Below, one piece after another: positions 1 through 64,000 of a stretch of DNA of 64,000 nt. A program made the translations under genes and the position numbers. Source of the stretch: Sinohyriopsis cumingii (Eukaryota; Mollusca; Bivalvia; Unionida; Unionidae); contig CM068842.1 of NCBI GenBank assembly GCA_028554795.2, positions 24,524,590-24,588,589 on the forward strand, read 5' to 3'. Each line of letters begins with the position of its first letter. Position 1 is the stretch's first letter. The notes beneath the pieces are model-generated. The model did not search any database. It was not told the origin of the DNA and was given only the letters and a program-made list of their open reading frames with translations.

Positions 1-2358
1 GTCAATAAAATGAAATAAACACTCCATTTCCACATGCTTCTCAAGTGGACAAAATGATCACAAGTTTAATATCATGTTTTGACTGTTAAAGAATTCAAAG
101 CAAAAACAATACTTCATATTCTTTCACTTCCCGTGGGTGGATGATTCTTCCCGGCATTAAATCCACGAAACCACAAACAATGTTAGTACCGAATAATGAA
201 ATGGGATCCATACTCATCTTCAAACCATGTTATAATGAAGGGCTTTATAGAGAGGGAGTGTTGTAAATTGAAACATAGAGCTTCTACTTGTAAAAAGCAG
301 TGACAAATACTAAACTTTCTTCACCAGGTTTCAGAAATGTATGAAAAACTTACCTGCGTCAGAATAATTTAATTTCTTTCAAGTTTACACAAAGTCATTT
401 AAAGCACTTTTGGCATCTTGAGGTAAACTGAACAAAATGAGTTCATGTCAAACCAATTATAACTATTTCCAGCACAAAGGAACCATACACAGTTAAAGAG
501 TTCACTGCATGTATTGATTATTAGACTATGTTTGCTGACTGTATACAGCCACAAAAAGAGAGTTCCGAAATTATCCTATCTGTATAAATTTACTGATAAA
601 CAGTTCCTATGTAAATAGCCAAAACTAATATTTGTCATGTTTCCTAACATTATCATACTTCAAAATGTCCCAGCAAAGGTCCAAAATACAATATTTCTAC
701 AAAGCATTTTATCCCCATTCTATAATGTCAACCATGTGGACAATGTGATCCCTTCATGTGCTCCTCTATGCTTGTTGCACGGAAATTCATAAAAGTTTAA
801 GAGGGGTATAAGATCAATTGTACAAAAATTACTATCACATAGTGTTTCACATGGTTCAGACTAAGTCCATAATATAAGTGCCATGAAGCTGTCTGAAATT
901 TAGGACAATCCAGATAATGTAAACAAAGTAGTACATGACCACATCATCTAGATGAATGGTTCTTACACATTTTTTTGGTACTGTAACTGTGAAACAAATG
1001 CAATTTTGTCACTATTTACCTAAATTAATTCAAATACAATTTTAATTTTGTATTGTATTGTTTCAAAATAAAAAAAATGAGAAAGAAAGTAACGATTCTT
1101 TTAATCAGTGATATAAAAACAGGATTCAGGAGGCATGTTATCTCAGTTAGTAGTGTCAGGCTCTTATTCCAAGGGTCACAGGTTCAATATATGTCCAGGC
1201 CAAATCAGTTTGGCTGCCTGTTATGTCCAAGGGTAAGATACTTAACTCTCTTTTCCTTTGCATTATATAGCCAATAATGCGTTTCACTTAAAACAGTATA
1301 ACATTTCTTACAGTTTATAAAATATACATTAATACAATCAAAACCAGTTCTTATTCAAAATATTAAAATTCTGAACTTAACTACTAATGGTGCTTACTTA
1401 TAAGTATTAAAAAGACTGAATCATTTTCCTTCATGGATTTTGTAGTCAATCCATAAAATTACTTAGTAGAACTTATACTGACCAAATACTTTTTGTTTTT
1501 TTCAGAAAGACAATTTGAAAATAATATTTTCTAACAGTTTAAATGGAAAGCAAATACTAACAATATTGACTTTCCATTTACAGTTTTAAAACTTTCCATT
1601 TACAGTATAAAACAATTACTCTGTTTGAATCCAATAAGATGAAAATTAATAGATTGATAATATTTACTGATTTTCCATGCTTGGAATTTACTGTATGCTG
1701 ATAAAAACTTTCAGAGAAAAATTAAAATATTTCATTAATAATTTGAATACTTAATTTGAATGTTTACAAACATACCTGTTCATCTGTGGTAGAGACATGT
1801 AAAAATATCTTTGAAATATGAACTAATAGTACATTGGATGAATATGGAATATTTAAATATTAACAAAATGAAAGTTCATATTGTAAAGCCAAAATAAAAA
1901 ATGAGTAATTTTGTTAATGGTATGGAATAAATTAGGACAGAATGTTGACACTAATTATTGTTTTTATTACTTCTTTTTACAGGCCAGGTTAGTTCATGTA
2001 ACAGTCTGTAATACATTTTTTTATCTTTTGTGCCTCTGCAATAAAAACTTATAGGGTCAAGACCATTAAAATAAAGTAGACTGGTTATCAGAAGCATGCA
2101 TAATTTTGTTCTCTGGCTTAAGTCAATAATTATAACCAGTGTATTGTTTTCAATAACCAGACAATAAGACCATAAAATGTTCCAAAAGAAAATTACTCAT
2201 AACCCTGTAATATTGATTATTTCAGCATCAAAATCCATTTGACATATTTTACAGCAAGAATAAATGCTACCCATAGTTAAAAAAAAATTCAACTGACTGA
2301 GCTGAAATTTTACATTTCATAGCAGACAATGTTGCAACCAACACATATTTTCAGAACA
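1..2358. other. AT-rich intergenic DNA, no gene recognised
   Basis: This stretch is AT-rich, with frequent stops in all frames and only short unconvincing open frames. I see no splice-bounded protein-like exon, RNA gene or array apart from a weak SINE-like patch near 1130-1290. It is probably intergenic or intronic DNA. Confidence 0.5.
1130..1290 (+). repeat. Possible degenerate tRNA-derived SINE
   Basis: A region with tRNA-like A-box character near 1140-1165 and a B-box-like GGTTCAATAT near 1190 is followed by an AT-rich tail. It resembles an old tRNA-headed SINE. No target duplication was identified, so the call is weak. Confidence 0.28.
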
Positions 2359-2366
2359 CTCTAGAG

Positions 2367-2670
2367 CAGGGGTGTGCAACCTTTTTTAGCATGTGCCATA
2401 TGAGCAAGAACAGTTACAAAATTTAATATGAAAACCCAACACAATTATTACGTGACACGAATAATATTCTTATTACATGGTTGTAATAATAATGTCAAAT
2501 ACAATAGTTGTATATTGTGATAAATACATAAAACATCATCAGAAAGAAATACAGAATAATGGAATAAATATTAACTAAAATGCATATTTTCAAAAGAACT
2601 GCCAACATGGCCACGTGCCATAGAAAGTGAAGGACTGGGTTGCATGTGGCCTGTGGGCTGGACACACCTG
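2367..2670. mobile_element. Non-autonomous hAT-type MITE
   Basis: The 304-bp element starts CAGGGGTGTGCAACC and ends with an imperfect inverse of that sequence (GGCTGGACACACCTG). It is flanked by 8-bp duplications, CTCTAGAG at 2359-2366 and CTCCAGAG at 2671-2678, with one mismatch. Eight-base duplications and CAGGGGTG-type termini are typical of hAT elements. The short open frames inside are not coding. Confidence 0.72.
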
Positions 2671-3503
2671 CTCCAGAGTTCAGCAACATTTATACAAGAC
2701 AGATTTTACATTTACTTATTCATTATTCTTAATAAAATTGCTGTGCCTTTTTGATTCAGACAAGGACACTGTGCAATGCACTAGTCGACAAGTTGCCTTG
2801 CTTGTAAAGTGCACTGCCACTGATCAGCGGGTAATGATTCAGGGAATCAAAAGAAGTTTCAGTAACAAATCAAAGATGTCAAACAAGCACTGGAGGCATT
2901 AGCTTGCACCACAACAAATTGACACATGAATCTTATCAATTAAATGAAATTTTCAATATCTGCCAATCTGTCCAAACTGCCCACTGAAAAAGTGTTACTG
3001 TCTGAGAACCAATACATATCTGAAACACTAAATACATAATTTCTGCATAAATTTTTTATTTACACTAGAAATTAAAATAGCATAAATGATTAACAGAAAC
3101 ATATAATACTGATATATTTAATAAGTTGAAAATCAATATTTTATCAATATTACTGAATAAACATGCAATTTTTATATACTGTAGTCTGTCTAATACAGTG
3201 GATTGAAACATCATCACTAAATCATCCCAGGCAGAACTGGTTTTTGGACAAAATGACCAATAACCATTTGAGGTTTGGGCACTGACCTCTTAAAGGTTAT
3301 CATGTAAAATTTTCAGTAAGGGAAATAAAGCAACTCTCATTAGCATCATCTGCTGGAAGTATTGTGCTATCCATCAGTTGGGAATATTAAATGCCAGTCC
3401 ACTGAAATAAACACCATGTGCAAGTACATAATCGATAAAAAAAATTATGCTTTGAAATGTTGAAGGTATCCACCACTGCTACAAAGATTTTACACCTGAC
3501 CAT

Positions 3504-4262
3504 TACTCCTACAATGTAAGACATAGCACATATTATTTTTGTTTTAATGATATGTCTTACTACCCAAATAATGGGCTTATATAGCGTGTTCCGATGTCGG
3601 TTGACATCAGAACGAGTAGTCAAAGTTTCAGTAATATCTCACACACTTGGCAGCCCATATCAACACTCTTCCACAAATTAATATATAATTAATATACTTA
3701 CTGTGCTGTTTTTATCCTAGTGGAATCAAAATCTGACACAAGCAAATGGTCACATTTTCATGTTCCATTAACATATATTTGAAATTGCTGAAATGTGACT
3801 GTAGTCAAGGTATGCTGAGGTATGTTCAAGTAGGTTCATGTGGGTGATATGTTTCTTGAACCAAATGAAACATTGATTACAGTTCCAATAGGCATATATT
3901 TTTATTCATTTCCTTAAAGAATAATATTTCAACTTAACTCAATTTTGGCATTACCAGCTTTCATCGCTTTCCAGACAACTGAAATGTAAGCCAACGAAAC
4001 TTGAAAACAGGTCCATTACTTCTGTGAAAATTTAAATTTATTAGAGAAAAGGCATCAGATTAAGTCTGACTAAAACATTATGACTTTACTTTGTAGACAA
4101 ACGTCATTATTTTAGTGCCAGTTGTGTGAAATATTCCTGAAAAATTTACTTTTGTTACGATGTTAGTCGACATCAAAACATGCTACACAGCGCTGTTAGT
4201 TAGGCAGTAAGACCCTGATGCTCAAAACAAATATCATCATCAAGTTCTTACATGTAGGACTA
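3504..4262. mobile_element. Long-TIR MITE, copy 1 (family also at 35-38 kb)
   Basis: The element is bounded by inverted termini of the form TA(G/C)TCCTACAATGTAAGA and its inverse, with long subterminal inverted repeats of about 100 bases. The interior includes a stretch with TTCCGATGTCGGTTGACATC. The same sequence recurs at 35446-38063. It has no coding capacity. The TA at each edge would fit a TA-target superfamily, but I cannot assign one. Confidence 0.6.
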
Positions 4263-4779
4263 AGCTGACCTACACCTCATCCTATGCGGAAATACTTTTG
4301 CCATTATTTTATATGAAAATCTGAAAACGAGCCACAATAAATATGTTGTCATTTGGCAAGAGCAAGCAAACTTTTTTATTATAGACATAAAAAAAGTTAA
4401 ACTTTATATGTATTTCCCATTTCACAAGAGTGAATGTTATAATAGGTACAACAGGATACTAAACGTTCAGCAATATCACAAAATTCATTACATAAACAGA
4501 AACAATAAAATTACTTAACTTCACACAAACATGAACCTACAACTAAGGGGTTGGGGTAAGTGTAAAATATAAATCATTGCTCAAAATTGCTTACCAGATT
4601 GAAGTACTTTGTCCTTGATTAACAAAATTTATTATGAAAAAATCTACATTTTACTTTTCCAGCTTAAATGACAACTCCTAAAAACGTCTAATTCATTCAG
4701 TTTAGTAAGAAGAACATCATGTGCTGTGGTTCATTCCTGGCATGTCAAAACTATTTCTTATGCAAATAAGCGATGTAAA
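4263..4779. other. AT-rich intergenic DNA, nothing recognised
   Basis: AT-rich sequence with no convincing coding, RNA or repeat structure. Confidence 0.4.
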
Positions 4780-5143
4780 CGTTTCTATTGGTCACTAACC
4801 TGGATTTCAAGGCCATTTCCGGTTAAAAATCGAGGTTGATTTTCCGCAATATTGCAGCCAGATATAACTTGATACACTTCCGCCGTTTTCTCCTTTTGTA
4901 ATCATCAACAATGCAAACTGTATATATTGTTCTGAAATCGCATTTCTAGTGAAGGCCCGCCATAGGTCATCTTTCAATGATGATTTAATGTCGCCTTGGT
5001 TACTCAGATGCTTATTCAAACAGGGTAGGTAATTCAACATGGACAAATTTTGCAAGGTTTCTTCCCTTTACACAGAAGTACATTTTATCGGTACCGTTCG
5101 ATCAGTGTTGGCTGAATGGGTCTAAAATTGAAAGTCATATACT
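4780..5143. promoter_or_regulatory. Candidate housekeeping-type promoter / first exon
   Basis: This patch has more CpG than its surroundings and holds ETS-like sites on both strands (CATTTCCGG near 4813, CACTTCCGCC near 4876), an inverted CCAAT box (ATTGG near 4788) and a YY1-like GGCGGGCC context near 4957. On the + strand a good splice donor, ACTG|GTAAGA, lies at 5143/5144. It could be the start of SSRP1 with a non-coding first exon, or of a gene to the left. This is inference from motifs only. Confidence 0.25.
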
Positions 5144-5254
5144 GGTAAGAAATACTTTCTATGTCTCCCGATCGTTTTGTAAGTGACGTCGTTCGCACAA
5201 CTTAAATTATATGTTGGATGTATGTTTGCTGAGCAAATTGCAGAAAAATCATTT

Positions 5255-5330
5255 AAGGAGAACAACCAATCCACGGGAAGCTTACTGGCAACTTCTGTAC
5301 ATGCCTACACCGGTCGAGCTGCGAATAGAA
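5255..5330 (-). repeat. Decayed fragment of (CAA)n-tailed tRNA SINE
   Basis: The segment (CCACGGGAAGCTTACTGGCAAC and onward) aligns by eye with the middle of the SINE copies at 32471-32724 and 60754-60990, including the position of the B box. It is heavily mutated and no ends are visible. Confidence 0.35.
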
Positions 5331-5677
5331 CCAATAACTTATTTCCAATATATTGATTTTATTAGCTTCATGGACATCCTTCTTCGGTCAAGCATGGATT
5401 TGATTGAGTTTATGTTTTAAAATTGACGTGTGCAAGTTTTCAATAGTAGTATTACGAGCTAATGTTGCTATAAATTTGTTTTCTCAATCAGAATCAAAAT
5501 GTCAAAAATTTGTGAAGATTGTGTTCAAAGTAATGGGTTCCAAAATAATTCGCAAATTTGAACAGGCTGACAATGGCGTTGAAAGATGATTATGCTTTAG
5601 CTGATGAAATTTAATGCATATTATTCTCCAAGGAGTAAAGCAATCTTGATCCGTGATAGATAAAGAAACTCATTTTT

Positions 5678-5889
5678 GTGTAATGTGTAATCATGGGGGT
5701 CATTCAGTGTCTTAACGAGTGTAATGTGTGATCATGGGGGTCATTCAGTGTCTTAACGAGTGTAATGTGTGATCATGGGGGTCATTCAGTGTCTCTTAAC
5801 GAGTGTAATGTGTGATCATGGGGGTCATTCAGTGTCTCTTAACGAGTGTAATGTGTGATTATGGGGGTCATTCAATGTCTTAACCAGTG
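5678..5889. repeat. Minisatellite, 41-43 bp x about 5
   Basis: A tandem array of a unit beginning GTGTAATGTGTGATCATGGG and ending near CAGTGTCTTAACGA. Units differ by a CT insertion and a few substitutions. Not a CRISPR: there are no unique spacers. Confidence 0.9.
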
Positions 5890-6596
5890 AAAGTTTACGC
5901 TCTCCCCACCCTCTTATATATTGTATTTTGATATACACATATATACATCAATTATGATACACGTTTCATCGAATGTAGCTCACTTTTCTCAATACTGTTG
6001 AATGTATGGTCACGCAGTTTCATGTACGTGTTCATACTTATCACCGATGTACTGCTCGGGAAAAAAAACGGGAAGACCTTCACACTTTTATCCAATTATA
6101 AGCGTTAAATAAAAGAAACACGTTTCATTTGGTTTAAATTTGTTTCGTGCAATATTTTTCCAGGGCCCTCTTTAATACTTTTCTCGATTACCAATTCTAA
6201 AAGGGATTTTAATAGTAAGTTACCATTTTGAAATGCATATTTTAACAGTATAAACGTAAGGGATATGTCAAACTTCTTAAGTCCCATTGTTTTTCAAAGC
6301 CAATCAGTTCCATTTAGGCACTATAGGATTGCAGACTACATGCAGAGTTACTTTCCTCTTAAATTAAAGAGCTTGGGAACGTGCAAAAAATTACGCAACT
6401 CCGAAAGTGAGTACTGATAGTATTATAATCTGGGTTTTGTATTTATGCTCCTGATCATAGTAAAAATCTTCACCACCACCACCACCACCCCCACCATCTT
6501 AAAAAACTGTGTCCTCATCACACAAGTACGCATGCGAACGCGCTATATTGTAATTCGCGAACGTTACTATGAGACAGCACAAGTTCTTCCGCATCT
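5890..6596. other. Non-coding flank before the old Polinton remnant
   Basis: AT-rich DNA with a short CACCAC run near 6474-6492 and no recognisable gene. The left TIR of the older Polinton would be expected somewhere left of 6597, but I could not find it. Confidence 0.4.
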
Positions 6597-6804
6597 TTAC
6601 GTCTCTGTTCTCGTGGTCTGGATTTCTTGCCTTTCTTGACGGAATGAATTCTTCATTTTCAGACGACATTTCCTCTTCTTCCTGTTAATTTTGCTTGTTC
6701 TTTTTTCTTTTTCTTTGGGCAATCTGAAAACCAATGTCCTTTCTCCTGACAATAATAACAGGTATCTTGACACCTGTCTTTCTTTTCTCTTGTCTTTCTT
6801 ATGT
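6597..6804 (-). pseudogene. Old Polinton: 3' half of zinc-knuckle (CCHC) gene
   Basis: Read on the minus strand, this matches the C-terminal half of the zinc-knuckle gene at 8462-8932 of the intact element. It has one CCHC knuckle with the CYYCQEKGHW signature and a Lys/Glu-rich tail, now spread over more than one frame. The N-terminal half lies on the other side of the young element at 26556-26632. The two halves are separated exactly by the TTCGAC duplication, which shows that the young Polinton inserted into this gene. Confidence 0.75.
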
Positions 6805-6810
6805 TTCGAC
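6805..6810. repeat. Target-site duplication TTCGAC, left copy
   Basis: Six bases directly before the left terminus, identical to 26550-26555. Six-base duplications are the hallmark of Polinton integration. Confidence 0.93.
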
Positions 6811-6829
6811 AGTAGTGAAGGGGGGCACC

Positions 6830-7045
6830 CTACGGACAATGGGAATTAGCATTACAAAACCCCTTGGGCAAATCTACGGACAATGGAAATTTAACATGGA
6901 GAAAAATCGTGGGCAAATCTACGGACAAGGGGAATTAACATGGGAATAAATCGTGGGCCACTTTACGGACAAGGGGAATTTAACATGGCGATAAATCGTG
7001 GGTCACTCTACGGACAAGGGGAATTTAACATGGGATTTTTTTAAA
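6830..7045 (+). repeat. Subterminal tandem units (44-45 bp x 5) in left TIR
   Basis: Units start at 6830, 6874, 6919, 6963 and 7008, each with (C/T)TACGGACAA followed by an AATTTAACATGG-like core and an ATCGTGGGC-type end. The array is mirrored at 26315-26530. Repeated subterminal motifs often serve as transposase, integrase or terminal-protein binding sites; that role here is inference. Confidence 0.88.
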
Positions 7046-7106
7046 AAATTTTTAAAAAAAAAGGGGTAGGCAATTCAAAGACTATCTCTTTTCGAGAAAT
7101 ATGGCT

Positions 7107-7122
7107 GGCCCTGAAAAGGGCC
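7107..7122 (-). terminator. Histone-type 3' stem-loop in left TIR (outward)
   Basis: On the minus strand this is GGCCCT-TTTC-AGGGCC, preceded by CCAAA and followed by AGCCA. A purine-rich GAAAAGAGAT element lies about 15 bases downstream, at 7087-7096. The layout matches a metazoan histone mRNA 3' end: SLBP hairpin, then U7 target. It would end a transcript from the minus-strand mini-gene at 7232-7375. Confidence 0.72.
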
Positions 7123-7138
7123 TTTGGTTTATGTTAAT

Positions 7139-7160
7139 ATGCCCTTAACATAAAGGGCAT
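7139..7160. other. 8-bp hairpin ATGCCCTT/AAGGGCAT
   Basis: A perfect inverted repeat with a 6-base loop between the mini-gene and the TIR hairpin, followed by TTGCGACAT. The older element also has hairpins close to a GCGACATTAA-like sequence (near 30240). Its role is unknown. Confidence 0.45.
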
Positions 7161-7231
7161 TTGCGACATCTTCTTTTCCTCAAACTTCGTCTTACAGCAG
7201 GGCCATACATCAGAGTCCGCTTGAGGCAACC

Positions 7232-7375
7232 TTATCTCTCTATATAGACTCTTCTTATCCACAGGCTGCTGTTGGTCCTGTGGACAACGGTCCACTTGGA
7301 TCGGACATACATGAGCATGTCCGTCCTGAACATCATCGTTGACACAAGGGTTGAAGATTCAACGTCGGTCCACAT
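7232..7375 (-). CDS. Minus-strand mini-gene, 47 aa, unknown
   Basis: A TATAAATA box on the minus strand at 7421-7428 is followed about 46 bases later by the first ATG, which opens a 47-codon frame. Some 110 bases past its stop comes the histone-type hairpin at 7107-7122, so the unit looks like promoter, short ORF, hairpin, as at the right end of the element. A second open stretch without an early ATG runs from 7358 to 7134 in another frame and is richer in Cys and charged residues. The real product may therefore have been broken by a frame change. No known family was recognised. Confidence 0.4.
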   Translation of the reverse strand: MWTDVESSTLVSTMMFRTDMLMYVRSKWTVVHRTNSSLWIRRVYIER

Positions 7376-7420
7376 GTTGAGGCTCCGAGAATAGGTGAAT
7401 CAATGCAGTGAACGGCGCTT

Positions 7421-7428
7421 ATTTATAG
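7421..7428 (-). promoter_or_regulatory. TATA box for minus-strand mini-gene
   Basis: TATAAATA on the minus strand, with the first ATG about 46 bases downstream. Confidence 0.5.
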
Positions 7429-7525
7429 GGACAGGAAGGATTGAAACGGATTGAGTTCATTCACCAATCCTAACACGCGTTACAGAATTCAGTCAGCCCG
7501 CATCCAATCCGAAGAGAGCAGTCTG

Positions 7526-7548
7526 TGACGTCACGTAGTCTATATAGA
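7526..7548 (+). promoter_or_regulatory. CRE palindrome plus TATA box for gene at 7595
   Basis: A perfect TGACGTCA palindrome (CREB/ATF or AP-1 type) at 7526-7533 is followed six bases later by CTATATAGA at 7540-7548. The ATG is 47 bases downstream. An additional CCAAT lies at 7504-7508. With the minus-strand TATA at 7421 this is a divergent promoter. Confidence 0.6.
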
Positions 7549-7594
7549 TTCGCTAGCGCTTGTGTGCAGTCAATCTATGCGACAGTGATTCAAC

Positions 7595-8170
7595 ATGACG
7601 GAAACTCAGAAAACGATCCATTGGGGTGCACCAGCAGGGGAGACTGCCCAAGGGAACTCGGACTTACTTTCAGAAGAGGTGAATTGGGATTTTGTGGATT
7701 TTCTCTCCTCGCAAGAATTTGTTCCTGAACCTTCGTTACCTTCTTCATTACCGCAAGTGGAAAATTTTAGACAGAGACAGAAAGAAGAATTGGAGAAATT
7801 TATACAACGACAAAAGGAAGCGGAACAGGCTTTTCTCCTACAGCAACAGCAACAAGAAGAAGAGGTAAGAAAAAAACAACAACAGCAACAGCAAGAAGAA
7901 GTAGCAGCAAAGAAACAAGAGGGTGAAAATCAAACGGTCACGGTACTGTTGGACATTTTAGCAGAGTTAAGAAGTCTGAAACAAATGTATCAGACTTCTT
8001 TATCACGACCGAAGAGAATACGACCTTCCCGAGCTAAACACGTCAACCCTGTGACTAAGCCTACCGTACCACCCTTAGTGATTTCAACCCAATCATCATC
8101 AACATTACGCAGTCCAGAAGTAGGCCTTGGCCGTGGCAAAGGCATAAGGCAGTTAAAGTTGATTGCTTAA
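7595..8170 (+). CDS. Q/E-rich coiled-coil protein with histone-type mRNA end
   Basis: 191 aa. An acidic N-terminal part with NWDFVDF near residues 30-36 is followed by a long charged and Gln-rich coiled coil at about 55-110. A leucine-rich helix (LLDILAELRSL) lies near 117-127, then a basic, Ser/Pro-rich tail ending in GRGKGIRQLKLIA. No known family was recognised. The start is the first ATG after the TATA box at 7540. The transcript seems to end not at a poly(A) signal but at a histone-like stem-loop 28 bases after the stop. Its position next to the TIR and its CRE-containing promoter suggest an early or regulatory role; this is inference. Confidence 0.8.
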   Translation: MTETQKTIHWGAPAGETAQGNSDLLSEEVNWDFVDFLSSQEFVPEPSLPSSLPQVENFRQRQKEELEKFIQRQKEAEQAFLLQQQQQEEEVRKKQQQQQQEEVAAKKQEGENQTVTVLLDILAELRSLKQMYQTSLSRPKRIRPSRAKHVNPVTKPTVPPLVISTQSSSTLRSPEVGLGRGKGIRQLKLIA

Positions 8171-8197
8171 ACTCACCCCTACACCATGAAGAAAAAA

Positions 8198-8236
8198 GGC
8201 CCTTTTCAGGGCCACCCACATTTCTCGAAAAGAAAT
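8198..8236 (+). terminator. Histone-type 3' stem-loop and downstream element
   Basis: GGCCCT at 8198-8203, loop TTTC, AGGGCC at 8208-8213, then ACCCA at 8214-8218, preceded by an A-run. Stem length, loop and ACCCA flank match the metazoan histone mRNA consensus. GAAAAGAAAT at 8227-8236 lies about 14 bases past the hairpin, where the U7 snRNA-pairing histone downstream element normally sits. Confidence 0.82.
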
Positions 8237-8369
8237 ACAATTTCAATTTGCCAATAACTCAAAAAAAACCACCCATTTTACCCTTATAGTACGTGTCTGT
8301 GTATGAGTGCGTGAGTGTAGCTTCTTATTTTAAAATCAAAACTCAAAGACTCTTACCTTATATCATTCA

Positions 8370-8375
8370 TTTATT
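8370..8375 (-). terminator. Poly(A) signal AATAAA for zinc-knuckle gene
   Basis: AATAAA on the minus strand, about 90 bases past the stop of the zinc-knuckle gene. Here the end looks polyadenylated rather than histone-like. Confidence 0.5.
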
Positions 8376-8461
8376 CTTTTCTCCATTTTTTACAATCCAA
8401 TTCACAATTCACAACTCAACACTTTAATTAAAAGTTCATTGATTTCTTCTTTTCTCCTTGT

Positions 8462-8932
8462 TTAGTCTCTCTGTTTTTTGAATTTCTTCACCGTCACACT
8501 CTTTTCCTCTTCTTCCTCCTCGCTTTCTTCCCTTCTTCTTTTTTTCTCCTGTTTCTTTTTCTTCACCTGTCTTCTTTCTTCCTCAGAAGAATCCCTCTCT
8601 TCCTCCGAAGAATCCCTCTCTTCTTCTGAAGAATTCCTCTTTTCTTCTGACTCCTCTTGTTTCTTTTTTGGGCAATCTGGAGACCAATGTCCCTTTTCTT
8701 GACAATAATAACAGGTATCTTGACTTTTGTCTTTTTTAGTCCCTGTTTTTGTTCGTTTTTGACGGTCTGGACACTCTGAAGACCAATGCCCTTTCTTCTG
8801 ACAGATATAGCAAGTATCTTGACTTTTATCTCTAAAGGAAGGAGAGTAGTCCGTAGGCTGGTCTGAAGAGAATTTTCTAATGACCCCTCGCAAAGCTCTG
8901 ACGAAACGTTCCATCTGGTTAGTCTCTTCCAT
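8462..8932 (-). CDS. Two-CCHC zinc-knuckle, Glu/Ser-rich protein
   Basis: 156 aa from the first ATG of the predicted transcript (8932); the longer open frame above it lacks an ATG. Two retroviral-Gag-like zinc knuckles lie in the middle (CYICQKKGHWSSEC and CYYCQEKGHWSPDC), separated by a basic linker. Repeated acidic SSEEERD blocks and a Lys-rich C-terminus follow. Zinc knuckles of this kind bind single-stranded nucleic acid. Transcription is divergent from polymerase B, with TATA boxes less than 30 bases apart. The older Polinton kept this gene until the present element inserted between its two knuckles. Confidence 0.82.
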   Translation of the reverse strand: MEETNQMERFVRALRGVIRKFSSDQPTDYSPSFRDKSQDTCYICQKKGHWSSECPDRQKRTKTGTKKDKSQDTCYYCQEKGHWSPDCPKKKQEESEEKRNSSEEERDSSEEERDSSEEERRQVKKKKQEKKRRREESEEEEEEKSVTVKKFKKQRD

Positions 8933-8986
8933 CGTTGTGCTCGGCTTGAGAGTGAAATGAATAGTGAAAGGACAAGACACACACCC

Positions 8987-9018
8987 TTTTATATACGCTG
9001 GTCTGCTATGACTATAAA
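8987..9018. promoter_or_regulatory. Divergent TATA boxes (zinc-knuckle gene / polB)
   Basis: TATATAAAA on the minus strand at 8987-8995 and TATAAA on the plus strand at 9013-9018. The start codons are 55 and 48 bases away. A compact shared promoter. Confidence 0.65.
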
Positions 9019-9066
9019 GTAGTTTATGGTGTTTGAACTTGAGTCATTTGACTTTTTGCTTTCAAG

Positions 9067-12000
9067 ATGAAACGATCCCATTCATTCGAGAAGAAAGAAG
9101 AAGAAGAAAGTAAGAGGCAGAAACGTGATCTATCGCCTCGTACCAGGGCTGAAATCTTGGCACAAATTCATGCCAGTGATTTTGAAGAGGACATGAGTGA
9201 ACCAGAATCCGAAACCTCTAAACCAAGTTCACCACCCTTAGTTAACCCTGAAAAGTACTATTCCATTCGAGAGACGGAAAAGCGCTCCTCTAGAAAATTT
9301 AGAACCACGGCTTACAAATACACGGTGAAGTTTAAAGATTTCAAGGCTGAAGTGCCGTTAGAGAAAGCAGAAGTGTTCATCACCGAGGTGTGGGATTCTT
9401 TGCTCACCGCACTCAAGCGACAATGTCAACCCAAAGAAGACGATCGCTTGAGACTTTCCATACAACACGACGGTTTGAAATCCCCTGTTTGGATCGAGTT
9501 TAGCACCCCTGCAGAATTGACTGCTTCCAAAGTCATGGACAAGATTCAACACGTACAACAATCTAATGATCAGTTTGACATCACCGATGGTAAAGCCACA
9601 CTGGACATGACCCACGTCTCTCCTCCTCAAGGGACAGGACGCAAAAAGATGTTATTGGTGGACGACCTTCGCAACACCAAAACAAGTCTCGTCCGAATTG
9701 ACAACCCTCATGACCAGATGTGCTTAGCCCGTGCCATCGTGGTGGGACGAACCTATGCCAACAAGAACGACACGGTAGAATGGAAAAGAACCTGGGACAC
9801 TATTCAACGTTCCGACCGAGCCAAACAACGAAATGAAGCAGAACTCCTGTTACAACAAGCCGGACTGCCCAAAGACACACCCTGCGGCATTCCTGAGATG
9901 CAAAAATTGCAAGATGTCCTAGCTCCACGATACACCTTGAAAGTGCACCCTCAAGAAGTGCGCGGACCTCTATTGTTTCGAGGGCAAGACTTTAAGGACG
10001 GAAAATACATTCATGTCTATTATCACGATGACCATTTCGATACGATTACCACTATCACTGGATTCCTGGGATACAGTTATTACTGTGAGAAATGTGACCA
10101 TGGTTATAACAATCGAGAGCAACACAAGCATTGTGGATCGAAATGCACAGGATGTTTGGCCTCTTCACCCTGTCTGAGCGAAGAACCAGTGCCTTGTTCA
10201 ACTTGTCTGCGCACGTTTGTCAGCCCTACCTGTTACCAACAACATTTGATGACGCAAGGTTCACAGAAGAAATGCGCTTGTCAACTGCTGAGATTGTGCT
10301 CTACGTGTGAACAAGTCATACGTACCAATAATACCAAGGCACACGTATGTTCAGGAAAGAAAAAATGTCACATTTGTCACCACATCGTGGACTTGGAACA
10401 CCAATGTTACGTGCAAAAATACCAACCCCCACCAGAGAAAGAGGACGGTCACAAGAAGAAAGGCAATTTCATCTTTTTCGATTTCGAATGCATGCAAGAG
10501 ACCGGCATTCACATTCCTAATTTCTGCGTGGCTCATCGAGCGTGCGAGAAGTGCATTCAAGAACCTATCTTTAGTCATTGCCCTCACTGCAGCAAGATTC
10601 CTGGAGGACGTGAAAAAATCTTTCGGGGACCTAACACGCTAGCCGATTTCGCTCGATGGGTCTTAGACCCCATCGACAAGACGTGGAGCCAAGAGGACAT
10701 CGAACGTTACGGAGATTGTCATCGTCATGCCACGGTGATGGCTCACAATTTCTCCGGATACGATGGACAGTTTCTTTTGAGGCACTATACGGAACAAGGC
10801 ACCGAGCGTCCTAAAGTGACTTTGAACGGAGCCAAAATCATTTTCATGCAAGTGGGACAAGTGCAGTTTAAAGATTCGATGAGTTACTTGGCCATGCCTT
10901 TGAGTCGAATGCCTAAAACGTTTGGAATGACAGAAATGACTAAAGGGTACTTTCCACACTTTTTCAATACGGAAGCCAATCAACACGCCGTTCTACCCCA
11001 TTTGCCTGAGGCTCACTATTACGACCCCGACAACATGCGTACCGAACAACGAGAAGCTTTCTACGCTTGGTACCAGGCTCACGCCTCGGACCCTTTCGAC
11101 TTTCAGGAAGAAATGCTAAAGTATTGTCGTTCCGACGTGGACATTTTACGGCGTTGCTGTGGAAAATTTCGAGAACTGTTCATGGAACACGGAGGGGTCG
11201 ATCCTTTGAAAGAAGCTTGCACCATTGCCAAAGCGTGTTCCTTAGTGTATCGACAACGATTCATGCCTGAAAACACCGTGGCTGTCATCAGTCCTCAAAC
11301 GACCCACTTTGTCAAGCGTCAATACTCGGTCAAAGCCCTACGTTGGTTACATTACTTGTGCGACAAGGAAGACAAGTGGATTCAGCATGCTCGCAACGGA
11401 GGGGGCGAAAAGACCATCGGAACGTATTCGGTCGATGGTTGGGACTTAGAAAACCCCAAGATCGTGTACGAGTTTAACGGTTGCTTATTTCACGGATGTC
11501 CCGTCTGTTACCCTGACCGTGGCACCAAGAATCAGTTTTTGCAACGAACCATGGAAGACTTGTACCAGGACACTTGTCAGCGACGCCTAAAGTTAGAACA
11601 GCAAGGATACCAAGTGGTGGAAATGTGGGAACACGAGTACGATCACCGTATGAAAACCGATCCCGAGTTTAAACGCCTCGTGGAAAGTTACCAGTTCATG
11701 GACCCGCTGAACCCGAGGGATAGTTTGTACGGAGGAAGGACCAATGCCACCTGTTTGCTGTACCAAGCCGACGAAGAGAAAGGAGAAGAAATCAAATACT
11801 TGGACGTGTGTTCGCTGTATCCCTACGTGTGCAAATATTGTCGCTTTCCTGTAGGGCACCCGCAATTGTTCACGGAACACATCGACCTGAAAAACATTCG
11901 ACAATACGAAGGCTTGATCAAGTGTAAAGTTTTGCCTCCCACGAACCTATACCATCCCGTCTTACCTCACCATTGTCAAGGCAAACTGATGTTTCCCTTG

Positions 12001-13120
12001 TGCCGAAACGTGCAACCAAGACCAACCTTGTCAGCACACCCAGGAAGAACGTGCCTTGACGGGAACCTGGGTCAGCGTAGAATTGTTCAAAGCTCTGGAC
12101 ATGGGATACCAACTGTTAGAAGTGTACGAAATTTGCCACTTTCCCAAGACACAACAATACCACAAGGGTGATCCCAGTCAGAAAGGCATTTTCGCTGACT
12201 ACGTGGATGCCTTTTTGAAACTGAAGCAAGAAGCCAGCGGCTATCCTTCCTGGTGTCACACTCCCGAAGACCAAATACAATTCAAAGAGAAATACTACGA
12301 ACAAGAAGGCATCACTTTAGACCACATCGAGAAAAACGAAGGCAGGCGATCGTTTGCCAAAGTGATGTTAAATTGCTTGTGGGGTAAAATGGCACAACGA
12401 CCGTGTTTACCCAAGACGGAATATTTGACAGAACCTTCCCGTTACTTCCAGATGATTCACGACAAAACCAAATACATGAAACACGTGGACGTCGTTCGAG
12501 AGAATTTGATCTTGGTCAATTACGAAGAAGATCTGGACTTTGTGCAAGACGACCCTTTTGGAAATGTCATCATTGCGGCTTACGTGACAGCCCATGCTCG
12601 CTTAAAATTGTACGAGGCTTTAGAACTGTTAGGGGAACGCGTCCTGTACTTTGACACGGACAGTTGCATTTACATCCATCACCCGATTCAACATCACCCT
12701 AACATCGAAGGAGACCGTTTAGGAGCCTGGACAGACGAGCATCCCGACGACAAGATTTTAAGTTTCGTCAGTGGCGGTCCCAAAAATTACGGCTACGAAT
12801 ACCGGGACAAACAAGGAGAAGTGCACACGACGTGCAAAGTGAAAGGACTGACTCTGAATTATCGTACCAGTCGAGTGGTCAACTTTGGGGTATTGAAAGA
12901 AGCCTTGCAATCGGGAGAGGATGGAAACTTTAAAGTGACCACCTATCAACCGAAGAAGATTGTACGTTTACCCACTCACCACATCGTCAGTCGACCCTTG
13001 GAAAAAATCTATCAAATTGTATACCAGAAGCGAGTTCGACTTCCCAATCATTTCACCTTACCGTACGGTCACGTCGGTATTGGTCTGTATATAAAAAGGA
13101 ACCCTAGGCAAAATCGATAG
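9067..13120 (+). pseudogene. Protein-primed DNA polymerase B, one frameshift
   Basis: Family B polymerase of the protein-primed (pPolB) type that copies Polinton genomes. The first frame (9067-12171) has a Cys/His-rich zinc region at about residues 340-450, Exo I FFDFEC near 467, Exo II around AHNFSGYDG near 559, Exo III YCRSDVD near 685, a YGGR motif near 887 and polymerase motif A YLDVCSLYP near 911. The frame then changes near 12,006-12,010 and the rest (to 13120) carries motif B (KVMLNCLWGK, 12360-12390) and motif C YFDTDS near 12650. All catalytic motifs are present, so only the frame break stands against function. It could be a true lesion or a sequencing indel in a short A-run. Confidence 0.93.
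13088..13098 (+). promoter_or_regulatory. TATA box of the BIR gene, inside the end of polB
   Basis: TATATAAAAAG overlaps the last codons of the polymerase gene. Placing the next promoter inside the upstream gene's end is a recurring habit of this element. Confidence 0.6.
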
Positions 13121-13324
13121 TTCATTGTGACTACCAAGACCGAGCGAACAAGATGAATACTTTCAGAGAAACACAGAACAAGTTGTTTAGAAGGGCACAA
13201 TTCAAGTGTGAGGCTTCGGAAGTGGAATGCGAGATGTGAGCCTTGCGATGGGTACGATGCTGTACCTTGTGACCTGAGCGATGCCGTAAAGCATCATTGG
13301 AACTTTAGTGCCCCTACCCCTATC

Positions 13325-13792
13325 ATGGAAAGTGATGCTGTGCGTGTCAAACCTGTGGGATGCGAAAGTGATGCCGCTCGTCCTCTTGGACATTTTACTG
13401 GGTTTCGTTTTAAAGGGGAATGTTCACCTTCACGTCTACCCCCCTACGGATGTCATCCAGCCCTGAGCAAACTCCTACCCATGTCACTCAACCCTCATCG
13501 AAACGAACCTGTGAAAGACGAATATTCGTTCCCTGTGCGTTTGTCGGAATACTGCGACTTTGAAAATCGTCTTCAATCGTTCAAAGGAAAATGGCCTAAG
13601 TATCTGGGAGGACCGACCCCCGAAGAATTAGCCAGAGCCGGATTTTTCTACTTGGGCGAAGGAGATAAAGTCAAGTGCTTCAGTTGCGGTGTGTCACTTC
13701 ACCACTGGGAACCGCAAGATTCGGCCTACGTAGAACATGCTCGATGGTCACCGAATTGTCATTACTTACCCTTAGTGGGACCGAGACATTGA
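13325..13792 (+). CDS. BIR-domain (IAP-type) protein
   Basis: The last 85 residues form a BIR domain. A leading R-x-x-SF-x-x-W segment is followed by ELARAGFFYLGEGDKVKCF and zinc ligands in exact C-x2-C-x16-H-x6-C spacing. BIR domains of inhibitor-of-apoptosis proteins bind caspases or IAP antagonists. There is no RING or second BIR, so it is a single-domain form. The open frame extends upstream to 13208 without ATG. The first ATG after the TATA box (13153) opens a 28-codon frame in another phase, which hints at a frame break near the N-terminus; 13325 is the first in-frame ATG. Host-gene capture to delay apoptosis is inference. Confidence 0.85.
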   Translation: MESDAVRVKPVGCESDAARPLGHFTGFRFKGECSPSRLPPYGCHPALSKLLPMSLNPHRNEPVKDEYSFPVRLSEYCDFENRLQSFKGKWPKYLGGPTPEELARAGFFYLGEGDKVKCFSCGVSLHHWEPQDSAYVEHARWSPNCHYLPLVGPRH

Positions 13793-13820
13793 AGTAACTT
13801 CTTACCATAATAATCTGTTC

Positions 13821-14276
13821 ATGGATACTTTACAAGAGAACATTCGTGCTTTGCCTGTGGAGTTGAGAGAACGCATTTATCGAGAACTGGTTAAAATACA
13901 AGTGAAACGTAAAGAACAATTGCATCCGTTACGTCACCGGTGTTTGAACCACTGGTACCTGAAAGCTATACAAGGATTGATTCAATTGAAAGTGTTCCAT
14001 CGAACAGACATTGATCAACGATCCTCTAGTTTTCAAAAGGATTGGTTTGGTATGGACGATTGTAGTTACATCATTGTAAACGTACTGCATCGAATTCCAG
14101 AGGAAGAGTTAACGAATTACCAACATCTTGAACACAATGTCAACTTAGTGAAAGAGGAAACTTCTGAACGAATTGTAATGTGTAGATTAGTGACTCAACG
14201 ATTTAAATTCGACACTGAAGTAAAACCATGTTTGTGCAAAGAGTACATTTCTTGTGTCAGACCAAAGAGAATTTAG
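13821..14276 (+). CDS. Unknown protein, first of a tandem duplicate
   Basis: 151 aa. The N-terminus (LPVELRERIYRELVK) faintly resembles an F-box-like helix, but this is not firm. Then come HPLRHRCLNHWYLKAIQGLI and a region with paired hydrophobic strands. No family was recognised. A second copy follows directly at 14289, and the gene at 14752 shares some of the C-terminal pattern (IP-x-x-EL followed by V-x-x-LV). No TATA box is obvious upstream. Confidence 0.65.
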   Translation: MDTLQENIRALPVELRERIYRELVKIQVKRKEQLHPLRHRCLNHWYLKAIQGLIQLKVFHRTDIDQRSSSFQKDWFGMDDCSYIIVNVLHRIPEEELTNYQHLEHNVNLVKEETSERIVMCRLVTQRFKFDTEVKPCLCKEYISCVRPKRI

Positions 14277-14288
14277 TATGACCTATTC

Positions 14289-14807
14289 ATGGATACTTTA
14301 CAAGAGAACATTCGTGCTTTGCCTGTGGAGTTGTGAGAACGCATTTACCGAGAGCTGGTCAAAATACAAGTGAAACGTAAAGAACAATTGCATCCGTTAC
14401 GTCACCAGATCTTTAACCACTGGTACCTGAAGGGTATAAGAGAACTGATTCGTCAGAAATTGTTTCAGTGGTCAGACCTTGTTCAATACTTCCAGGCCCC
14501 CGATGATTCACGTGTTGATCATTTTGGTTACTTCGAGATTCACCTAGAGCAACCCATTGAGGAAGACGAGGTAAAGGATTACCAACATATTTTACGTGGA
14601 ATCTACTTAGCGGAAGAGGAAACTTCTAATCGAACTCTGACGTTTCGGTTACAGTATGCAAGATTTACATTACCCACTGGAAAACGAACATCACTGGCTA
14701 GAAAGTACGTGTATTCTTTTCGAAACAAAGAGACTATAAAAACAGGCAGCTATGCCACGACTTATGTCGAATGTAATCCAACAGATTCCGTGGAAGGAAC
14801 TCAATGA
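14289..14807 (+). pseudogene. Second copy of the 13821 gene, early stop
   Basis: The first 118 bases (14289-14406) are about 97% identical to 13821-13938, but a TGA replaces a sense codon at codon 16. After base 118 identity falls sharply, to roughly two thirds by eye. The remaining frame stays open to 14807, although no ATG restarts it. Either the copy is dead, or a recent gene-conversion event moved the 5' part between copies and the stop is recent. Confidence 0.65.
14735..14741 (+). promoter_or_regulatory. TATA box for the gene at 14752
   Basis: TATAAAA close upstream of the ATG at 14752. A later start in the same region is possible because the spacing is short. Confidence 0.4.
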
Positions 14808-14976
14808 CCATATTCAAACCGTGGATCGTTACCATCGATTATTGCAAGAACTGTATCCATTCAATTTGGGACGACAAGTGGTGTGTGTCTTAGTGACTTG
14901 TTTTCTGGGATTTCGTTTACCAGCCGATTCTTTGTGGACTCTTTACGATCAGTACTTACCACCTCCATGGCCTTAA
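14752..14976 (+). CDS. Small unknown protein, 74 aa
   Basis: The protein reads IPWKELNDHIQTV in its first third and has a hydrophobic segment around CVLVTCFLGF. It overlaps the next gene's ATG at 14967 by ten bases. A recognisable homologue stands in the old element at about 27385-27572, in the same order, which supports a real gene. Function unknown. Confidence 0.6.
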   Translation: MPRLMSNVIQQIPWKELNDHIQTVDRYHRLLQELYPFNLGRQVVCVLVTCFLGFRLPADSLWTLYDQYLPPPWP

Positions 14977-15516
14977 ATGGTCACGAAAAACTCCTTTTGC
15001 TCAAAGCCTTGCGGTTTCATCTGGATACTTCTCGACCTCAACAGGAAAAAAAGATTCGTCAACTTTTAGCTACCCAAGACGTGTATGACGATGTGTGTGT
15101 AGCTTGTGACTTACACCCTCATTGGACAGATGTTCGTGACTGGAAAAAGGGGGGTTTTGAGGTTTGGACCCAAGAAGTGGCCCAGTATGCACAAGAGTTG
15201 TTCAAGGAAAAAAGTTACTTTTCAACCTGTGTTAGTGACGGTGCCAGAAGAACCCGTCACCGAGAACAACCACTCGCTTCAGGACAGGACTGTCATGGAC
15301 ATGCCTGAAAGGTCATTCCGGGAGGACACTTGTGTGACAATACCTCATGTAGAGACTGTAAGAACATTACACACTGTCCCTAGGACATCTTGGTTACCCA
15401 AAACATGTTGTACAGACACTTGTTTATATTCCACTTTGATCGCTTTGCTGTGTTTTATATTCCTGTACATCACTATTTGGGTTGTATGTATTTTTGTCTT
15501 TCGTGTTCATATTTGA
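14967..15516 (+). CDS. Helical protein with C-terminal membrane anchor, frame change
   Basis: From ATG 14967 the first frame (to 15308) codes a helical domain with KLLLLKALRFHL, DVCVACDLHPHW and WTQEVAQYAQELF. After about 15205 the protein-like signal moves to the +1 frame, which runs to 15516 and ends with a strong hydrophobic anchor (LIALLCFIFLYITIWVVCIF). An A6 run lies at the switch. The decayed homologue at 27577-28091 shows the same order and the same +1 offset, so the switch may be a programmed frameshift, two overlapping genes or an inherited lesion. Family not recognised. Confidence 0.6.
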
Positions 15517-15523
15517 AACATTC

Positions 15524-15529
15524 AATAAA
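15524..15529 (+). terminator. Poly(A) signal AATAAA
   Basis: AATAAA eight bases after the stop of the membrane-anchored protein. The old copy keeps one in the same place at 28104-28109. Confidence 0.6.
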
Positions 15530-15544
15530 CGTGTTCTGAAAAAG

Positions 15545-15552
15545 TATATAAA
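15545..15552 (+). promoter_or_regulatory. TATA box of the packaging ATPase
   Basis: TATATAAA 55 bases before the ATG at 15600. Confidence 0.65.
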
Positions 15553-15599
15553 CTCTTGTCTTGTTTGTTTTTCGTGTCACAAGTGACATTTCTCACACC

Positions 15600-16334
15600 A
15601 TGGCTACCTCTGCTCCCTCTTCCTCTACTGTCAAAGTCATCGACGAACACTTAGATCGTGCCAGTTGGGAGGCTTTGTATCTTCGCCATCCCTTTAACAT
15701 GCTCATTGCTGGACCTAGCGGTTCAGGCAAAACCGAATTCGTCAAACGTTTGATCGAGCATAAACATCATTTGATCGATCGGCCCCCTCAACGGATCGTG
15801 TGGTGTTACAAAGAGTGGCAATCGGCGTACAGCCTTTTGCGAGAAAGTCAAGGCGATTCCATCGTGTTTGTGGAAGGCATTCCTAAAGAAGACGACGGCA
15901 TCGTCTCTGACTCCCGTCTAACCCATTTGGTCATTTTCGACGACATGTTAGGAGAAGACGAAGAAGAAATTAAATTGTGGTTCACGCGCAAAGGGCATCA
16001 CCGTAATGCCAGTGTCGTTTACATCACCCAAAATTTGTTTCAACAAAGTAAAGCCCATCGCACCATCAGTCTCAATGCGCATTACGTGGTCTTGTTTAAA
16101 AGCCCTCGAGATAAATCGCAAGTGCAAGTCTTAGCCAAACAGTTAGGAACGCCTTGGCTGACTCAGGCGTACGACGATGCCACTCAAACGCCACACGCCT
16201 ATTTACTCGTCGATTTGAAACCTACCACTCCCGAGGATTTGCGATTTCGTACCCACTTGTTTCACCACTGGTGCCAAGACGGAGGGCCTGTCCTGTACAC
16301 GTCTCCGTCCTCGACTTCATTTCACTCCCCATGA
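15600..16334 (+). CDS. Genome-packaging ATPase (FtsK/HerA, A32-like)
   Basis: 244 aa. Walker A GPSGSGKT at residues 38-45 and Walker B HLVIFDD near 109-115 mark a P-loop ATPase of the type that pumps DNA into virions of Polintons, virophages and relatives. A conserved YITQN motif (sensor-like) and an arginine-rich stretch follow. The start was taken at 15600, after the TATA box; 13 upstream codons in the same open frame would lie in the leader. It appears intact. A decayed homologue lies at 28177-28880. Confidence 0.92.
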   Translation: MATSAPSSSTVKVIDEHLDRASWEALYLRHPFNMLIAGPSGSGKTEFVKRLIEHKHHLIDRPPQRIVWCYKEWQSAYSLLRESQGDSIVFVEGIPKEDDGIVSDSRLTHLVIFDDMLGEDEEEIKLWFTRKGHHRNASVVYITQNLFQQSKAHRTISLNAHYVVLFKSPRDKSQVQVLAKQLGTPWLTQAYDDATQTPHAYLLVDLKPTTPEDLRFRTHLFHHWCQDGGPVLYTSPSSTSFHSP

Positions 16335-16343
16335 AAAAAAATC

Positions 16344-16350
16344 TATAAAA
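16344..16350 (+). promoter_or_regulatory. TATA box for the gene at 16392
   Basis: TATAAAA 48 bases before the ATG, just after the ATPase stop. Confidence 0.6.
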
Positions 16351-16391
16351 ACCTCAGACCCTTTTTCGTCTGTCTCACACTCAGTGCGAAC

Positions 16392-17339
16392 ATGACGTCC
16401 CTTCAGTCGCATCTGACCGTCAAATTGATTCGTGCCTTGTATGGCATCAGTCGAGAAAAGGATCCACAAACACGAGCTCGTGTCTTAGAAGCTAGCCTCA
16501 AAGAAGTCTTACGATGGTTCACGGTGACGGCACGTCAATTACTCCAAGGAATCATTCAGATTCCTCATCAAACCCAACGCTTTTTCGATCGAAACAAAGT
16601 CGCTTTGGTCCAACTGGCCGATCCCCGCATCGACACTCAAACCAAAAAACAAATCATTTTGAAACCTGGAGGGAGCGGTACTCTAGGAGGGGTCATCATT
16701 CGCTCACTCTTAAGATGGGATCCTAATGCCCCCAAAGTTATCCCTAAGACAAAAGTTCAACGAAGCCCCAAGAAGAAAAAGAAAAAGACCAGGTCCCCAA
16801 GAAGAATAACTTCTCCAGTGGCGGGACCCTCCTCTTACCAGACACCACCCCGAAAAAAGAAAAGAAGCCCCCAGAAAAAGAAACAGAGAAAAAGTCCTCA
16901 GAAAAAGAAAAGTCCACAGAAAAAGAAAACTAGTCGCAAGAGAGGCACTGCGGCCAGGACGCAGCCTTACACTCGCAAACCACGACCTGCCACAGCGTCT
17001 CCGACAGCCTCACGTTTGTCCACTTCTCCGTTGATGTCACCAGGAACTGAAGAGTACTTGGAGACGTTGATCACACCAAGAACTTCTCCGTTGATGACCC
17101 CCAAAAGAACTTCCCCAGTGGCAGGACCTTCCAATTTAGCGGCAGTGGCTGCTGCTCACAAAGTACCTTCTCCCAAAATCAAAGTCCATGAAAGATCGGG
17201 CATGTTACAAAGTTTACTGGATTTGTCCAAGCAAGAACTGGCTCGATTTAGTCCGTTACGTACCCCTGCACGACGTGTCATGCCTGTCCTCAAACTGATA
17301 CGACGTAAAGACAATCAATGGCGACGCGTTCCAGTATAA
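16392..17339 (+). CDS. Basic core-like protein, SPKKK-rich
   Basis: 315 aa. A conserved N-terminal domain of about 115 residues ends in KKQIILKPGGSGTLGGVIIRSLL, a Lys then Gly-Gly then hydrophobic pattern seen in small core or capsid-associated proteins of adenovirus-like elements. A long tail of SPKKKK, SPQKKK and S/T-P repeats (about 120-270) resembles histone H1 or chromatin-binding tails. A C-terminal helix with LLDLSKQELARFSPL follows. It is likely a DNA-condensing virion protein; that is inference. It is flanked by TATA boxes and is present decayed at 28930-29760. Confidence 0.68.
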   Translation: MTSLQSHLTVKLIRALYGISREKDPQTRARVLEASLKEVLRWFTVTARQLLQGIIQIPHQTQRFFDRNKVALVQLADPRIDTQTKKQIILKPGGSGTLGGVIIRSLLRWDPNAPKVIPKTKVQRSPKKKKKKTRSPRRITSPVAGPSSYQTPPRKKKRSPQKKKQRKSPQKKKSPQKKKTSRKRGTAARTQPYTRKPRPATASPTASRLSTSPLMSPGTEEYLETLITPRTSPLMTPKRTSPVAGPSNLAAVAAAHKVPSPKIKVHERSGMLQSLLDLSKQELARFSPLRTPARRVMPVLKLIRRKDNQWRRVPV

Positions 17340-17343
17340 AAAA
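17335..17343 (+). promoter_or_regulatory. TATA box for the pX-like gene
   Basis: TATAAAAAA overlaps the stop codon region of the preceding gene, about 55 bases before ATG 17398. Confidence 0.6.
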
Positions 17344-17397
17344 GGCCTGTGACCGAGTAGGATATCAGTGTTTTTTGGTGCTCCTGAAGACTCAAAG

Positions 17398-17784
17398 ATG
17401 TCACCCTCCAGAAAACCCCAAGGAAAGAAAAGGAAAGGACTGCCACCACGTTTAGCCAAACATGGGGACATGTTATCTGTCCTGTCCAAAGCTTCTCCAC
17501 CCCTACGAAAAAAACTCATTCAAACGGCCTCCAAAGAGGTCATCGATACCGTGTGCGAATGTTGTTTGAACGTCTTGAAAGGCACGATCCCTTTGTCCAA
17601 ACACCAGAAACAATGCTTAGGCAAACATCGTCACGTTCTTCGGAAAATGGTTCAAAAGAAAATTCCCATTCGTCAAAAAAAGAAGATGTTGGTCCAACGT
17701 GGAGGCATTTTACCTCTCTTGTTAGGCCCCATACTGAAAGGAGTCTTGGGAACCATGTTGGGAGGACTGGTGGGAGCAAGATAA
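17398..17784 (+). CDS. Small basic protein with GG-hydrophobic tail (pX/Mu-like)
   Basis: 128 aa from the ATG following the TATA box. Very basic, with a Cys pair (CECC) near the middle and a C-terminal QRGGILPLLLGPILKG segment rich in Gly and Leu. The KK-x-L-x-x-RGG-hydrophobic pattern is shared with Polinton/adintovirus proteins compared with adenoviral pX (mu). Likely a virion core or membrane-active component, by analogy only. A decayed homologue is at 29828-30092. Confidence 0.65.
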   Translation: MSPSRKPQGKKRKGLPPRLAKHGDMLSVLSKASPPLRKKLIQTASKEVIDTVCECCLNVLKGTIPLSKHQKQCLGKHRHVLRKMVQKKIPIRQKKKMLVQRGGILPLLLGPILKGVLGTMLGGLVGAR

Positions 17785-17833
17785 AAAAGCCCTCGGAAGT
17801 CCCAAGATCTCAGAATCGACCCCTGACAACCCC

Positions 17834-18544
17834 ATGGAAGGACGAAAACTAGCTTTAGTGCCTTACAAACGATGGATGGAATACCATCGGTGGCAAGAAC
17901 AACGCACCCCGCATTTACCTCCCAATCCCAATTTGAGCGAGATGTCCCAGTTACAACACGAATTGCAATCCTTGATGGATCGCCAAGATTTGTCCGAAAC
18001 AGAAAAATCGCAAAAGTACGGTCAACTCTTGCAAAGACTGCAACTCTTTCACCAGAAAGCTTTAGACGAAACAGCTTTACCCACTCTGAAAGATTTTAAG
18101 ACCTTGATGAAAAGTCCAGCACCATCATCATCATTACCACCACCACCACCACTACTGTCATCCCCAACCGTCACCAGAGATGCTACCCCACGAAGACCTG
18201 AGGAAGAAGAGACGCGCGAAGTGTTTCAAACACCGTCAGCAGCTCCCATTTCGAGTAAGATTGCAGCATCCTTATTGACCCCGTCCCCCACACCCCAACG
18301 AGAAGAAATGAAAGCTTGGGTTAAAAAGATGATGTCCACACCTCCTTCGACAGAAGTGAAAAAGAAAGAAGAGAAACCAGAAGCGAAAAAAGAAAAGAAA
18401 ACCAAAGCCATTCCATTGCCACCTCCACCACCACCACTACCTTCGACTTCTACTCCCGTAGCCCATCGGACACGTAAATCCGTTTCCAAACCACCCTTTC
18501 GACCCACCCAAAGTAGCATCACCGAAGAGTGGGTAACTTATTAA
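17834..18544 (+). CDS. Coiled-coil, proline-rich Polinton protein
   Basis: 236 aa. The N-terminus has LALVPYKRW, then a coiled-coil segment (about 35-85, with LSETEKSQKYGQLLQRLQ), then low-complexity Pro, Ser and Lys/Glu tracts including two polyproline runs, and a C-terminal FRPTQSSITEEWV. This layout recurs between the pX-like gene and the integrase in related elements as far as I recall, but the function is not known. A minor virion or assembly protein is a guess. Confidence 0.6.
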   Translation: MEGRKLALVPYKRWMEYHRWQEQRTPHLPPNPNLSEMSQLQHELQSLMDRQDLSETEKSQKYGQLLQRLQLFHQKALDETALPTLKDFKTLMKSPAPSSSLPPPPPLLSSPTVTRDATPRRPEEEETREVFQTPSAAPISSKIAASLLTPSPTPQREEMKAWVKKMMSTPPSTEVKKKEEKPEAKKEKKTKAIPLPPPPPPLPSTSTPVAHRTRKSVSKPPFRPTQSSITEEWVTY

Positions 18545-18565
18545 CACACCAACCAACACAAAAAA

Positions 18566-19678
18566 ATGGAAAAAGTCTTAGCCAGCATTTACTACGATCC
18601 CTCCCATCCTGCAGGTTACGCAGGAGTTCAAAAATTGTATCGTGCTGCCAAAACGCGACTGAAAAGTCTCCGTTTACCTCAAGTGCAACGATGGTTACAA
18701 GAACAAGCTACCTACACTTTGCACAAACCCATTCGACGCAAGTTTGCCAGAAGTCGCACCCGAGTGGAAGGCATCGATCATCAATGGCAAGCCGATTTAG
18801 CCGATGTCTCTCATTTGGCCAGCTACAATCGTGGCTACAAATATTTGTTTTGTGTCATCGACGTCTTTTCCAAATTTGCCTGGATCGTGCCCTTGACTTC
18901 CAAATCGAGCAGCGAGTTAGTGCGAGCCCTGCAACGGGTGTTGAAACAAAGCGGTCGTCGCCCTCTTCGATGGCAAACGGACAAAGGCACCGAATTTCTG
19001 AACCAAGCTTTCCAAAAAGAATTAAAGAAACGTGACATTCATTTTTTTACCACCGAGAATCCCGAAACCAAAGCCAGCATCGTGGAACGTTTTCAACGTA
19101 CTTTGAAAGAACGCATGTGGAAATATTTTACGCATCACCACACTCTGAAGTACATCGACATCTTACCGCACCTGGTGCAAGCGTACAACCAATCTTACCA
19201 TCGAAGCATCGGACGTGCCCCGCAAGACGTGACTCCTGACAACGAAGTGCTGGTGTTTGAGCGCCTGTTTGGTACGTCCCCGACGAGGGCTGTCCCCAAG
19301 AAAAGTGGAGAGTTGACCGTAGGAGATTGGGTGCGCATTGGCAAAACCAAACGCACTTTTGACAAAGGTTACTTACCTAACTGGACGACCGAACTGTTTC
19401 GCGTCACTGGACGAGTGCATGGCCGTCATCCTGCCGTCTATAAATTGGAAGACATGAACGGAGAAGTACTCAAAGGAACGTTTTATTTGAACGAGTTACA
19501 ACGTGTCACCAAAAAAGAAGACGACGTGTACGACATCGAAAGCATTCTCGAACGCAGAACCCGTAAAGTGGGCAAACGACGTGTCAAAGAAGTCAAAGTA
19601 CGTTGGAAAGGATATCCACCCAGTTTCGATTCTTGGATCGACGCTTCGCAAGTCATCGACTATAAAAAGAAGAAGTGA
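18566..19678 (+). CDS. Retroviral-type integrase with chromodomain
   Basis: 370 aa. The DDE catalytic triad is visible: D77 (QADLAD), D139 (QTDKGTEF) and E174 (SIVERF). A C-terminal chromodomain covers about 322-368 (YDIESILERR, KVRWKGYP, DSWIDA). Integrase inserts the linear genome with 6-bp duplications, consistent with the TTCGAC pair. Chromodomains on integrases read histone marks and steer insertion, here possibly toward silent chromatin such as the older Polinton it landed in. Frame intact, no stops. Confidence 0.95.
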   Translation: MEKVLASIYYDPSHPAGYAGVQKLYRAAKTRLKSLRLPQVQRWLQEQATYTLHKPIRRKFARSRTRVEGIDHQWQADLADVSHLASYNRGYKYLFCVIDVFSKFAWIVPLTSKSSSELVRALQRVLKQSGRRPLRWQTDKGTEFLNQAFQKELKKRDIHFFTTENPETKASIVERFQRTLKERMWKYFTHHHTLKYIDILPHLVQAYNQSYHRSIGRAPQDVTPDNEVLVFERLFGTSPTRAVPKKSGELTVGDWVRIGKTKRTFDKGYLPNWTTELFRVTGRVHGRHPAVYKLEDMNGEVLKGTFYLNELQRVTKKEDDVYDIESILERRTRKVGKRRVKEVKVRWKGYPPSFDSWIDASQVIDYKKKK

Positions 19679-19683
19679 CCATC

Positions 19684-20100
19684 ATGCCCTTTCACACATC
19701 AGACGCAGCTACGTCGACCACTCCTTCTTCCCCTAGTTCTTCTGTGCAAGATTTACAAAAACAACCCTTGTGGGTGTGGTGTGGAGAACGTGTGCCTAAA
19801 ACGCAAATCGTCTTTTTCTGCCAAATCTTCGTGGTGTATTGTGTCATCGGGGCAGCCATTGCCAATTTGAGTTTGCAACAAGGAGACAAACAATTGTGGA
19901 CCATTTTATTGAGCAGTTGCATCGGTTACCTGCTTCCCAATCCCTCCCTGAAATTCTCCTCGAACGGGAACGTTGTGTCCAGTGCCAGTGCCAGTCACCA
20001 CTCCAACAACAACCACAACCAGAACCCCATTTTGGGCGGAGACACGCCTCTGACATCCACTAATATTCCCTCGGACAGCCACAGAACTCTGGAATTATGA
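19684..20100 (+). CDS. Two-helix membrane protein
   Basis: 138 aa. Hydrophobic segments KTQIVFFCQIFVVYCVIGA and WTILLSSCIGYLLP form two predicted membrane spans joined by a short NLSLQQGDKQ loop, followed by a Ser/Asn-rich tail. The ATG at 19684 was chosen because codons before it start with GTG. The stop overlaps the next ATG (ATGA). Proteins of this kind sit before the minor capsid gene in other Polintons; a virion membrane or entry role is possible but unproven. Confidence 0.65.
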   Translation: MPFHTSDAATSTTPSSPSSSVQDLQKQPLWVWCGERVPKTQIVFFCQIFVVYCVIGAAIANLSLQQGDKQLWTILLSSCIGYLLPNPSLKFSSNGNVVSSASASHHSNNNHNQNPILGGDTPLTSTNIPSDSHRTLEL

Positions 20101-21056
20101 GTCACCAAAACCAATTTTACTTAACCTTACCCAGTGACAGTTCCATGGAGGTGTTTCCCAACAACACGTTGTGCTGTTACACGGCCAAATTACCTCAGGC
20201 CATCCCCTTAGATCACGAAGCCCATTGGGAAGTGGCTTTAGTGGAAATGATTTACCCTACACAAATCAAAAACATCACTGAAACTCAAAACACTTTTGAC
20301 ATCGAAATTTTGGACCCAGCACTGCAGCAAACCATGACGGGCAGTCCTCAACATAACTCACATCTTGCAAAGGACCTATTACCCCGCAGCAGTGACTCTT
20401 CTCCTCTTTTCGTTTATCACTTTAAAATTAACTCAGGCCATTATTTTAGTGGTCAACATCTGGTGGAAGCCATCGCTGACAAATTCTATGCAACCTTTGA
20501 CAAAGTTCTGACCACAGCAAAAAAACGTGTCACCATCGAGTACCACAAACTGTCTCACCGTCTACTCATTAAATTTCAAAGTGAGGAAAAAAGTATACGT
20601 ATTAAATTTTGCCCTGAATTGTATGACATTTTGGGTGGAGACCTCAATATGATCACGGATAAGCAGACCAAAAAAATTATTAAAATGGCAGAGATTGACA
20701 ACGACATGCATTTTGCAAGGTATTTTCGTTTCCCGGTAGAACTGAACCAAGGACTGAATTTGATCTTCGTGTACTCCGATGTGGTGGAGTATAACGTGGT
20801 GGGACACACCTCCGTACCGTTACTACGTGTCATTCCTTTCAAAGTAAATTCTGCCACGGTCACTGACGAGGAAGGTGGAAACACTTACCACGTCCACCGC
20901 GAATTTGTCCATCCTCACTATTTGCCGGTCAGCAAGTCGTATTTGGACACGGTCAACATTGCTATAAAAGGAGATCTGGGACAAAATATTCCATTCACCA
21001 AAGGAAAAGTCACGGTGAAACTCCATTTTCGAAAACGGTTCTCTCACGACTCGTAA
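20097..21056 (+). CDS. Minor capsid protein (penton-like, PX)
   Basis: 319 aa. It begins with the characteristic FYLTLPSDSSMEVFPNNTL segment and then the LP-x-x-I-x-L...WEVALVEMIYP block of Polinton PX proteins, predicted in the literature to be the single-jelly-roll penton. Its place just upstream of the pVI-like and major capsid genes fits. No stops or frame breaks are visible. A TATA-like box inside its 3' end (20963-20970) may serve the next gene. Confidence 0.85.
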   Translation: MSHQNQFYLTLPSDSSMEVFPNNTLCCYTAKLPQAIPLDHEAHWEVALVEMIYPTQIKNITETQNTFDIEILDPALQQTMTGSPQHNSHLAKDLLPRSSDSSPLFVYHFKINSGHYFSGQHLVEAIADKFYATFDKVLTTAKKRVTIEYHKLSHRLLIKFQSEEKSIRIKFCPELYDILGGDLNMITDKQTKKIIKMAEIDNDMHFARYFRFPVELNQGLNLIFVYSDVVEYNVVGHTSVPLLRVIPFKVNSATVTDEEGGNTYHVHREFVHPHYLPVSKSYLDTVNIAIKGDLGQNIPFTKGKVTVKLHFRKRFSHDS

Positions 21057-21063
21057 GTAAGTC

Positions 21064-21480
21064 ATGTATCCAGTGTACCGAGGGGTGGCTCGACAGCGAG
21101 GACACGGTTTAGGAGACATGTTAAAATCGGCCTTTCGTTCGGTGGCCCCAGTCTTGAAACCGATGGTGACACGCGGATTGCACGCCTTGAAAGATGCGGC
21201 ACTGACGCAAGGCAAAGAATTTCTCCAAAATGTCATCATCGACAAACAAAACCCTAAAGAAGCCTTCATGAGGGCTGGCAAAAATGTCTTGCTGCAAACG
21301 GGCAAAGACATTTTAGGCCGACGAGACACACCTATAAATGCCCTGCACGTTACCGAGTCAGGCATTCAGCAAGGACAAGGCAGAAAGAGACGACGAAGAA
21401 AACACCCTTTCACCAGACTTCAAGCGAGAAAGGCCAAGAAAAGAAGAACCGTTCGAGACTTAGACGTTTTCGATTATTGA
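21064..21480 (+). CDS. pVI-like basic minor virion protein
   Basis: 138 aa. N-terminal GHGLGDMLKSAF and VAPVLKP form a Gly-rich amphipathic helix, typical of Polinton proteins placed between minor and major capsid genes and compared with adenovirus pVI. The C-terminus is strongly basic (RKRRRRKHPF and KAKKRR), suggesting DNA contact. Identity as a pVI analogue is by position and pattern. Confidence 0.68.
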   Translation: MYPVYRGVARQRGHGLGDMLKSAFRSVAPVLKPMVTRGLHALKDAALTQGKEFLQNVIIDKQNPKEAFMRAGKNVLLQTGKDILGRRDTPINALHVTESGIQQGQGRKRRRRKHPFTRLQARKAKKRRTVRDLDVFDY

Positions 21481-21493
21481 AACACAGAACAAA

Positions 21494-22810
21494 ATGATGC
21501 ACCGAGAGTCTTGCGCCTGTTCCAAGACGGAACTGGATCTGTTTGCCATGCCCCCCACCATGATGACCATGCAAGAATCCTAATGGGTGGAATTTAATCC
21601 CATCTCCTCACTGACCGATTCTGCTCCCATTGAGTTTGAAATCAAAGGACAGCCCGAAGATTACATCGATTTGAATAGCAGTTACTTGTACTTAAAAGTC
21701 AAAGTTCTAGATAAGGAAAATAAAACAGTAGATGTCGCTGAGAATATAGCTCCCGTCAACAATTTCATGCATTCCTTGTTCAGCTCAGTGGACTTGTACT
21801 TGAATAACAAACTAGTCAGCAGTAGCATGGATACTTACCCTTACCGTGCCTACCTGGAAAATCTCTTGACGTACGGAATAGATGCCAAGGATACTCATCT
21901 CAATGCTTGTGTGCTGTGGGAACCTGACGAAGCGAAGGAGTTTGACGACACAGATAAAGACAATAACGGCTTCGGGGAAAGACAAAAGAAAATCGTAGAT
22001 GGAAAGAGTTTAGAACTGATGGATCGTTTGCATTTGGACATGTGGTTGCAAGAGAAATATTTGCTGAACGGGGTCAATGTCCGCTTGAGACTGAATCGTA
22101 GCAGTACCGCTTTCCATTTGTTGGCTGATGAGGATGCTACTAAGACTGGCAATCCCAAAAGCCAAATCGATGAGGCCAAACTCTACGTACGACGCGTGGA
22201 AGTGTTACCTAAAGTGGGAAACGACATCAGTCAAACGTTGAGCAGAACCACCGCCAAGTATCCCATACGACGTGTGGAAGTGAAAACGTTCACCATTCCC
22301 GCTAACCAGCAATCCATAACCCAAGATCATCTGTTCCAAGGACAGTTACCCAAACGTTTGATCCTTGGTATGGTCGAGAATGAAGCCTTCAACGGAGCCT
22401 TCAAAAAAAATCCTTTCAACTTTCAACACTTCAACGTGAAGAAAGTCGAAGTCAGTCGTGATGGCAAGACCTTGTGTACCCGACCTTTCGAAACTGACTT
22501 TGAACCCACAAAGATGAATTACTTGAGATCGTACTTGTCCCTGTACGAAGCCACCGGCCAGTTATGAACCAACACCAGTCACGGCATTACGTACGACGAT
22601 TACGCAGGAGGCTATGCTTTGTGGGCTTTCGATTTCACTCCAGACCAAGGCAGTGACGAGGGACATTTCCACCCTATAAAATCTGGCCAGATTCGTGTGG
22701 AACTTCAGTTTGCAAAAGAACTGGCAGCGACAGTGAACGTCATCCTGTATGCAGAATTCGATAATACCATAGAAATCAACAGTTTGAGAGAAGTCATTCT
22801 AGACTATTAG
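21494..22810 (+). pseudogene. Major capsid protein (double jelly-roll, PY), two in-frame stops
   Basis: A single reading frame from ATG 21494 to the stop at 22810 covers a protein of about 438 codons, interrupted by TAA at 21581-21583 and TGA at 22565-22567. The segments between (21584-22564 and 22568-22810) are otherwise clean and keep the capsid signature: an EFEIKG strand, YIDLNSSYLYLKVKV, a FMHSLFSSVDLYLNNK block, and a C-terminal ALWAFDFTPD with a final NTIEINSLREVILDY-like strand. Both stops fit single base changes. This blocks a full-length product unless stops are read through or the assembly is wrong. Confidence 0.87.
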
Positions 22811-22815
22811 AAGCC

Positions 22816-23301
22816 ATGGAAGACTGTTATCCCTCTTTACTTAGTGGAGAAACTTTGGAGATGGAATGTGAGGAGACCGTGGAAAAAGAAGAAGTTATCA
22901 TGATGAAGTCAAGATGGCCAGAACAAGAAGCCCATTTAGTCTCCTGTTTTGCCAAACACTTGGTCGAAAAAATGACGGAATTGATCAAGAAAGATTGCTA
23001 TGGATGTCAAAACGATCATCCCAGTCAAATTCAACACGATAAATGCCTGATGTTGAGTCAAGAAGAAAAATTGGACGAGTATCTGGACGAAGCTTGGAGT
23101 CTCATCTCGAACAAAGACGTGTTGCACCAGTGGTATAAAGACTTGCGTGAACATTCTTGTCCACCATTAACCACTCAAGAGATCCATCGTATCGAAGCTC
23201 TCCTGAATCAGAGTGAGGAAACAGAACGAATAACCGTTTATTCGTCAGACATTTTCAAGCAAAAAGTCAGGATCGAATTGACGACGTATTATTACCTGTG
23301 A
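22816..23301 (+). CDS. Conserved Cys/His protein (CYGC-DHPSQ type), unknown
   Basis: 161 aa. The core KDCYGCQNDHPSQIQHDKCL is a Cys/His cluster that could bind zinc, followed by helices with LDEYLDEAWSLI and VLHQWYKDL. The motif is familiar from Polinton-derived proteins in invertebrates, but I know no function. It lies five bases after the major capsid stop, with a TATA-like box (22675-22681) inside the end of that gene. Confidence 0.62.
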   Translation: MEDCYPSLLSGETLEMECEETVEKEEVIMMKSRWPEQEAHLVSCFAKHLVEKMTELIKKDCYGCQNDHPSQIQHDKCLMLSQEEKLDEYLDEAWSLISNKDVLHQWYKDLREHSCPPLTTQEIHRIEALLNQSEETERITVYSSDIFKQKVRIELTTYYYL

Positions 23302-23332
23302 AGAAGAAGAAAAAAAAACAACACAGAAAACA

Positions 23333-23893
23333 ATGGATACCTGGGAACTTTATTACCTTTTGAACCACAGTTCGTATACGTCTTCTTGGAATCCTGTCGT
23401 CTGTGCTAAAGATGAACTCCCTCATCGCAAACCTAAAGACCATCAAGCTTACGTGATCAACACGGACGACAGTCATCTCCCAGGAACCCACTGGGTAGCC
23501 GTCTACTTTCCTCAAGAAGGATGTGTGGAATATTTCGATTCGTACGGATTGCCCCCTTTGGAAGACGATATCATCGACTTTATGAGAAGAAATGCTCAAA
23601 CCACCCGATTCAATAACGTGAAATTACAAGGCACAGATTCCTTGGTGTGTGGACAGTACTGTGTGTATTTTCTGCATCATCGCAGCCTGGGCTATTCCTT
23701 AGAACATTTAGTGACTCATTTCGATCCTCGTTCTTCTGCTAGAAACGATGTGAAAGTAGATCGATGGTTCTGTGACCATTATGCTTATCTTTTGTCTCAA
23801 GCTAGGAAACGTAGTGTCCATCAATGGCCTAATGATTTCCAACAGTGGAAATCACAATTTCATTCACAACGTTGTCAGCCCTGTTTAAAGTAG
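23333..23893 (+). CDS. Adenain-like cysteine protease (PRO)
   Basis: 186 aa. The catalytic triad of the adenain/Ulp1 (C5/C48) fold is visible: H53 in GTHWVAVYF, D69 (or E66) in EYFDSYG, and C106 in DSLVCGQYC, with oxyanion Q99 in KLQGTDS. The enzyme matures capsid proteins. Length is close to adenovirus protease (about 204). Frame intact. It is the last core gene before the mini-gene array. Confidence 0.92.
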   Translation: MDTWELYYLLNHSSYTSSWNPVVCAKDELPHRKPKDHQAYVINTDDSHLPGTHWVAVYFPQEGCVEYFDSYGLPPLEDDIIDFMRRNAQTTRFNNVKLQGTDSLVCGQYCVYFLHHRSLGYSLEHLVTHFDPRSSARNDVKVDRWFCDHYAYLLSQARKRSVHQWPNDFQQWKSQFHSQRCQPCLK

Positions 23894-24140
23894 ATTGAAA
23901 ATTGAAAAAAAATGTTTGTGATTTGAAAAAAATTGTTAGATGTTATAGTGATGGATTATTGTTAAAAAATGTTAGAGTTGTTGTTGTTTAGTGTTAAGTG
24001 ATTTATGAATAAAAATGTTGTGTCTTGAAAAAAATGCCTTTGTGGTTTGTTTAGCTATAAGACTGTTGGATTGATGCTCTTTGATTTCTTACTATCCCTC
24101 TCATGACATTCACTGAACGTTGCGGCTCGAAAACCGTGTG
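23894..24140 (+). other. 3' region of protease gene with poly(A) signal
   Basis: AT-rich untranslated region with AATAAA at 24008-24013. It contrasts with the histone-type ends of the next three genes. Confidence 0.55.
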
Positions 24141-24174
24141 GGGGATGTTTTCCTTCACGTCCGCGCTTTCACTT
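24141..24174 (+). promoter_or_regulatory. Mini-gene promoter module, copy 1
   Basis: GGGGATGTTTTCC followed by TCACGTCCGCGCTTTCA and TTTAA. The same module precedes the next two mini-genes (25000 and 25745), with a TATA-like sequence at the end of each. Confidence 0.65.
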
Positions 24175-24231
24175 TAAGAACCGGTTTGTTTCCAGTCTAA
24201 CCATCCATTGTCGACTCATCCTCCTACGAAG

Positions 24232-24591
24232 ATGTGCTCCAAACTAGCTAAGCTCAACGAAGCCTACGTGAATTTGCATAGGGTCAGACACAGTCTGATA
24301 CCGAAGCCAGAAGAAATAGAGAATGTGAGAATGTTAAAAATCACTGAAGACCTGATAGAAGAGCTCTTCAGAGAAGAAATGAACAGGGAGAAAGAAGAAT
24401 GGACAGAGAAGTACAGACTTCAGAGACAGCAGCAACAGCAGCAACAGCAGCAACAACAGCAGCAACCTGAACCTGACAGAGGCTTTGTCGATTGTCGTAT
24501 CGACACCAAAGAGTTCTTCTTCTCTTTCCGAAGAAGCAGACCTATCGCCAGAAAGTCTATCCTCAGAGGACATCGCATTCTTAGAAACTAA
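24232..24591 (+). CDS. Mini-gene 1: coiled-coil/polyQ protein
   Basis: 119 aa from the first ATG after the promoter module. An N-terminal helical part (KLAKLNEAYVNLHRVRHSL) and LIEELFREEMNREKEEW lead into a Gln run of about 13 and then a basic tail with RRSRPIARKSILRGHRIL. No family recognised. It shares its plan (short helix bundle, charged tail, histone-type 3' end) with mini-genes 2 and 3. Confidence 0.68.
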   Translation: MCSKLAKLNEAYVNLHRVRHSLIPKPEEIENVRMLKITEDLIEELFREEMNREKEEWTEKYRLQRQQQQQQQQQQQQQPEPDRGFVDCRIDTKEFFFSFRRSRPIARKSILRGHRILRN

Positions 24592-24621
24592 AAAAAGAAT
24601 GCCATAGCAAAACAAAAAAAC

Positions 24622-24661
24622 AGCCCTTTTCAGGGCTACCCCAATACTCTAGAAAAGAAAT
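24622..24661 (+). terminator. Histone-type 3' stem-loop, mini-gene 1
   Basis: AGCCCT-TTTC-AGGGCT at 24622-24637 with an A-rich 5' flank and ACCCC after it. TCTAGAAAAGAAATA lies about 11 bases further on, at the place of a histone downstream element. The hairpin differs from the GGCCCT version by a paired change (G-C to A-T at the stem base), which keeps pairing. Confidence 0.78.
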
Positions 24662-24999
24662 AACCATAGATTTGCCAATGTGTGTAGGTAGAGTAGTGTG
24701 TATATAAACACTAACTCTTTTATAAAAAATGTGAGAGTATGTGTTTGTGTGTTTGTGTGTTTGTAAGAGCTCACGTAAGTTGGTGTGGATAGTAGATTAA
24801 AATGGTGTATTTTTTGGTGTCTGAGGTGTATATTTGGGGTTAGATTGGATTGCTTTGCGTATGTGGATAGTCTATTGAAGTGATTTATAAAAAATTTTAA
24901 AATAGTGATGGGTAGCATAAAAAGTGAGTGTTTCTTTTAGGTCCGCGCGTTGTTGTTTTTTTTGGTCATGATCTAGGTAAGATGAATTTTATGTTATTA
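24662..24999. repeat. Mini-gene spacer, copy A
   Basis: Spacer with GT-rich stretches and GTGTATATAAACACTAAC, closely matching 25474-25650. Near 24941 a partial promoter module (GTCCGCGCG) appears. No coding frame. Confidence 0.6.
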
Positions 25000-25040
25000 G
25001 GGGATGTTTTCCATCACGTCCGCGCTTTCAGTATAAATTG
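25000..25040 (+). promoter_or_regulatory. Mini-gene promoter module, copy 2
   Basis: GGGGATGTTTTCC, then TCACGTCCGCGCTTTCA and GTATAAATT as the TATA box. The ATG at 25095 is about 60 bases downstream. Confidence 0.68.
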
Positions 25041-25094
25041 AAACTCGTTCGGCAGTCCAGCTACCCTTGTTGATTGATCAACACAGCCAGAAGA

Positions 25095-25403
25095 ATGATT
25101 AGCAGAATAGTGAAACTGTTAGAACTCCAGATGCACCTGGAATATGCCAGGCGCATAGTAAACGAACTATCAGCGGAGGCTATAGTAGAAGAAGCAAGAG
25201 TAAAGAAGGAAGAGGAGGAGAGAAGAGAGAGGGAAGAAGAGGAAAAGAAAAGAGAAGAGAGGATGTCGTTCAATATTCCCGAGACAGAGGATTGGGGTGT
25301 TGAAGCGAATCATCCTCCCTCTGCGCTCCCCAGAAGAAAGGTGAAAGAAGACTGGGGAAGAAGATGCGTGTGTGGCGCAAGGCCAGGACGGTGCAACCAT
25401 TAG
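25095..25403 (+). CDS. Mini-gene 2: charged coiled-coil protein
   Basis: 102 aa. An N-terminal amphipathic helix (RIVKLLELQMHLEYARRIV) is followed by a long Glu/Arg/Lys coiled coil (about 35-58), then NIPETEDWG and a C-terminal Cys cluster CVCGARPGRC. No family recognised. The old element carries a decayed homologue at 32329-32980 (split by a SINE), matching at both the N-terminal helix and the C-terminal VWRSA/CARPGRC-like end. Confidence 0.7.
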   Translation: MISRIVKLLELQMHLEYARRIVNELSAEAIVEEARVKKEEEERREREEEEKKREERMSFNIPETEDWGVEANHPPSALPRRKVKEDWGRRCVCGARPGRCNH

Positions 25404-25429
25404 ATAGGTGCATCAGGAGTTCAAAAAAC

Positions 25430-25472
25430 AGCCCTTTTCAGGGCTACCCAATACTCTAGAAAAGAAATAACG
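25430..25472 (+). terminator. Histone-type 3' stem-loop, mini-gene 2
   Basis: AGCCCT-TTTC-AGGGCT at 25430-25445, exact ACCCA at 25446-25450, A-rich 5' flank, and CTCTAGAAAAGAAATAAC at about 25455-25472 as a U7-type downstream element. Confidence 0.82.
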
Positions 25473-25473
25473 A

Positions 25474-25744
25474 TCAATTTGCCAATGTGTGTAGGTAGAG
25501 TAGTGTGTATATAAACACTAACTCTTTTTTAAGATAGTGTGAGGGTATGAGTTTGTGTGTTTGTGTGTTAGTGTTTGTAAGAGCTAAGGTATGTTTGTGT
25601 GAATAGTAGATTATGGGTTTCTTAGCGTGTCTGAAGAGTATAGTTAGGGTTATATTATATGAAATGAGAAAAGTAGGGGATGTTTTCCTTCACGTACGCG
25701 CGTTGATGGGTCATGATCTAGGTAAGATGAATTTTATGTTTTTA
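25474..25744. repeat. Mini-gene spacer, copy B, with partial promoter module
   Basis: A direct repeat of the spacer at 24662-24845, then a truncated promoter module at 25676-25704 (GGGGATGTTTTCCTTCACG). The partial module suggests unequal crossing-over or deletion of a former unit. Confidence 0.6.
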
Positions 25745-25784
25745 GGGGATGTTTTCCATCACGTCCGCGCTTTCACTATAATAA
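25745..25784 (+). promoter_or_regulatory. Mini-gene promoter module, copy 3
   Basis: GGGGATGTTTTCC, then TCACGTCCGCGCTTTCA and CTATAATAA. The ATG at 25832 is about 55 bases downstream of the TATA-like sequence. Confidence 0.68.
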
Positions 25785-25831
25785 CCCACAGTATTCGTCG
25801 TTCAAACCATTCTGCAAAGAATAAAAAGAAG

Positions 25832-26221
25832 ATGGCGTCAAACCAAATGGACAAAATACAAACCTTGCAAGACGTTTTAGACAACTTAGGAATAATGGAA
25901 CAGATGCTATTAAGACTGGTTGAAGACCATTATTCCTATAGTCCCCATCGTGTGAAGATGGAAATTAATAATTTAAGGAAAGCAAAGGACAAGATTAGTG
26001 GTGTAATGAAAGAGATCAAGGAGGAGAAGGAGGATGAAGAGGAAAGAATAAGAATACGCAATTGGAACGAAAAAATTGAAAAAGAAGAAGAAAATGAAAA
26101 GAGGAAGAAAGAAGAGGAGGAAGAGAAGAAGAAAGAAGAGGAGGAGGAGAAGAAAAAAAAGAAAGAGAAGAAGAGTGTAGGAGATAAAATAAGAACTTGG
26201 TGGAGGAAAAGAAGAAATTAG
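25832..26221 (+). CDS. Mini-gene 3: Lys/Glu coiled-coil protein
   Basis: 129 aa. N-terminal helices (MDKIQTLQDVLDNLGIMEQ, then LLRLVEDHY) are followed by KMEINNLRKAKDKI and a long K/E-rich single-helix-like tract to about residue 118, ending KIRTWWRKRRN. No family recognised. The stop is 16 bases before the TIR hairpin, so its transcript would end in the histone-type hairpin supplied by the TIR. The in-frame open stretch above the ATG covers the promoter and is not coding. A decayed relative is at 33629-34020. Confidence 0.7.
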   Translation: MASNQMDKIQTLQDVLDNLGIMEQMLLRLVEDHYSYSPHRVKMEINNLRKAKDKISGVMKEIKEEKEDEEERIRIRNWNEKIEKEEENEKRKKEEEEEKKKEEEEEKKKKKEKKSVGDKIRTWWRKRRN

Positions 26222-26232
26222 AAGAAGAAAAC

Positions 26233-26549
26233 CCAAAGGCCCTTTTCAGGGCCAGCCATATTTCTCGAAAAGAGATAGTCTTTGAATTGCCTACCCCTTT
26301 TTTTAAAAAAATTTTTAAAAAAAATCCCATGTTAAATTCCCCTTGTCCGTAGAGTGACCCACGATTTATCGCCATGTTAAATTCCCCTTGTCCGTAAAGT
26401 GGCCCACGATTTATTCCCATGTTAATTCCCCTTGTCCGTAGATTTGCCCACGATTTTTCTCCATGTTAAATTTCCATTGTCCGTAGATTTGCCCAAGGGG
26501 TTTTGTAATGCTAATTCCCATTGTCCGTAGGGTGCCCCCCTTCACTACT
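26233..26549 (-). repeat. Right terminal inverted repeat, 317 bp
   Basis: Inverse of 6811-7127 with the same length; differences are confined to the A/T runs around 26298-26324. It ends CTTCACTACT immediately before the TTCGAC duplication. Confidence 0.95.
26238..26277 (+). terminator. Histone-type 3' stem-loop in right TIR (outward)
   Basis: GGCCCT-TTTC-AGGGCC at 26238-26253, preceded by CCAAA and followed by AGCCA, one base off ACCCA. GAAAAGAGATAG lies at about 26267-26278. It serves mini-gene 3 and is the mirror of 7107-7122. Confidence 0.78.
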
Positions 26550-26555
26550 TTCGAC
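26550..26555. repeat. Target-site duplication TTCGAC, right copy
   Basis: Identical to 6805-6810. Confidence 0.93.
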
Positions 26556-26632
26556 GTTTTGGGCATTCTGGAACCCCAATGTCCTTTTTCTTCGTTCTTA
26601 TGCCCTACACGTCTTCCCCAAGATAAAGAGAG
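26556..26632 (-). pseudogene. Old Polinton: 5' half of zinc-knuckle gene
   Basis: On the minus strand this reads as the first zinc knuckle (KGHW preserved, cysteines partly lost). It continues the fragment at 6597-6804 across the inserted element. Confidence 0.68.
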
Positions 26633-26639
26633 TCTACCT

Positions 26640-27310
26640 CCAACGAAAGTCAGTCAGGAGCTCCCAAAATTATTATAACATTCGAGTGACGCAAAATCGC
26701 ATATCCAGAAAATTTTGAACCACGGCTTTCGCCTACACAGTGAAATTTAAGTCTGAAATACTGCCCCAGAAAGGAGAACGTTTCATCGCTGATTTGTGGG
26801 ATTCCTTGTTAGCGACACTGAACGCCAATTCCAAGCCAAAGAATACGATAGTTTAAGACTTTCCATTCATCAAGACAGTTTGAAATCGCCCGTCTGGATA
26901 TAGTCTGCCACCCAGGCAGAATTAACACCCTTCAAAGTCATTGACAAAATCAACACGTTTAGCAATCCAACGGTAAGTTTCACATTTTCACATCACCGAC
27001 GGAAAAGCTGCACCTTACATGACGCAAGTATTCCCTCGAAAAGGGACCCGGCAGGACCAGGGGATTTAACAGTCGAGTGCAACACATTCGTTGCGGAGCG
27101 AGAGACGGCGGTGTTGTTTAGCTCCTAAACCATGTATTCCCGAAGGAAAAGCACGAATTCATTGTTCTTCTATCTATCGAACCTTTGTCAGTCCTACGTG
27201 CTACGAAGAATATTGCATTACACAAGGTCAACAACAGAAACGTGTTTGTTAACCATCATCGATACAAAGCAGATGTTAGTCACTACGTCGATGATTTCAA
27301 CTTTGCGACG
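26640..27310 (+). pseudogene. Old Polinton: remnant of polB N-terminus
   Basis: 26640-27030 aligns with the polymerase N-terminus around 9240-9630 (shared AGAAAATTTTGAACCACGGC-type stretch, then GGATTCCTTG and CAGTTTGAAATC), with stops and frame breaks. 27110-27300 aligns with the zinc-rich region near 10200-10275. Exonuclease and polymerase motifs are absent: sequence equal to about 10,300-14,700 of the intact element, including the BIR gene, is deleted. Confidence 0.7.
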
Positions 27311-27384
27311 AGGTTGTGAATAACTAAGGCCATTCAGAAGTTGTCTGACGTGGATATACAAGCTTATCAGGCCACGATGTTTAC

Positions 27385-27572
27385 CAATAGTGTTGCAACA
27401 GATTCCGTGGAAGGAAGTCAATGAAAGTATCCAGACCTTGAAATTTTTTTTCAACATCTTTGTCCATTGAATTTAGGACATCATGTTGTGGTGCGTGCTA
27501 GTGACTACGTTTTTGGGATTTAGTTTACCAACAGATATATTGTGGACTTTTTACGAACAGTTCCAGCATTGA
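27385..27572 (+). pseudogene. Old Polinton: homologue of the 14752 gene
   Basis: Shares CAACAGATTCCGTGGAAGGA with 14778 onward and the coding sense of the hydrophobic middle, but frames are broken. Confidence 0.62.
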
Positions 27573-27576
27573 TATC

Positions 27577-28091
27577 ATGGCCACTACACCTTCAGATGTG
27601 CACTAGAGACTCATTCTATTACAGCGTTGCTTTATTGACTTTTGTTGCTTACAAAGGAGTATGTGTAGCCTGTTTGTTACACAAACACTGGAATTATGTG
27701 CCTAACTGGGAAAGTTTTGGCTTCGATGTTTGGACACAAGAAGTTGCTGACTTTGCTAAAGATTTGTGCAAATGATTCGGGACAAAACGTGGACTTAAAA
27801 CCAAAAGTGAACATGACATTCAAGTCCGTGTTAGAAACAGTGGTAGAAGAAGCATACACAGAGAAAAACCAAATTCAGGACAGTACCATGGTCCGACATG
27901 AACGAAAACCCATTGTTGGAGGAAGAATTATACACTGTGAAAGAAAATTTGAGCGTGTCCGTAAAACTCCAGAGGCACACATTGATGAAAACTATCATTT
28001 ATATTTCACTTTGGTTATTTTGATTGGTATTTTATTGATGTATTTAGCCATTGGCTCTTACCTCTTTTTGTATTTAATGTACAATTGTTGA
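27577..28091 (+). pseudogene. Old Polinton: membrane-anchored protein homologue
   Basis: The first frame (ATG 27577 to TGA 27775) matches the helical domain of 14967 onward (WTQEV, DLCK). After a +1 change the second frame codes TFKSVLETVVEEAYTEKN and a C-terminal anchor (LVILIGILLMYLAIGSYLF), ending at 28091. Unlike its neighbours it has few other lesions. AATAAA follows at 28104-28109. Confidence 0.65.
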
Positions 28092-28176
28092 GTTTGAACA
28101 TCCAATAAAAGTGTCTGCAAAGTGTGAAGTTTCTTGTGTTGTCCATGTTATTATGAGAATTCTGAACACTTTGGTT

Positions 28177-28880
28177 ATGGCTACATCTTTCTCCTTGTCT
28201 CCAAGTCATTGACTAAATATTAGATAGTCCAGTTTGGGAGGCACTGTTTCTTCGCTATTCCATTAAAATGGTGATTTTCGGACCAAGTGGTTGAGGCGAA
28301 ACCGAATTCGTCAAACGCGTGATCAAACACAAAACTAATTTGTTCGGTTTTCCACCCCAGCGCATCTTGTAGTGTTACATAGAGTGGGAATCAGCTTACA
28401 CCATATTTAGAGAAAGTCAAGGAGAATGCATTTTCTATATTGAAGACATTCCTCGCGAAGACGACGGGATCGTGTCTGACTTGAGTCAAACACATCTTGT
28501 CATCTTCGTTAGGAGAAGACGGAGAAGAAATTAAACTTTGGTTTAAACGCAGAGGGCATAATCCTAAGGTCAATATCATTTACATTACCCAAAATTTGTT
28601 TCTACAAAATGAAAGCCATCGTACCATTAGTCTGCGTGCCCATTACGTGGTCTTGTGTAAAAGTCCCAGAGATAAATTTCAAGTGCAATTGTTAGTCAAA
28701 GAGTTAGGAACTCCTTGACTGGCTTATGCGTTCAACGATATCACTCGAACACATCATGCCTATTTACTCATCGATTTAAAACCCACCACATTCGATTATA
28801 CTAGATTTTGTGCCCATCTGTTTCACGACTGATGCCAAGAATGAGGGACCGTCATTTACACGTCCCCGTCGGCGTGAAGA
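28177..28880 (+). pseudogene. Old Polinton: packaging ATPase remnant
   Basis: Collinear with 15600-16334. The P-loop is destroyed by an in-frame stop and a substitution. Several other stops and indels are present, while the 28500-28718 part still reads like the Walker B to YITQN region. Confidence 0.85.
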
Positions 28881-28929
28881 AAAAAAAACCCATTAAAACC
28901 TCTGACACTTCTGTTTCACAGTCGTCGAC

Positions 28930-29760
28930 ATGACTTCCTTTCAATCTAATTTCCCTGCCAAATTGACTCGCGCTCTGTACGGAATCTGCACAAGTTCTAT
29001 TCCATGTATTAGAAGCCAGTTTCAGAGAATGTCTTACGGTGACTTTCGCTTAGAGCACGTCAGTTACTTCAAGGCATCCTCCAATCCTTCATCAAACCAG
29101 ACGATTTTTTTTACAAATATGAAATGGCATTGCCACAACTGGCAGATCCAAGAATCGATTCTCAAACAAAACATTCATTTTGAAAAGGGGGGGGGGGGCT
29201 CTCTAGGCGGTGTCATCATTCTTTCCCTCTTAAAATGGGATACGAATGCCCCAGTGACCACCAGAAAAGATCCTCTCCTAAAAGACGATCCACTGTGAAA
29301 AACGGTGGTGCCACGGACAGGGCACATCCGAAGAAAAAGAAAAGTCCCAAGAAGAAGAAAGACCCCAGAAGAAAAAAGCTTCAACTAGAAAGACAGGCAC
29401 TGCTGCTCGGAAGCAACCGTACTCCCCAAAACCTTGTTCTTCAGTGACCGTGTCTCTAGTTTCGTTGTTATCCATTCTGTCGGCCAAACCCGATTTAACA
29501 CGCATCATTCCTAATATGATTGAAGAATGGAAACTCATTTTTAAAGAAACTTCTCCTCCGGTGACAACCTCTTCTTCTTTAACGGCAGTGGCTTCCTCTT
29601 AGAAAGTGAACTCGCCCATGACCAAAGTCCAAGACAGAACAGGGCTATTACAAAGTTAACTGGATTTATACGAACAAGAACTGTTAGGATTTAGTAACAC
29701 CTTCAACGTCGAGTGATGCCCATCTTGAGGATGATACGACGTTTCGATAATCAGTGGAGA
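28930..29760 (+). pseudogene. Old Polinton: basic core-like protein remnant
   Basis: Starts MTSFQSNFPAKLTRALYGI as in 16392 onward, retains a GG-SLGGVIILSLLKW-like block after a run of ten Gs, and a PKKKKSP tail. Multiple frame breaks. Confidence 0.78.
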
Positions 29761-29771
29761 AGAGTTCAGTA

Positions 29772-30092
29772 TAAAAAAGACGGGTGCAAGGCAATTTACT
29801 TCAGTGTATTTGCTCTGAAAGGAAACGATGTCAACCCTTAGAAGTGCACACCACAACTCTCCTCTCAGACAAAGAATAAAGAAAGGGACTACCTCCTAGT
29901 TTTGCCAGAGATTGGGATTTGTTGTTGGTACTAACAAAATACAGTCAAACGGCCACCAAAGAAATCACTGATACCGTTTGTGAATATTCCTTGAATGTCT
30001 TAAAGGGAAAGGTACCTTTGTCCAAGCACTAGACAGAACGCTTAGGATGGCATCGGAACGTTCTTCGACAAATGGTCAGAAAGAAAATTCTT
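29772..30092 (+). pseudogene. Old Polinton: pX-like gene remnant, truncated
   Basis: Collinear with 17340-17665 including the TATA (AGTATAAAAAAG at 29767-29778) and the AKEIxDTVCE-like block; similarity stops abruptly near 30092. Everything equivalent to 17,670-24,100 (integrase, capsids, protease) is missing and mini-gene-like sequence follows. Confidence 0.7.
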
Positions 30093-30119
30093 TATTGCCT
30101 CACGACTTGTTGGCTTAAC

Positions 30120-30245
30120 TAAATAGCACACCTTGTGTGCATAAATGCCCTGAAGGAAGAGGCTCTTTTTCCGTACCCCGCGAGTAATTAATTAGCCCGC
30201 GGTGCGGTCATTAACCCGTCGCGCATGCCATATGGCGAATGCGAC
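30120..30245. promoter_or_regulatory. Old element: two-hairpin module, copy 1
   Basis: Hairpin GCACAC-CTT-GTGTGC at 30126-30140 followed by ATAAATG, then a decayed second hairpin (TAGCCCGCGGTGCGG near 30192), then GTCGCGCATG...GAATGCGAC, itself an inverted repeat. The order is repeated at 32135-32270. It probably precedes or ends mini-genes of the older element. Confidence 0.45.
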
Positions 30246-31260
30246 ATTAATTTCAACAGTTAGTCAGTCACTTGGGTCTAGTCTCGACAAGCAAAGGAAA
30301 AAGCAACACATAATCAATACAAGAGTTAAAGATGGAAGTCCTAATACCAGAGCAAGCCATGAAGACAATCCTAGGCCTTGGTCTACGATTGAAAACTGGC
30401 TGGAGCCTTATTTCTTAAGTTAAAAGAACCACGTTGTTATTAATCTGGTAAGCAAACGACACAAATTGGAGAGAAAACGCCCCAGGATGTAAAACGAAGA
30501 CTAGTAAATAACAGGAGAGTACCAAAACCCCGGAGTCCTCAGACAATGGACAGTACTACTACTACAACTCATCCAGTTATAACTTCTGCTCCTACATTGT
30601 CAACACAAGCTACGTAGTTAAGCATGGAAATGGGAACCAATCAACTTCGCCTAAGGAGATTCGAAGAGGTGTTGGAGCTGTGTTAGCTATATTAAGAAGA
30701 GAGGAAACTTAGGCACTTGTAATGAAAAACAAAAGGAATTAACAACAATATTCCCTAAAACAACTACCCGGACATCAACACAAGTGGAAGGGCCAAAAAC
30801 TACCACCAAGCAACCAACAAAATAACGACAACATTCAGGGAAATATCGAAAAAACAAACAGAAACAAAATTCAGTAACAACCGCAACTACGGTCACAACA
30901 GAAACACTGGCGACTAATCTCAAGCGGATGTATACAACAACAACAAAACTTAACTACAACAAATCCATAATTAGACCAGTAGTACAACATCAAATGGCTC
31001 CACAAATGTCAAACTTATCTAATATAGCAGCGGCAACCAAAGAAACGAGAGACTCGTGTTTCTCTACCAGCGAAAAGGAAAGTGAAACTCACTTAATTGA
31101 GGAAGAAGAAATTATAAAGGAAGAGGAGTGGGACCCTGACAGACAGCGTCTACTGGATATGGGATTAGAAAATGCGCTTGATGATGAAAAAAAAAAGCTA
31201 ACCATTTCATCAGTGGGGTTAAATACCTAGGACCGAGGTCCTTGAAAATGCGAAAACCCA
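30246..31260 (+). pseudogene. Old element: decayed mini-gene region
   Basis: Contains several broken frames rich in Thr/Gln/Asn. The longest (30928-31230, 100 codons) has an acidic C-terminal half (EEEEIIKEEEWD and QRLLDMGLENALDDEKKK) like the charged mini-gene tails. No family recognised. I treat it as relics of mini-genes; the 30928 frame might still be intact. Confidence 0.4.
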
Positions 31261-31313
31261 GGCCTTAACAGTGGCAATTCGGAATCAGGAGCCTAAGTCA
31301 GTATTACCGAGAG

Positions 31314-31500
31314 GCATATAAAAACCGGCCATTTACCAGTTTAATCTCAGCAGCAGAACATTTCACAGAGCTGTATTGACTTGAGACATTCCCGATACAA
31401 CATTATGAAGGAAAACGTACTGCGACCCAATGTAAAGAAGATGAAGATCACCGCAGAACCTTTTAGTTGCGTAATTAAAACAGCCCTATTTAGGGCTCTG
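31314..31500 (+). other. Old element: TATA, 37-codon frame and 6-bp hairpin
   Basis: ATATAAAAACC at about 31317 precedes a small frame starting at 31404 that runs into a hairpin AGCCCT-ATTT-AGGGCT at 31482-31497. The hairpin has the stem of the histone-type hairpins but a different loop and no ACCCA, and it lies inside the short frame. Confidence 0.42.
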
Positions 31501-32134
31501 TCCAAGTGCCTATTATGATAGGGTTTCCATTTTGGATTGGAAATCCCGTTCGACTAAACCAAAACACAAAGCTTGATCCTTTACCCACCGTTCCAAATTA
31601 ATAGCCAACTGTCCTAACATGGTTCTACAAAAATGCAGCTGGTCTCATAGACCTATTAATATTTAATTCTAAATTGAATGGTTATGCATACACTATGTAT
31701 TTTTGGATTAAAAATTTAATAATAAGAAAATTCACAACTAACTAGCGTGACTCTAATTACAAATGTCGCTTACACAAAATTAATAATAGGATTCACCTGT
31801 TATGTAGACAACTGGGTATAATTTGATAGTAATATATGGCATTTCAGAAACATTCCGGCTGATGTTTGGTGTCACCCTCCGAGTCAATTTCCTCCTCCTT
31901 CCATCTCGGAAATCAAAAGACGAGTGTGTGGGCCGATTCTCACTCGTCTATAAATCAGGTGCCCAAAAGAGAGTGTACGCATGGGACCCGGGTGACGTCA
32001 TACGAGCAGTGTCCAATCCAACTTGACGTATCATACCTCAGCAGACATTAATTTAAACTGAGCGTGTGTTGGATCATTCCCACTCATTTTAGCCACAAGA
32101 CAATTCGTTTTGGACCGTATTGCCCACGACTTGC
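31501..32134. other. Non-coding stretch within old element region
   Basis: AT-rich DNA with short frames near 31823-32051 that lack any domain. No repeats were recognised. It may be old-element sequence or a later insertion. Confidence 0.35.
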
Positions 32135-32275
32135 TGGCCTAATTAAAAAGCACACTTTATTTGGGCAGAAAAGCTTTGAGAGGAGTGGCTGTAATTCCCC
32201 TTTCACAAACAATTAAAGAGCCCGCTTTGCGGGCATAAACCAGTCGCATACGTCCAATGGGCGAAAGCGATTTAA
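32135..32275. promoter_or_regulatory. Old element: two-hairpin module, copy 2
   Basis: A decayed first hairpin (AAGCACACTTTATTTGGGC near 32149), then an intact GCCCGC-TTT-GCGGGC at 32220-32234 followed by ATAAACC, then GTCGCATACG...GCGAAAGCGA. Compare 30120-30245: in each copy a different hairpin is the intact one. Confidence 0.45.
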
Positions 32276-32328
32276 ATTTAAATTCATCGTCATCAATTGA
32301 GTCCCCATCGATGACGCATCAACAATAA

Positions 32329-33100
32329 ATGAGCAGGCTGAAAAATTTCTTGGAATTTCTGGTACAACTGGAATATGCTCTCCTCCTGTACGAACTGGTT
32401 AAAGAGACAATACGTGAAGCGGCATTTTTTAAGGATCAAAATAAGAAATTAGAAGAGGAAAAGAAAAAGGTTGTTGTTGTTGTTGTTGTTGGGTTTAACG
32501 CCATTTTCAGCACACGATAGGCTATGCATCGCGGCCAGTATTAATAGTGGAGGACGAACCCCGGAAAACCCCGGGAAGAACTTCCGACCCAAGAGAAGCT
32601 ACTGGCAGCCTTTCTCACATACCCACATTGGCCGAATCCTAGACTCGAACCCACGCAGACAGAGGTGAGATGGCAGTGATCCGTAACGGAGAGCGCTTTA
32701 GACCACTGGGCCACTCGGGGCCCCAAAAAGGTGGTACGGCCCCATCTGTTGATACGTATGACCTGTGAGGTGAAGTCTGCGACAATGACACCACTGCATC
32801 GCCAACCACAACAACAGAGTGTGATATTACCACAGATAGAAAACTGGGTTCTGGAGCTACCAACACAGCAGCCAATACCTCAGCGGCTACATTCACCACA
32901 ATATCATCCACATGTACAGTTTCGACGAGCGAGGACTCCCTCGAATTCCCAATCTCTATCAATCCACGGGTTGTAGATAGATGGAGTTAATGCTGTATGT
33001 GTGTGGCGCTCGGCCTGGGAGGTGTGGACATTAACCAGGTGCGCAGAAGGAAACAAAAGGCCCCTTTCAGAACCAGTGATCTCTAGAAAAGAAACTAATC
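32329..33100 (+). pseudogene. Old element: mini-gene 2 homologue split by a SINE
   Basis: The start at 32329 gives an N-terminal helix (KNFLEFLVQLEYALLLYELV) like 25095 onward. The frame runs into a SINE at 32471-32724 and resumes after it. The C-terminal Cys-type end recurs near 33000-33030. A decayed histone-type hairpin (AAGGCCCCTTTCAGAACC near 33058) and CTCTAGAAAAGAAACTAA near 33081 follow. Confidence 0.6.
32471..32724 (-). mobile_element. tRNA-derived SINE with (CAA)n tail, copy 1
   Basis: On the minus strand a tRNA-like head with A box (GGCCCAGTGGTCTAAAGCG) and B box GGGTTCGAGTC is followed by a body ending in GGCGTTAAACCCAAC and a CAA repeat. Direct repeats AAAAAGG flank it (32464-32470 and 32725-32731). 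Confidence 0.85.
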
Positions 33101-33600
33101 ATTTTGCAGTAATTGCGTTTGTATGTGTTTGTTTGTGTATATCTTTGTCTTTCCCCAAAATAATCCCTTTCCCTTCACCGATATATGTTTGTATGTAAGG
33201 ATTTAGTGGTGTGTCTATAAACACTTACTATCTTCCTCGGGTGATAGTGTTAGTTTTGTAGATTTGGTGTATGTAGGAGTTTGTCTTTACTAAAAAAAAT
33301 CTTTTCAAAATGTATGTTTTGTGGGTGTATGGATGTATGTATGGATGGATGGATGCATACGTGCATGTAGGTATGTGTTTGTTTTTGTCTTTCCTCACAA
33401 AAAATATCCTTATCGAATGTGTTTTGGTAACGAGTATAGTGTGTTTATATGTATAAAAAGTAGATTTTCTATTGGATCCGTGCAATAATATTTCTTTTCG
33501 GATATTTTAGTGTTTTATGTAATGCGTATTTTGTATGAGAAATGTTTTACTTAATGTTAGTACATCAAGCAAATAAATCACTTTGTTCTTAAGTCGTACC
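33101..33600. other. GT-rich spacer of old mini-gene array
   Basis: Repeats GTATGT/GGATG motifs and a GTGTGTCTATAAACACTTAC stretch near 33207 that matches the mini-gene spacers at 24690 and 25510. Non-coding. Confidence 0.5.
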
Positions 33601-33628
33601 ATACGTCGTCAATCAGAGAAGAAAAACT

Positions 33629-34075
33629 ATGAAGAACAACACGACCGAAAAGTTGCAGGAAGCGGTAGATATCATGGTTATTTTTATTGCTACTACTAGA
33701 GCAAATTGCAAGTCAAGTTAGAAGAGATATGATTGAATTTCAAAGGGTCCATAACCTCATCAAATAAGTTATAGAAGAGGAAGAGGAGAATATTCCGATT
33801 CAAGAACAAAAGAAGAGAACATCCAAAAGAAAGAACGGGATTTTTAACGCTTAAATGTCAAATGTATGAAAGGTCCATGACAAATTAAAAAAGAATGATC
33901 ATCTCGGCTGGATCCCTGAAGAAGAAAAGAAAGTCAGAGAAAGTCCACAAGCAAATGTCTTCTTGGAAGACCTGGCGGAAAAAATGGTGGCCAGGGAAGA
34001 AGTAGTAGAAATCTCTACGTGAATTTTCAGGGCCAATTACATGCCTAGGAAAGATACTATTTCACTATTGCCAAA
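33629..34075 (+). pseudogene. Old element: mini-gene 3 homologue with decayed hairpin
   Basis: Starts near an ATG at 33630 (KNNTTEKLQEAVDIMV), then broken K/E-rich frames as in 25832 onward. It ends with AATTTTCAGGGCC near 34023 and CTAGGAAAGATACTATT, the remains of the hairpin and downstream element. Confidence 0.52.
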
Positions 34076-34149
34076 AATGTGTGTTTTGTCTCTATGTTGT
34101 GTATGTATTTGTGTTTGTTTATGTCTGTGTTTTCAAATCAAACTTAAAA

Positions 34150-34400
34150 CCGTTTACCATTACCCTTTCCGTTTTTCCTTTTACTCCCTGTTTATCCCCA
34201 TAAACCGTTTTGTCCCCAAGTGTCCAATTTTGTCCCTAAGTATCCCAACTGCTGAAAGTGGCCAATTTTCTCCAAGTGTCCCAACTGCCCCCCCCCCCCA
34301 GTAGGCCCAACTATCCCAAAATGGGGCGCTTGTGATAATTTTTCCTTGTCTTAAATGTCCCATGTTAATTTCTCTTGTCTCTGAAGCGCTCATTTTCCTT
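34150..34400 (-). repeat. Probable right TIR remnant of old Polinton
   Basis: Several spaced copies of (C/T)CCCAAGTGTCCAA-like units and a TCCCATGTTAATTTCTCTTG stretch resemble the subterminal units of the young TIR (CCCATGTTAATTCCCCTTG). A run of C lies at 34290. Boundaries are uncertain. Confidence 0.42.
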
Positions 34401-35445
34401 TTGGACTAATACATTACTTTGGGATTATTGAGAATTCGGTCAATGACATTCTGGAATGTATCATTGTGGTACATCAGGACATTAAATACTATTATACACT
34501 AGGACATTCAAGACTTTTGGGACATCAAGACATTCAGGAGTTGTGGAATTCAATCAGAACATTATTTCTTTCTGAAGGAGAAAGAAATGATGAAAACGGA
34601 AATTCCGAGAGTGTAAAAGGGAGACAGATCGAGATATAAGAGAACATAACGAAATGCAAATTCATACAGACAGAGAGGGGAAGCATCTGCAAATGCATAT
34701 ATAAATATTGCTATATGTATAACTTGAAGCACAAACTGTACTTTTGTAGCATATCTTTTCGTGACAACGGCAACATTAAAACTTAGCGTACATATTACAG
34801 AACGTGTTCTCGCCAAAAAAAATATATGAACTGATAAAAGAGATCGCAGAATTCGGGCCAGTTTCTACTAAAATAGACCCTTTCTTGTGAAATGTAGTTT
34901 TAGCATTACAATAACACAAAGTCTCTTTCTTGTCGCCATCACAAAACACACCGATTTCCTTGTTTTTCTGTACGTCGATTAAGTCCGTAACGAATATTGA
35001 GCACACTGCTTGAATTTTTACGTCGACAACCCGACAATACCCTATGGAGTTTCCGGTTTTGGAAAGGTATAACATGCGTAAATGTTTACTTAACAAAGCA
35101 ACCGTTCCTATCTAGTTTAATTTTATTTAACATTTTTTAAAATTTTAAATATTCACTATTTATATTACAACGGTGGGTCTTTTCAGTCAATACCGAAAGA
35201 GGCGAAGAAATTTACTTTAACATCCTTTTGCCAATTAAGAATCACGTTGTTAGACTTTCTTTCCCGCCATATCTGTTGGATATTATGTGGTGAAAATAGC
35301 AGTATTCATTTCGTAAAATCAACATGTAATACATAACAAGTCCTATTAAAAGCTTACAATAATCGACATGAAAAAACAGTATAGGAGGCACTGATAACAT
35401 TTTAGATTGTCGGGTACGTTCTTAGTCCCACCACAGGAGTCTGAC
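34401..35445. other. AT-rich DNA, nothing recognised
   Basis: Contains two overlapping minus-strand open frames (34562-34816, 34776-35096) in biased sequence with no domain. I see no gene. Confidence 0.4.
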
Positions 35446-36189
35446 TAGTCCTACAATGTAAGACAGCACATGTTGTTTTTGTTTTAGTGCTATGTCCAGC
35501 TATCCAAATAACGGCTTTGTGTAGTGTGTTCCGATGTCGTTGACATAGGAATGAGTAATCAAAGTTTTAGGAACATCTCACACACTTGGCGGCCTATATC
35601 AACACTCTTCCACTAATTTTTGTGTAATTAATAAACTGTGCTGTCTTTATCCTGGCGGAATGAAGATATGATACTAGCAAATGGACGCATTTTAACATTC
35701 CATTGACATACATTTGAATTTGTTGCAATGCAATGGTAGTTTAGGTATGCCGAAGTAAGTTCAAGTAGGTTCATATTGGGGATATATTTCTTGAATGAAA
35801 TGAACCATTGCTTACAGTAACAATAGCATAATATATTTTTATTCATTTTGTTAAAGAATAATATATGAACTTAACCTGATTTCGACATTCCCGGCTTTGA
35901 TCGCTTTCCAGGCCAACGAAACTTGAAAACAGGTCCATTTCTTTTGTGAAAATTTGAATTTATTTGAGAAAATACATTCGAGTCAGTACGTCTGACTAAA
36001 ACATTAGAACATTACTGTGTAGAAAAGCTTCATTATTAGTTGCCAGTTATGTGAGATATTCTTGAAAACTTGACTTTCATTACGACGTTAGTTGACATCA
36101 AAACGTGCTAAACAGCTCCATTACTTAGGCAGTGAGACCCAGATGCCCAATACATAAATATAAGCATCGAGGTCTTACAGGTAGCACTA
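35446..36189. mobile_element. Long-TIR MITE, copy 2
   Basis: Same family as 3504-4262: starts TAGTCCTACAATGTAAGAC and ends CTTACAGGTAGCACTA. Interior collinear with copy 1. Confidence 0.62.
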
Positions 36190-37018
36190 ATGTTATTTAT
36201 GTTTTAGTGCTGTGTCTTACTTCCCAAATAACAGCTTTTTATAGTGTGTTCCGATGTTGATTGACATCGGAATGAGTAGTCACAGTTTCAGGAATATCTC
36301 ACACAATTGGCAGCCCATATCAACCCTCTTCTACAAATTGATGTGTAATTAATATACTTACTATGCTGTTTTTATCCTCTTGGAATCAAAATCTGATGTT
36401 CATTGACATACATTTGAATTTGTTGAAATGTGACAGTCTTCAAGGTTTGTGGAAGTAGGTTCATGTGGGGGAATATCTTTCTTGAATGAAATGAAACGTT
36501 GCTTACAGTTCTAATAGATATTATTAGTATTCATTTTGTTAAAGAATCATCCTTCAACTTAACCCAAATTCCACATTCCTGGCTTCCATCGTTTTCCAGC
36601 CAACTGAAATGTAGACCAACAAAACTTGAAAACAGGTTCATTTGCTTGTGTGAGAATTTTGATTTCTTAGGAAAAAGACAGTAAAGTCTCACTAATACAT
36701 ATTACTTTAATTTGTAGAAAAGTTCCAATATGGGCTGCCAAGTGTGTGAGATATTCTTGAAAATTTGACTTTCATTATGATGTCAGTCGACATGAAAACA
36801 TACTATACAGTGCAGTAATTTAGGTAGTAAGACCTAGACATCCAAAACATATATATCAAGGACAAGGTCTTACATTATAGACATCCAAAACAAAAATATC
36901 AAGGACAAGGTCTTACATTATAGACATCCAAAACATAAATATCAAGGACAAGGTCTTACATTATAGACATCCAAAACATAAATATCAAGGACGAGGTCTT
37001 ACATTATAGAACTAGTTA
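36190..37018. mobile_element. Long-TIR MITE, copy 3, with internal tandem repeat
   Basis: Directly abuts copy 2. Its right part expanded to about four tandem units of 43 bp (36840-37014; GACATCCAAAACATAAATAT type). Confidence 0.55.
36835..37014. repeat. 43-bp tandem repeat x about 4
   Basis: Units contain ATCCAAAACATAAATATC followed by AAGGACAAGGTCTTACATTATA; nearly identical. Confidence 0.85.
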
Positions 37019-38063
37019 TAGTCCATCAGCGTTGTTTTGGTGCTACGTCTTACTGCATAAATAACGGCCTTATGTAGCATGTTCCCAAGTCGACTGACAG
37101 GAGAACAAGAGATAAAACTTTCAGGAATATCTCATACTTTTGGCAGTCCATATTGACATTCTTCCACAGATTTAAATCTAATTGATTATACTTACTTTGC
37201 CATCTTTATCCTGATGGAATCAATATCTGACAGTAGCAAATGAGTGCATTTTCATGTTCCATTCAGCTGGTTGGAATGCGTCAACCTGGCAATACTGAAA
37301 TCAGATTAGTTCAAGAATGTTTCTTTTATGAAACAAATAAAAATATACTAATATTGAAGAGACCGCTCCAGTGGTCTAGTGGTTAGAGCGTCCGCCTCGG
37401 ATGCAGGAGGTCGTGGGTTCGATCCCCGGCCGAGTCATACCAAAGACTTACAAAAATGGTACTAACAGGTGCCTCGCTTGGCGCTCAGCATTAAGAGGTT
37501 AGTGTTAGGACTGGTCGGCCCGGTGTCAGGATAATGTGACTGGGTGGGACATCAGGCTACATGTCTGCGGCATGATGCCCCAGTGCTAGACATCACTATA
37601 AACTGCCACATTGCAGACATCGTAGCGATATGACTGAAAAATTGTTAAAGCTAATTTAAAAATCCAAATCACATCACATCATTAATATTGAAGAAATTGT
37701 TTAGATAGCTTAATTTTTTCATGAGACTTATCATAGTTTTAAACAATTGCTATATTTCTGGCTTCCATCACATTCCAACCAACTGAAATGTAGGTCAAAT
37801 GAACTTGAAAATGCGTCTGTTTGCTAGTGCAAGAGTGTGACTTCTTTTTTTTTTAAAGACAGTAAATACGGTCCACCTAAATCTAGATTATTTTGTTGAA
37901 AAGCTTCAATATATGCTTCCAGCTGTTTGAGATATTCTTGAAAATTTGGTCATTCATTCTGATGTAAGTCAACATCAGAACACACTGCACAAGTTGTTAT
38001 TTAGGCAGTAAGACATAGCACCAAAACATAAATAGCCTGTCTTAAATCTTACATTGTAGTACT
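37019..38063. mobile_element. Long-TIR MITE, copy 4, interrupted by a SINE
   Basis: Collinear with copies 1-3 on both sides of the SINE at 37361-37682 and ends TTACATTGTAGTACTA. Three copies in a row at 35446-38063 suggest tandem amplification or nested landing. Confidence 0.55.
37361..37682 (+). mobile_element. tRNA-headed SINE, second family, copy 1
   Basis: A 322-bp element with a tRNA-like head (A box TGGTCTAGTGGTTAGAGCG, B box GGGTTCGATCC), a body with GTCGGCCCGGTGTCAGG, and the end AAAATCCAAATCACATC. A perfect 12-bp duplication TAATATTGAAGA lies at 37349-37360 and 37683-37694. Not a functional tRNA: no matching acceptor stem. Confidence 0.88.
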
Positions 38064-38281
38064 AGGGCTCATTGCAAAGAAAATTAAGATTGTCCTTGAA
38101 TGAATAGAGGGCATGGTGTGTGTGTCCAACCTGTAACTATATCACAAGGGAAGCCAGGTCTGCATCCCTCAGTATTGCCAATCCTTCTAGATTGTCCTAA
38201 TTACATCTGTTAATTTCCAACTTATGCCAGACGTTATCAAGAATAGTTTAATTTCCAAAGAGCAAAACATGTTTAATTTAG

Positions 38282-38583
38282 CTTGTGACATAATGGAGAA
38301 AAGTCAACAACTGTTAGCTGAGTTTGAGTAAACAACAGAAAAGTCAACAACTGTTAGCTGAGTTTGACTAAATGACAAATACAAGGAAGCTGTCCTTAGC
38401 ATACAGATAGTCTCAGATTTCACCATTGACTGAAAAGTAAGAGAGGTGGAGGTTGTCTGGACCTTGCCTTTCAGTCAGCGGTAAAATCTTAAGACTGAAT
38501 GCTAACAATATTTTCCTTCCATGTACTTGTCATTTTGTCAGAATCAGCTAACAATTGTTGACTTTTCTCCAATGTGTCACAAA
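38282..38583. mobile_element. Hairpin-type MITE, about 300 bp
   Basis: Inverted termini of about 40 bases: TTGTGACATAATGGAGAAAA and GTCAACAACTGTTAGCTGA on the left, with the inverse on the right. The left arm is partly duplicated (38338-38366). No coding frame. Confidence 0.65.
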
Positions 38584-38938
38584 CTGAATGAAGTGTGTTT
38601 TGCTGTTTTTAAAATTGAAATTCTTATTGTTCTGGAATATCAGAGATTGTTTTAACACTTGGCAATTAAAAAGAAGAAATAGTCTTATCTTAAATTCCTG
38701 AAATATAGTTTTGAACAGCAGAGTTGATAGTCGAGTCGAGGGACTCTTGTTGTAATGTCTTTATTTCTTAACTTTAGCATGACTTTCGACTTTCTAAGTG
38801 TTCTGTCAGCATTCCATTATTTTTCTGATTTCTCATAAGACCAACTTGAAAAAGAATCATTTTACTTTGTTTACTTCCTCCTTCTCAGGTTTGCATTTAC
38901 ATCACCAAATAGACTCCAAGGAAGTTTAATTTGAAGAG

Positions 38939-38992
38939 ATGAGTGACTATCAAGAATACCCTGATGTAGTTCAGGAGGTTAGAGGAGCAATG
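38939..38992 (+). CDS. SSRP1: SSRP1 coding exon 1
   Basis: Starts [18 protein letters not shown], ends at donor GTATGT, phase 0. A possible acceptor (TTCTCAG) at about 38888 begins the 5' UTR part. Confidence 0.88.
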
Positions 38993-41900
38993 GTATGTAT
39001 CAGAAAGTAATTATTGCATGATTGATAACTTCACACTTATCATCTTGTACACCACATCTATCTCTCAATAATTTACTCACAGCAGGGTCCATAATTACAG
39101 TTTGCAGTATAGACAAGGGCACAAGTTACTGAGGGACTGCAAGATATCTGGAGAACACATTTTTCACCCAAGACATTCTTTCACAACAAAGAAATCGGTA
39201 CACATGCAGAGACAAATGCATTATTTGGATTGCAAAGTCTGTGGGTCATTGCAGATTTTTTTAGTTTTTAACTTTGCTGCAATAAAAGAAAGATCTTAAA
39301 GTTCAAGTGTAACTTATTAGAAAGAAGATGAATCATTAGCCTCTTTGATTTTGGATAAATGTGTTCTAGGATGAAGTACAATGAAACCATTGATAGTACA
39401 CATTTTATGACAGGCAGTAAATTAACTGACATTTGGTTAAAAAGATTTATTTGGCTTTTTGTATTGGCTTATATGTAATGTGTTGGTCTATAATATTGCT
39501 AGAAAAAGATGTGTGACTTTAAACTAAAAGAAAATTAAACTAATAAAATAATTCTTTGACAATACATTTGTTAATTGTGCAGGCTAGTTTATTTGTATGT
39601 TTAGGGAGAAAGATAGTATGTTGTATGTCTTGCAATATCCTATTTTAAGCTGAAAAAGTATGGGTGAGATGAAAATTTGTCAGTACATTTTTGGTCCCCA
39701 CATTTTTATTTGACCCCCAGTTCTGACACCAAGGTGTTTTTTTTAACCCTCAATTTTACTCCCTGGGGGATACACTGTTCAATATTGTGTATGTTGTTTT
39801 GTTTTAAATTTTTAATGTAGCTTTAACAAATTGAGTCATATAGTGATGCATACATGCCAACCATTACACTTTTTCCCCAACTGTATTATGCCTTATGTGT
39901 AACTGTATTTGGGATACACGTTTTTGGTATATCCCCCTCCCAAAAATTAAAAATTTGTTTTCTCATTTTTATTAACATCCCATTAATCCCACCGACCGTA
40001 TTTTAGAAAAGACGGCTTCAATGTGACTACGACATAAGAGTACATTTGTCCGAAGACGCATGTACTTTCCTAACAGTATTATGTTCTATCTATAGCAGTT
40101 GCCCTACTTCAAGAAACGTGCTGGTTTCTACTTTCAACTTTTAACCTCGGTTTCTACTTATAGCAGCTGTATGGCTTAGGAGAGAACAGATTGGTTTTCT
40201 AACTTTTAATCTTTGTTCGCAGATTCTTTGTTCTAATTCAAAACAGAACCAGTCTGTAGGTATTTGGCACTAAAAGTCAAGAAGATTTATTTTAGCTGAT
40301 GTGTGTTAGAACAAAAATATTGTAAAAATGATTTCACAGATGGATTAGGAAAAGACGAAAAACCAGTTCAGAGATGAATACATAATTACACAATACAGCA
40401 TTCCATTCTAGGGATCTTCATGCCCCTTGCATGCTGCATGGAAAGGATTTTAATACTGGTAAAACAAGAGACCTTGAATTAGCTCATTTATTAACTACAG
40501 TACTGATGTAATTTCTTTTTATACAGCAGAACTAAATTGTGGACACAAATTTTATAAATGCAGATGTGTTATCTACCAAGTTCTTAATAAAACACCGACA
40601 ACCTCTAGCAGTAGAAGACTACATTGGTCCTTTGTTCAGATAGATGTTTCTGGATTCCAAAATTGCAGAAAATATGCATGTGCAAGAACAAAATCATCTA
40701 ATATTGTTTTGCTTCTTTTCCTATCATTGATCACATTTGCTGATTAGTAGGATAAACAACTAACCTATGTTAGATCCTTTAATTATATTACCTACATAGT
40801 AATATTTATAACAACAATAATAATTTTAAATTGTCTGTTGATCTGACACGATACAATGGAACATTTCTCATTATTGATGATTATACTGAAACTGAATTAG
40901 AAGATATAACTAAAACATGACTGTCACTTCACAAAACTTTTTCATTGTTTATTTCTGAAAGTGCTGCCACCAGTAGGTGTTACTGGCACTTTGATGGATT
41001 GAAATATCTAAAAGGGTTATTTACACCATGATGAGAAATTTGTATGGGAAAGGAATTGTATCAAAATTTAAACTTCCACGCACAAACTGCTATTTTTGAT
41101 GATAAAGCAAGCAATATATCAATGTTTAATTTAGTGTTGTTGTGATTTTTGTCATGTTGGACAGGTATGGGGTTAATTTTTTTCATGTTTTCTGGAGCCT
41201 GACCCCATGATATAAGTGTGTGAGTTACTGCAGACACAAGTTATCAAGGGTGGGGTGTACTATTTGGGGCTTTACCAGAGCTATATTTGATGTTTCATAG
41301 TTTCAGAGTTAAGCACACTACAGCTTGGTATGAAAGCTATATTTTTCCTTTTTAACACATTAAACCAAAGTCATATGTGAGAAATAGTTTTCACTGACAG
41401 CTCTTGACCATAATATATGATGTTCACCACAATAACTGGAAATACAGAAATATTTGTAAATTTACCGCATGTATCCTTATATCTCAGATGGATAATTCTT
41501 TCCACAGTTCATCTATAATCAGCAAATTCTTTTGATATATTTATTTTTGGTCCTCTATTTCATTTATGTCCTCTTGATTTGCTTGTTTAATTCTTTTCAC
41601 AGAATCCTGGACGTTTAAAACTACAGAGCAATGGTGTCATTTTCAAAAACAGTAAAACTGGGAAGGTGGATCATTTTGAAAGCTCTGATGTGCAGAAGGT
41701 TCAGTGGCTTAAGAGATCCCGGGGATATTGCCTAAAGCTAATAATGCAAAATGGCAACATACATAGATACGATGGCTTTAAAGACACGGTAAAACCCTAT
41801 TACTTTCAGATCCAGATAAATTGTGATATTATTGTAAATCCGTGATTCTTTAACTTGAATTTTTCTTACCCTGCATGTCTGTCCATGATTGTCACACTAG

Positions 41901-44900
41901 AACCTCCTGGGCAATCAGTGTTTGATAATATTAGTTTTAGAATGCATTGAAAACTTACGTTTTTCAGTCTGGTTGCTTAGCCAATCAAATCGCACTTAAA
42001 TGATGCTTTGTATTCCACTAAAAGGTTTAAACTGGCAGATCTTTTTTGTTGGCCTGTAACAACAGGAACTTTAGTAACCAGGCCAATGCAAATATATTTT
42101 GGCTGCTTTTTCCTGTATATATTACTAGAAAATTACTTGTGACCTATTTTTTACTTGTTCAGGTTTTTTTTAAGATTCAGGAGCTTTATAATAGTCTTCT
42201 GTCTGTCCATCCATTGATTCTTCTTGTAATTGTTAGAGCTTGGTACATTTTTGGATTCCGTTTGATAGATTTGCTTTTAAAAAGTTTCATCTTTTGAGAG
42301 CCCATTTTGACAAGAGTTGTTGCCTAGATTGGATGATTTTAAATTTCCACTACATCGGATGGTTATGGTCAGTGTACCTTTTGAACAATTGGACATTTTC
42401 TGAAACAATGTGGTGAATACCTTGAGTTATAGTATGTTACAGTTAACTTTATTTCTTGAGATGGGTTGTTGTTGTTTGTGACTGGCATACCTCGATAAAC
42501 ATTCAGTATATTATTCCATGATGGACAGAGTTATGGCCCTTGTTATGCAAATTTTTTTCTTCACATGGATACTTGGTTTCTGTCAGTATAACTTAATAAC
42601 CATTAAGCTATTTGAATGAAGTTTGGTAAGAATATGATATACCTATTAATGGTTTTATAAATTTTTCTGAAGTATTCTGGTCAGTGAATGCTGTTTCTGT
42701 TAACTTTAGAAAAGTTGCTCTCTTTTAAAGCCCTACCCATCAAATTATTGTAAGCTAATTGTTTTTGGTCCCTTTTAGCTCTAAGGTTATTTTTGTGATT
42801 GTGTTTTCTTAATTTTGCGAAAAATTTAACTTTCTGAAATAAAAGTGGATCACTTGTTATACTTTCTATCATACCATTCTTACATGATATCATTTTGCAA
42901 TCAAGAGAGTTTTATTTATTTGTAATTGTTCTGATAAAAATTGCTCCTATACCAATTAATTTTCATACATTTAGAAAAGAAAAGAAAGAAAACTAATCTA
43001 TGATGAGCATTAAAAATTACGTGTAACATTTACCAAAAGTGGAGAAAAAATGATTTGGTGAAATGTTTCTGATTTGAATGGATTGTGTGCAAAAGATAAA
43101 TCTGACCTTGAACACGAGTTAATTATTAGCTGCTGTATATATATTGTGGCATACATTTTTTATTCCTGATTTAATACAGTCATTGTGCATGCCATGTTAC
43201 AGGTTGTCACCTGGGACTAATTGAAATCATTGTCGGGCATATGTCTGATGGCAAGAATTTCATCATAAACAAGTGCAGTTTTCAAAAATGTCAAATCCCT
43301 ATTTCATTTGTAAGATCAACACATTCCTATTTTGGTACTCTTCTATTTTGGCTTGGCATTTTCTCTTGAAACCATGTTGGTAGTAACATGTGCTCTGTTG
43401 TTGACTTTTAAATTATGCTAGTATATGAATGTGACTTTCAAAATTGTTGATGAAAGAAAGTTAAACTTGCCTTTGTTAATTGAGATTGGAATTTTAAAAA
43501 ATGTTTCACAAAGTCTAGATAAGTTGGACAATAATTAACGATGTTTCATAGATTGTTTAGATACAACAGATGGTACACAAGATCCAGACATGATTTTTCT
43601 CTATTTTAAAGTGGAATCCATCTTTTCTCCTGATTTGAATCAGATTTTTCTTGATATAGTTTGTTTTTTATATCATCTCCAATCTGGTTTTTTAAAAACA
43701 GTCTGTCTGCTCCCATTTTGCAATGACCCTTGTAAATTATTTGTTCCATGTATTAGTTAGCACATGACTCTTGTAAAGGGTATTTTGATTGGTCAAAGGT
43801 TTAAATTCTTCCAATGAATCTTCATGTAATGAAAACTGATGGCAGTTAAAAGAAGAAGCATGCTTGCAAAACAGGGTGTCCTGAGTTGTTGAGAGAGACC
43901 CTGACACGAAAAGTTTAGATAAAGGTTTTAAATACTGTATGGAAATGGGAATGGTTGGAGCAAAAACTTGATGGAAATTTAGTTGATCAGTTTATAAGAA
44001 AACTAAACGCTAGAGGACTGCCATTTTGTGACCTCTGTAATAAAGATCTGAATTATGGTAATCGCGGTTGGAAGAGTTTGGAACAGCATCTACAAAAGAA
44101 GCTGCATACAGATAAATTGAAGCTCAGAAGGCATCTGGAAAAAGTGTAGTTAATTACTATAAGAAGAAAGATTTCTTTGCATGAGAGAACAGATGTAGCC
44201 CTCAGAATATGTGGACTGCATGTCGCCAAGCACCAGAGAAAAAGTCTTTCATTGAGAAGGAAAAGAAACAATTGCACTATGAGCCAAAAAAGTCTGTGGT
44301 GACAAAAAAGAAGGCTAAAGAAATCTTTGCCAAAGTTGCAAAAAGAGCTTAACTGGCACATCAACAGGTTGTGTCCATTGGAGAAAATGACAAGTCAGTG
44401 TATGGGATTATTTGTATATAGTTGATGTACTTTGGTGTTTATTTTACAGATTTGTTATGAAAAGAGAGAAGTATAATATATTTGCTGCAAAAATTGAAAA
44501 ATTGTTGTGACTTAATTACGATGTGAACACTGACATGTACATGAAATAACTTCAGCATCAATAGTATTGGAGAACAAATTCATGTGACTGTAAATATTGT
44601 GAAATTATTGAAGTAAAGTTGAACATTTTTGGTAAGTTTATTAGTGACCACTTAGTGGTCATGTGCTAATGACCTTTGACTTAGCCATGGTAATGCAGCT
44701 CTGCACATATTGATGCACTTAGTCATACTGCTCAATCTCCCAAACATGAAGAAATAAAACTTTATCTGATTGGCTGATAAAATTAGTACTTATGGTAATA
44801 ACATAGGTCATCAGAACATAATCCCTAAGCAGTCACTGTCAGATCTTCATGTCGGACACTGAGATAAGATTTTAATGAGATTGAGCCTATCATATTTCTG

Positions 44901-47900
44901 GAAAATGGTGTAAAAACTCAGCAAACAAACAAAGCATACATCCCAGATGGGTAATTTGTTAGTTATGCAGAGTATAAACAGGGAAACTTTTTTCAAGTTT
45001 ATGGAAGGTCTGGATTCCTGAGTAATTTCTAAAGTCCTTATGATGGGGTGATTTTAGAGAAACATAATTTATTTTTTTTAAAATGATTTTTTACAGAAAT
45101 ACTTCTTGCAGTGTTTAGTTGGTTCTAAATGAAAATGCAGCGTCACAGACATTCAGTGGGGCCACCATTGGTCATATTGAAAATCTTATTATCACTACGT
45201 CCTTATCACCATGGCCATCTTGACAATCATGTTATCACTGCTAGTGCTACTCTGTTGACTGTGCCAGTTTTATTGTTAGGATGCTTTGGTGAAAAATGGA
45301 AGAAATGTGTTATCTTGCCTGACTGGATGTGTGTGTGTGCATTGATAGCGACCTGCATCTTTCATTATTGAGACTTCACAGTTCGGGATATGTTTTGTGT
45401 TGTCTTTAAATGTGCACAACAGTTTTAGAATGTTAGTTTACTTACTTCAGTACTTAAGTACCAATATTGTCATACATTTGATGAACCAGTGTAAATATAA
45501 TGTTTAATTTTGGTCATGGAATCCATGTAGGTACCAAGTTATATCCTGATTCACATTTCGACAAAGTACATAGTAATGAAGAGTGATATGTATAAGAAAC
45601 TAAGGACAACTGAGAAAAGTGGTGGACAATTCTGCTCTGCAGCAGAAGTTAGTTTGTTTTTATAGAAGAAAGTCACTAATGGGTTTAATTATCATAGTGT
45701 AAGGAATGTATATTACTCCTTTCAGAAAATTGTACCTTGATTTCTTTGGATATTATAACTTTTTTAAGTGTCTGTAGAATAATTGTTGGTATAACTATGG
45801 CTTAACCTTTAAAACTACAAATATCCTTTTTTTTTCCTTCAGGAATATGACAAGTTGGCCACATTTGTCTCCAAGAATTACAACACCTCAATGGAGAAAG
45901 TTGACCTATCAACTAAAGGATGGAATTGGGGATTGGCAAAGTTTGAAGGTATGAAAGAAGATGTGGAGTTGAACATGGGTGTTAATGAAAGATACATCAA
46001 GGCAGTATAATATAAACAATAATTTTTTCCTTTTGCAATTATCTTAATGTATTGCCACACATTTTCATACAAATTCATTATTTGAGTGATTTATTATTTG
46101 GGCTAATTGATGTGGTACATAGAGAGAAACAGATTACTTGAATACACATGTTGGATTATTTGATCATTTTGTAAGTGTATCCATATATACAACTAGTGAT
46201 TATAAAAATATATGTATGTCTCTTTATTTCTGTGTTTTGTAAACTTTTTCTTCTTCCAGGAAATTCTCTAAACTTCTTGGTGGACAATGTGTGTGCTTTT
46301 GAAATTCCTCTCAATAATGTGTCACATTCTGTTACTGCAAAAAATGAAGTGACAATAGAGTTTCATCAGAATGACGACGCAGCTGTCTCTCTGACAGAAC
46401 TTAGGTTTCATATACCTTCAGACAACACCGATAAGGATCCAGTCCAGGTAATACAGATTTAATCCATTGTTGATTTGCAGTTGTGTATGATTATATTTGC
46501 TATTTAATGTCTGCAGAATTTGAATTGCATGCAGTAGTGATTGTACAAATAGTCCTTTTCATTTCATAGTTACATAGCTTGACCAGATCAGTTCTCAAGT
46601 ATTGAACCACTTCACTCATGTTGTATTAAATTGCGCCAAATTCAAGTATATGTATTATCATAAGCGAAACCAATCATTACACTTGGCAATCTGGGGACAT
46701 TTGTATTGTAAACTTCTGTTTTCATTGAGCTTCATATGCAGCTTTGCTGCACATGTCTTTAGTGGATACATATCTAATTGCTAAGTTTGTAATGACAGTT
46801 CTTTAGTGGATACACACCTAATTGCTAAGTTTGTAATGACAGTTCTTTAGTGGATACACACCTAATTGCTAAGTTTGTAATGACAGTTCTTTAGTGGATA
46901 CATACCTAATTGCTAAGTTTGTAATGACAGTTCTTTAGTGGATACATACCTAATTGCTAAGTTTGTAATGACAGTTCTTTAGTGGATACACGCCTAATTG
47001 CTAAGTTTGTAATGACAGTTCTTTAGTGGATACACACCTAATTGCTAAGTTTGTAATGACAGTTCTTTAGTGGATACACACCTAATTGCTAAGTTTGTAA
47101 TGACAGTTCTTTAATGGATACATATCTAATTGCTATGTTTGTAATGACAGTTCTTTAGTGGATACACACCTAATTGCTAAGTTTGTAATGACAGTTCTTT
47201 AGTGGATACATACCTGACTGCTAAGTTTGTAATGACAGTTCTTTAGTGGATACACACCTGATTGCTAAATTTGTAATGACAGTTCTTTAGTGGATACATA
47301 CCTAATTGCTAAGTTTGTAATGACAGTTCTTTAGTGGATACACACCTAATTGCTAAGTTTGTAATGACAGTTCTTTAGTGGATACACACCTAATTGCTAA
47401 GTTTGTAATGACAGTTCTTTAGTGGATACATATCTAATTGCTAAGTTTATACAGTAATGTTGCTAAGGCGTGGGACAGTTTGCCAAGTAAGAACACTAAG
47501 GTGGTTTGAGTAGCAGTGATAACAGTTGAAACAATGTCGCCAAAGTGAGTCAATTCTGGTACAGCCAAGGTTTAAATGTAATCATCTAAATAGTTCTGAG
47601 TGAAATAATTCCTGACATACAAGACAGTAGACAGAGATTTTATCAGCTATTGACAAGTAACTAAAACATAATGAATTTTATATCACTTTCTTTCTTTGAA
47701 TTTTTGATTTGCCATGAATTAAATATTATTTCCATGATAGTCATGTAATTTGTGTTGTCAAACCAAAGTATGGTTAAATGAGACAACTGAGGCAGTTAGC
47801 TGGGGGCTGTCAAACTCAGATTTGACTTTCTGTACTATTAGCAGCTTTTTGCAGGTGGAGGGGAAAAAATCAGCTTGCAAATTTTAATTTCTACATGCAT

Positions 47901-50900
47901 TTGTGGGAATGAGTTACTCCAGGAATTTGAGAATAGGAAAGAACTACAATACAATATATAGTTGTTTTAACATGTTGAAAAAGTAAAACAAATACACGTA
48001 CAGTTGAATTGTTTTTCTTATTTATTATGAAGTCTGTTTTATACACTTCCAAGTTTGTATTTGTGGACCATGAAAAGTTCATGAACAATCAGTCCCAGGA
48101 TTGAAAAAGAACATATTAGTGATAACCATTTTGTTAATAGATAATAGGCGGGAAGATTATGATGCAGATATTTACAATTGGTCATTCTACCCACACACCA
48201 AAAATAGAAGAACATGTCGCCAGAGATTTGTCCATAACAGTATCCAATCTGGACTCCAGTTTTGGGGCAGAGAGACTTTTCTCCCCCATCTGACTGTGGC
48301 AAAGTGATTTCAAAATAGCTAGAAGAATAGAATTTTAGACTGTTTGCAGCAGGTGCTTACCTAACTAAACCTTTTTGGCAAATAATATCAGAACAAAGAA
48401 ATACTCAGTAGACTTTATGAACATTAAAATTCTAGTTTGATTCAGTAAAATTGTTGAATGACTTCGTTTTTGCAAAAGACGGGAAGCTTAAAAATAGATT
48501 ACTGTCAAAATCTAGTGACAGATACATGGTATAACTACATTCTTCCTACATTTATCGATTGAAATATGAAATAAACTTCTTTACATTTTTTTAGTGATCA
48601 TCATATAAACCTCCCCAGAGTAATATTTGCTAATGATTGGGATACAAATGAATGAGAGTATGTGATTTGGATTTTTAACGTAGCTTTAAAAATATTCAGT
48701 CATAGATACAATGTCTGCAGTGTGGCAGTTGATAGGGATGTTGTGCATTGGGGCATCATGCTGTAGACACATAGCATCATGTCCCACCCAGTCACATTAT
48801 CCTGGCATCAGGCGCACCAGTCCTGATATACACCTCTTAATGCTGAGCACCTAGCAAGGCAGCTGTTAGTACCATTTTTATAAATCTTTGGTATGACTTG
48901 GTGGTGGTTTGATTCTGCAGCCTCCCGCATCCAAGATGGATGCTCTAACCACTAGGCCACCGGAGTATTCTACAAATGCATAGAATTTCAGGCATATCTT
49001 TAGGCATTTTGTATATATTTTTGGCATTAATCTTGTTGATTGAAACAAAATGGCAGACATAACTATCTTTTATTTGGCACCAAAGTTTATGAAAAGTACA
49101 GAATATGATGTTCAAGTTCTTTACTTTGCTCAAAGAAGAAAGGAAAGACACAATTTGATATTATACTTAGCATATGTAAACATTCAGCTGGAAAGAAATG
49201 AGGGAGGAGGGGCACAGGCTAAGAAAAAGGGGACATCAGCTTTTCTTGTTCTGTGTATTTATGCAAAATGACAGGTACTGGAGCAGCTGTTTCACCTGAC
49301 TCGCACCCTAGCTTGGACCCTACCGAATAAAGAAATCAGAGAGATATATCCATATTTGTGAATTAAATGGTTGGGTACAAAATATATTCTATTTTGTTTT
49401 TGAATCATGCATGTAATTTTGCTGCATTTGTGTGTTTTAACCAGATTTACTAAAGATTTACTTTATATCTTTGAAAAAAGTATAATTTGCTAAAAGACGC
49501 AAGAGCCAGAAATCTCCACTCGCATTTTCCACAACTGACTCGGATTATGCAATCATGTGAGAGTTAAATTTGAGCCCTGGCTGTTCCAGAATTGGATGGG
49601 ATGGGGCATGGGTGTGGAAGGCACTTAAAATTAAGTGTACCTGTTGCATTGTTTACTTCTTTCTGGTTCAGGAGTTGAAAAACCTCAAACAATGTACTCA
49701 CCCTGTCAGGCAAATACTAAAAATATTTTCAGATTATAATCTTAATTATCCGGCTATTACAGAAATATAAAAACTGATAATGTTAATAACCTGAATTCAT
49801 TTGCTTGAAAGGTTCTTTTGCAGAACCTGCTGTGATCTGTTTGTACTAGTAAATAAACCCATTCACGTATAAGCTAATCCATCCACCATCTGAATAGAAA
49901 ACATTTTAAAGTGCATGACCCACACGTAAGTCAAACTACTTGTCCAAGAAGACATTATGAGATGCAGTAAGTTAGGAATACCAGGGTTCCCACCGGAAAA
50001 TCTGAAGAAAAGTCGGGAGAAATTATAATTATTTTATGACCATGAAAAGTCCTTGAAATTTGCAAATATTGATGTAAGTCGGGGAAAAAAAACGGGAATT
50101 TTCTGCCACCACTTGATGCCCGAAACAATTACATAATTGAGTTGTAACTGAACTAATTGTGAGTTAAATTTATCGAGTTCTGACCAGAATATTTGGAGTT
50201 TGCAGTATATATCATTTGGGTGCTTACCATGAACATATTTGTTGAGTCAATCCAAACGCTCAGTGGATTAGATTCATCTAGTATACTTTTTTCCCATAGT
50301 GCGATATCTGTATCTTTTCTTACATGGAAGATATGAAAACCAGTCTAGCATCACAAGAGGCCAACAAGGTGGCAGAAAAGCGTATCCGTTTACCAGATGG
50401 TCTAGCAAACTTAAATGTTGTTAAATCTAGCCAAACCCACATTAAATCAATATGAAAATTATTTATTTTCTCATAAATTGTGAGTATTAATATCATTATA
50501 TCTTTAATCTGCTGAATTAAAATAAAACTAGGACGTTGATGAAATTTGACCTGGTACTCGGAATTTGCATTGGTTGTCATACAAGTACACAAATTTAACA
50601 ACCCACATGTTCATGACCTCATAGATACCGTAGTCACGTGATATCAGTAATATTCCATTTCAAATTTTGTAGAAAAAATATTAAATAAAAGTCATATGCT
50701 GTTTGTAATAAAAATACAAAATTGAAAGAACCCAAAATTATATATATTTATTCATAGAACATCTGCCAGGGTTTGGTGTATCACGTGACTACCTTGTTAA
50801 TTTGTGCTCTGTTCTTGATGAATCTGACTGGCCAGATTGCAGCGACAGTGACAGGTTTCTTGTTGTTCTTCTTCAAAAAAATATGTTGTAAATTATAGGT

Positions 50901-53900
50901 TCTTTTTACAAAAGGTATCTGACTTTCATTTAATATAATTGAATTTTATACAATAACATTAAAAAGGAGTGTGCTGTTGATATCACGTGACTGTTGAGAT
51001 TTGTGAAGTCATGTGACTAGTAATGCATATGGTGAATACTGGATCAGGTTTCATATATGCTGTAGTTTCGTCTAGACTGTCAGCGGATTAAAGTCATAAC
51101 AATTATAATACTTGCCATTTCTGAGAAAATAAATCATTTTCCTATTGATTTCATGCAGGTTATGAGTCAATATAACACTGCTTAAAGTTGCTAGGCCTGC
51201 TAGTAAGCGATTACCATATGTCGCATGTATCCATAGTAACCTAAAGGTCAGTATCAATAGAGTTTTAAAGATGTATCCAAGTATTTGCTGACTGACCAGG
51301 TCTGTATCAGTTGTTTAACTTGTTGTACATATTCTATTAAATCAGTATTTCCCTTTACCCTCATTTGTGTTCAGGGACTCCAAAATTTTTACTTGACCCC
51401 CTGTTTTGATACCAAAGTTTTTTTAATACTTGGCCTGACCCCCAGTTCTGACACCAAGGAGATTTTTGGCTCTTAGTCTTTCACCACTAGGGGATACATG
51501 GGTTAAATCCATTGTTATTACTGTTTAACTTGTTGTACATATTCTATTAAATCAGTGTTTCCCTTTACCATCATTTGTGCTTCAGGGACCCCAAAATTTT
51601 TATTTGACCCCCTGTTTTGTTTCCAAAGTTTTTTTAATACTTGGTCTGACACCAAGGAGATTTTTGACTCTTAGTCTTTCACCACTAGGGGATACACAGG
51701 TTAAATCCATTGTTATTACTGTATGCACATGAGTATGGAGTCAAATTCATTCGTCGTTCAGTTACGTGATAAATAAACATCTCATTCATGAAATTACTTT
51801 ATTGTCTTCGCTAAATCCAATCCCAGCCTGGCCCATCTTGTTACACCACCCCACTCCTAATTTTGGAATGGCCTAAATTGGATTAGAGTATCTGAAACAG
51901 TTATCTGCACTGATTATCGTAAGACCTTCAAGATTGTGTGAGGTTCAGGCATTATGGACAGATTTGGATAGCTCTATATAATGTAAACTGATTTGGATAG
52001 CCTTTTCATATGGTAAGCCAATATAGATCACCCTTTGTTACAATGAATTAATATGGATAACCCTTCCACATGGTAAATTGATTAATCCATAAGACCAAAG
52101 TTACAAGCTAGTTTTGTATATTAGAGTAGCAACAGAAAATACCTGCTAGGATTGTTTCCCTTTTTAGAATTTAAAAAAAAGTTAATTTTCCTCTTTTTTG
52201 TGTCACAGAAGTTTAACATAGAATAATATTATATAAAAATCAGAGTAAATTTTTTTATAAAAAAACCCAACATTTATTCAGCTTGAACCACAGCTGGGAG
52301 CATATTTTGTGTTTGAAATTGGTAAGTGTTGTAACACAGTCGTAAATATACCACTCCCCAACAGTTCTCATGTAGACCAGATGTTCTATAGATAAGATGA
52401 CACTTACAAATTGCAAGCATATACATCTTTCTATGAGTGTAATGAATGTCATAACTCGTAATTACAGGTGTTGGCTGTAGTAGAACAGTTTCTGTTTTTC
52501 ACATTTATATCAGTAGAGCTTTTTTCTATTTTATTGCAGGAATTTTATAATAATGTCATACAAAAAGCAGATATTATTCAGGCAACTGGAGATGCTATCA
52601 CGATATTCAATGAAGTACAGTGTCTCACCCCAAGGTAAGAGTTTTGTTTTGTAATTACCCGATAGGAAAAACACTGCAACAAACTTCATTACAACATAAA
52701 TTCAAATATGTGGTCATGTCATTGCTACTGATAATAGCCAAGCCCACTTGAGTAATAAGTGAAACATTGTATTCACTGTTCCATCAGTGGCAGCTCTGTC
52801 ATCAGTTAAGGTGTTGGTTAAAGCTTGTAATTTGCATATAAACCCCTTTATATATTCTCATCCTATATGGCATGAATCATTATGAAGCTAAAACAATTCT
52901 ATTATACACTGTATTTTAAAAATGCAATGCAAACTTGGTTAAGATGTATGATTTTGCCCCATGACAATTGGGATATGTCATCTTTTGTTAAATTAATCGT
53001 TTTATAGAAATTTATCTCGTATATATCATAATGCTATTTCATGAACCCCCAGTGCTCCAAGTTGTGACTAAAATGATCAAATATAATACTAAACATTTAG
53101 AATGGGCAAGGGAAAATTGTCATCTGCACTCCCTCTGGTGACCTTGAGAATCATAATGTAGCAACTAAAAAGTGATAAGCTCTTCTTATTAAAAGTATGT
53201 ACCATGTTTTATGCTTAAAACATTTGGCAGGTGAAATTTAATTCACAATAATATGATCCCATTACGTTTGGAAGACAACCGTTTTCTTTATCAAGTTGCA
53301 ATCTTTACATGTGATTAGTCTAGCTGAGAGCTTATAAGTTATCCCCCTCCATTCCAGTATTTGGTTGAGAGTTACACATTGGCATGATGCATGATTGGTA
53401 AAATGGGTAAAAGTTTGTGTACCTTTTTCAGAGTTGTAGTTATGGGTTATCTGTGGAATCTGCTAGCTGACATGTGACATAGTTGTCAGCAAATACCATA
53501 GTCATATATAACCAGGCAGTCAACCTCAGTAGTGATATATAACCAGGCAGTCAACCTCAGTAGTGATATATAACCAGGCAGTCAACCTCAGTAGTAATGT
53601 ATAACCAGGCAGTCAACCTCAGTCAGTGTTAAGGATCTGAAAAAATCAGGACAAGGAGTTAAATATATTTAAAAAATCTGGTCTGTAGTAATATTATTGT
53701 CTGTCAAATTGCCATAAATGCAGATATGGCTTTATTAATATAAATTATCATTTGAAAGAGTAAGTTAAGGCCCTTTGTGAATTTGAGGCCAGGCAGTATG
53801 CAGACTTAAGGCCCATTATTGGAATTTGAGGCCAAGCAAAATGTAGAGTTGTCAATCTTTATCAGTGAATATGAGGCCAGGCAACATGTCGAGATTGTTT

Positions 53901-56900
53901 ACAAAACTGCAATTAGTTAATTTTAATGGCTGGTTTGGGTTTGAAGCAGATGATGAATGATGGTAGTTCTGTCAAACGGAGCAGATTACAGTTAGAAACA
54001 ACCTTACATGTTACTTGAATTGATCTTTAATTTGCCTTGACAAGAATCATTAACAAAAATTTTTAATCTTCTAACATTCATTTTCATCTTAAGTGATTCA
54101 GCTCAAAGTATCCAAACCAGCCAAGTTAGGGCTTGACATCCTAAACATTTATGGCCACAAACCTTTGAGTTATTTTGCCTGATCACTACTAATGTTTGAA
54201 AAGTACTTGTAGTGCTGACCCAGACCATCATGTTATAACTAAGTTTAATGAATTGTAAATTGCAATGGTTGATAGTTTTATGACAAAGTTAATTGTCTAC
54301 ACTTGTTTGTAGAATTATCAGCAGAGGAGGAATAAGTGATTTCTGCACACAAATTAGCTATCTACTTTGAGAACTATTAAACCCAGGTTACAAATATAAT
54401 ATCCTGATCATTAAACCCTGGTGATGTGTGCAATGTACTGTTCATTAAACCCAGGTCATGTGTGTAATGTACTGTTCATTAAACCCAGGTCATGTGTGCA
54501 ATGTACTGTTCATGAAACCCAGGTCATGCGTGCAATGTACTGTTCATTAAACCCAGGTCATGTGTGTAATGTACGTTTCATTAAACCCTGGTGATGTGTG
54601 CAGTGTACTGTTCATTAAACCCAGGTCATGTGTGTAATGTACTGTTCATTAAACCAGAGGTCTCGGAAGTGCTTAATCACGCGTATTTAGACTCAATTTT
54701 TTAAATCTGGGATGCAGAAAATCATTTAGATGGGAGTCATCCGTACGCATGTAATAGGTGGGCAGCAAAATTCATGATGCCCCAGTACTAGACATCACTA
54801 TGAACTGCCACACTGCAGACATATATTGATGTGACAGTAAAATTGTTAAAGCTACATTAAAAATCCAAATCAACACAAACACACAGATAGATTGTTGTGT
54901 ATGTACTTATGCTTTTTTACTTATTTAAAACTTAACACAGTTTTAGGGAAATCTGTAATATATTTCAGAGGTCGATATGACATCAAGATGTACCCGACAT
55001 TCTTACAGCTTCATGGTAAAACATTTGACTACAAGATCCCATATACAACTGTTTTACGACTTTTTCTTCTGCCCCATAAAGATGGAAGACAGATATTCTT
55101 TGTGGTAAGTAAGTTGGGAGATTCTTGACATTTATTAACTTACATTTTTGTTGGAATAAAAAGTATGATAATCAAGTCTAAAGGAGATTGGGCATTTAGT
55201 TGATGATTTGTGTTAAATATTGCAGCATATACTTCATTATTTAAATTGTGTTGCTAGGCAGCAAGCAACTGTTTTCATGTTCTTTGAAAAGAATGTTTTG
55301 AAAATAATCTGCAAAGCAGTCCATAAATTTTATTTATAAGGATTGAATATTCATGAATTTAGCAAGAAAAATGAATTTTCAAAAAAATGTAAATGTGAAC
55401 AGCTGCATTGTTAGTTAGCATATCACCAAAGTTTTATTTATGACAATGCTGAATTACTTGAATTCAGGAAAACTTTATGACACTTAAATAATAATGATGT
55501 CCTAAACCTTTTCTAGTAATAAGTGTAGGAACAATAACAAGGACATATTGTCACACTCAAAAATGTTGGTCTGAAAAATAAAGTACTAGCATAGATGGCA
55601 GTGCCAGCAGGCAATTAAGACTTATAATTGGGAAGCAGTTGGTCAAATAATATGTTAATCATAGTATTTGAACAGATTAATAGAATCTGTATTTGGGTGG
55701 GACTGAAACATGCTGTTAATTTAGATCAGTATCTTCCTTCCACATATTTTGATGTCAATTTCAGGTCAGCATGGATCCTCCTATCAGTATTTTGATGTCA
55801 ATTTCAGGTCAGCTTGGATCCTTCTATCAATATTTTGATGTCAATTTCAGGTCAGCTTGGATCCTCCTATCAAACAGGGTCAGACCAGATACCACTTCCT
55901 GATCTTGCTGTTCTCTAAGGACGATGAAATCACCATGGAACTTGGACTGTCAGAGTAAGTACACTTTTTGTTTCAGCTGCATTAACATGATCTTCACTTT
56001 AAGGATAAGCAACTGTATTTGTTTTTCACCAGTAATTTTGCTTTTTCTTCTCATTTTTGTGGACCATGACATTTTTTTGTGTTGCATTCCATAATTACAT
56101 CTGAATTATATGTGTTGTTCTTCACATTATTTAGTAATATTTAGGTCACCTCCACATGGTTGAGAACTATTGTTTTATCCCCCTCATCAGTGTTGGAGCC
56201 TGTTTCAACATCTGCATCTGCACATACACATGTGTAAAGTAGAATTGTTTTTCAACCATTTATTCATCCTGGGTCCTAACAAAAGTTTTTGGTGGGTTTT
56301 GTAGCGCTTTCCCCACAGCGAAAGGGTTGAGAATACTAATGTTGTGCATACATTATTTGTACATTCATTTTCAAGTCATTGTATTTAAGTCTGTTTGTTT
56401 TTACGCATTGTATGTACTGTTATAACAGGAATCATCCAACTTGGCAAGGGAATGCATCAAGATTAGTACCACACTGTCTACCAGTTTGACCTACCAGTAC
56501 CATATTATTGTTAGTTATATTGATTTTAATGACCATTTTGTGACATTACGTTATAGCTCTCAACAGGCTTACAATCTCAGGTGTTTCAGTTGGCTTTATA
56601 ACTGGATGAATGGAAGCAACCCTTAACATCTTTTCGGCAAGAATTCTTTAAATAGTTAAGAGATAGTTTCAGTATCAGCATATCTCTGGAGTCGAAAATA
56701 TACCATCGAATATTCAGTCACTGTTTGAAAAATATGAGGTTTCAAATTAGAAGATATCACTATTGGATATACACCTGTGACACCGGGAAGATCCTTGAAT
56801 AAAACCCCATAAATTGATATTGTGAGCCCTCTACCTCCCACTTGATAAGCACAGTTTGTATCTCCTGCAAAACTAATGTCAGCAAATATTTTTCTCTTAT

Positions 56901-59900
56901 TTCAGGGATGATCTACAGAAAAAGTATGAAGGAAAACTGGAAAAAGAAATGTCTGGGCCAGAATACGAAGTTGTGAGTCGTATATTCAAATCTGTCACCA
57001 ACAGAAAAATTACAGTGCCTGGATCTTTCAAAGGGTAATTGTCATTATTTTACTAGTTAACTTCTGCTGAAATTCAATAAGTTATAATTGATTTAATGTT
57101 CTGATGGTATTTCTCACCTAATCATTAGTTTAGGTAATTGTTGATTATTTGGACTTTGTTGTTCTGCCTTAGGTAAGAGGAGATAAAAGGATTTGTTGAA
57201 AATAACATGCTATGGATAACATCTTTAAATTTGTACAATTATTTCACAAGGTACAAATTACAAGAGTTTTTTTTTAATGTCAGTAACATAAAAAGTACAA
57301 GCTGTAGACAGGCAGTTTTAAAGATGGAACATAAATAAAGCATTACAGTATTGCAAGAAAAAGTTGGGTTTTGTTTAAGTTATATTTTTGAAAGAAGTTG
57401 AGATGCAAGACTTAGACCAAATGAAAGATGGTATAATTAGACAAACATGCAGTTAATTGGCATTCACAGTATGAACTGAAAGGTGAAAAGCACATTTACA
57501 CAATGACACCTAAAGCAGATTTGAATCGTGCAGAATTTGTTCTCATTTGATCAAGCTGGCTGTTACAGCTTCTGGTGGCATTAAATTTAAAAGAAAGCTT
57601 ACTGGTCTGAATGATGTATGTTTCATACAAAACTGTCAGAATAGTGTATGTTACCTACAAAACTGTCAGAATAGTGTATGTTACCTACAAAACTGTCAGA
57701 ATAGTGTATGTCACCTACAAAACTGTCAGAATAGTGTATGTTACCTACAAAACCGTGTCTGAATAGTGTATGTTACATACAACCCTCAGAATAGTGTATG
57801 TTACATATAAAACTATGAATGATATGTTCCAAAACTGTATCTGAATGATGTATGTTACATATAAAACTATCTGGATGATGTATGTTTAATGCAAAACTGT
57901 GAGTGATATACGTTACATACAAAACTGTCTGAATGATGTATGTTACATACTAACTGTCCAAATAAAACTGTGTCCAAAGATGTACATTTGAATACAAAAA
58001 CTCTAAAATAGTTCTTTTCATTAGTCAGAAAACAGATCAAGTGAAATAAATGGGGTAGCAGTGAAAAACTTTGGCCAATTTAATTGTCTCGTGACCACTT
58101 CATCATATACTGGGGTTGTAAAGTTTACTTATACGATTTATTTGGTAAGGGACCATTTTGTAAACAAATAATGCTGCCAGTGAAGATCACTGATTGGAAT
58201 GGAAAGAGATAGACCAAACTGTAGTTAGTATTTTCTAAGATAAATGTTGTATATAATAAAATAGAAAAAGACCCGATTTATTATTTTTGAGTGGTTTGAG
58301 ATTCTTAAAAGGAGAGTTCACATGAATACATGTTTAACTATATGGTTTTGAAGAATAAATCTTCCTGTATGTTTATCAATTTCATCAACATTACCATTAA
58401 ATATGCACACTTCATACCAGTGGTCTAATATGCTCTGAGTAAATCACCTGAAATTTTATATCATTTTTTAATCACAGCAACTCCGGCACACCTGAAATTT
58501 TATATCATTTTTTTAATCACAGCAATTCAGGCACACCTGAAATTTTATATCCTTTTTTATTCACAGCAACTCAGGCACACCTGCAATTAGTTGTTCATAC
58601 AGAGCAGCTACTGGCCTTCTGTACCCACTAGAGAGGGGTTTCATCTTTGTCCATAAGCCCCCTGTACACATACGATTTGATGAAATTTCTACTGTCAATT
58701 TTGCAAGAAGTGCTGGAAGTACCAGGTCTTTTGACTTTGATGTGGAGACTAAAACGGGAACCGTCTACACGTTCAGCAGCATTGAAAAGTAAGTTCATTG
58801 TATCTCTTCAAAGTTGAAGTAAAATTCATTTGATACAGTTTAAAATAGTATGAAACTGTGTTAGAAAATTCATTAAAATGAAAATAATCAGGAAAGCATT
58901 GGAAACTTTATTTACATGTAAGAAAATGTGCAAAGTGTTGTGGCATTATTCATGATCATATCTATCATTCTTTTCAACAGAAGTTTAGATCATGGTCACA
59001 AGATCATACTTTTTCATTAGTCCAGGAAGTTTTAATTTTTTTATTGAAAATATCAAAAAGTAAATTTTCTTGAGAAAATAATGCAGGAACTTTTGTGATG
59101 TTCACAATTTGCATATACCATTTTACACTTGCTTATAAGTTTGGCCCAACTTAGACCAACATAGACCCTCATCTGTGACTCAGTGCATAGAGTGTCCACA
59201 AATCCAGGTCTGTTTTTTTTTTGTTCTACTGATCGCTCCTAGCTAACTGCATACACCCAGATCTCCCAGTGCATTATGAGATGGCTAATATGGTTTTCAC
59301 TAGTTGGACTCCACTTGAAAGCAAGTAAAAATGATATTTCCCAAACCCTTTAATGTATTCTCAACACACTTGGCCAGAATAATTAGAAGTTAAGACAGTT
59401 CATTCTCTGACTTGCTTGTTTGCCACTTTGGCATTGCAACGAAAGATACATAGAAAATTTGTGTTCGTTGCTTACATTGCTTAAACTCTTTGAGAAATTT
59501 GATGAGTCATTCTTGCCTTTTTGACCATGGGTCAAAGTCACAAAAAATGTGCATTAATGTTTTGGATAAATTTTCCATTTGCTTATATTTCCAAAATTTC
59601 ATTGTAAGTTCTCATCATACTTTGCACGTATCAATATGGAACTGAGATAATTCATTCTATGAGAGACTTGCTCACCCCATTGACCTTGGGGTCAAGGTCA
59701 GTTATAACATAATTTCACCAAGATTTTGATACAAGTATTTGGGTTTTTTTCTTTCTTCTTTTCATTTGGTTATATTTCCTAGACCCTTTGATTAATTATA
59801 GTTAGGACAAATGATAATGAAGTTAAGACATCTGGTTCTTGGACACACTTACTCCTTTGACCTTATGTTTTATCATTTGCTTGACATGTGATTCTTGGTC

Positions 59901-62213
59901 TTCAAGTTGAATATAGAGTAGGTCATGCATCCCTGTTTTGGCACCAGAAATAATTCACTAATTGTGGCTTTATTTGGACAGATTGATAATTATATCACAG
60001 GACTTTATGTAAAATGGAGGAAGAGGTTATCCTAATATTCAGCTTTTGTTGGTTCAGAATTTTGAATTATCAAGGAAAGCCTGTGGGACAAAACATTTTA
60101 TCATCTTGATGTATTGAAGTATATTTTACTATCATGGATCATTTGGATCATTATTGTCTTACTATTCCAACTGTCCCTGATCATGCATATAGAATATAAT
60201 GTTGTAACACAGATGGTGACATACCATATGGCATCATGATTTGAATGCTTAGAAAAAATTTAATTTTGAAACAGTGGCATCAAAGGGTTAAGGAGAATAA
60301 CATTTGTGTTAAAGTCATAAATTCATTAATGTAGTCTAGTACAGTATAATTACAGGGATTGGAAAATAAGATACTCCTATAGAACCATTTGATTTGCAGT
60401 TCTTTTTCTTGTTTTATTTATGAAACTGTAATGATGTCACTGGACCTCAATGTCACATTTATTCCATGAGTACCAGTGCAAGGGATTCACATTTATTCCT
60501 GGAGTACCAATGCATGGGATTCACATATATTCCTGGAGTACCAATGCATGGGATTCACATTTATTCCTGGAGTACCAATGCATGAGAGTCACATTTAATG
60601 CCTGGAGTACCAATGCATGGGATTCACATTTAATGCCTGGAGTACCAATATACAGGATTTTCTGCTAGCTAAATGCAATGAACTTAATTTTCTTCTCATA
60701 TGTTGCAGTATCTCAAGATAATAATAGACAAAAAAGAATAAACAAATCCAAAGTTGTTGTTGTGGCTTTTAACGCCATTTTTCAGCACACGATAGGCTAT
60801 GCATGGCAACCAGTATTAATGGTGGATGAAGAACCTGAGAAGAACCACCGACCCACGAGAAGCTGCTGGCAAGCTTTCTCACATACCCACATTGGCCGAA
60901 TCCTAGACTCGAACCCACGCAGACAGAGGTGAGATGGCAGTGATCCGAAATGGAGAGCGCTTTAGACCACTCGGCCACTTGTGACCCCCCAAATCCAAAG
61001 TATTAACATTCCTGTAATAAATTGTAAATAGTGGTAAGTGTCATGCTAGCAGAAAATTTTACTTACAAAATGATTTTATTTTTTAGAGATGAATGTGGGA
61101 AACTCTTTGAATTTGCAAAAATCACATTTATTCATGCAGTACCAGTTTGGGGGATTTCATTAATGTAATTTTCTTTTTTGATTTTGTTTTTTCATTTTCT
61201 TTTTTTGCAGAAAATTATGCTTACATAATTTTTTTATTTTTTTAGAGATGAATATGGGAAGCTCTTTGATTTTGTATCAGGCAAGAAGTTGAGAGTGAAG
61301 AACATTGGTGGCAAGGGAGGAGTAAGTCCATTAGACATTGTATAGCAGTTTATACTTTAGTGGTTTTTCTGTTGTAAAGTTGCAAAATACCTCATAGCCA
61401 CAGTTGAGTATACAACTTCTTAGATGCTCATTGGTTTGTTTACTGCAACTGACAGTGACATTAGAGTAATCTGTGTGAAGCAGCAAATGAACCTATTGGG
61501 CTGTTTAATTTAGTTTAAATTATTTACTAAAATGTTGAATTTTATTTTGCCGTCTTTATACATCTTCATTATTTCATTTAAAAGTTGCATTGCAACAGTT
61601 TTGTTCAAACCAACATATACTTTCATGCAAGCAGGGTCAAAGTTGAAGGTCAAGAAGTATATAGAGATAATCTCTTCATCATCACTCAATTGCATCACAA
61701 CAGGTGAATTTTAAAGGGACCGTAATCATGGTATTTTCTCTTCCTAAAACCTCGAGCTTAAATAATTATTTCTTATTGTAGTTCTCTTTTAATAATGCAG
61801 ATCTCATGCACACCTAAAGGTCATTTTTTCAGATACTGCTTGATATTCATGGTGCCTGGTAATTAATGTCAATAAATAAATTTTAGTGCACTAAGGACAA
61901 ATATATCAAAATGTAGAGAGAGGTAGTGGATGGTTGCTTCTTGTAGAAGAGCTTGTATGTTGAGAGAGAGAGAGAGAGCCAGCCAGTACAAATTCTTAGT
62001 GGTTGTTTGCTTGTTGTAGATGCACTTGAATGCAGAGACGTAGATACACATTTGTATTGGTTATTTGTTTATTATAGATGACCTCGTATGCAGAAGACAT
62101 GATGGACAGTGATGAGGACGACAACCATGATGCATACATGGTGCGAATGAAAGCTGAGGGCAAAGAGAGGGAAGAGGAGGAAGACATGGACTTTGATAGT
62201 GATGACAGTTCAG
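38939..62213 (+). CDS. SSRP1: SSRP1, FACT complex subunit (exons 1-11, 3' end outside)
   Basis: SSRP1 pairs with SPT16 in FACT, the chaperone that removes and rebuilds H2A-H2B during transcription and replication. Coding exons: 38939-38992, 41603-41788, 45843-45948, 46260-46447, 52540-52634, 54969-55104, 55851-55954, 56906-57034, 58567-58788, 61246-61321, 62078-62213. Together these give 1432 bases, about 477 codons, in phase at every junction with GT-AG borders. The product covers the N-terminal domain, the tandem PH (SSrecog) domains with [14 protein letters not shown] and [18 protein letters not shown], and the start of the acidic region ([12 protein letters not shown]). The HMG box lies beyond 64000. 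The first coding exon has an acceptor-like CAG just upstream (about 38888), so a non-coding exon should lie further left. Confidence 0.96.
41603..41788 (+). CDS. SSRP1: SSRP1 coding exon 2
   Basis: TTTTCACAG acceptor and GTAAAA donor, 62 codons. Encodes [20 protein letters not shown] through HRYDGFKDT. Confidence 0.95.
43925..44355 (+). pseudogene. Zinc-finger transposon-like gene fragment in SSRP1 intron 2
   Basis: A 64-codon frame at 43955-44149 (open further back to about 43930) reads [17 protein letters not shown] and [12 protein letters not shown], then [16 protein letters not shown]: a C-x2-C...H-x4-H finger of the kind found at the N-terminus of some transposase-derived proteins. Past the stop, K-rich sequence continues in broken frames to about 44355. 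Likely a transposon or processed relic; family not assigned. Confidence 0.5.
45843..45948 (+). CDS. SSRP1: SSRP1 coding exon 3
   Basis: Encodes [20 protein letters not shown] through WNWGLAKFE, ending in phase 1 at donor GTATGA. Confidence 0.95.
46260..46447 (+). CDS. SSRP1: SSRP1 coding exon 4
   Basis: TTCTTCCAG acceptor; encodes [37 protein letters not shown] and on to DPVQ; donor GTAATA. Confidence 0.96.
46758..47447. repeat. 44-bp minisatellite x about 15 in SSRP1 intron 4
   Basis: Unit TTTAGTGGATACACACCTAA followed by TTGCTAAGTTTGTAATGACAGTTC, with few substitutions (TACATACC, TATATCT variants). No unique spacers, so not a CRISPR. Confidence 0.95.
48652..48968 (-). mobile_element. tRNA-headed SINE, second family, copy 2 (decayed)
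   Basis: Minus-strand match to 37361-37682 including the head (GGTTAGAGC-like with mutations) and the middle CAGGATAATGTGACTGGGTGG. Confidence 0.75.
51305..51722. repeat. Direct duplication of about 212 bp in SSRP1 intron 4
   Basis: 51309-51520 and 51521-51722 share GTTTAACTTGTTGTACATAT, CCCTTTACC, TTTGACCCCCTGTTTTG and CACCACTAGGGGATACA stretches. A related single copy is near 39690-39780. Confidence 0.7.
52540..52634 (+). CDS. SSRP1: SSRP1 coding exon 5
   Basis: TTATTGCAG acceptor; encodes [20 protein letters not shown] through CLTPR (phase 2); donor GTAAGA. Confidence 0.96.
53502..53625. repeat. 29-bp tandem repeat x about 4 in intron 5
   Basis: Unit ATATAACCAGGCAGTCAACC followed by TCAGTAGTG. 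Confidence 0.85.
54376..54655. repeat. 33-34 bp tandem repeat x about 8 in intron 5
   Basis: Unit ATTAAACCCAGGTCATGTGT followed by GTAATGTACTGTTC with variants. Confidence 0.85.
54766..54880 (+). repeat. 3' fragment of second-family SINE
   Basis: Matches the end of 37361-37682 (ATGCCCCAGTACTAGACATC and the AAAATTGTTAAAGCTA tail). Confidence 0.7.
54969..55104 (+). CDS. SSRP1: SSRP1 coding exon 6
   Basis: TATTTCAG acceptor; encodes [19 protein letters not shown] through RQIFFV; donor GTAAGT. One of the most conserved stretches. Confidence 0.97.
55749..55850. repeat. 43-bp tandem repeat carrying the exon 7 acceptor
   Basis: The unit TTTTGATGTCAATTTCAG followed by GTCAGC(A/T)TGGATCC occurs three times, with acceptor-like AG|GTCAGC at 55765, 55808 and 55851. 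Only the last is in frame with the exon. Confidence 0.85.
55851..55954 (+). CDS. SSRP1: SSRP1 coding exon 7
   Basis: Encodes [18 protein letters not shown] through LGLS; enters phase 0 and leaves phase 2; donor GTAAGT. The acceptor was chosen as the third of three tandem copies because only it keeps the frame. Confidence 0.93.
56906..57034 (+). CDS. SSRP1: SSRP1 coding exon 8
   Basis: TTATTTCAG acceptor; encodes [17 protein letters not shown] through [13 protein letters not shown]; ends phase 2; donor GTAATT. Confidence 0.95.
57612..57960. repeat. 30-bp tandem repeat in intron 8
   Basis: Unit GTATGTTACCTACAAAACTG followed by TCAGAATAGT, about five close copies then decaying ones. The open frame across it is a repeat artefact. 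Confidence 0.85.
58446..58566. repeat. 44-45 bp tandem repeat carrying the exon 9 acceptor
   Basis: CACCTGAAATTTTATATC followed by a T-run, AATCACAG and CAACTC(C/A)GGCACAC. Acceptor-like AG|CAA at 58478, 58523 and 58567. Confidence 0.85.
58567..58788 (+). CDS. SSRP1: SSRP1 coding exon 9
   Basis: Encodes [19 protein letters not shown], the PH2 region [12 protein letters not shown] and FTFSSIEK-like end; phase 2 in and out; donor GTAAGT. Confidence 0.95.
60448..60658. repeat. 33-bp tandem repeat x about 6 in intron 9
   Basis: Unit GGATTCACATTTATTCCTGG followed by AGTACCAATGCAT. A single related unit lies at 61120-61155 after the exon 10 look-alike. Confidence 0.85.
60754..60990 (-). mobile_element. 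tRNA-derived SINE with (CAA)n tail, copy 2
   Basis: Same family as 32471-32724. Perfect 10-bp duplication AAATCCAAAG at 60744-60753 and 60991-61000. Confidence 0.88.
61081..61135 (+). pseudogene. SSRP1: Exon 10 look-alike (duplicated 5' part)
   Basis: TTTTAG followed by AGATGAATGTGGGAAACTC and TTTGAATTTGC copies the acceptor and first 31 or so bases of exon 10, 159 bases upstream of it. After that the similarity is lost, and no donor completes it. Confidence 0.7.
61246..61321 (+). CDS. SSRP1: SSRP1 coding exon 10
   Basis: Encodes [19 protein letters not shown] through GGKGG; phase 2 to 0; donor GTAAGT. Confidence 0.94.
62078..62213 (+). CDS. SSRP1: SSRP1 coding exon 11
   Basis: TTATTATAG acceptor; encodes [20 protein letters not shown] and an acidic/charged run to DSDDSS; leaves phase 1 at donor GTGAGA. 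No further SSRP1 exon found by 64000. Confidence 0.92.
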
Positions 62214-62889
62214 GTGAGATACAGAAAGATCTTTTCTCATTCAAAATTGAAAGTAAACTGCGTAATGAAAACAGCAGATACTTCACTATGTTCTAAGATT
62301 GACTGAACATCATAGTGGTTCATAGGGTTGTAGCTTATAGGTTTCTCTGGTGTGCAGTGAATAAAAGAACATAACTCCCTCATAATTGGATGTTTGCAGG
62401 TTAGTCTTAAAGCAAAGTCTCTTTTGGTTTTCAGAGTAGAGGGGTTATATTTTCTCTTTTAGGGAAAATTCTGGACCAGAGAAACATTTAGTTTTGAGAG
62501 GATTTCACTTGACTGTGATTTTATGTTGAAAGGTTTCATTGTATATCACTTGGTAAATTATAATATATAAACATCAGTATTGTTTTATATTTTCATTTAT
62601 AACATAATAAAGTGTATTGAGTTCAGTGACATTTATCATTACCAGACTGTATGGCTGGCTTGCTCTAGGACTAAAGAAGAGCCTATTGATTTGCAGGTCC
62701 AAACGTCAAGATCACCGCATGAAAGTAGAAAAATGAAAAATATTTTGTGCACAATTGTATTAGTTCTACACAATAAACCTGGACCAGAGTTTGTGGATAG
62801 CTAGCATAGGGACAAAGGAAGAAGCCTGTTGATTTTGGGCACAGAAGTCAAGTGGCTGAAAATGATTTCTTTACAGAACTTCAGTAGCT

Positions 62890-63030
62890 TGCCAGTAGCT
62901 TTTCATGGGTCAGTGGTTCTTTTAGGGGTTTTCCTGGGTTCTTCCTCCACCATTGATACTGGCCACCATGTATAGCCTATCTTGGGCTGAAAAATGTCAT
63001 TAAACCCTACAACAACAATAACAACAACAG
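62890..63030 (+). mobile_element. (CAA)n-tailed SINE, 5'-truncated copy 3
   Basis: Plus-strand match to the 3' half of the family: TTTTCCTGGGTTCTTCCTCC, then ATTGATACTGGCCACCATG, ending in ACAACAACAATAACAACAAC. Confidence 0.7.
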
Positions 63031-64000
63031 CATACCTTGTCCAGATGTCAGGATGGATGGTCATATCAACTTAAGGTTATCATTAATACACTATAGCAAT
63101 AATTTTGCTGGTTTAGAATGAAAATGGGATTCTTCTGACCTCCAGCATGGTACCATAAAGCCTGCAAGAATCTTATCACTACTTCTTTTGAATGAATGGT
63201 ATTATAAAGCACTTGTTTCAAAATACAGTTGGTTCTGACTGAAACTGGTCTGACTACCAGCATGCCCACATTTTTGTGGAGTTGGACATAATTTGTTGTT
63301 ACGGTACTTCATTGAGTTTATTGACCACAGTAACTGTACATATACAAATGAATTTTTTTGACTAGACTTTGTACTTAGTTCCAGTAAACAAGTTCATAAT
63401 CAGATCTCCTATTTTATGTTTTTTATCAACGGCCTGACTCTGGTTTTTAGTTCTTTTTAGGATTACAGATAACTAGGAATGGATTTCTATGTAAATCAGT
63501 TTGTGGATGTATCTAAACAACACCTGGAATGATGTCAGATCACTAACTTGGCTTTTTAAAAAAAAAGTTATTGAATTAGACAAATTTTGCATGTGGGTAT
63601 AGTTTAACAGTTTGAGATGAGTGCATTGGTCTTCTATCCATCATATCTGGTTCCGAGTCATTAAGGCCATGACAACGTATTATGTTCACACATTCAGTTT
63701 TAATGTAGGCATGTTAACTTTGACATATAGATTCTGTGAGCCTTGTCAAGCAAAAGAGTTTCATATATTTCATTTTAAATTAGCACAAATGTAAGATTCT
63801 GTTTAGTGCATGATTTTAAAAAATGGTTTTAATTTACCGAACCACAGAATAGTATAGTGAAAAATGACTGAAATAATCTAGATGTTTCATTCATTTCACA
63901 ATTTCCTTGCATGACAATATGACATCATCTCTGGTATCATAAGATATTATTTTATGTGTTACATGTATAAAAATTATGATATAGGTATAATAATGTAAAC

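Follow-up and report, generated by a model that had tools for sequence, protein, structure and literature searches.

As far as is known, histone-type 3′ ends occur almost exclusively on replication-dependent histone genes. A first-pass annotation of the window (the whole 64,000-nt stretch of Sinohyriopsis cumingii DNA analysed here) had proposed such ends for four short genes of a Polinton. The locus raises the question of whether these signals are those of the host's own histone genes and, if they are, what the non-histone genes of a mobile element would gain from them.

Histone-type 3′ elements at the Polinton ends

The genes belong to an element with TIRs and a 6-bp target duplication (Table 1), a PolB and an RVE integrase (Pfam DNA_pol_B_2, 4.8e-31; rve, 2.7e-14), the latter carrying a chromodomain (Chromo, 1.1e-7), and an A32-like packaging ATPase (Pox_A32, 1.3e-7, above cut-off). 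An adenain-type protease is matched weakly, under the cut-off (Peptidase_C5, 0.0084), and PolB in this copy (9067-13120) is divided between two overlapping frames. The frame at 21767-22567, which from its position and from general background we take to be the candidate for the double jelly-roll major capsid protein (MCP), had no match in a Pfam search. Named relatives of the integrase come from oysters and lancelets; in IMG/VR no relative was found by way of the ATPase, PolB, the integrase alignment, the g7595 alignment or the MCP-like protein. The Polinton also contains a BIR (inhibitor of apoptosis) domain protein (13325-13792, Pfam 2.8e-24) and a duplicated small gene at 13810-14729, with 209-nt repeats that are 86% alike and proteins about 50% identical. 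Its insertion site is within a zinc-knuckle gene, that of an older Polinton relic; around the ATPase the two elements share 71% nucleotide identity (1,321 columns). The relic's counterpart of g25095 is broken by a repeat (32564-32729) that is found again at 60828-60993. Outside the elements there is a 44-bp tandem repeat array at 46619-47578, with short arrays also at 54342, 57605 and 60453.

Table 1. Coordinates of the Polinton, its outer genes and the histone-type elements in the window
Feature	Position	Strand	Details
Older Polinton relic	6699-6784 and 26557-33100		surrounds the 19.7-kb Polinton
6-bp target duplication TTCGAC	6805-6810 and 26550-26555		flanking the Polinton
Polinton-like element	6811-26549	+	19.7 kb; TIR pair and flanks
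Left TIR	6811-7127		mismatches up to 7127 only at 7043, 7054 and 7055
3′ element of leftward gene	7082-7127	-	hairpin 7107-7122, GAAAAGA 7087-7093; RF00032 35.6 bits
Leftward small gene	7145-7375	-	end 22 nt before stem; TATAAA (-) at 7422
g7595	7595-8170	+	191 aa; 20 homologous proteins
3′ element of g7595	8193-8237	+	hairpin 8198-8213, GAAAAGA 8227-8233; RF00032 41.2 bits, E 9.6e-9
H2B-type promoter element, 5′ of g24232	24141-24171	+	1 mismatch
g24232	24232-24591	+	119 aa, Gln-rich
3′ element of g24232	24617-24661	+	hairpin 24622-24637, spacing 14; RF00032 29.3 bits, below gathering score
H4 promoter identity, 21 nt (L116:1421)	24931-24951	+	about 70 nt 5′ of the g25095 H2B-type element
H2B-type promoter element of g25095	25000-25030	+	exact 24-nt match (25003-25026) to host H2B promoter; TATAAA at 25032
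g25095	25095-25403	+	102 aa; conserved C-terminus CVCGARPGRCxH, Cys/His cluster
3′ element of g25095	25425-25470	+	hairpin 25430-25445, GAAAAGA 25459-25465; RF00032 31.0 bits, below gathering score
Fourth, weaker H2B-type promoter copy	25676-25706	+	
H2B-type promoter element of g25832	25745-25775	+	exact 24-nt match (25748-25771) to host H2B promoter
g25832	25832-26221	+	129 aa, Lys/Glu-rich
3′ element of g25832, within right TIR	26233-26278	+	hairpin 26238-26253, GAAAAGA 26267-26273; RF00032 35.6 bits
Right TIR	26233-26549		inner edge coincides with 5′ edge of Histone3 match
Decayed hairpin	33059-33092	+	3/6 pairs broken, GAAAAGA kept; 3′ of the relic's g25095 counterpart

The Rfam model Histone3 (RF00032) matches five sites in the Polinton, all of them gene ends on the sense strand, with scores of 41.2 to 29.3 bits; three exceed the gathering score of 34, while two (31.0 and 29.3) fall below it. 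Searched against Rfam at E up to 1, the window gave a single match to anything other than Histone3 (mir-87, 0.86). The plus-strand hairpins RGCCCTTTTCAGGGCY after g7595, g24232, g25095 and g25832, which had been proposed from the letters alone, are indeed present, 27, 30, 26 and 16 nt past the stop codon. All four gene ends were confirmed, but a fifth copy, on the minus strand in the left TIR, where it ends a leftward gene, had been overlooked. With up to two mismatches allowed, the 16-nt hairpin occurs six times in the window against 0.09 expected, the sixth copy (31482) being in the older relic.

A purine-rich element had been placed 10-15 bases beyond the stem; by measurement, GAAAAGA starts 13 nt past the stem in four of the five modules and 14 nt past it in the g24232 module. 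The surrounding 10-mer, CTAGAAAAGA, is exact in the g24232 and g25095 modules and has one change, CTCGAAAAGA, in those of g7595 and the TIRs. Paired stem changes (GGCCCT/AGGGCC versus AGCCCT/AGGGCT) do show the covariation ascribed to them, but at one pair only, and fixed between module classes. The start of the last gene is similarly qualified: its longest ATG frame begins at 25613, yet a TATAATA at 25777 favours the proposed 25832. An ATTTGCC-like sequence further downstream is common to the modules, which therefore look like related copies of one cassette, not independent cases.

At both TIRs the inner edge coincides with the 5′ edge of the Histone3 match, so that an outward-facing histone element is found at either end of the Polinton. 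Two of the five modules thus lie where replication or packaging signals are expected, and the palindromes might be DNA signals or generic terminator hairpins (for replication, packaging or transcription stop) that resemble histone ends by convergence. A palindrome, however, needs neither the orientation of the TTTC loop, nor the ACCCA flank, nor GAAAAGA at the histone spacing of 13 nt, and all five modules face a gene 3′ end. Two patterns for similar hairpins matched four loci and one locus, respectively, in IMG/VR; their frames look phage-like, and none of the five had a Histone3 match at the gathering score. Convergence would also leave the histone promoter matches described below unexplained, and we consider it hardly probable at all.

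The relic contains a further hairpin, AGCCCTATTTAGGGCT (31482-31497), after a TATA box and a short frame and with no GAAAAGA close behind; it is perhaps another decayed histone-type end. A weak U7-like hairpin nearby (31519-31549; 16.2 bits, E 4.3) was judged to be due to chance.

Pfam searches of the small proteins encoded by the outer genes detected no histone domain, and none of these genes was found to encode a histone. PHROGs matches of these proteins and Pfam matches of g25832 were set aside as below or near noise and fitting low-complexity sequence. The g7595 protein is predicted to form a long helix (residues 53-136) with a basic stretch near residues 139-148 (model mean pLDDT 68.5). 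In one of its homologues, P0133, the predicted protein continues beyond the usual end of g7595; this extension would be compatible with a hairpin and downstream element in the metagenome copy, the last stem pair being left open by codon degeneracy. The leftward gene is interrupted in the window by a stop codon (7232-7234), while copies elsewhere in the genome have an open frame of about 76-78 codons; a Pfam search of two relatives gave no match. A survey of 67 genome loci (L044-L110) and the window looked for open frames starting with ATG, at least 40 codons long and ending no more than 45 nt before a TIR-type hairpin. Such a frame was present in 35 loci, and encoded an MWT-starting protein of 66 to 80 aa in 27, a shorter start of the same in two, the right-end Lys/Glu-rich protein in five and another frame in one. 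Of the 29 loci found gene-first, 14 have an uninterrupted frame of 76 or 78 codons running from ATGTGGAC, a start string that is missing from the remaining 15. Our guess is that the outer small genes are early genes of the Polinton.

Correspondence with the host histone genes

Histone genes of the host are arranged in tandem repeats of about 8.3 kb, with 114 H4 matches in total; the repeats are dispersed over many small contigs (C310 to C1131 and others), and there are a few damaged H4 copies. The fetched histone pieces contain H3, H4 and H2B, together with a fourth gene reading MSGRGKGGKVK, which we take to be H2A. At 20 loci, all 58 hairpins at host histone 3′ ends are followed by GAAAAGA 13 nt past the stem, within CTAGAAAAGA. 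The comparison of the downstream element with host histone genes, suggested in the first-pass annotation, ended in identity: the same hairpin and the same 10-mer at the same spacing, a purine-rich element at a fixed distance and in host form. RF00032 gives 35.9 bits for host H3, 37.7 for H4 and 38.2 for H2B, and 29.3 to 45.6 for Polinton modules. Beyond GAAAAGA, the best similarity to host histone 3′ regions has a score that was reached by 192 of 2000 shuffles, and capture of a whole histone 3′ region from a host gene is unsupported, as the likeness there is not above that of shuffles. A host U7 was not matched by RF00066 or by one pattern, neither of which gave a match in any control genome, and the SLBP domain (PF15247), which introns may split, was matched neither in the host nor in any control genome; these negatives therefore weigh neither way.

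The correspondence extends to promoters. Exact matches of at least 13 nt were sought between one 3.3-kb histone piece (L116) and the entire window. The longest were one of 24 nt from the H2B promoter, found at both 25003 and 25748, and one of 21 nt from the H4 promoter, found at 24931; the hairpins came next with 17 nt. Chance was taken to account for a 16-nt match between H3 coding sequence and position 19674, and for AT-rich 13-15-mers. Promoter elements common with host histone genes are thus present at three right-end genes. The 17-nt core of the H4-type element is found also in L006, L010 and L011, and the H2B-type element recurs, inverted, before the host H2A-like gene. In the Polinton this H2B-type element stands about 5 nt from the TATA box, versus about 28 nt in host H2B. 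It is absent from the divergent promoter shared by the leftward gene and g7595, in which a perfect CRE-like TGACGTCA is located at 7526-7533.

In 10 mononucleotide shuffles of the window, the H2B-type element with up to five mismatches was matched five times, versus five times in the window itself, four of these at 0 to 2 mismatches; the H4-type element with up to three mismatches was matched once in 10 shuffles, versus one exact match in the window. The 24-mer from the H2B promoter has 6,015 exact copies in the genome, compared with none for its reversed control. Set against 114 H4 matches, this number indicates that the histone promoter code is mostly outside histone arrays in this genome. 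The first 100 copies listed include 18 pairs on the same strand at distances of 736 to 1,032 bp (the window pair: 745 bp), which is what this Polinton family would be expected to show. At up to three mismatches, the promoter element was detected in 22 of the 75 genome loci described below, namely those with right ends, and in two of 30 g7595 loci.

Upkeep of the hairpin in genome copies

To survey the host genome (2.9 Gb) we scored 75 of 589,472 loose candidates with Histone3; these matches include neither the window modules nor the host histone genes, which were found otherwise. All 75 exceed 34 bits and all lie in related Polintons, 71 being assigned by nearby protein similarity and four (L052, L066, L084 and L096) by the promoter element. 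No core histone gene is present in the fetched stretch of any of the 75 loci. Scanning these loci yielded 118 modules, 79 of them distinct as 51-mers, with the loop TTTC in 116 and 13-nt spacing in 117; the scan itself accepted only paired stems with a T[TC]T loop, a G/C second stem pair and AAAAGA nearby, so these features are not independent findings.

Absence of the hairpin from related elements would have told against the proposal; it is kept in copies of the g7595, g25095 and TIR modules. In 30 loci found gene-first, 29 of 31 g7595 ends have a fully paired hairpin and two have one mispair, and the left TIR modules are fully paired in 28 of 30, with one mispaired and one not found. In loci found by Histone3 first, the hairpin is fully paired in 42/49 g7595 ends and 12/16 g25095 ends; the 26 g7595 ends that are not themselves the Histone3 match comprise 20 fully paired hairpins, five with one mispair and one with two. 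The ends of g25832 carry it in 15 of 26 cases, ten of the eleven misses being low-identity (24-38%) matches of a Lys/Glu-rich query and the eleventh, L108, having one mispair.

Such retention might reflect youth. Protein searches revealed at least 150 copies of g7595 at 99-100% identity and at least 150 copies of an L010-like g25095, and a cassette acquired from a histone gene in a single event and then duplicated could persist as a functionless fossil, alike because the copies are young; the paralogous look of the modules and the flanking sequence they have in common would fit such a history. In five copies of g25095, third codon positions and the hairpin were compared with those of the window copy. 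In L010 and L057, third-position identity is 0.60 and 0.61, and the hairpin is identical at 16/16 positions; it is likewise identical in L013 (69% third-position identity), matches at 15/16 in L059 (86%), and matches at 14/16, with one mispair, in L009 (58%). An identical hairpin in copies that differ at about 40% of third positions is not what fossils would give, nor is spacing kept in 117 of the 118 modules or the loss of stem pairs in the dead relic. A gapped alignment of 28 g7595 copies is more favourable to fossils, the module being conserved only slightly above four-fold sites: identity within the hairpin is 0.98 to 1.0, against 0.93 for four-fold sites and 0.92 for the downstream element; the nucleotides that follow the stop codon reach 0.96 and those around TTTCAATTTGCC 0.94, and spacers and the final stretch have 0.73 to 0.81. 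An ungapped profile was discarded, as indels inflate its contrast with the flanks; the gapped profile is much less striking. These comparisons give good support for selection on the hairpin among g25095 copies but no more than a suggestion of it for g7595, and we regard the fossil explanation as quite improbable.

Poly(A) signals bear on whether the histone-type end is the only one in use. No AATAAA occurs within 300 nt after g7595, g24232, g25095 or g25832. The hexamer is found within that distance after four of 16 other Polinton genes (zinc knuckle, 86 nt; 15516, 7 nt; 21480, 238 nt; protease, 114 nt), but, as the other 12 also lack it, the contrast between histone-type and other genes is weak. 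ATTAAA occurs 256 nt after g7595 and 204 nt after g24232. Across the genome, AATAAA or ATTAAA is present no more than 40 nt before the stem in 12 of 95 modules, some of which may accordingly belong to copies that are polyadenylated. In a group including L045, L049, L058, L078, L088 and L099, AATAAA abuts the hairpin (AATAAAAAGGCCC); the poly(A) signal and histone element may overlap in copies of the L045 type. Both signals could then be in use, with histone-type promoters driving transcripts that are often polyadenylated at overlapping or downstream sites. The 83 modules that have no such hexamer argue against this, as do the four window genes, though with the reservation that most other Polinton genes are alike in this respect. 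We rate dual use as unlikely.

Probable imitation of histone genes and relation to known systems

We conclude, with a probability of about 0.8, that the small genes at both ends of the Polinton imitate the replication-dependent histone genes of the host. The main case is made by the host histone match, the g25095 comparison and the promoters. For three of the genes, judging from their sequences, the imitation is at both gene ends, in the 3′ element and in the promoter. Among the host genes seen, H2B is closest in both the TTTC loop and the 24-nt promoter element, which suggests that the histone code of the Polinton was derived from an H2B-like gene.

If the imitation is functional, transcripts of the outer small genes would be routed through the histone 3′-processing pathway, making use of SLBP and U7, and would lack poly(A). 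At the three right-end genes, the H2B/H4-type promoter element would add co-transcription with histone genes. The outer genes would be on while SLBP and U7 are active, that is in S phase, the germ line and the cleaving embryo, and their mRNAs would decay once replication stops; such cell-cycle timing would presumably benefit the Polinton. By contrast, at least the zinc-knuckle and protease genes carry poly(A) signals of the ordinary kind.

The elements could also be true SLBP targets that serve another purpose: in oocytes they could allow maternal mRNA to be stored and translated, or they could mediate recruitment to the histone locus body. SLBP is abundant at oocyte and cleavage stages, and an element that is copied in the germ line would gain most from expression at just these stages; promoter and 3′ elements acting jointly would suit recruitment to the locus body. 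This purpose would, however, engage the same machinery as S-phase timing, and sequence alone cannot separate them. We consider it possible, if on the doubtful side. Nearer to even odds, and still tentative, is a wider form of the imitation of histone genes, in which the Polinton family would constitute a shadow histone regulon: transcription and processing of its copies would accompany those of the histone arrays at every S phase in germ line and early embryo, possibly within the histone locus body, and the copies might compete with histone mRNA for SLBP and U7.

No earlier description of histone-type 3′ ends in Polintons appeared among the literature matches listed, which consisted of titles and abstract starts, with subscription literature mostly outside the search. 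The ‘Histoid’ genes of PMC11071296 are histone-like proteins and not 3′ elements, PMC6210712 reports that bivalve histone mRNAs have the stem-loop, with purine-rich elements nearby in some genes, and PMC7786107 mentions Histone3 in a study of a coronavirus genome.

If true, imitation of histone genes would represent a novel means by which a selfish element synchronizes its genes with host replication, through a histone code on non-histone genes. It would also provide a natural test of which sequence features suffice for U7/SLBP processing. Poly(A)-selected RNA-seq would miss such transcripts, and active Polintons could seem silent.

Among known systems, mimivirus and iridoviruses have hairpin-ended or unpolyadenylated mRNAs; a 3′ hairpin is common to these and to the Polinton, but theirs is not known to be the histone element that SLBP and U7 recognize. 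Some small DNA viruses rely on S-phase promoters, E2F sites for example, and tie their early genes to host replication, as the Polinton would; the viral link is transcriptional only, without histone 3′ processing. With the 3′ ends of animal histone genes (RF00032) the Polinton genes have in common the 6-bp stem, the TTTC/TTTT loop, the ACCCA-type flank and GAAAAGA 13 nt past the stem; they differ in encoding non-histones and in sitting in a dispersed mobile element. TIRs, a 6-bp target duplication, PolB, a retroviral-type integrase with a chromodomain and an A32-like ATPase are common to this element and to Polintons/Mavericks and adintoviruses. As far as the literature matches listed go, what sets it apart from them is the histone-type 3′ ends, and in part promoters, of its small outer genes.
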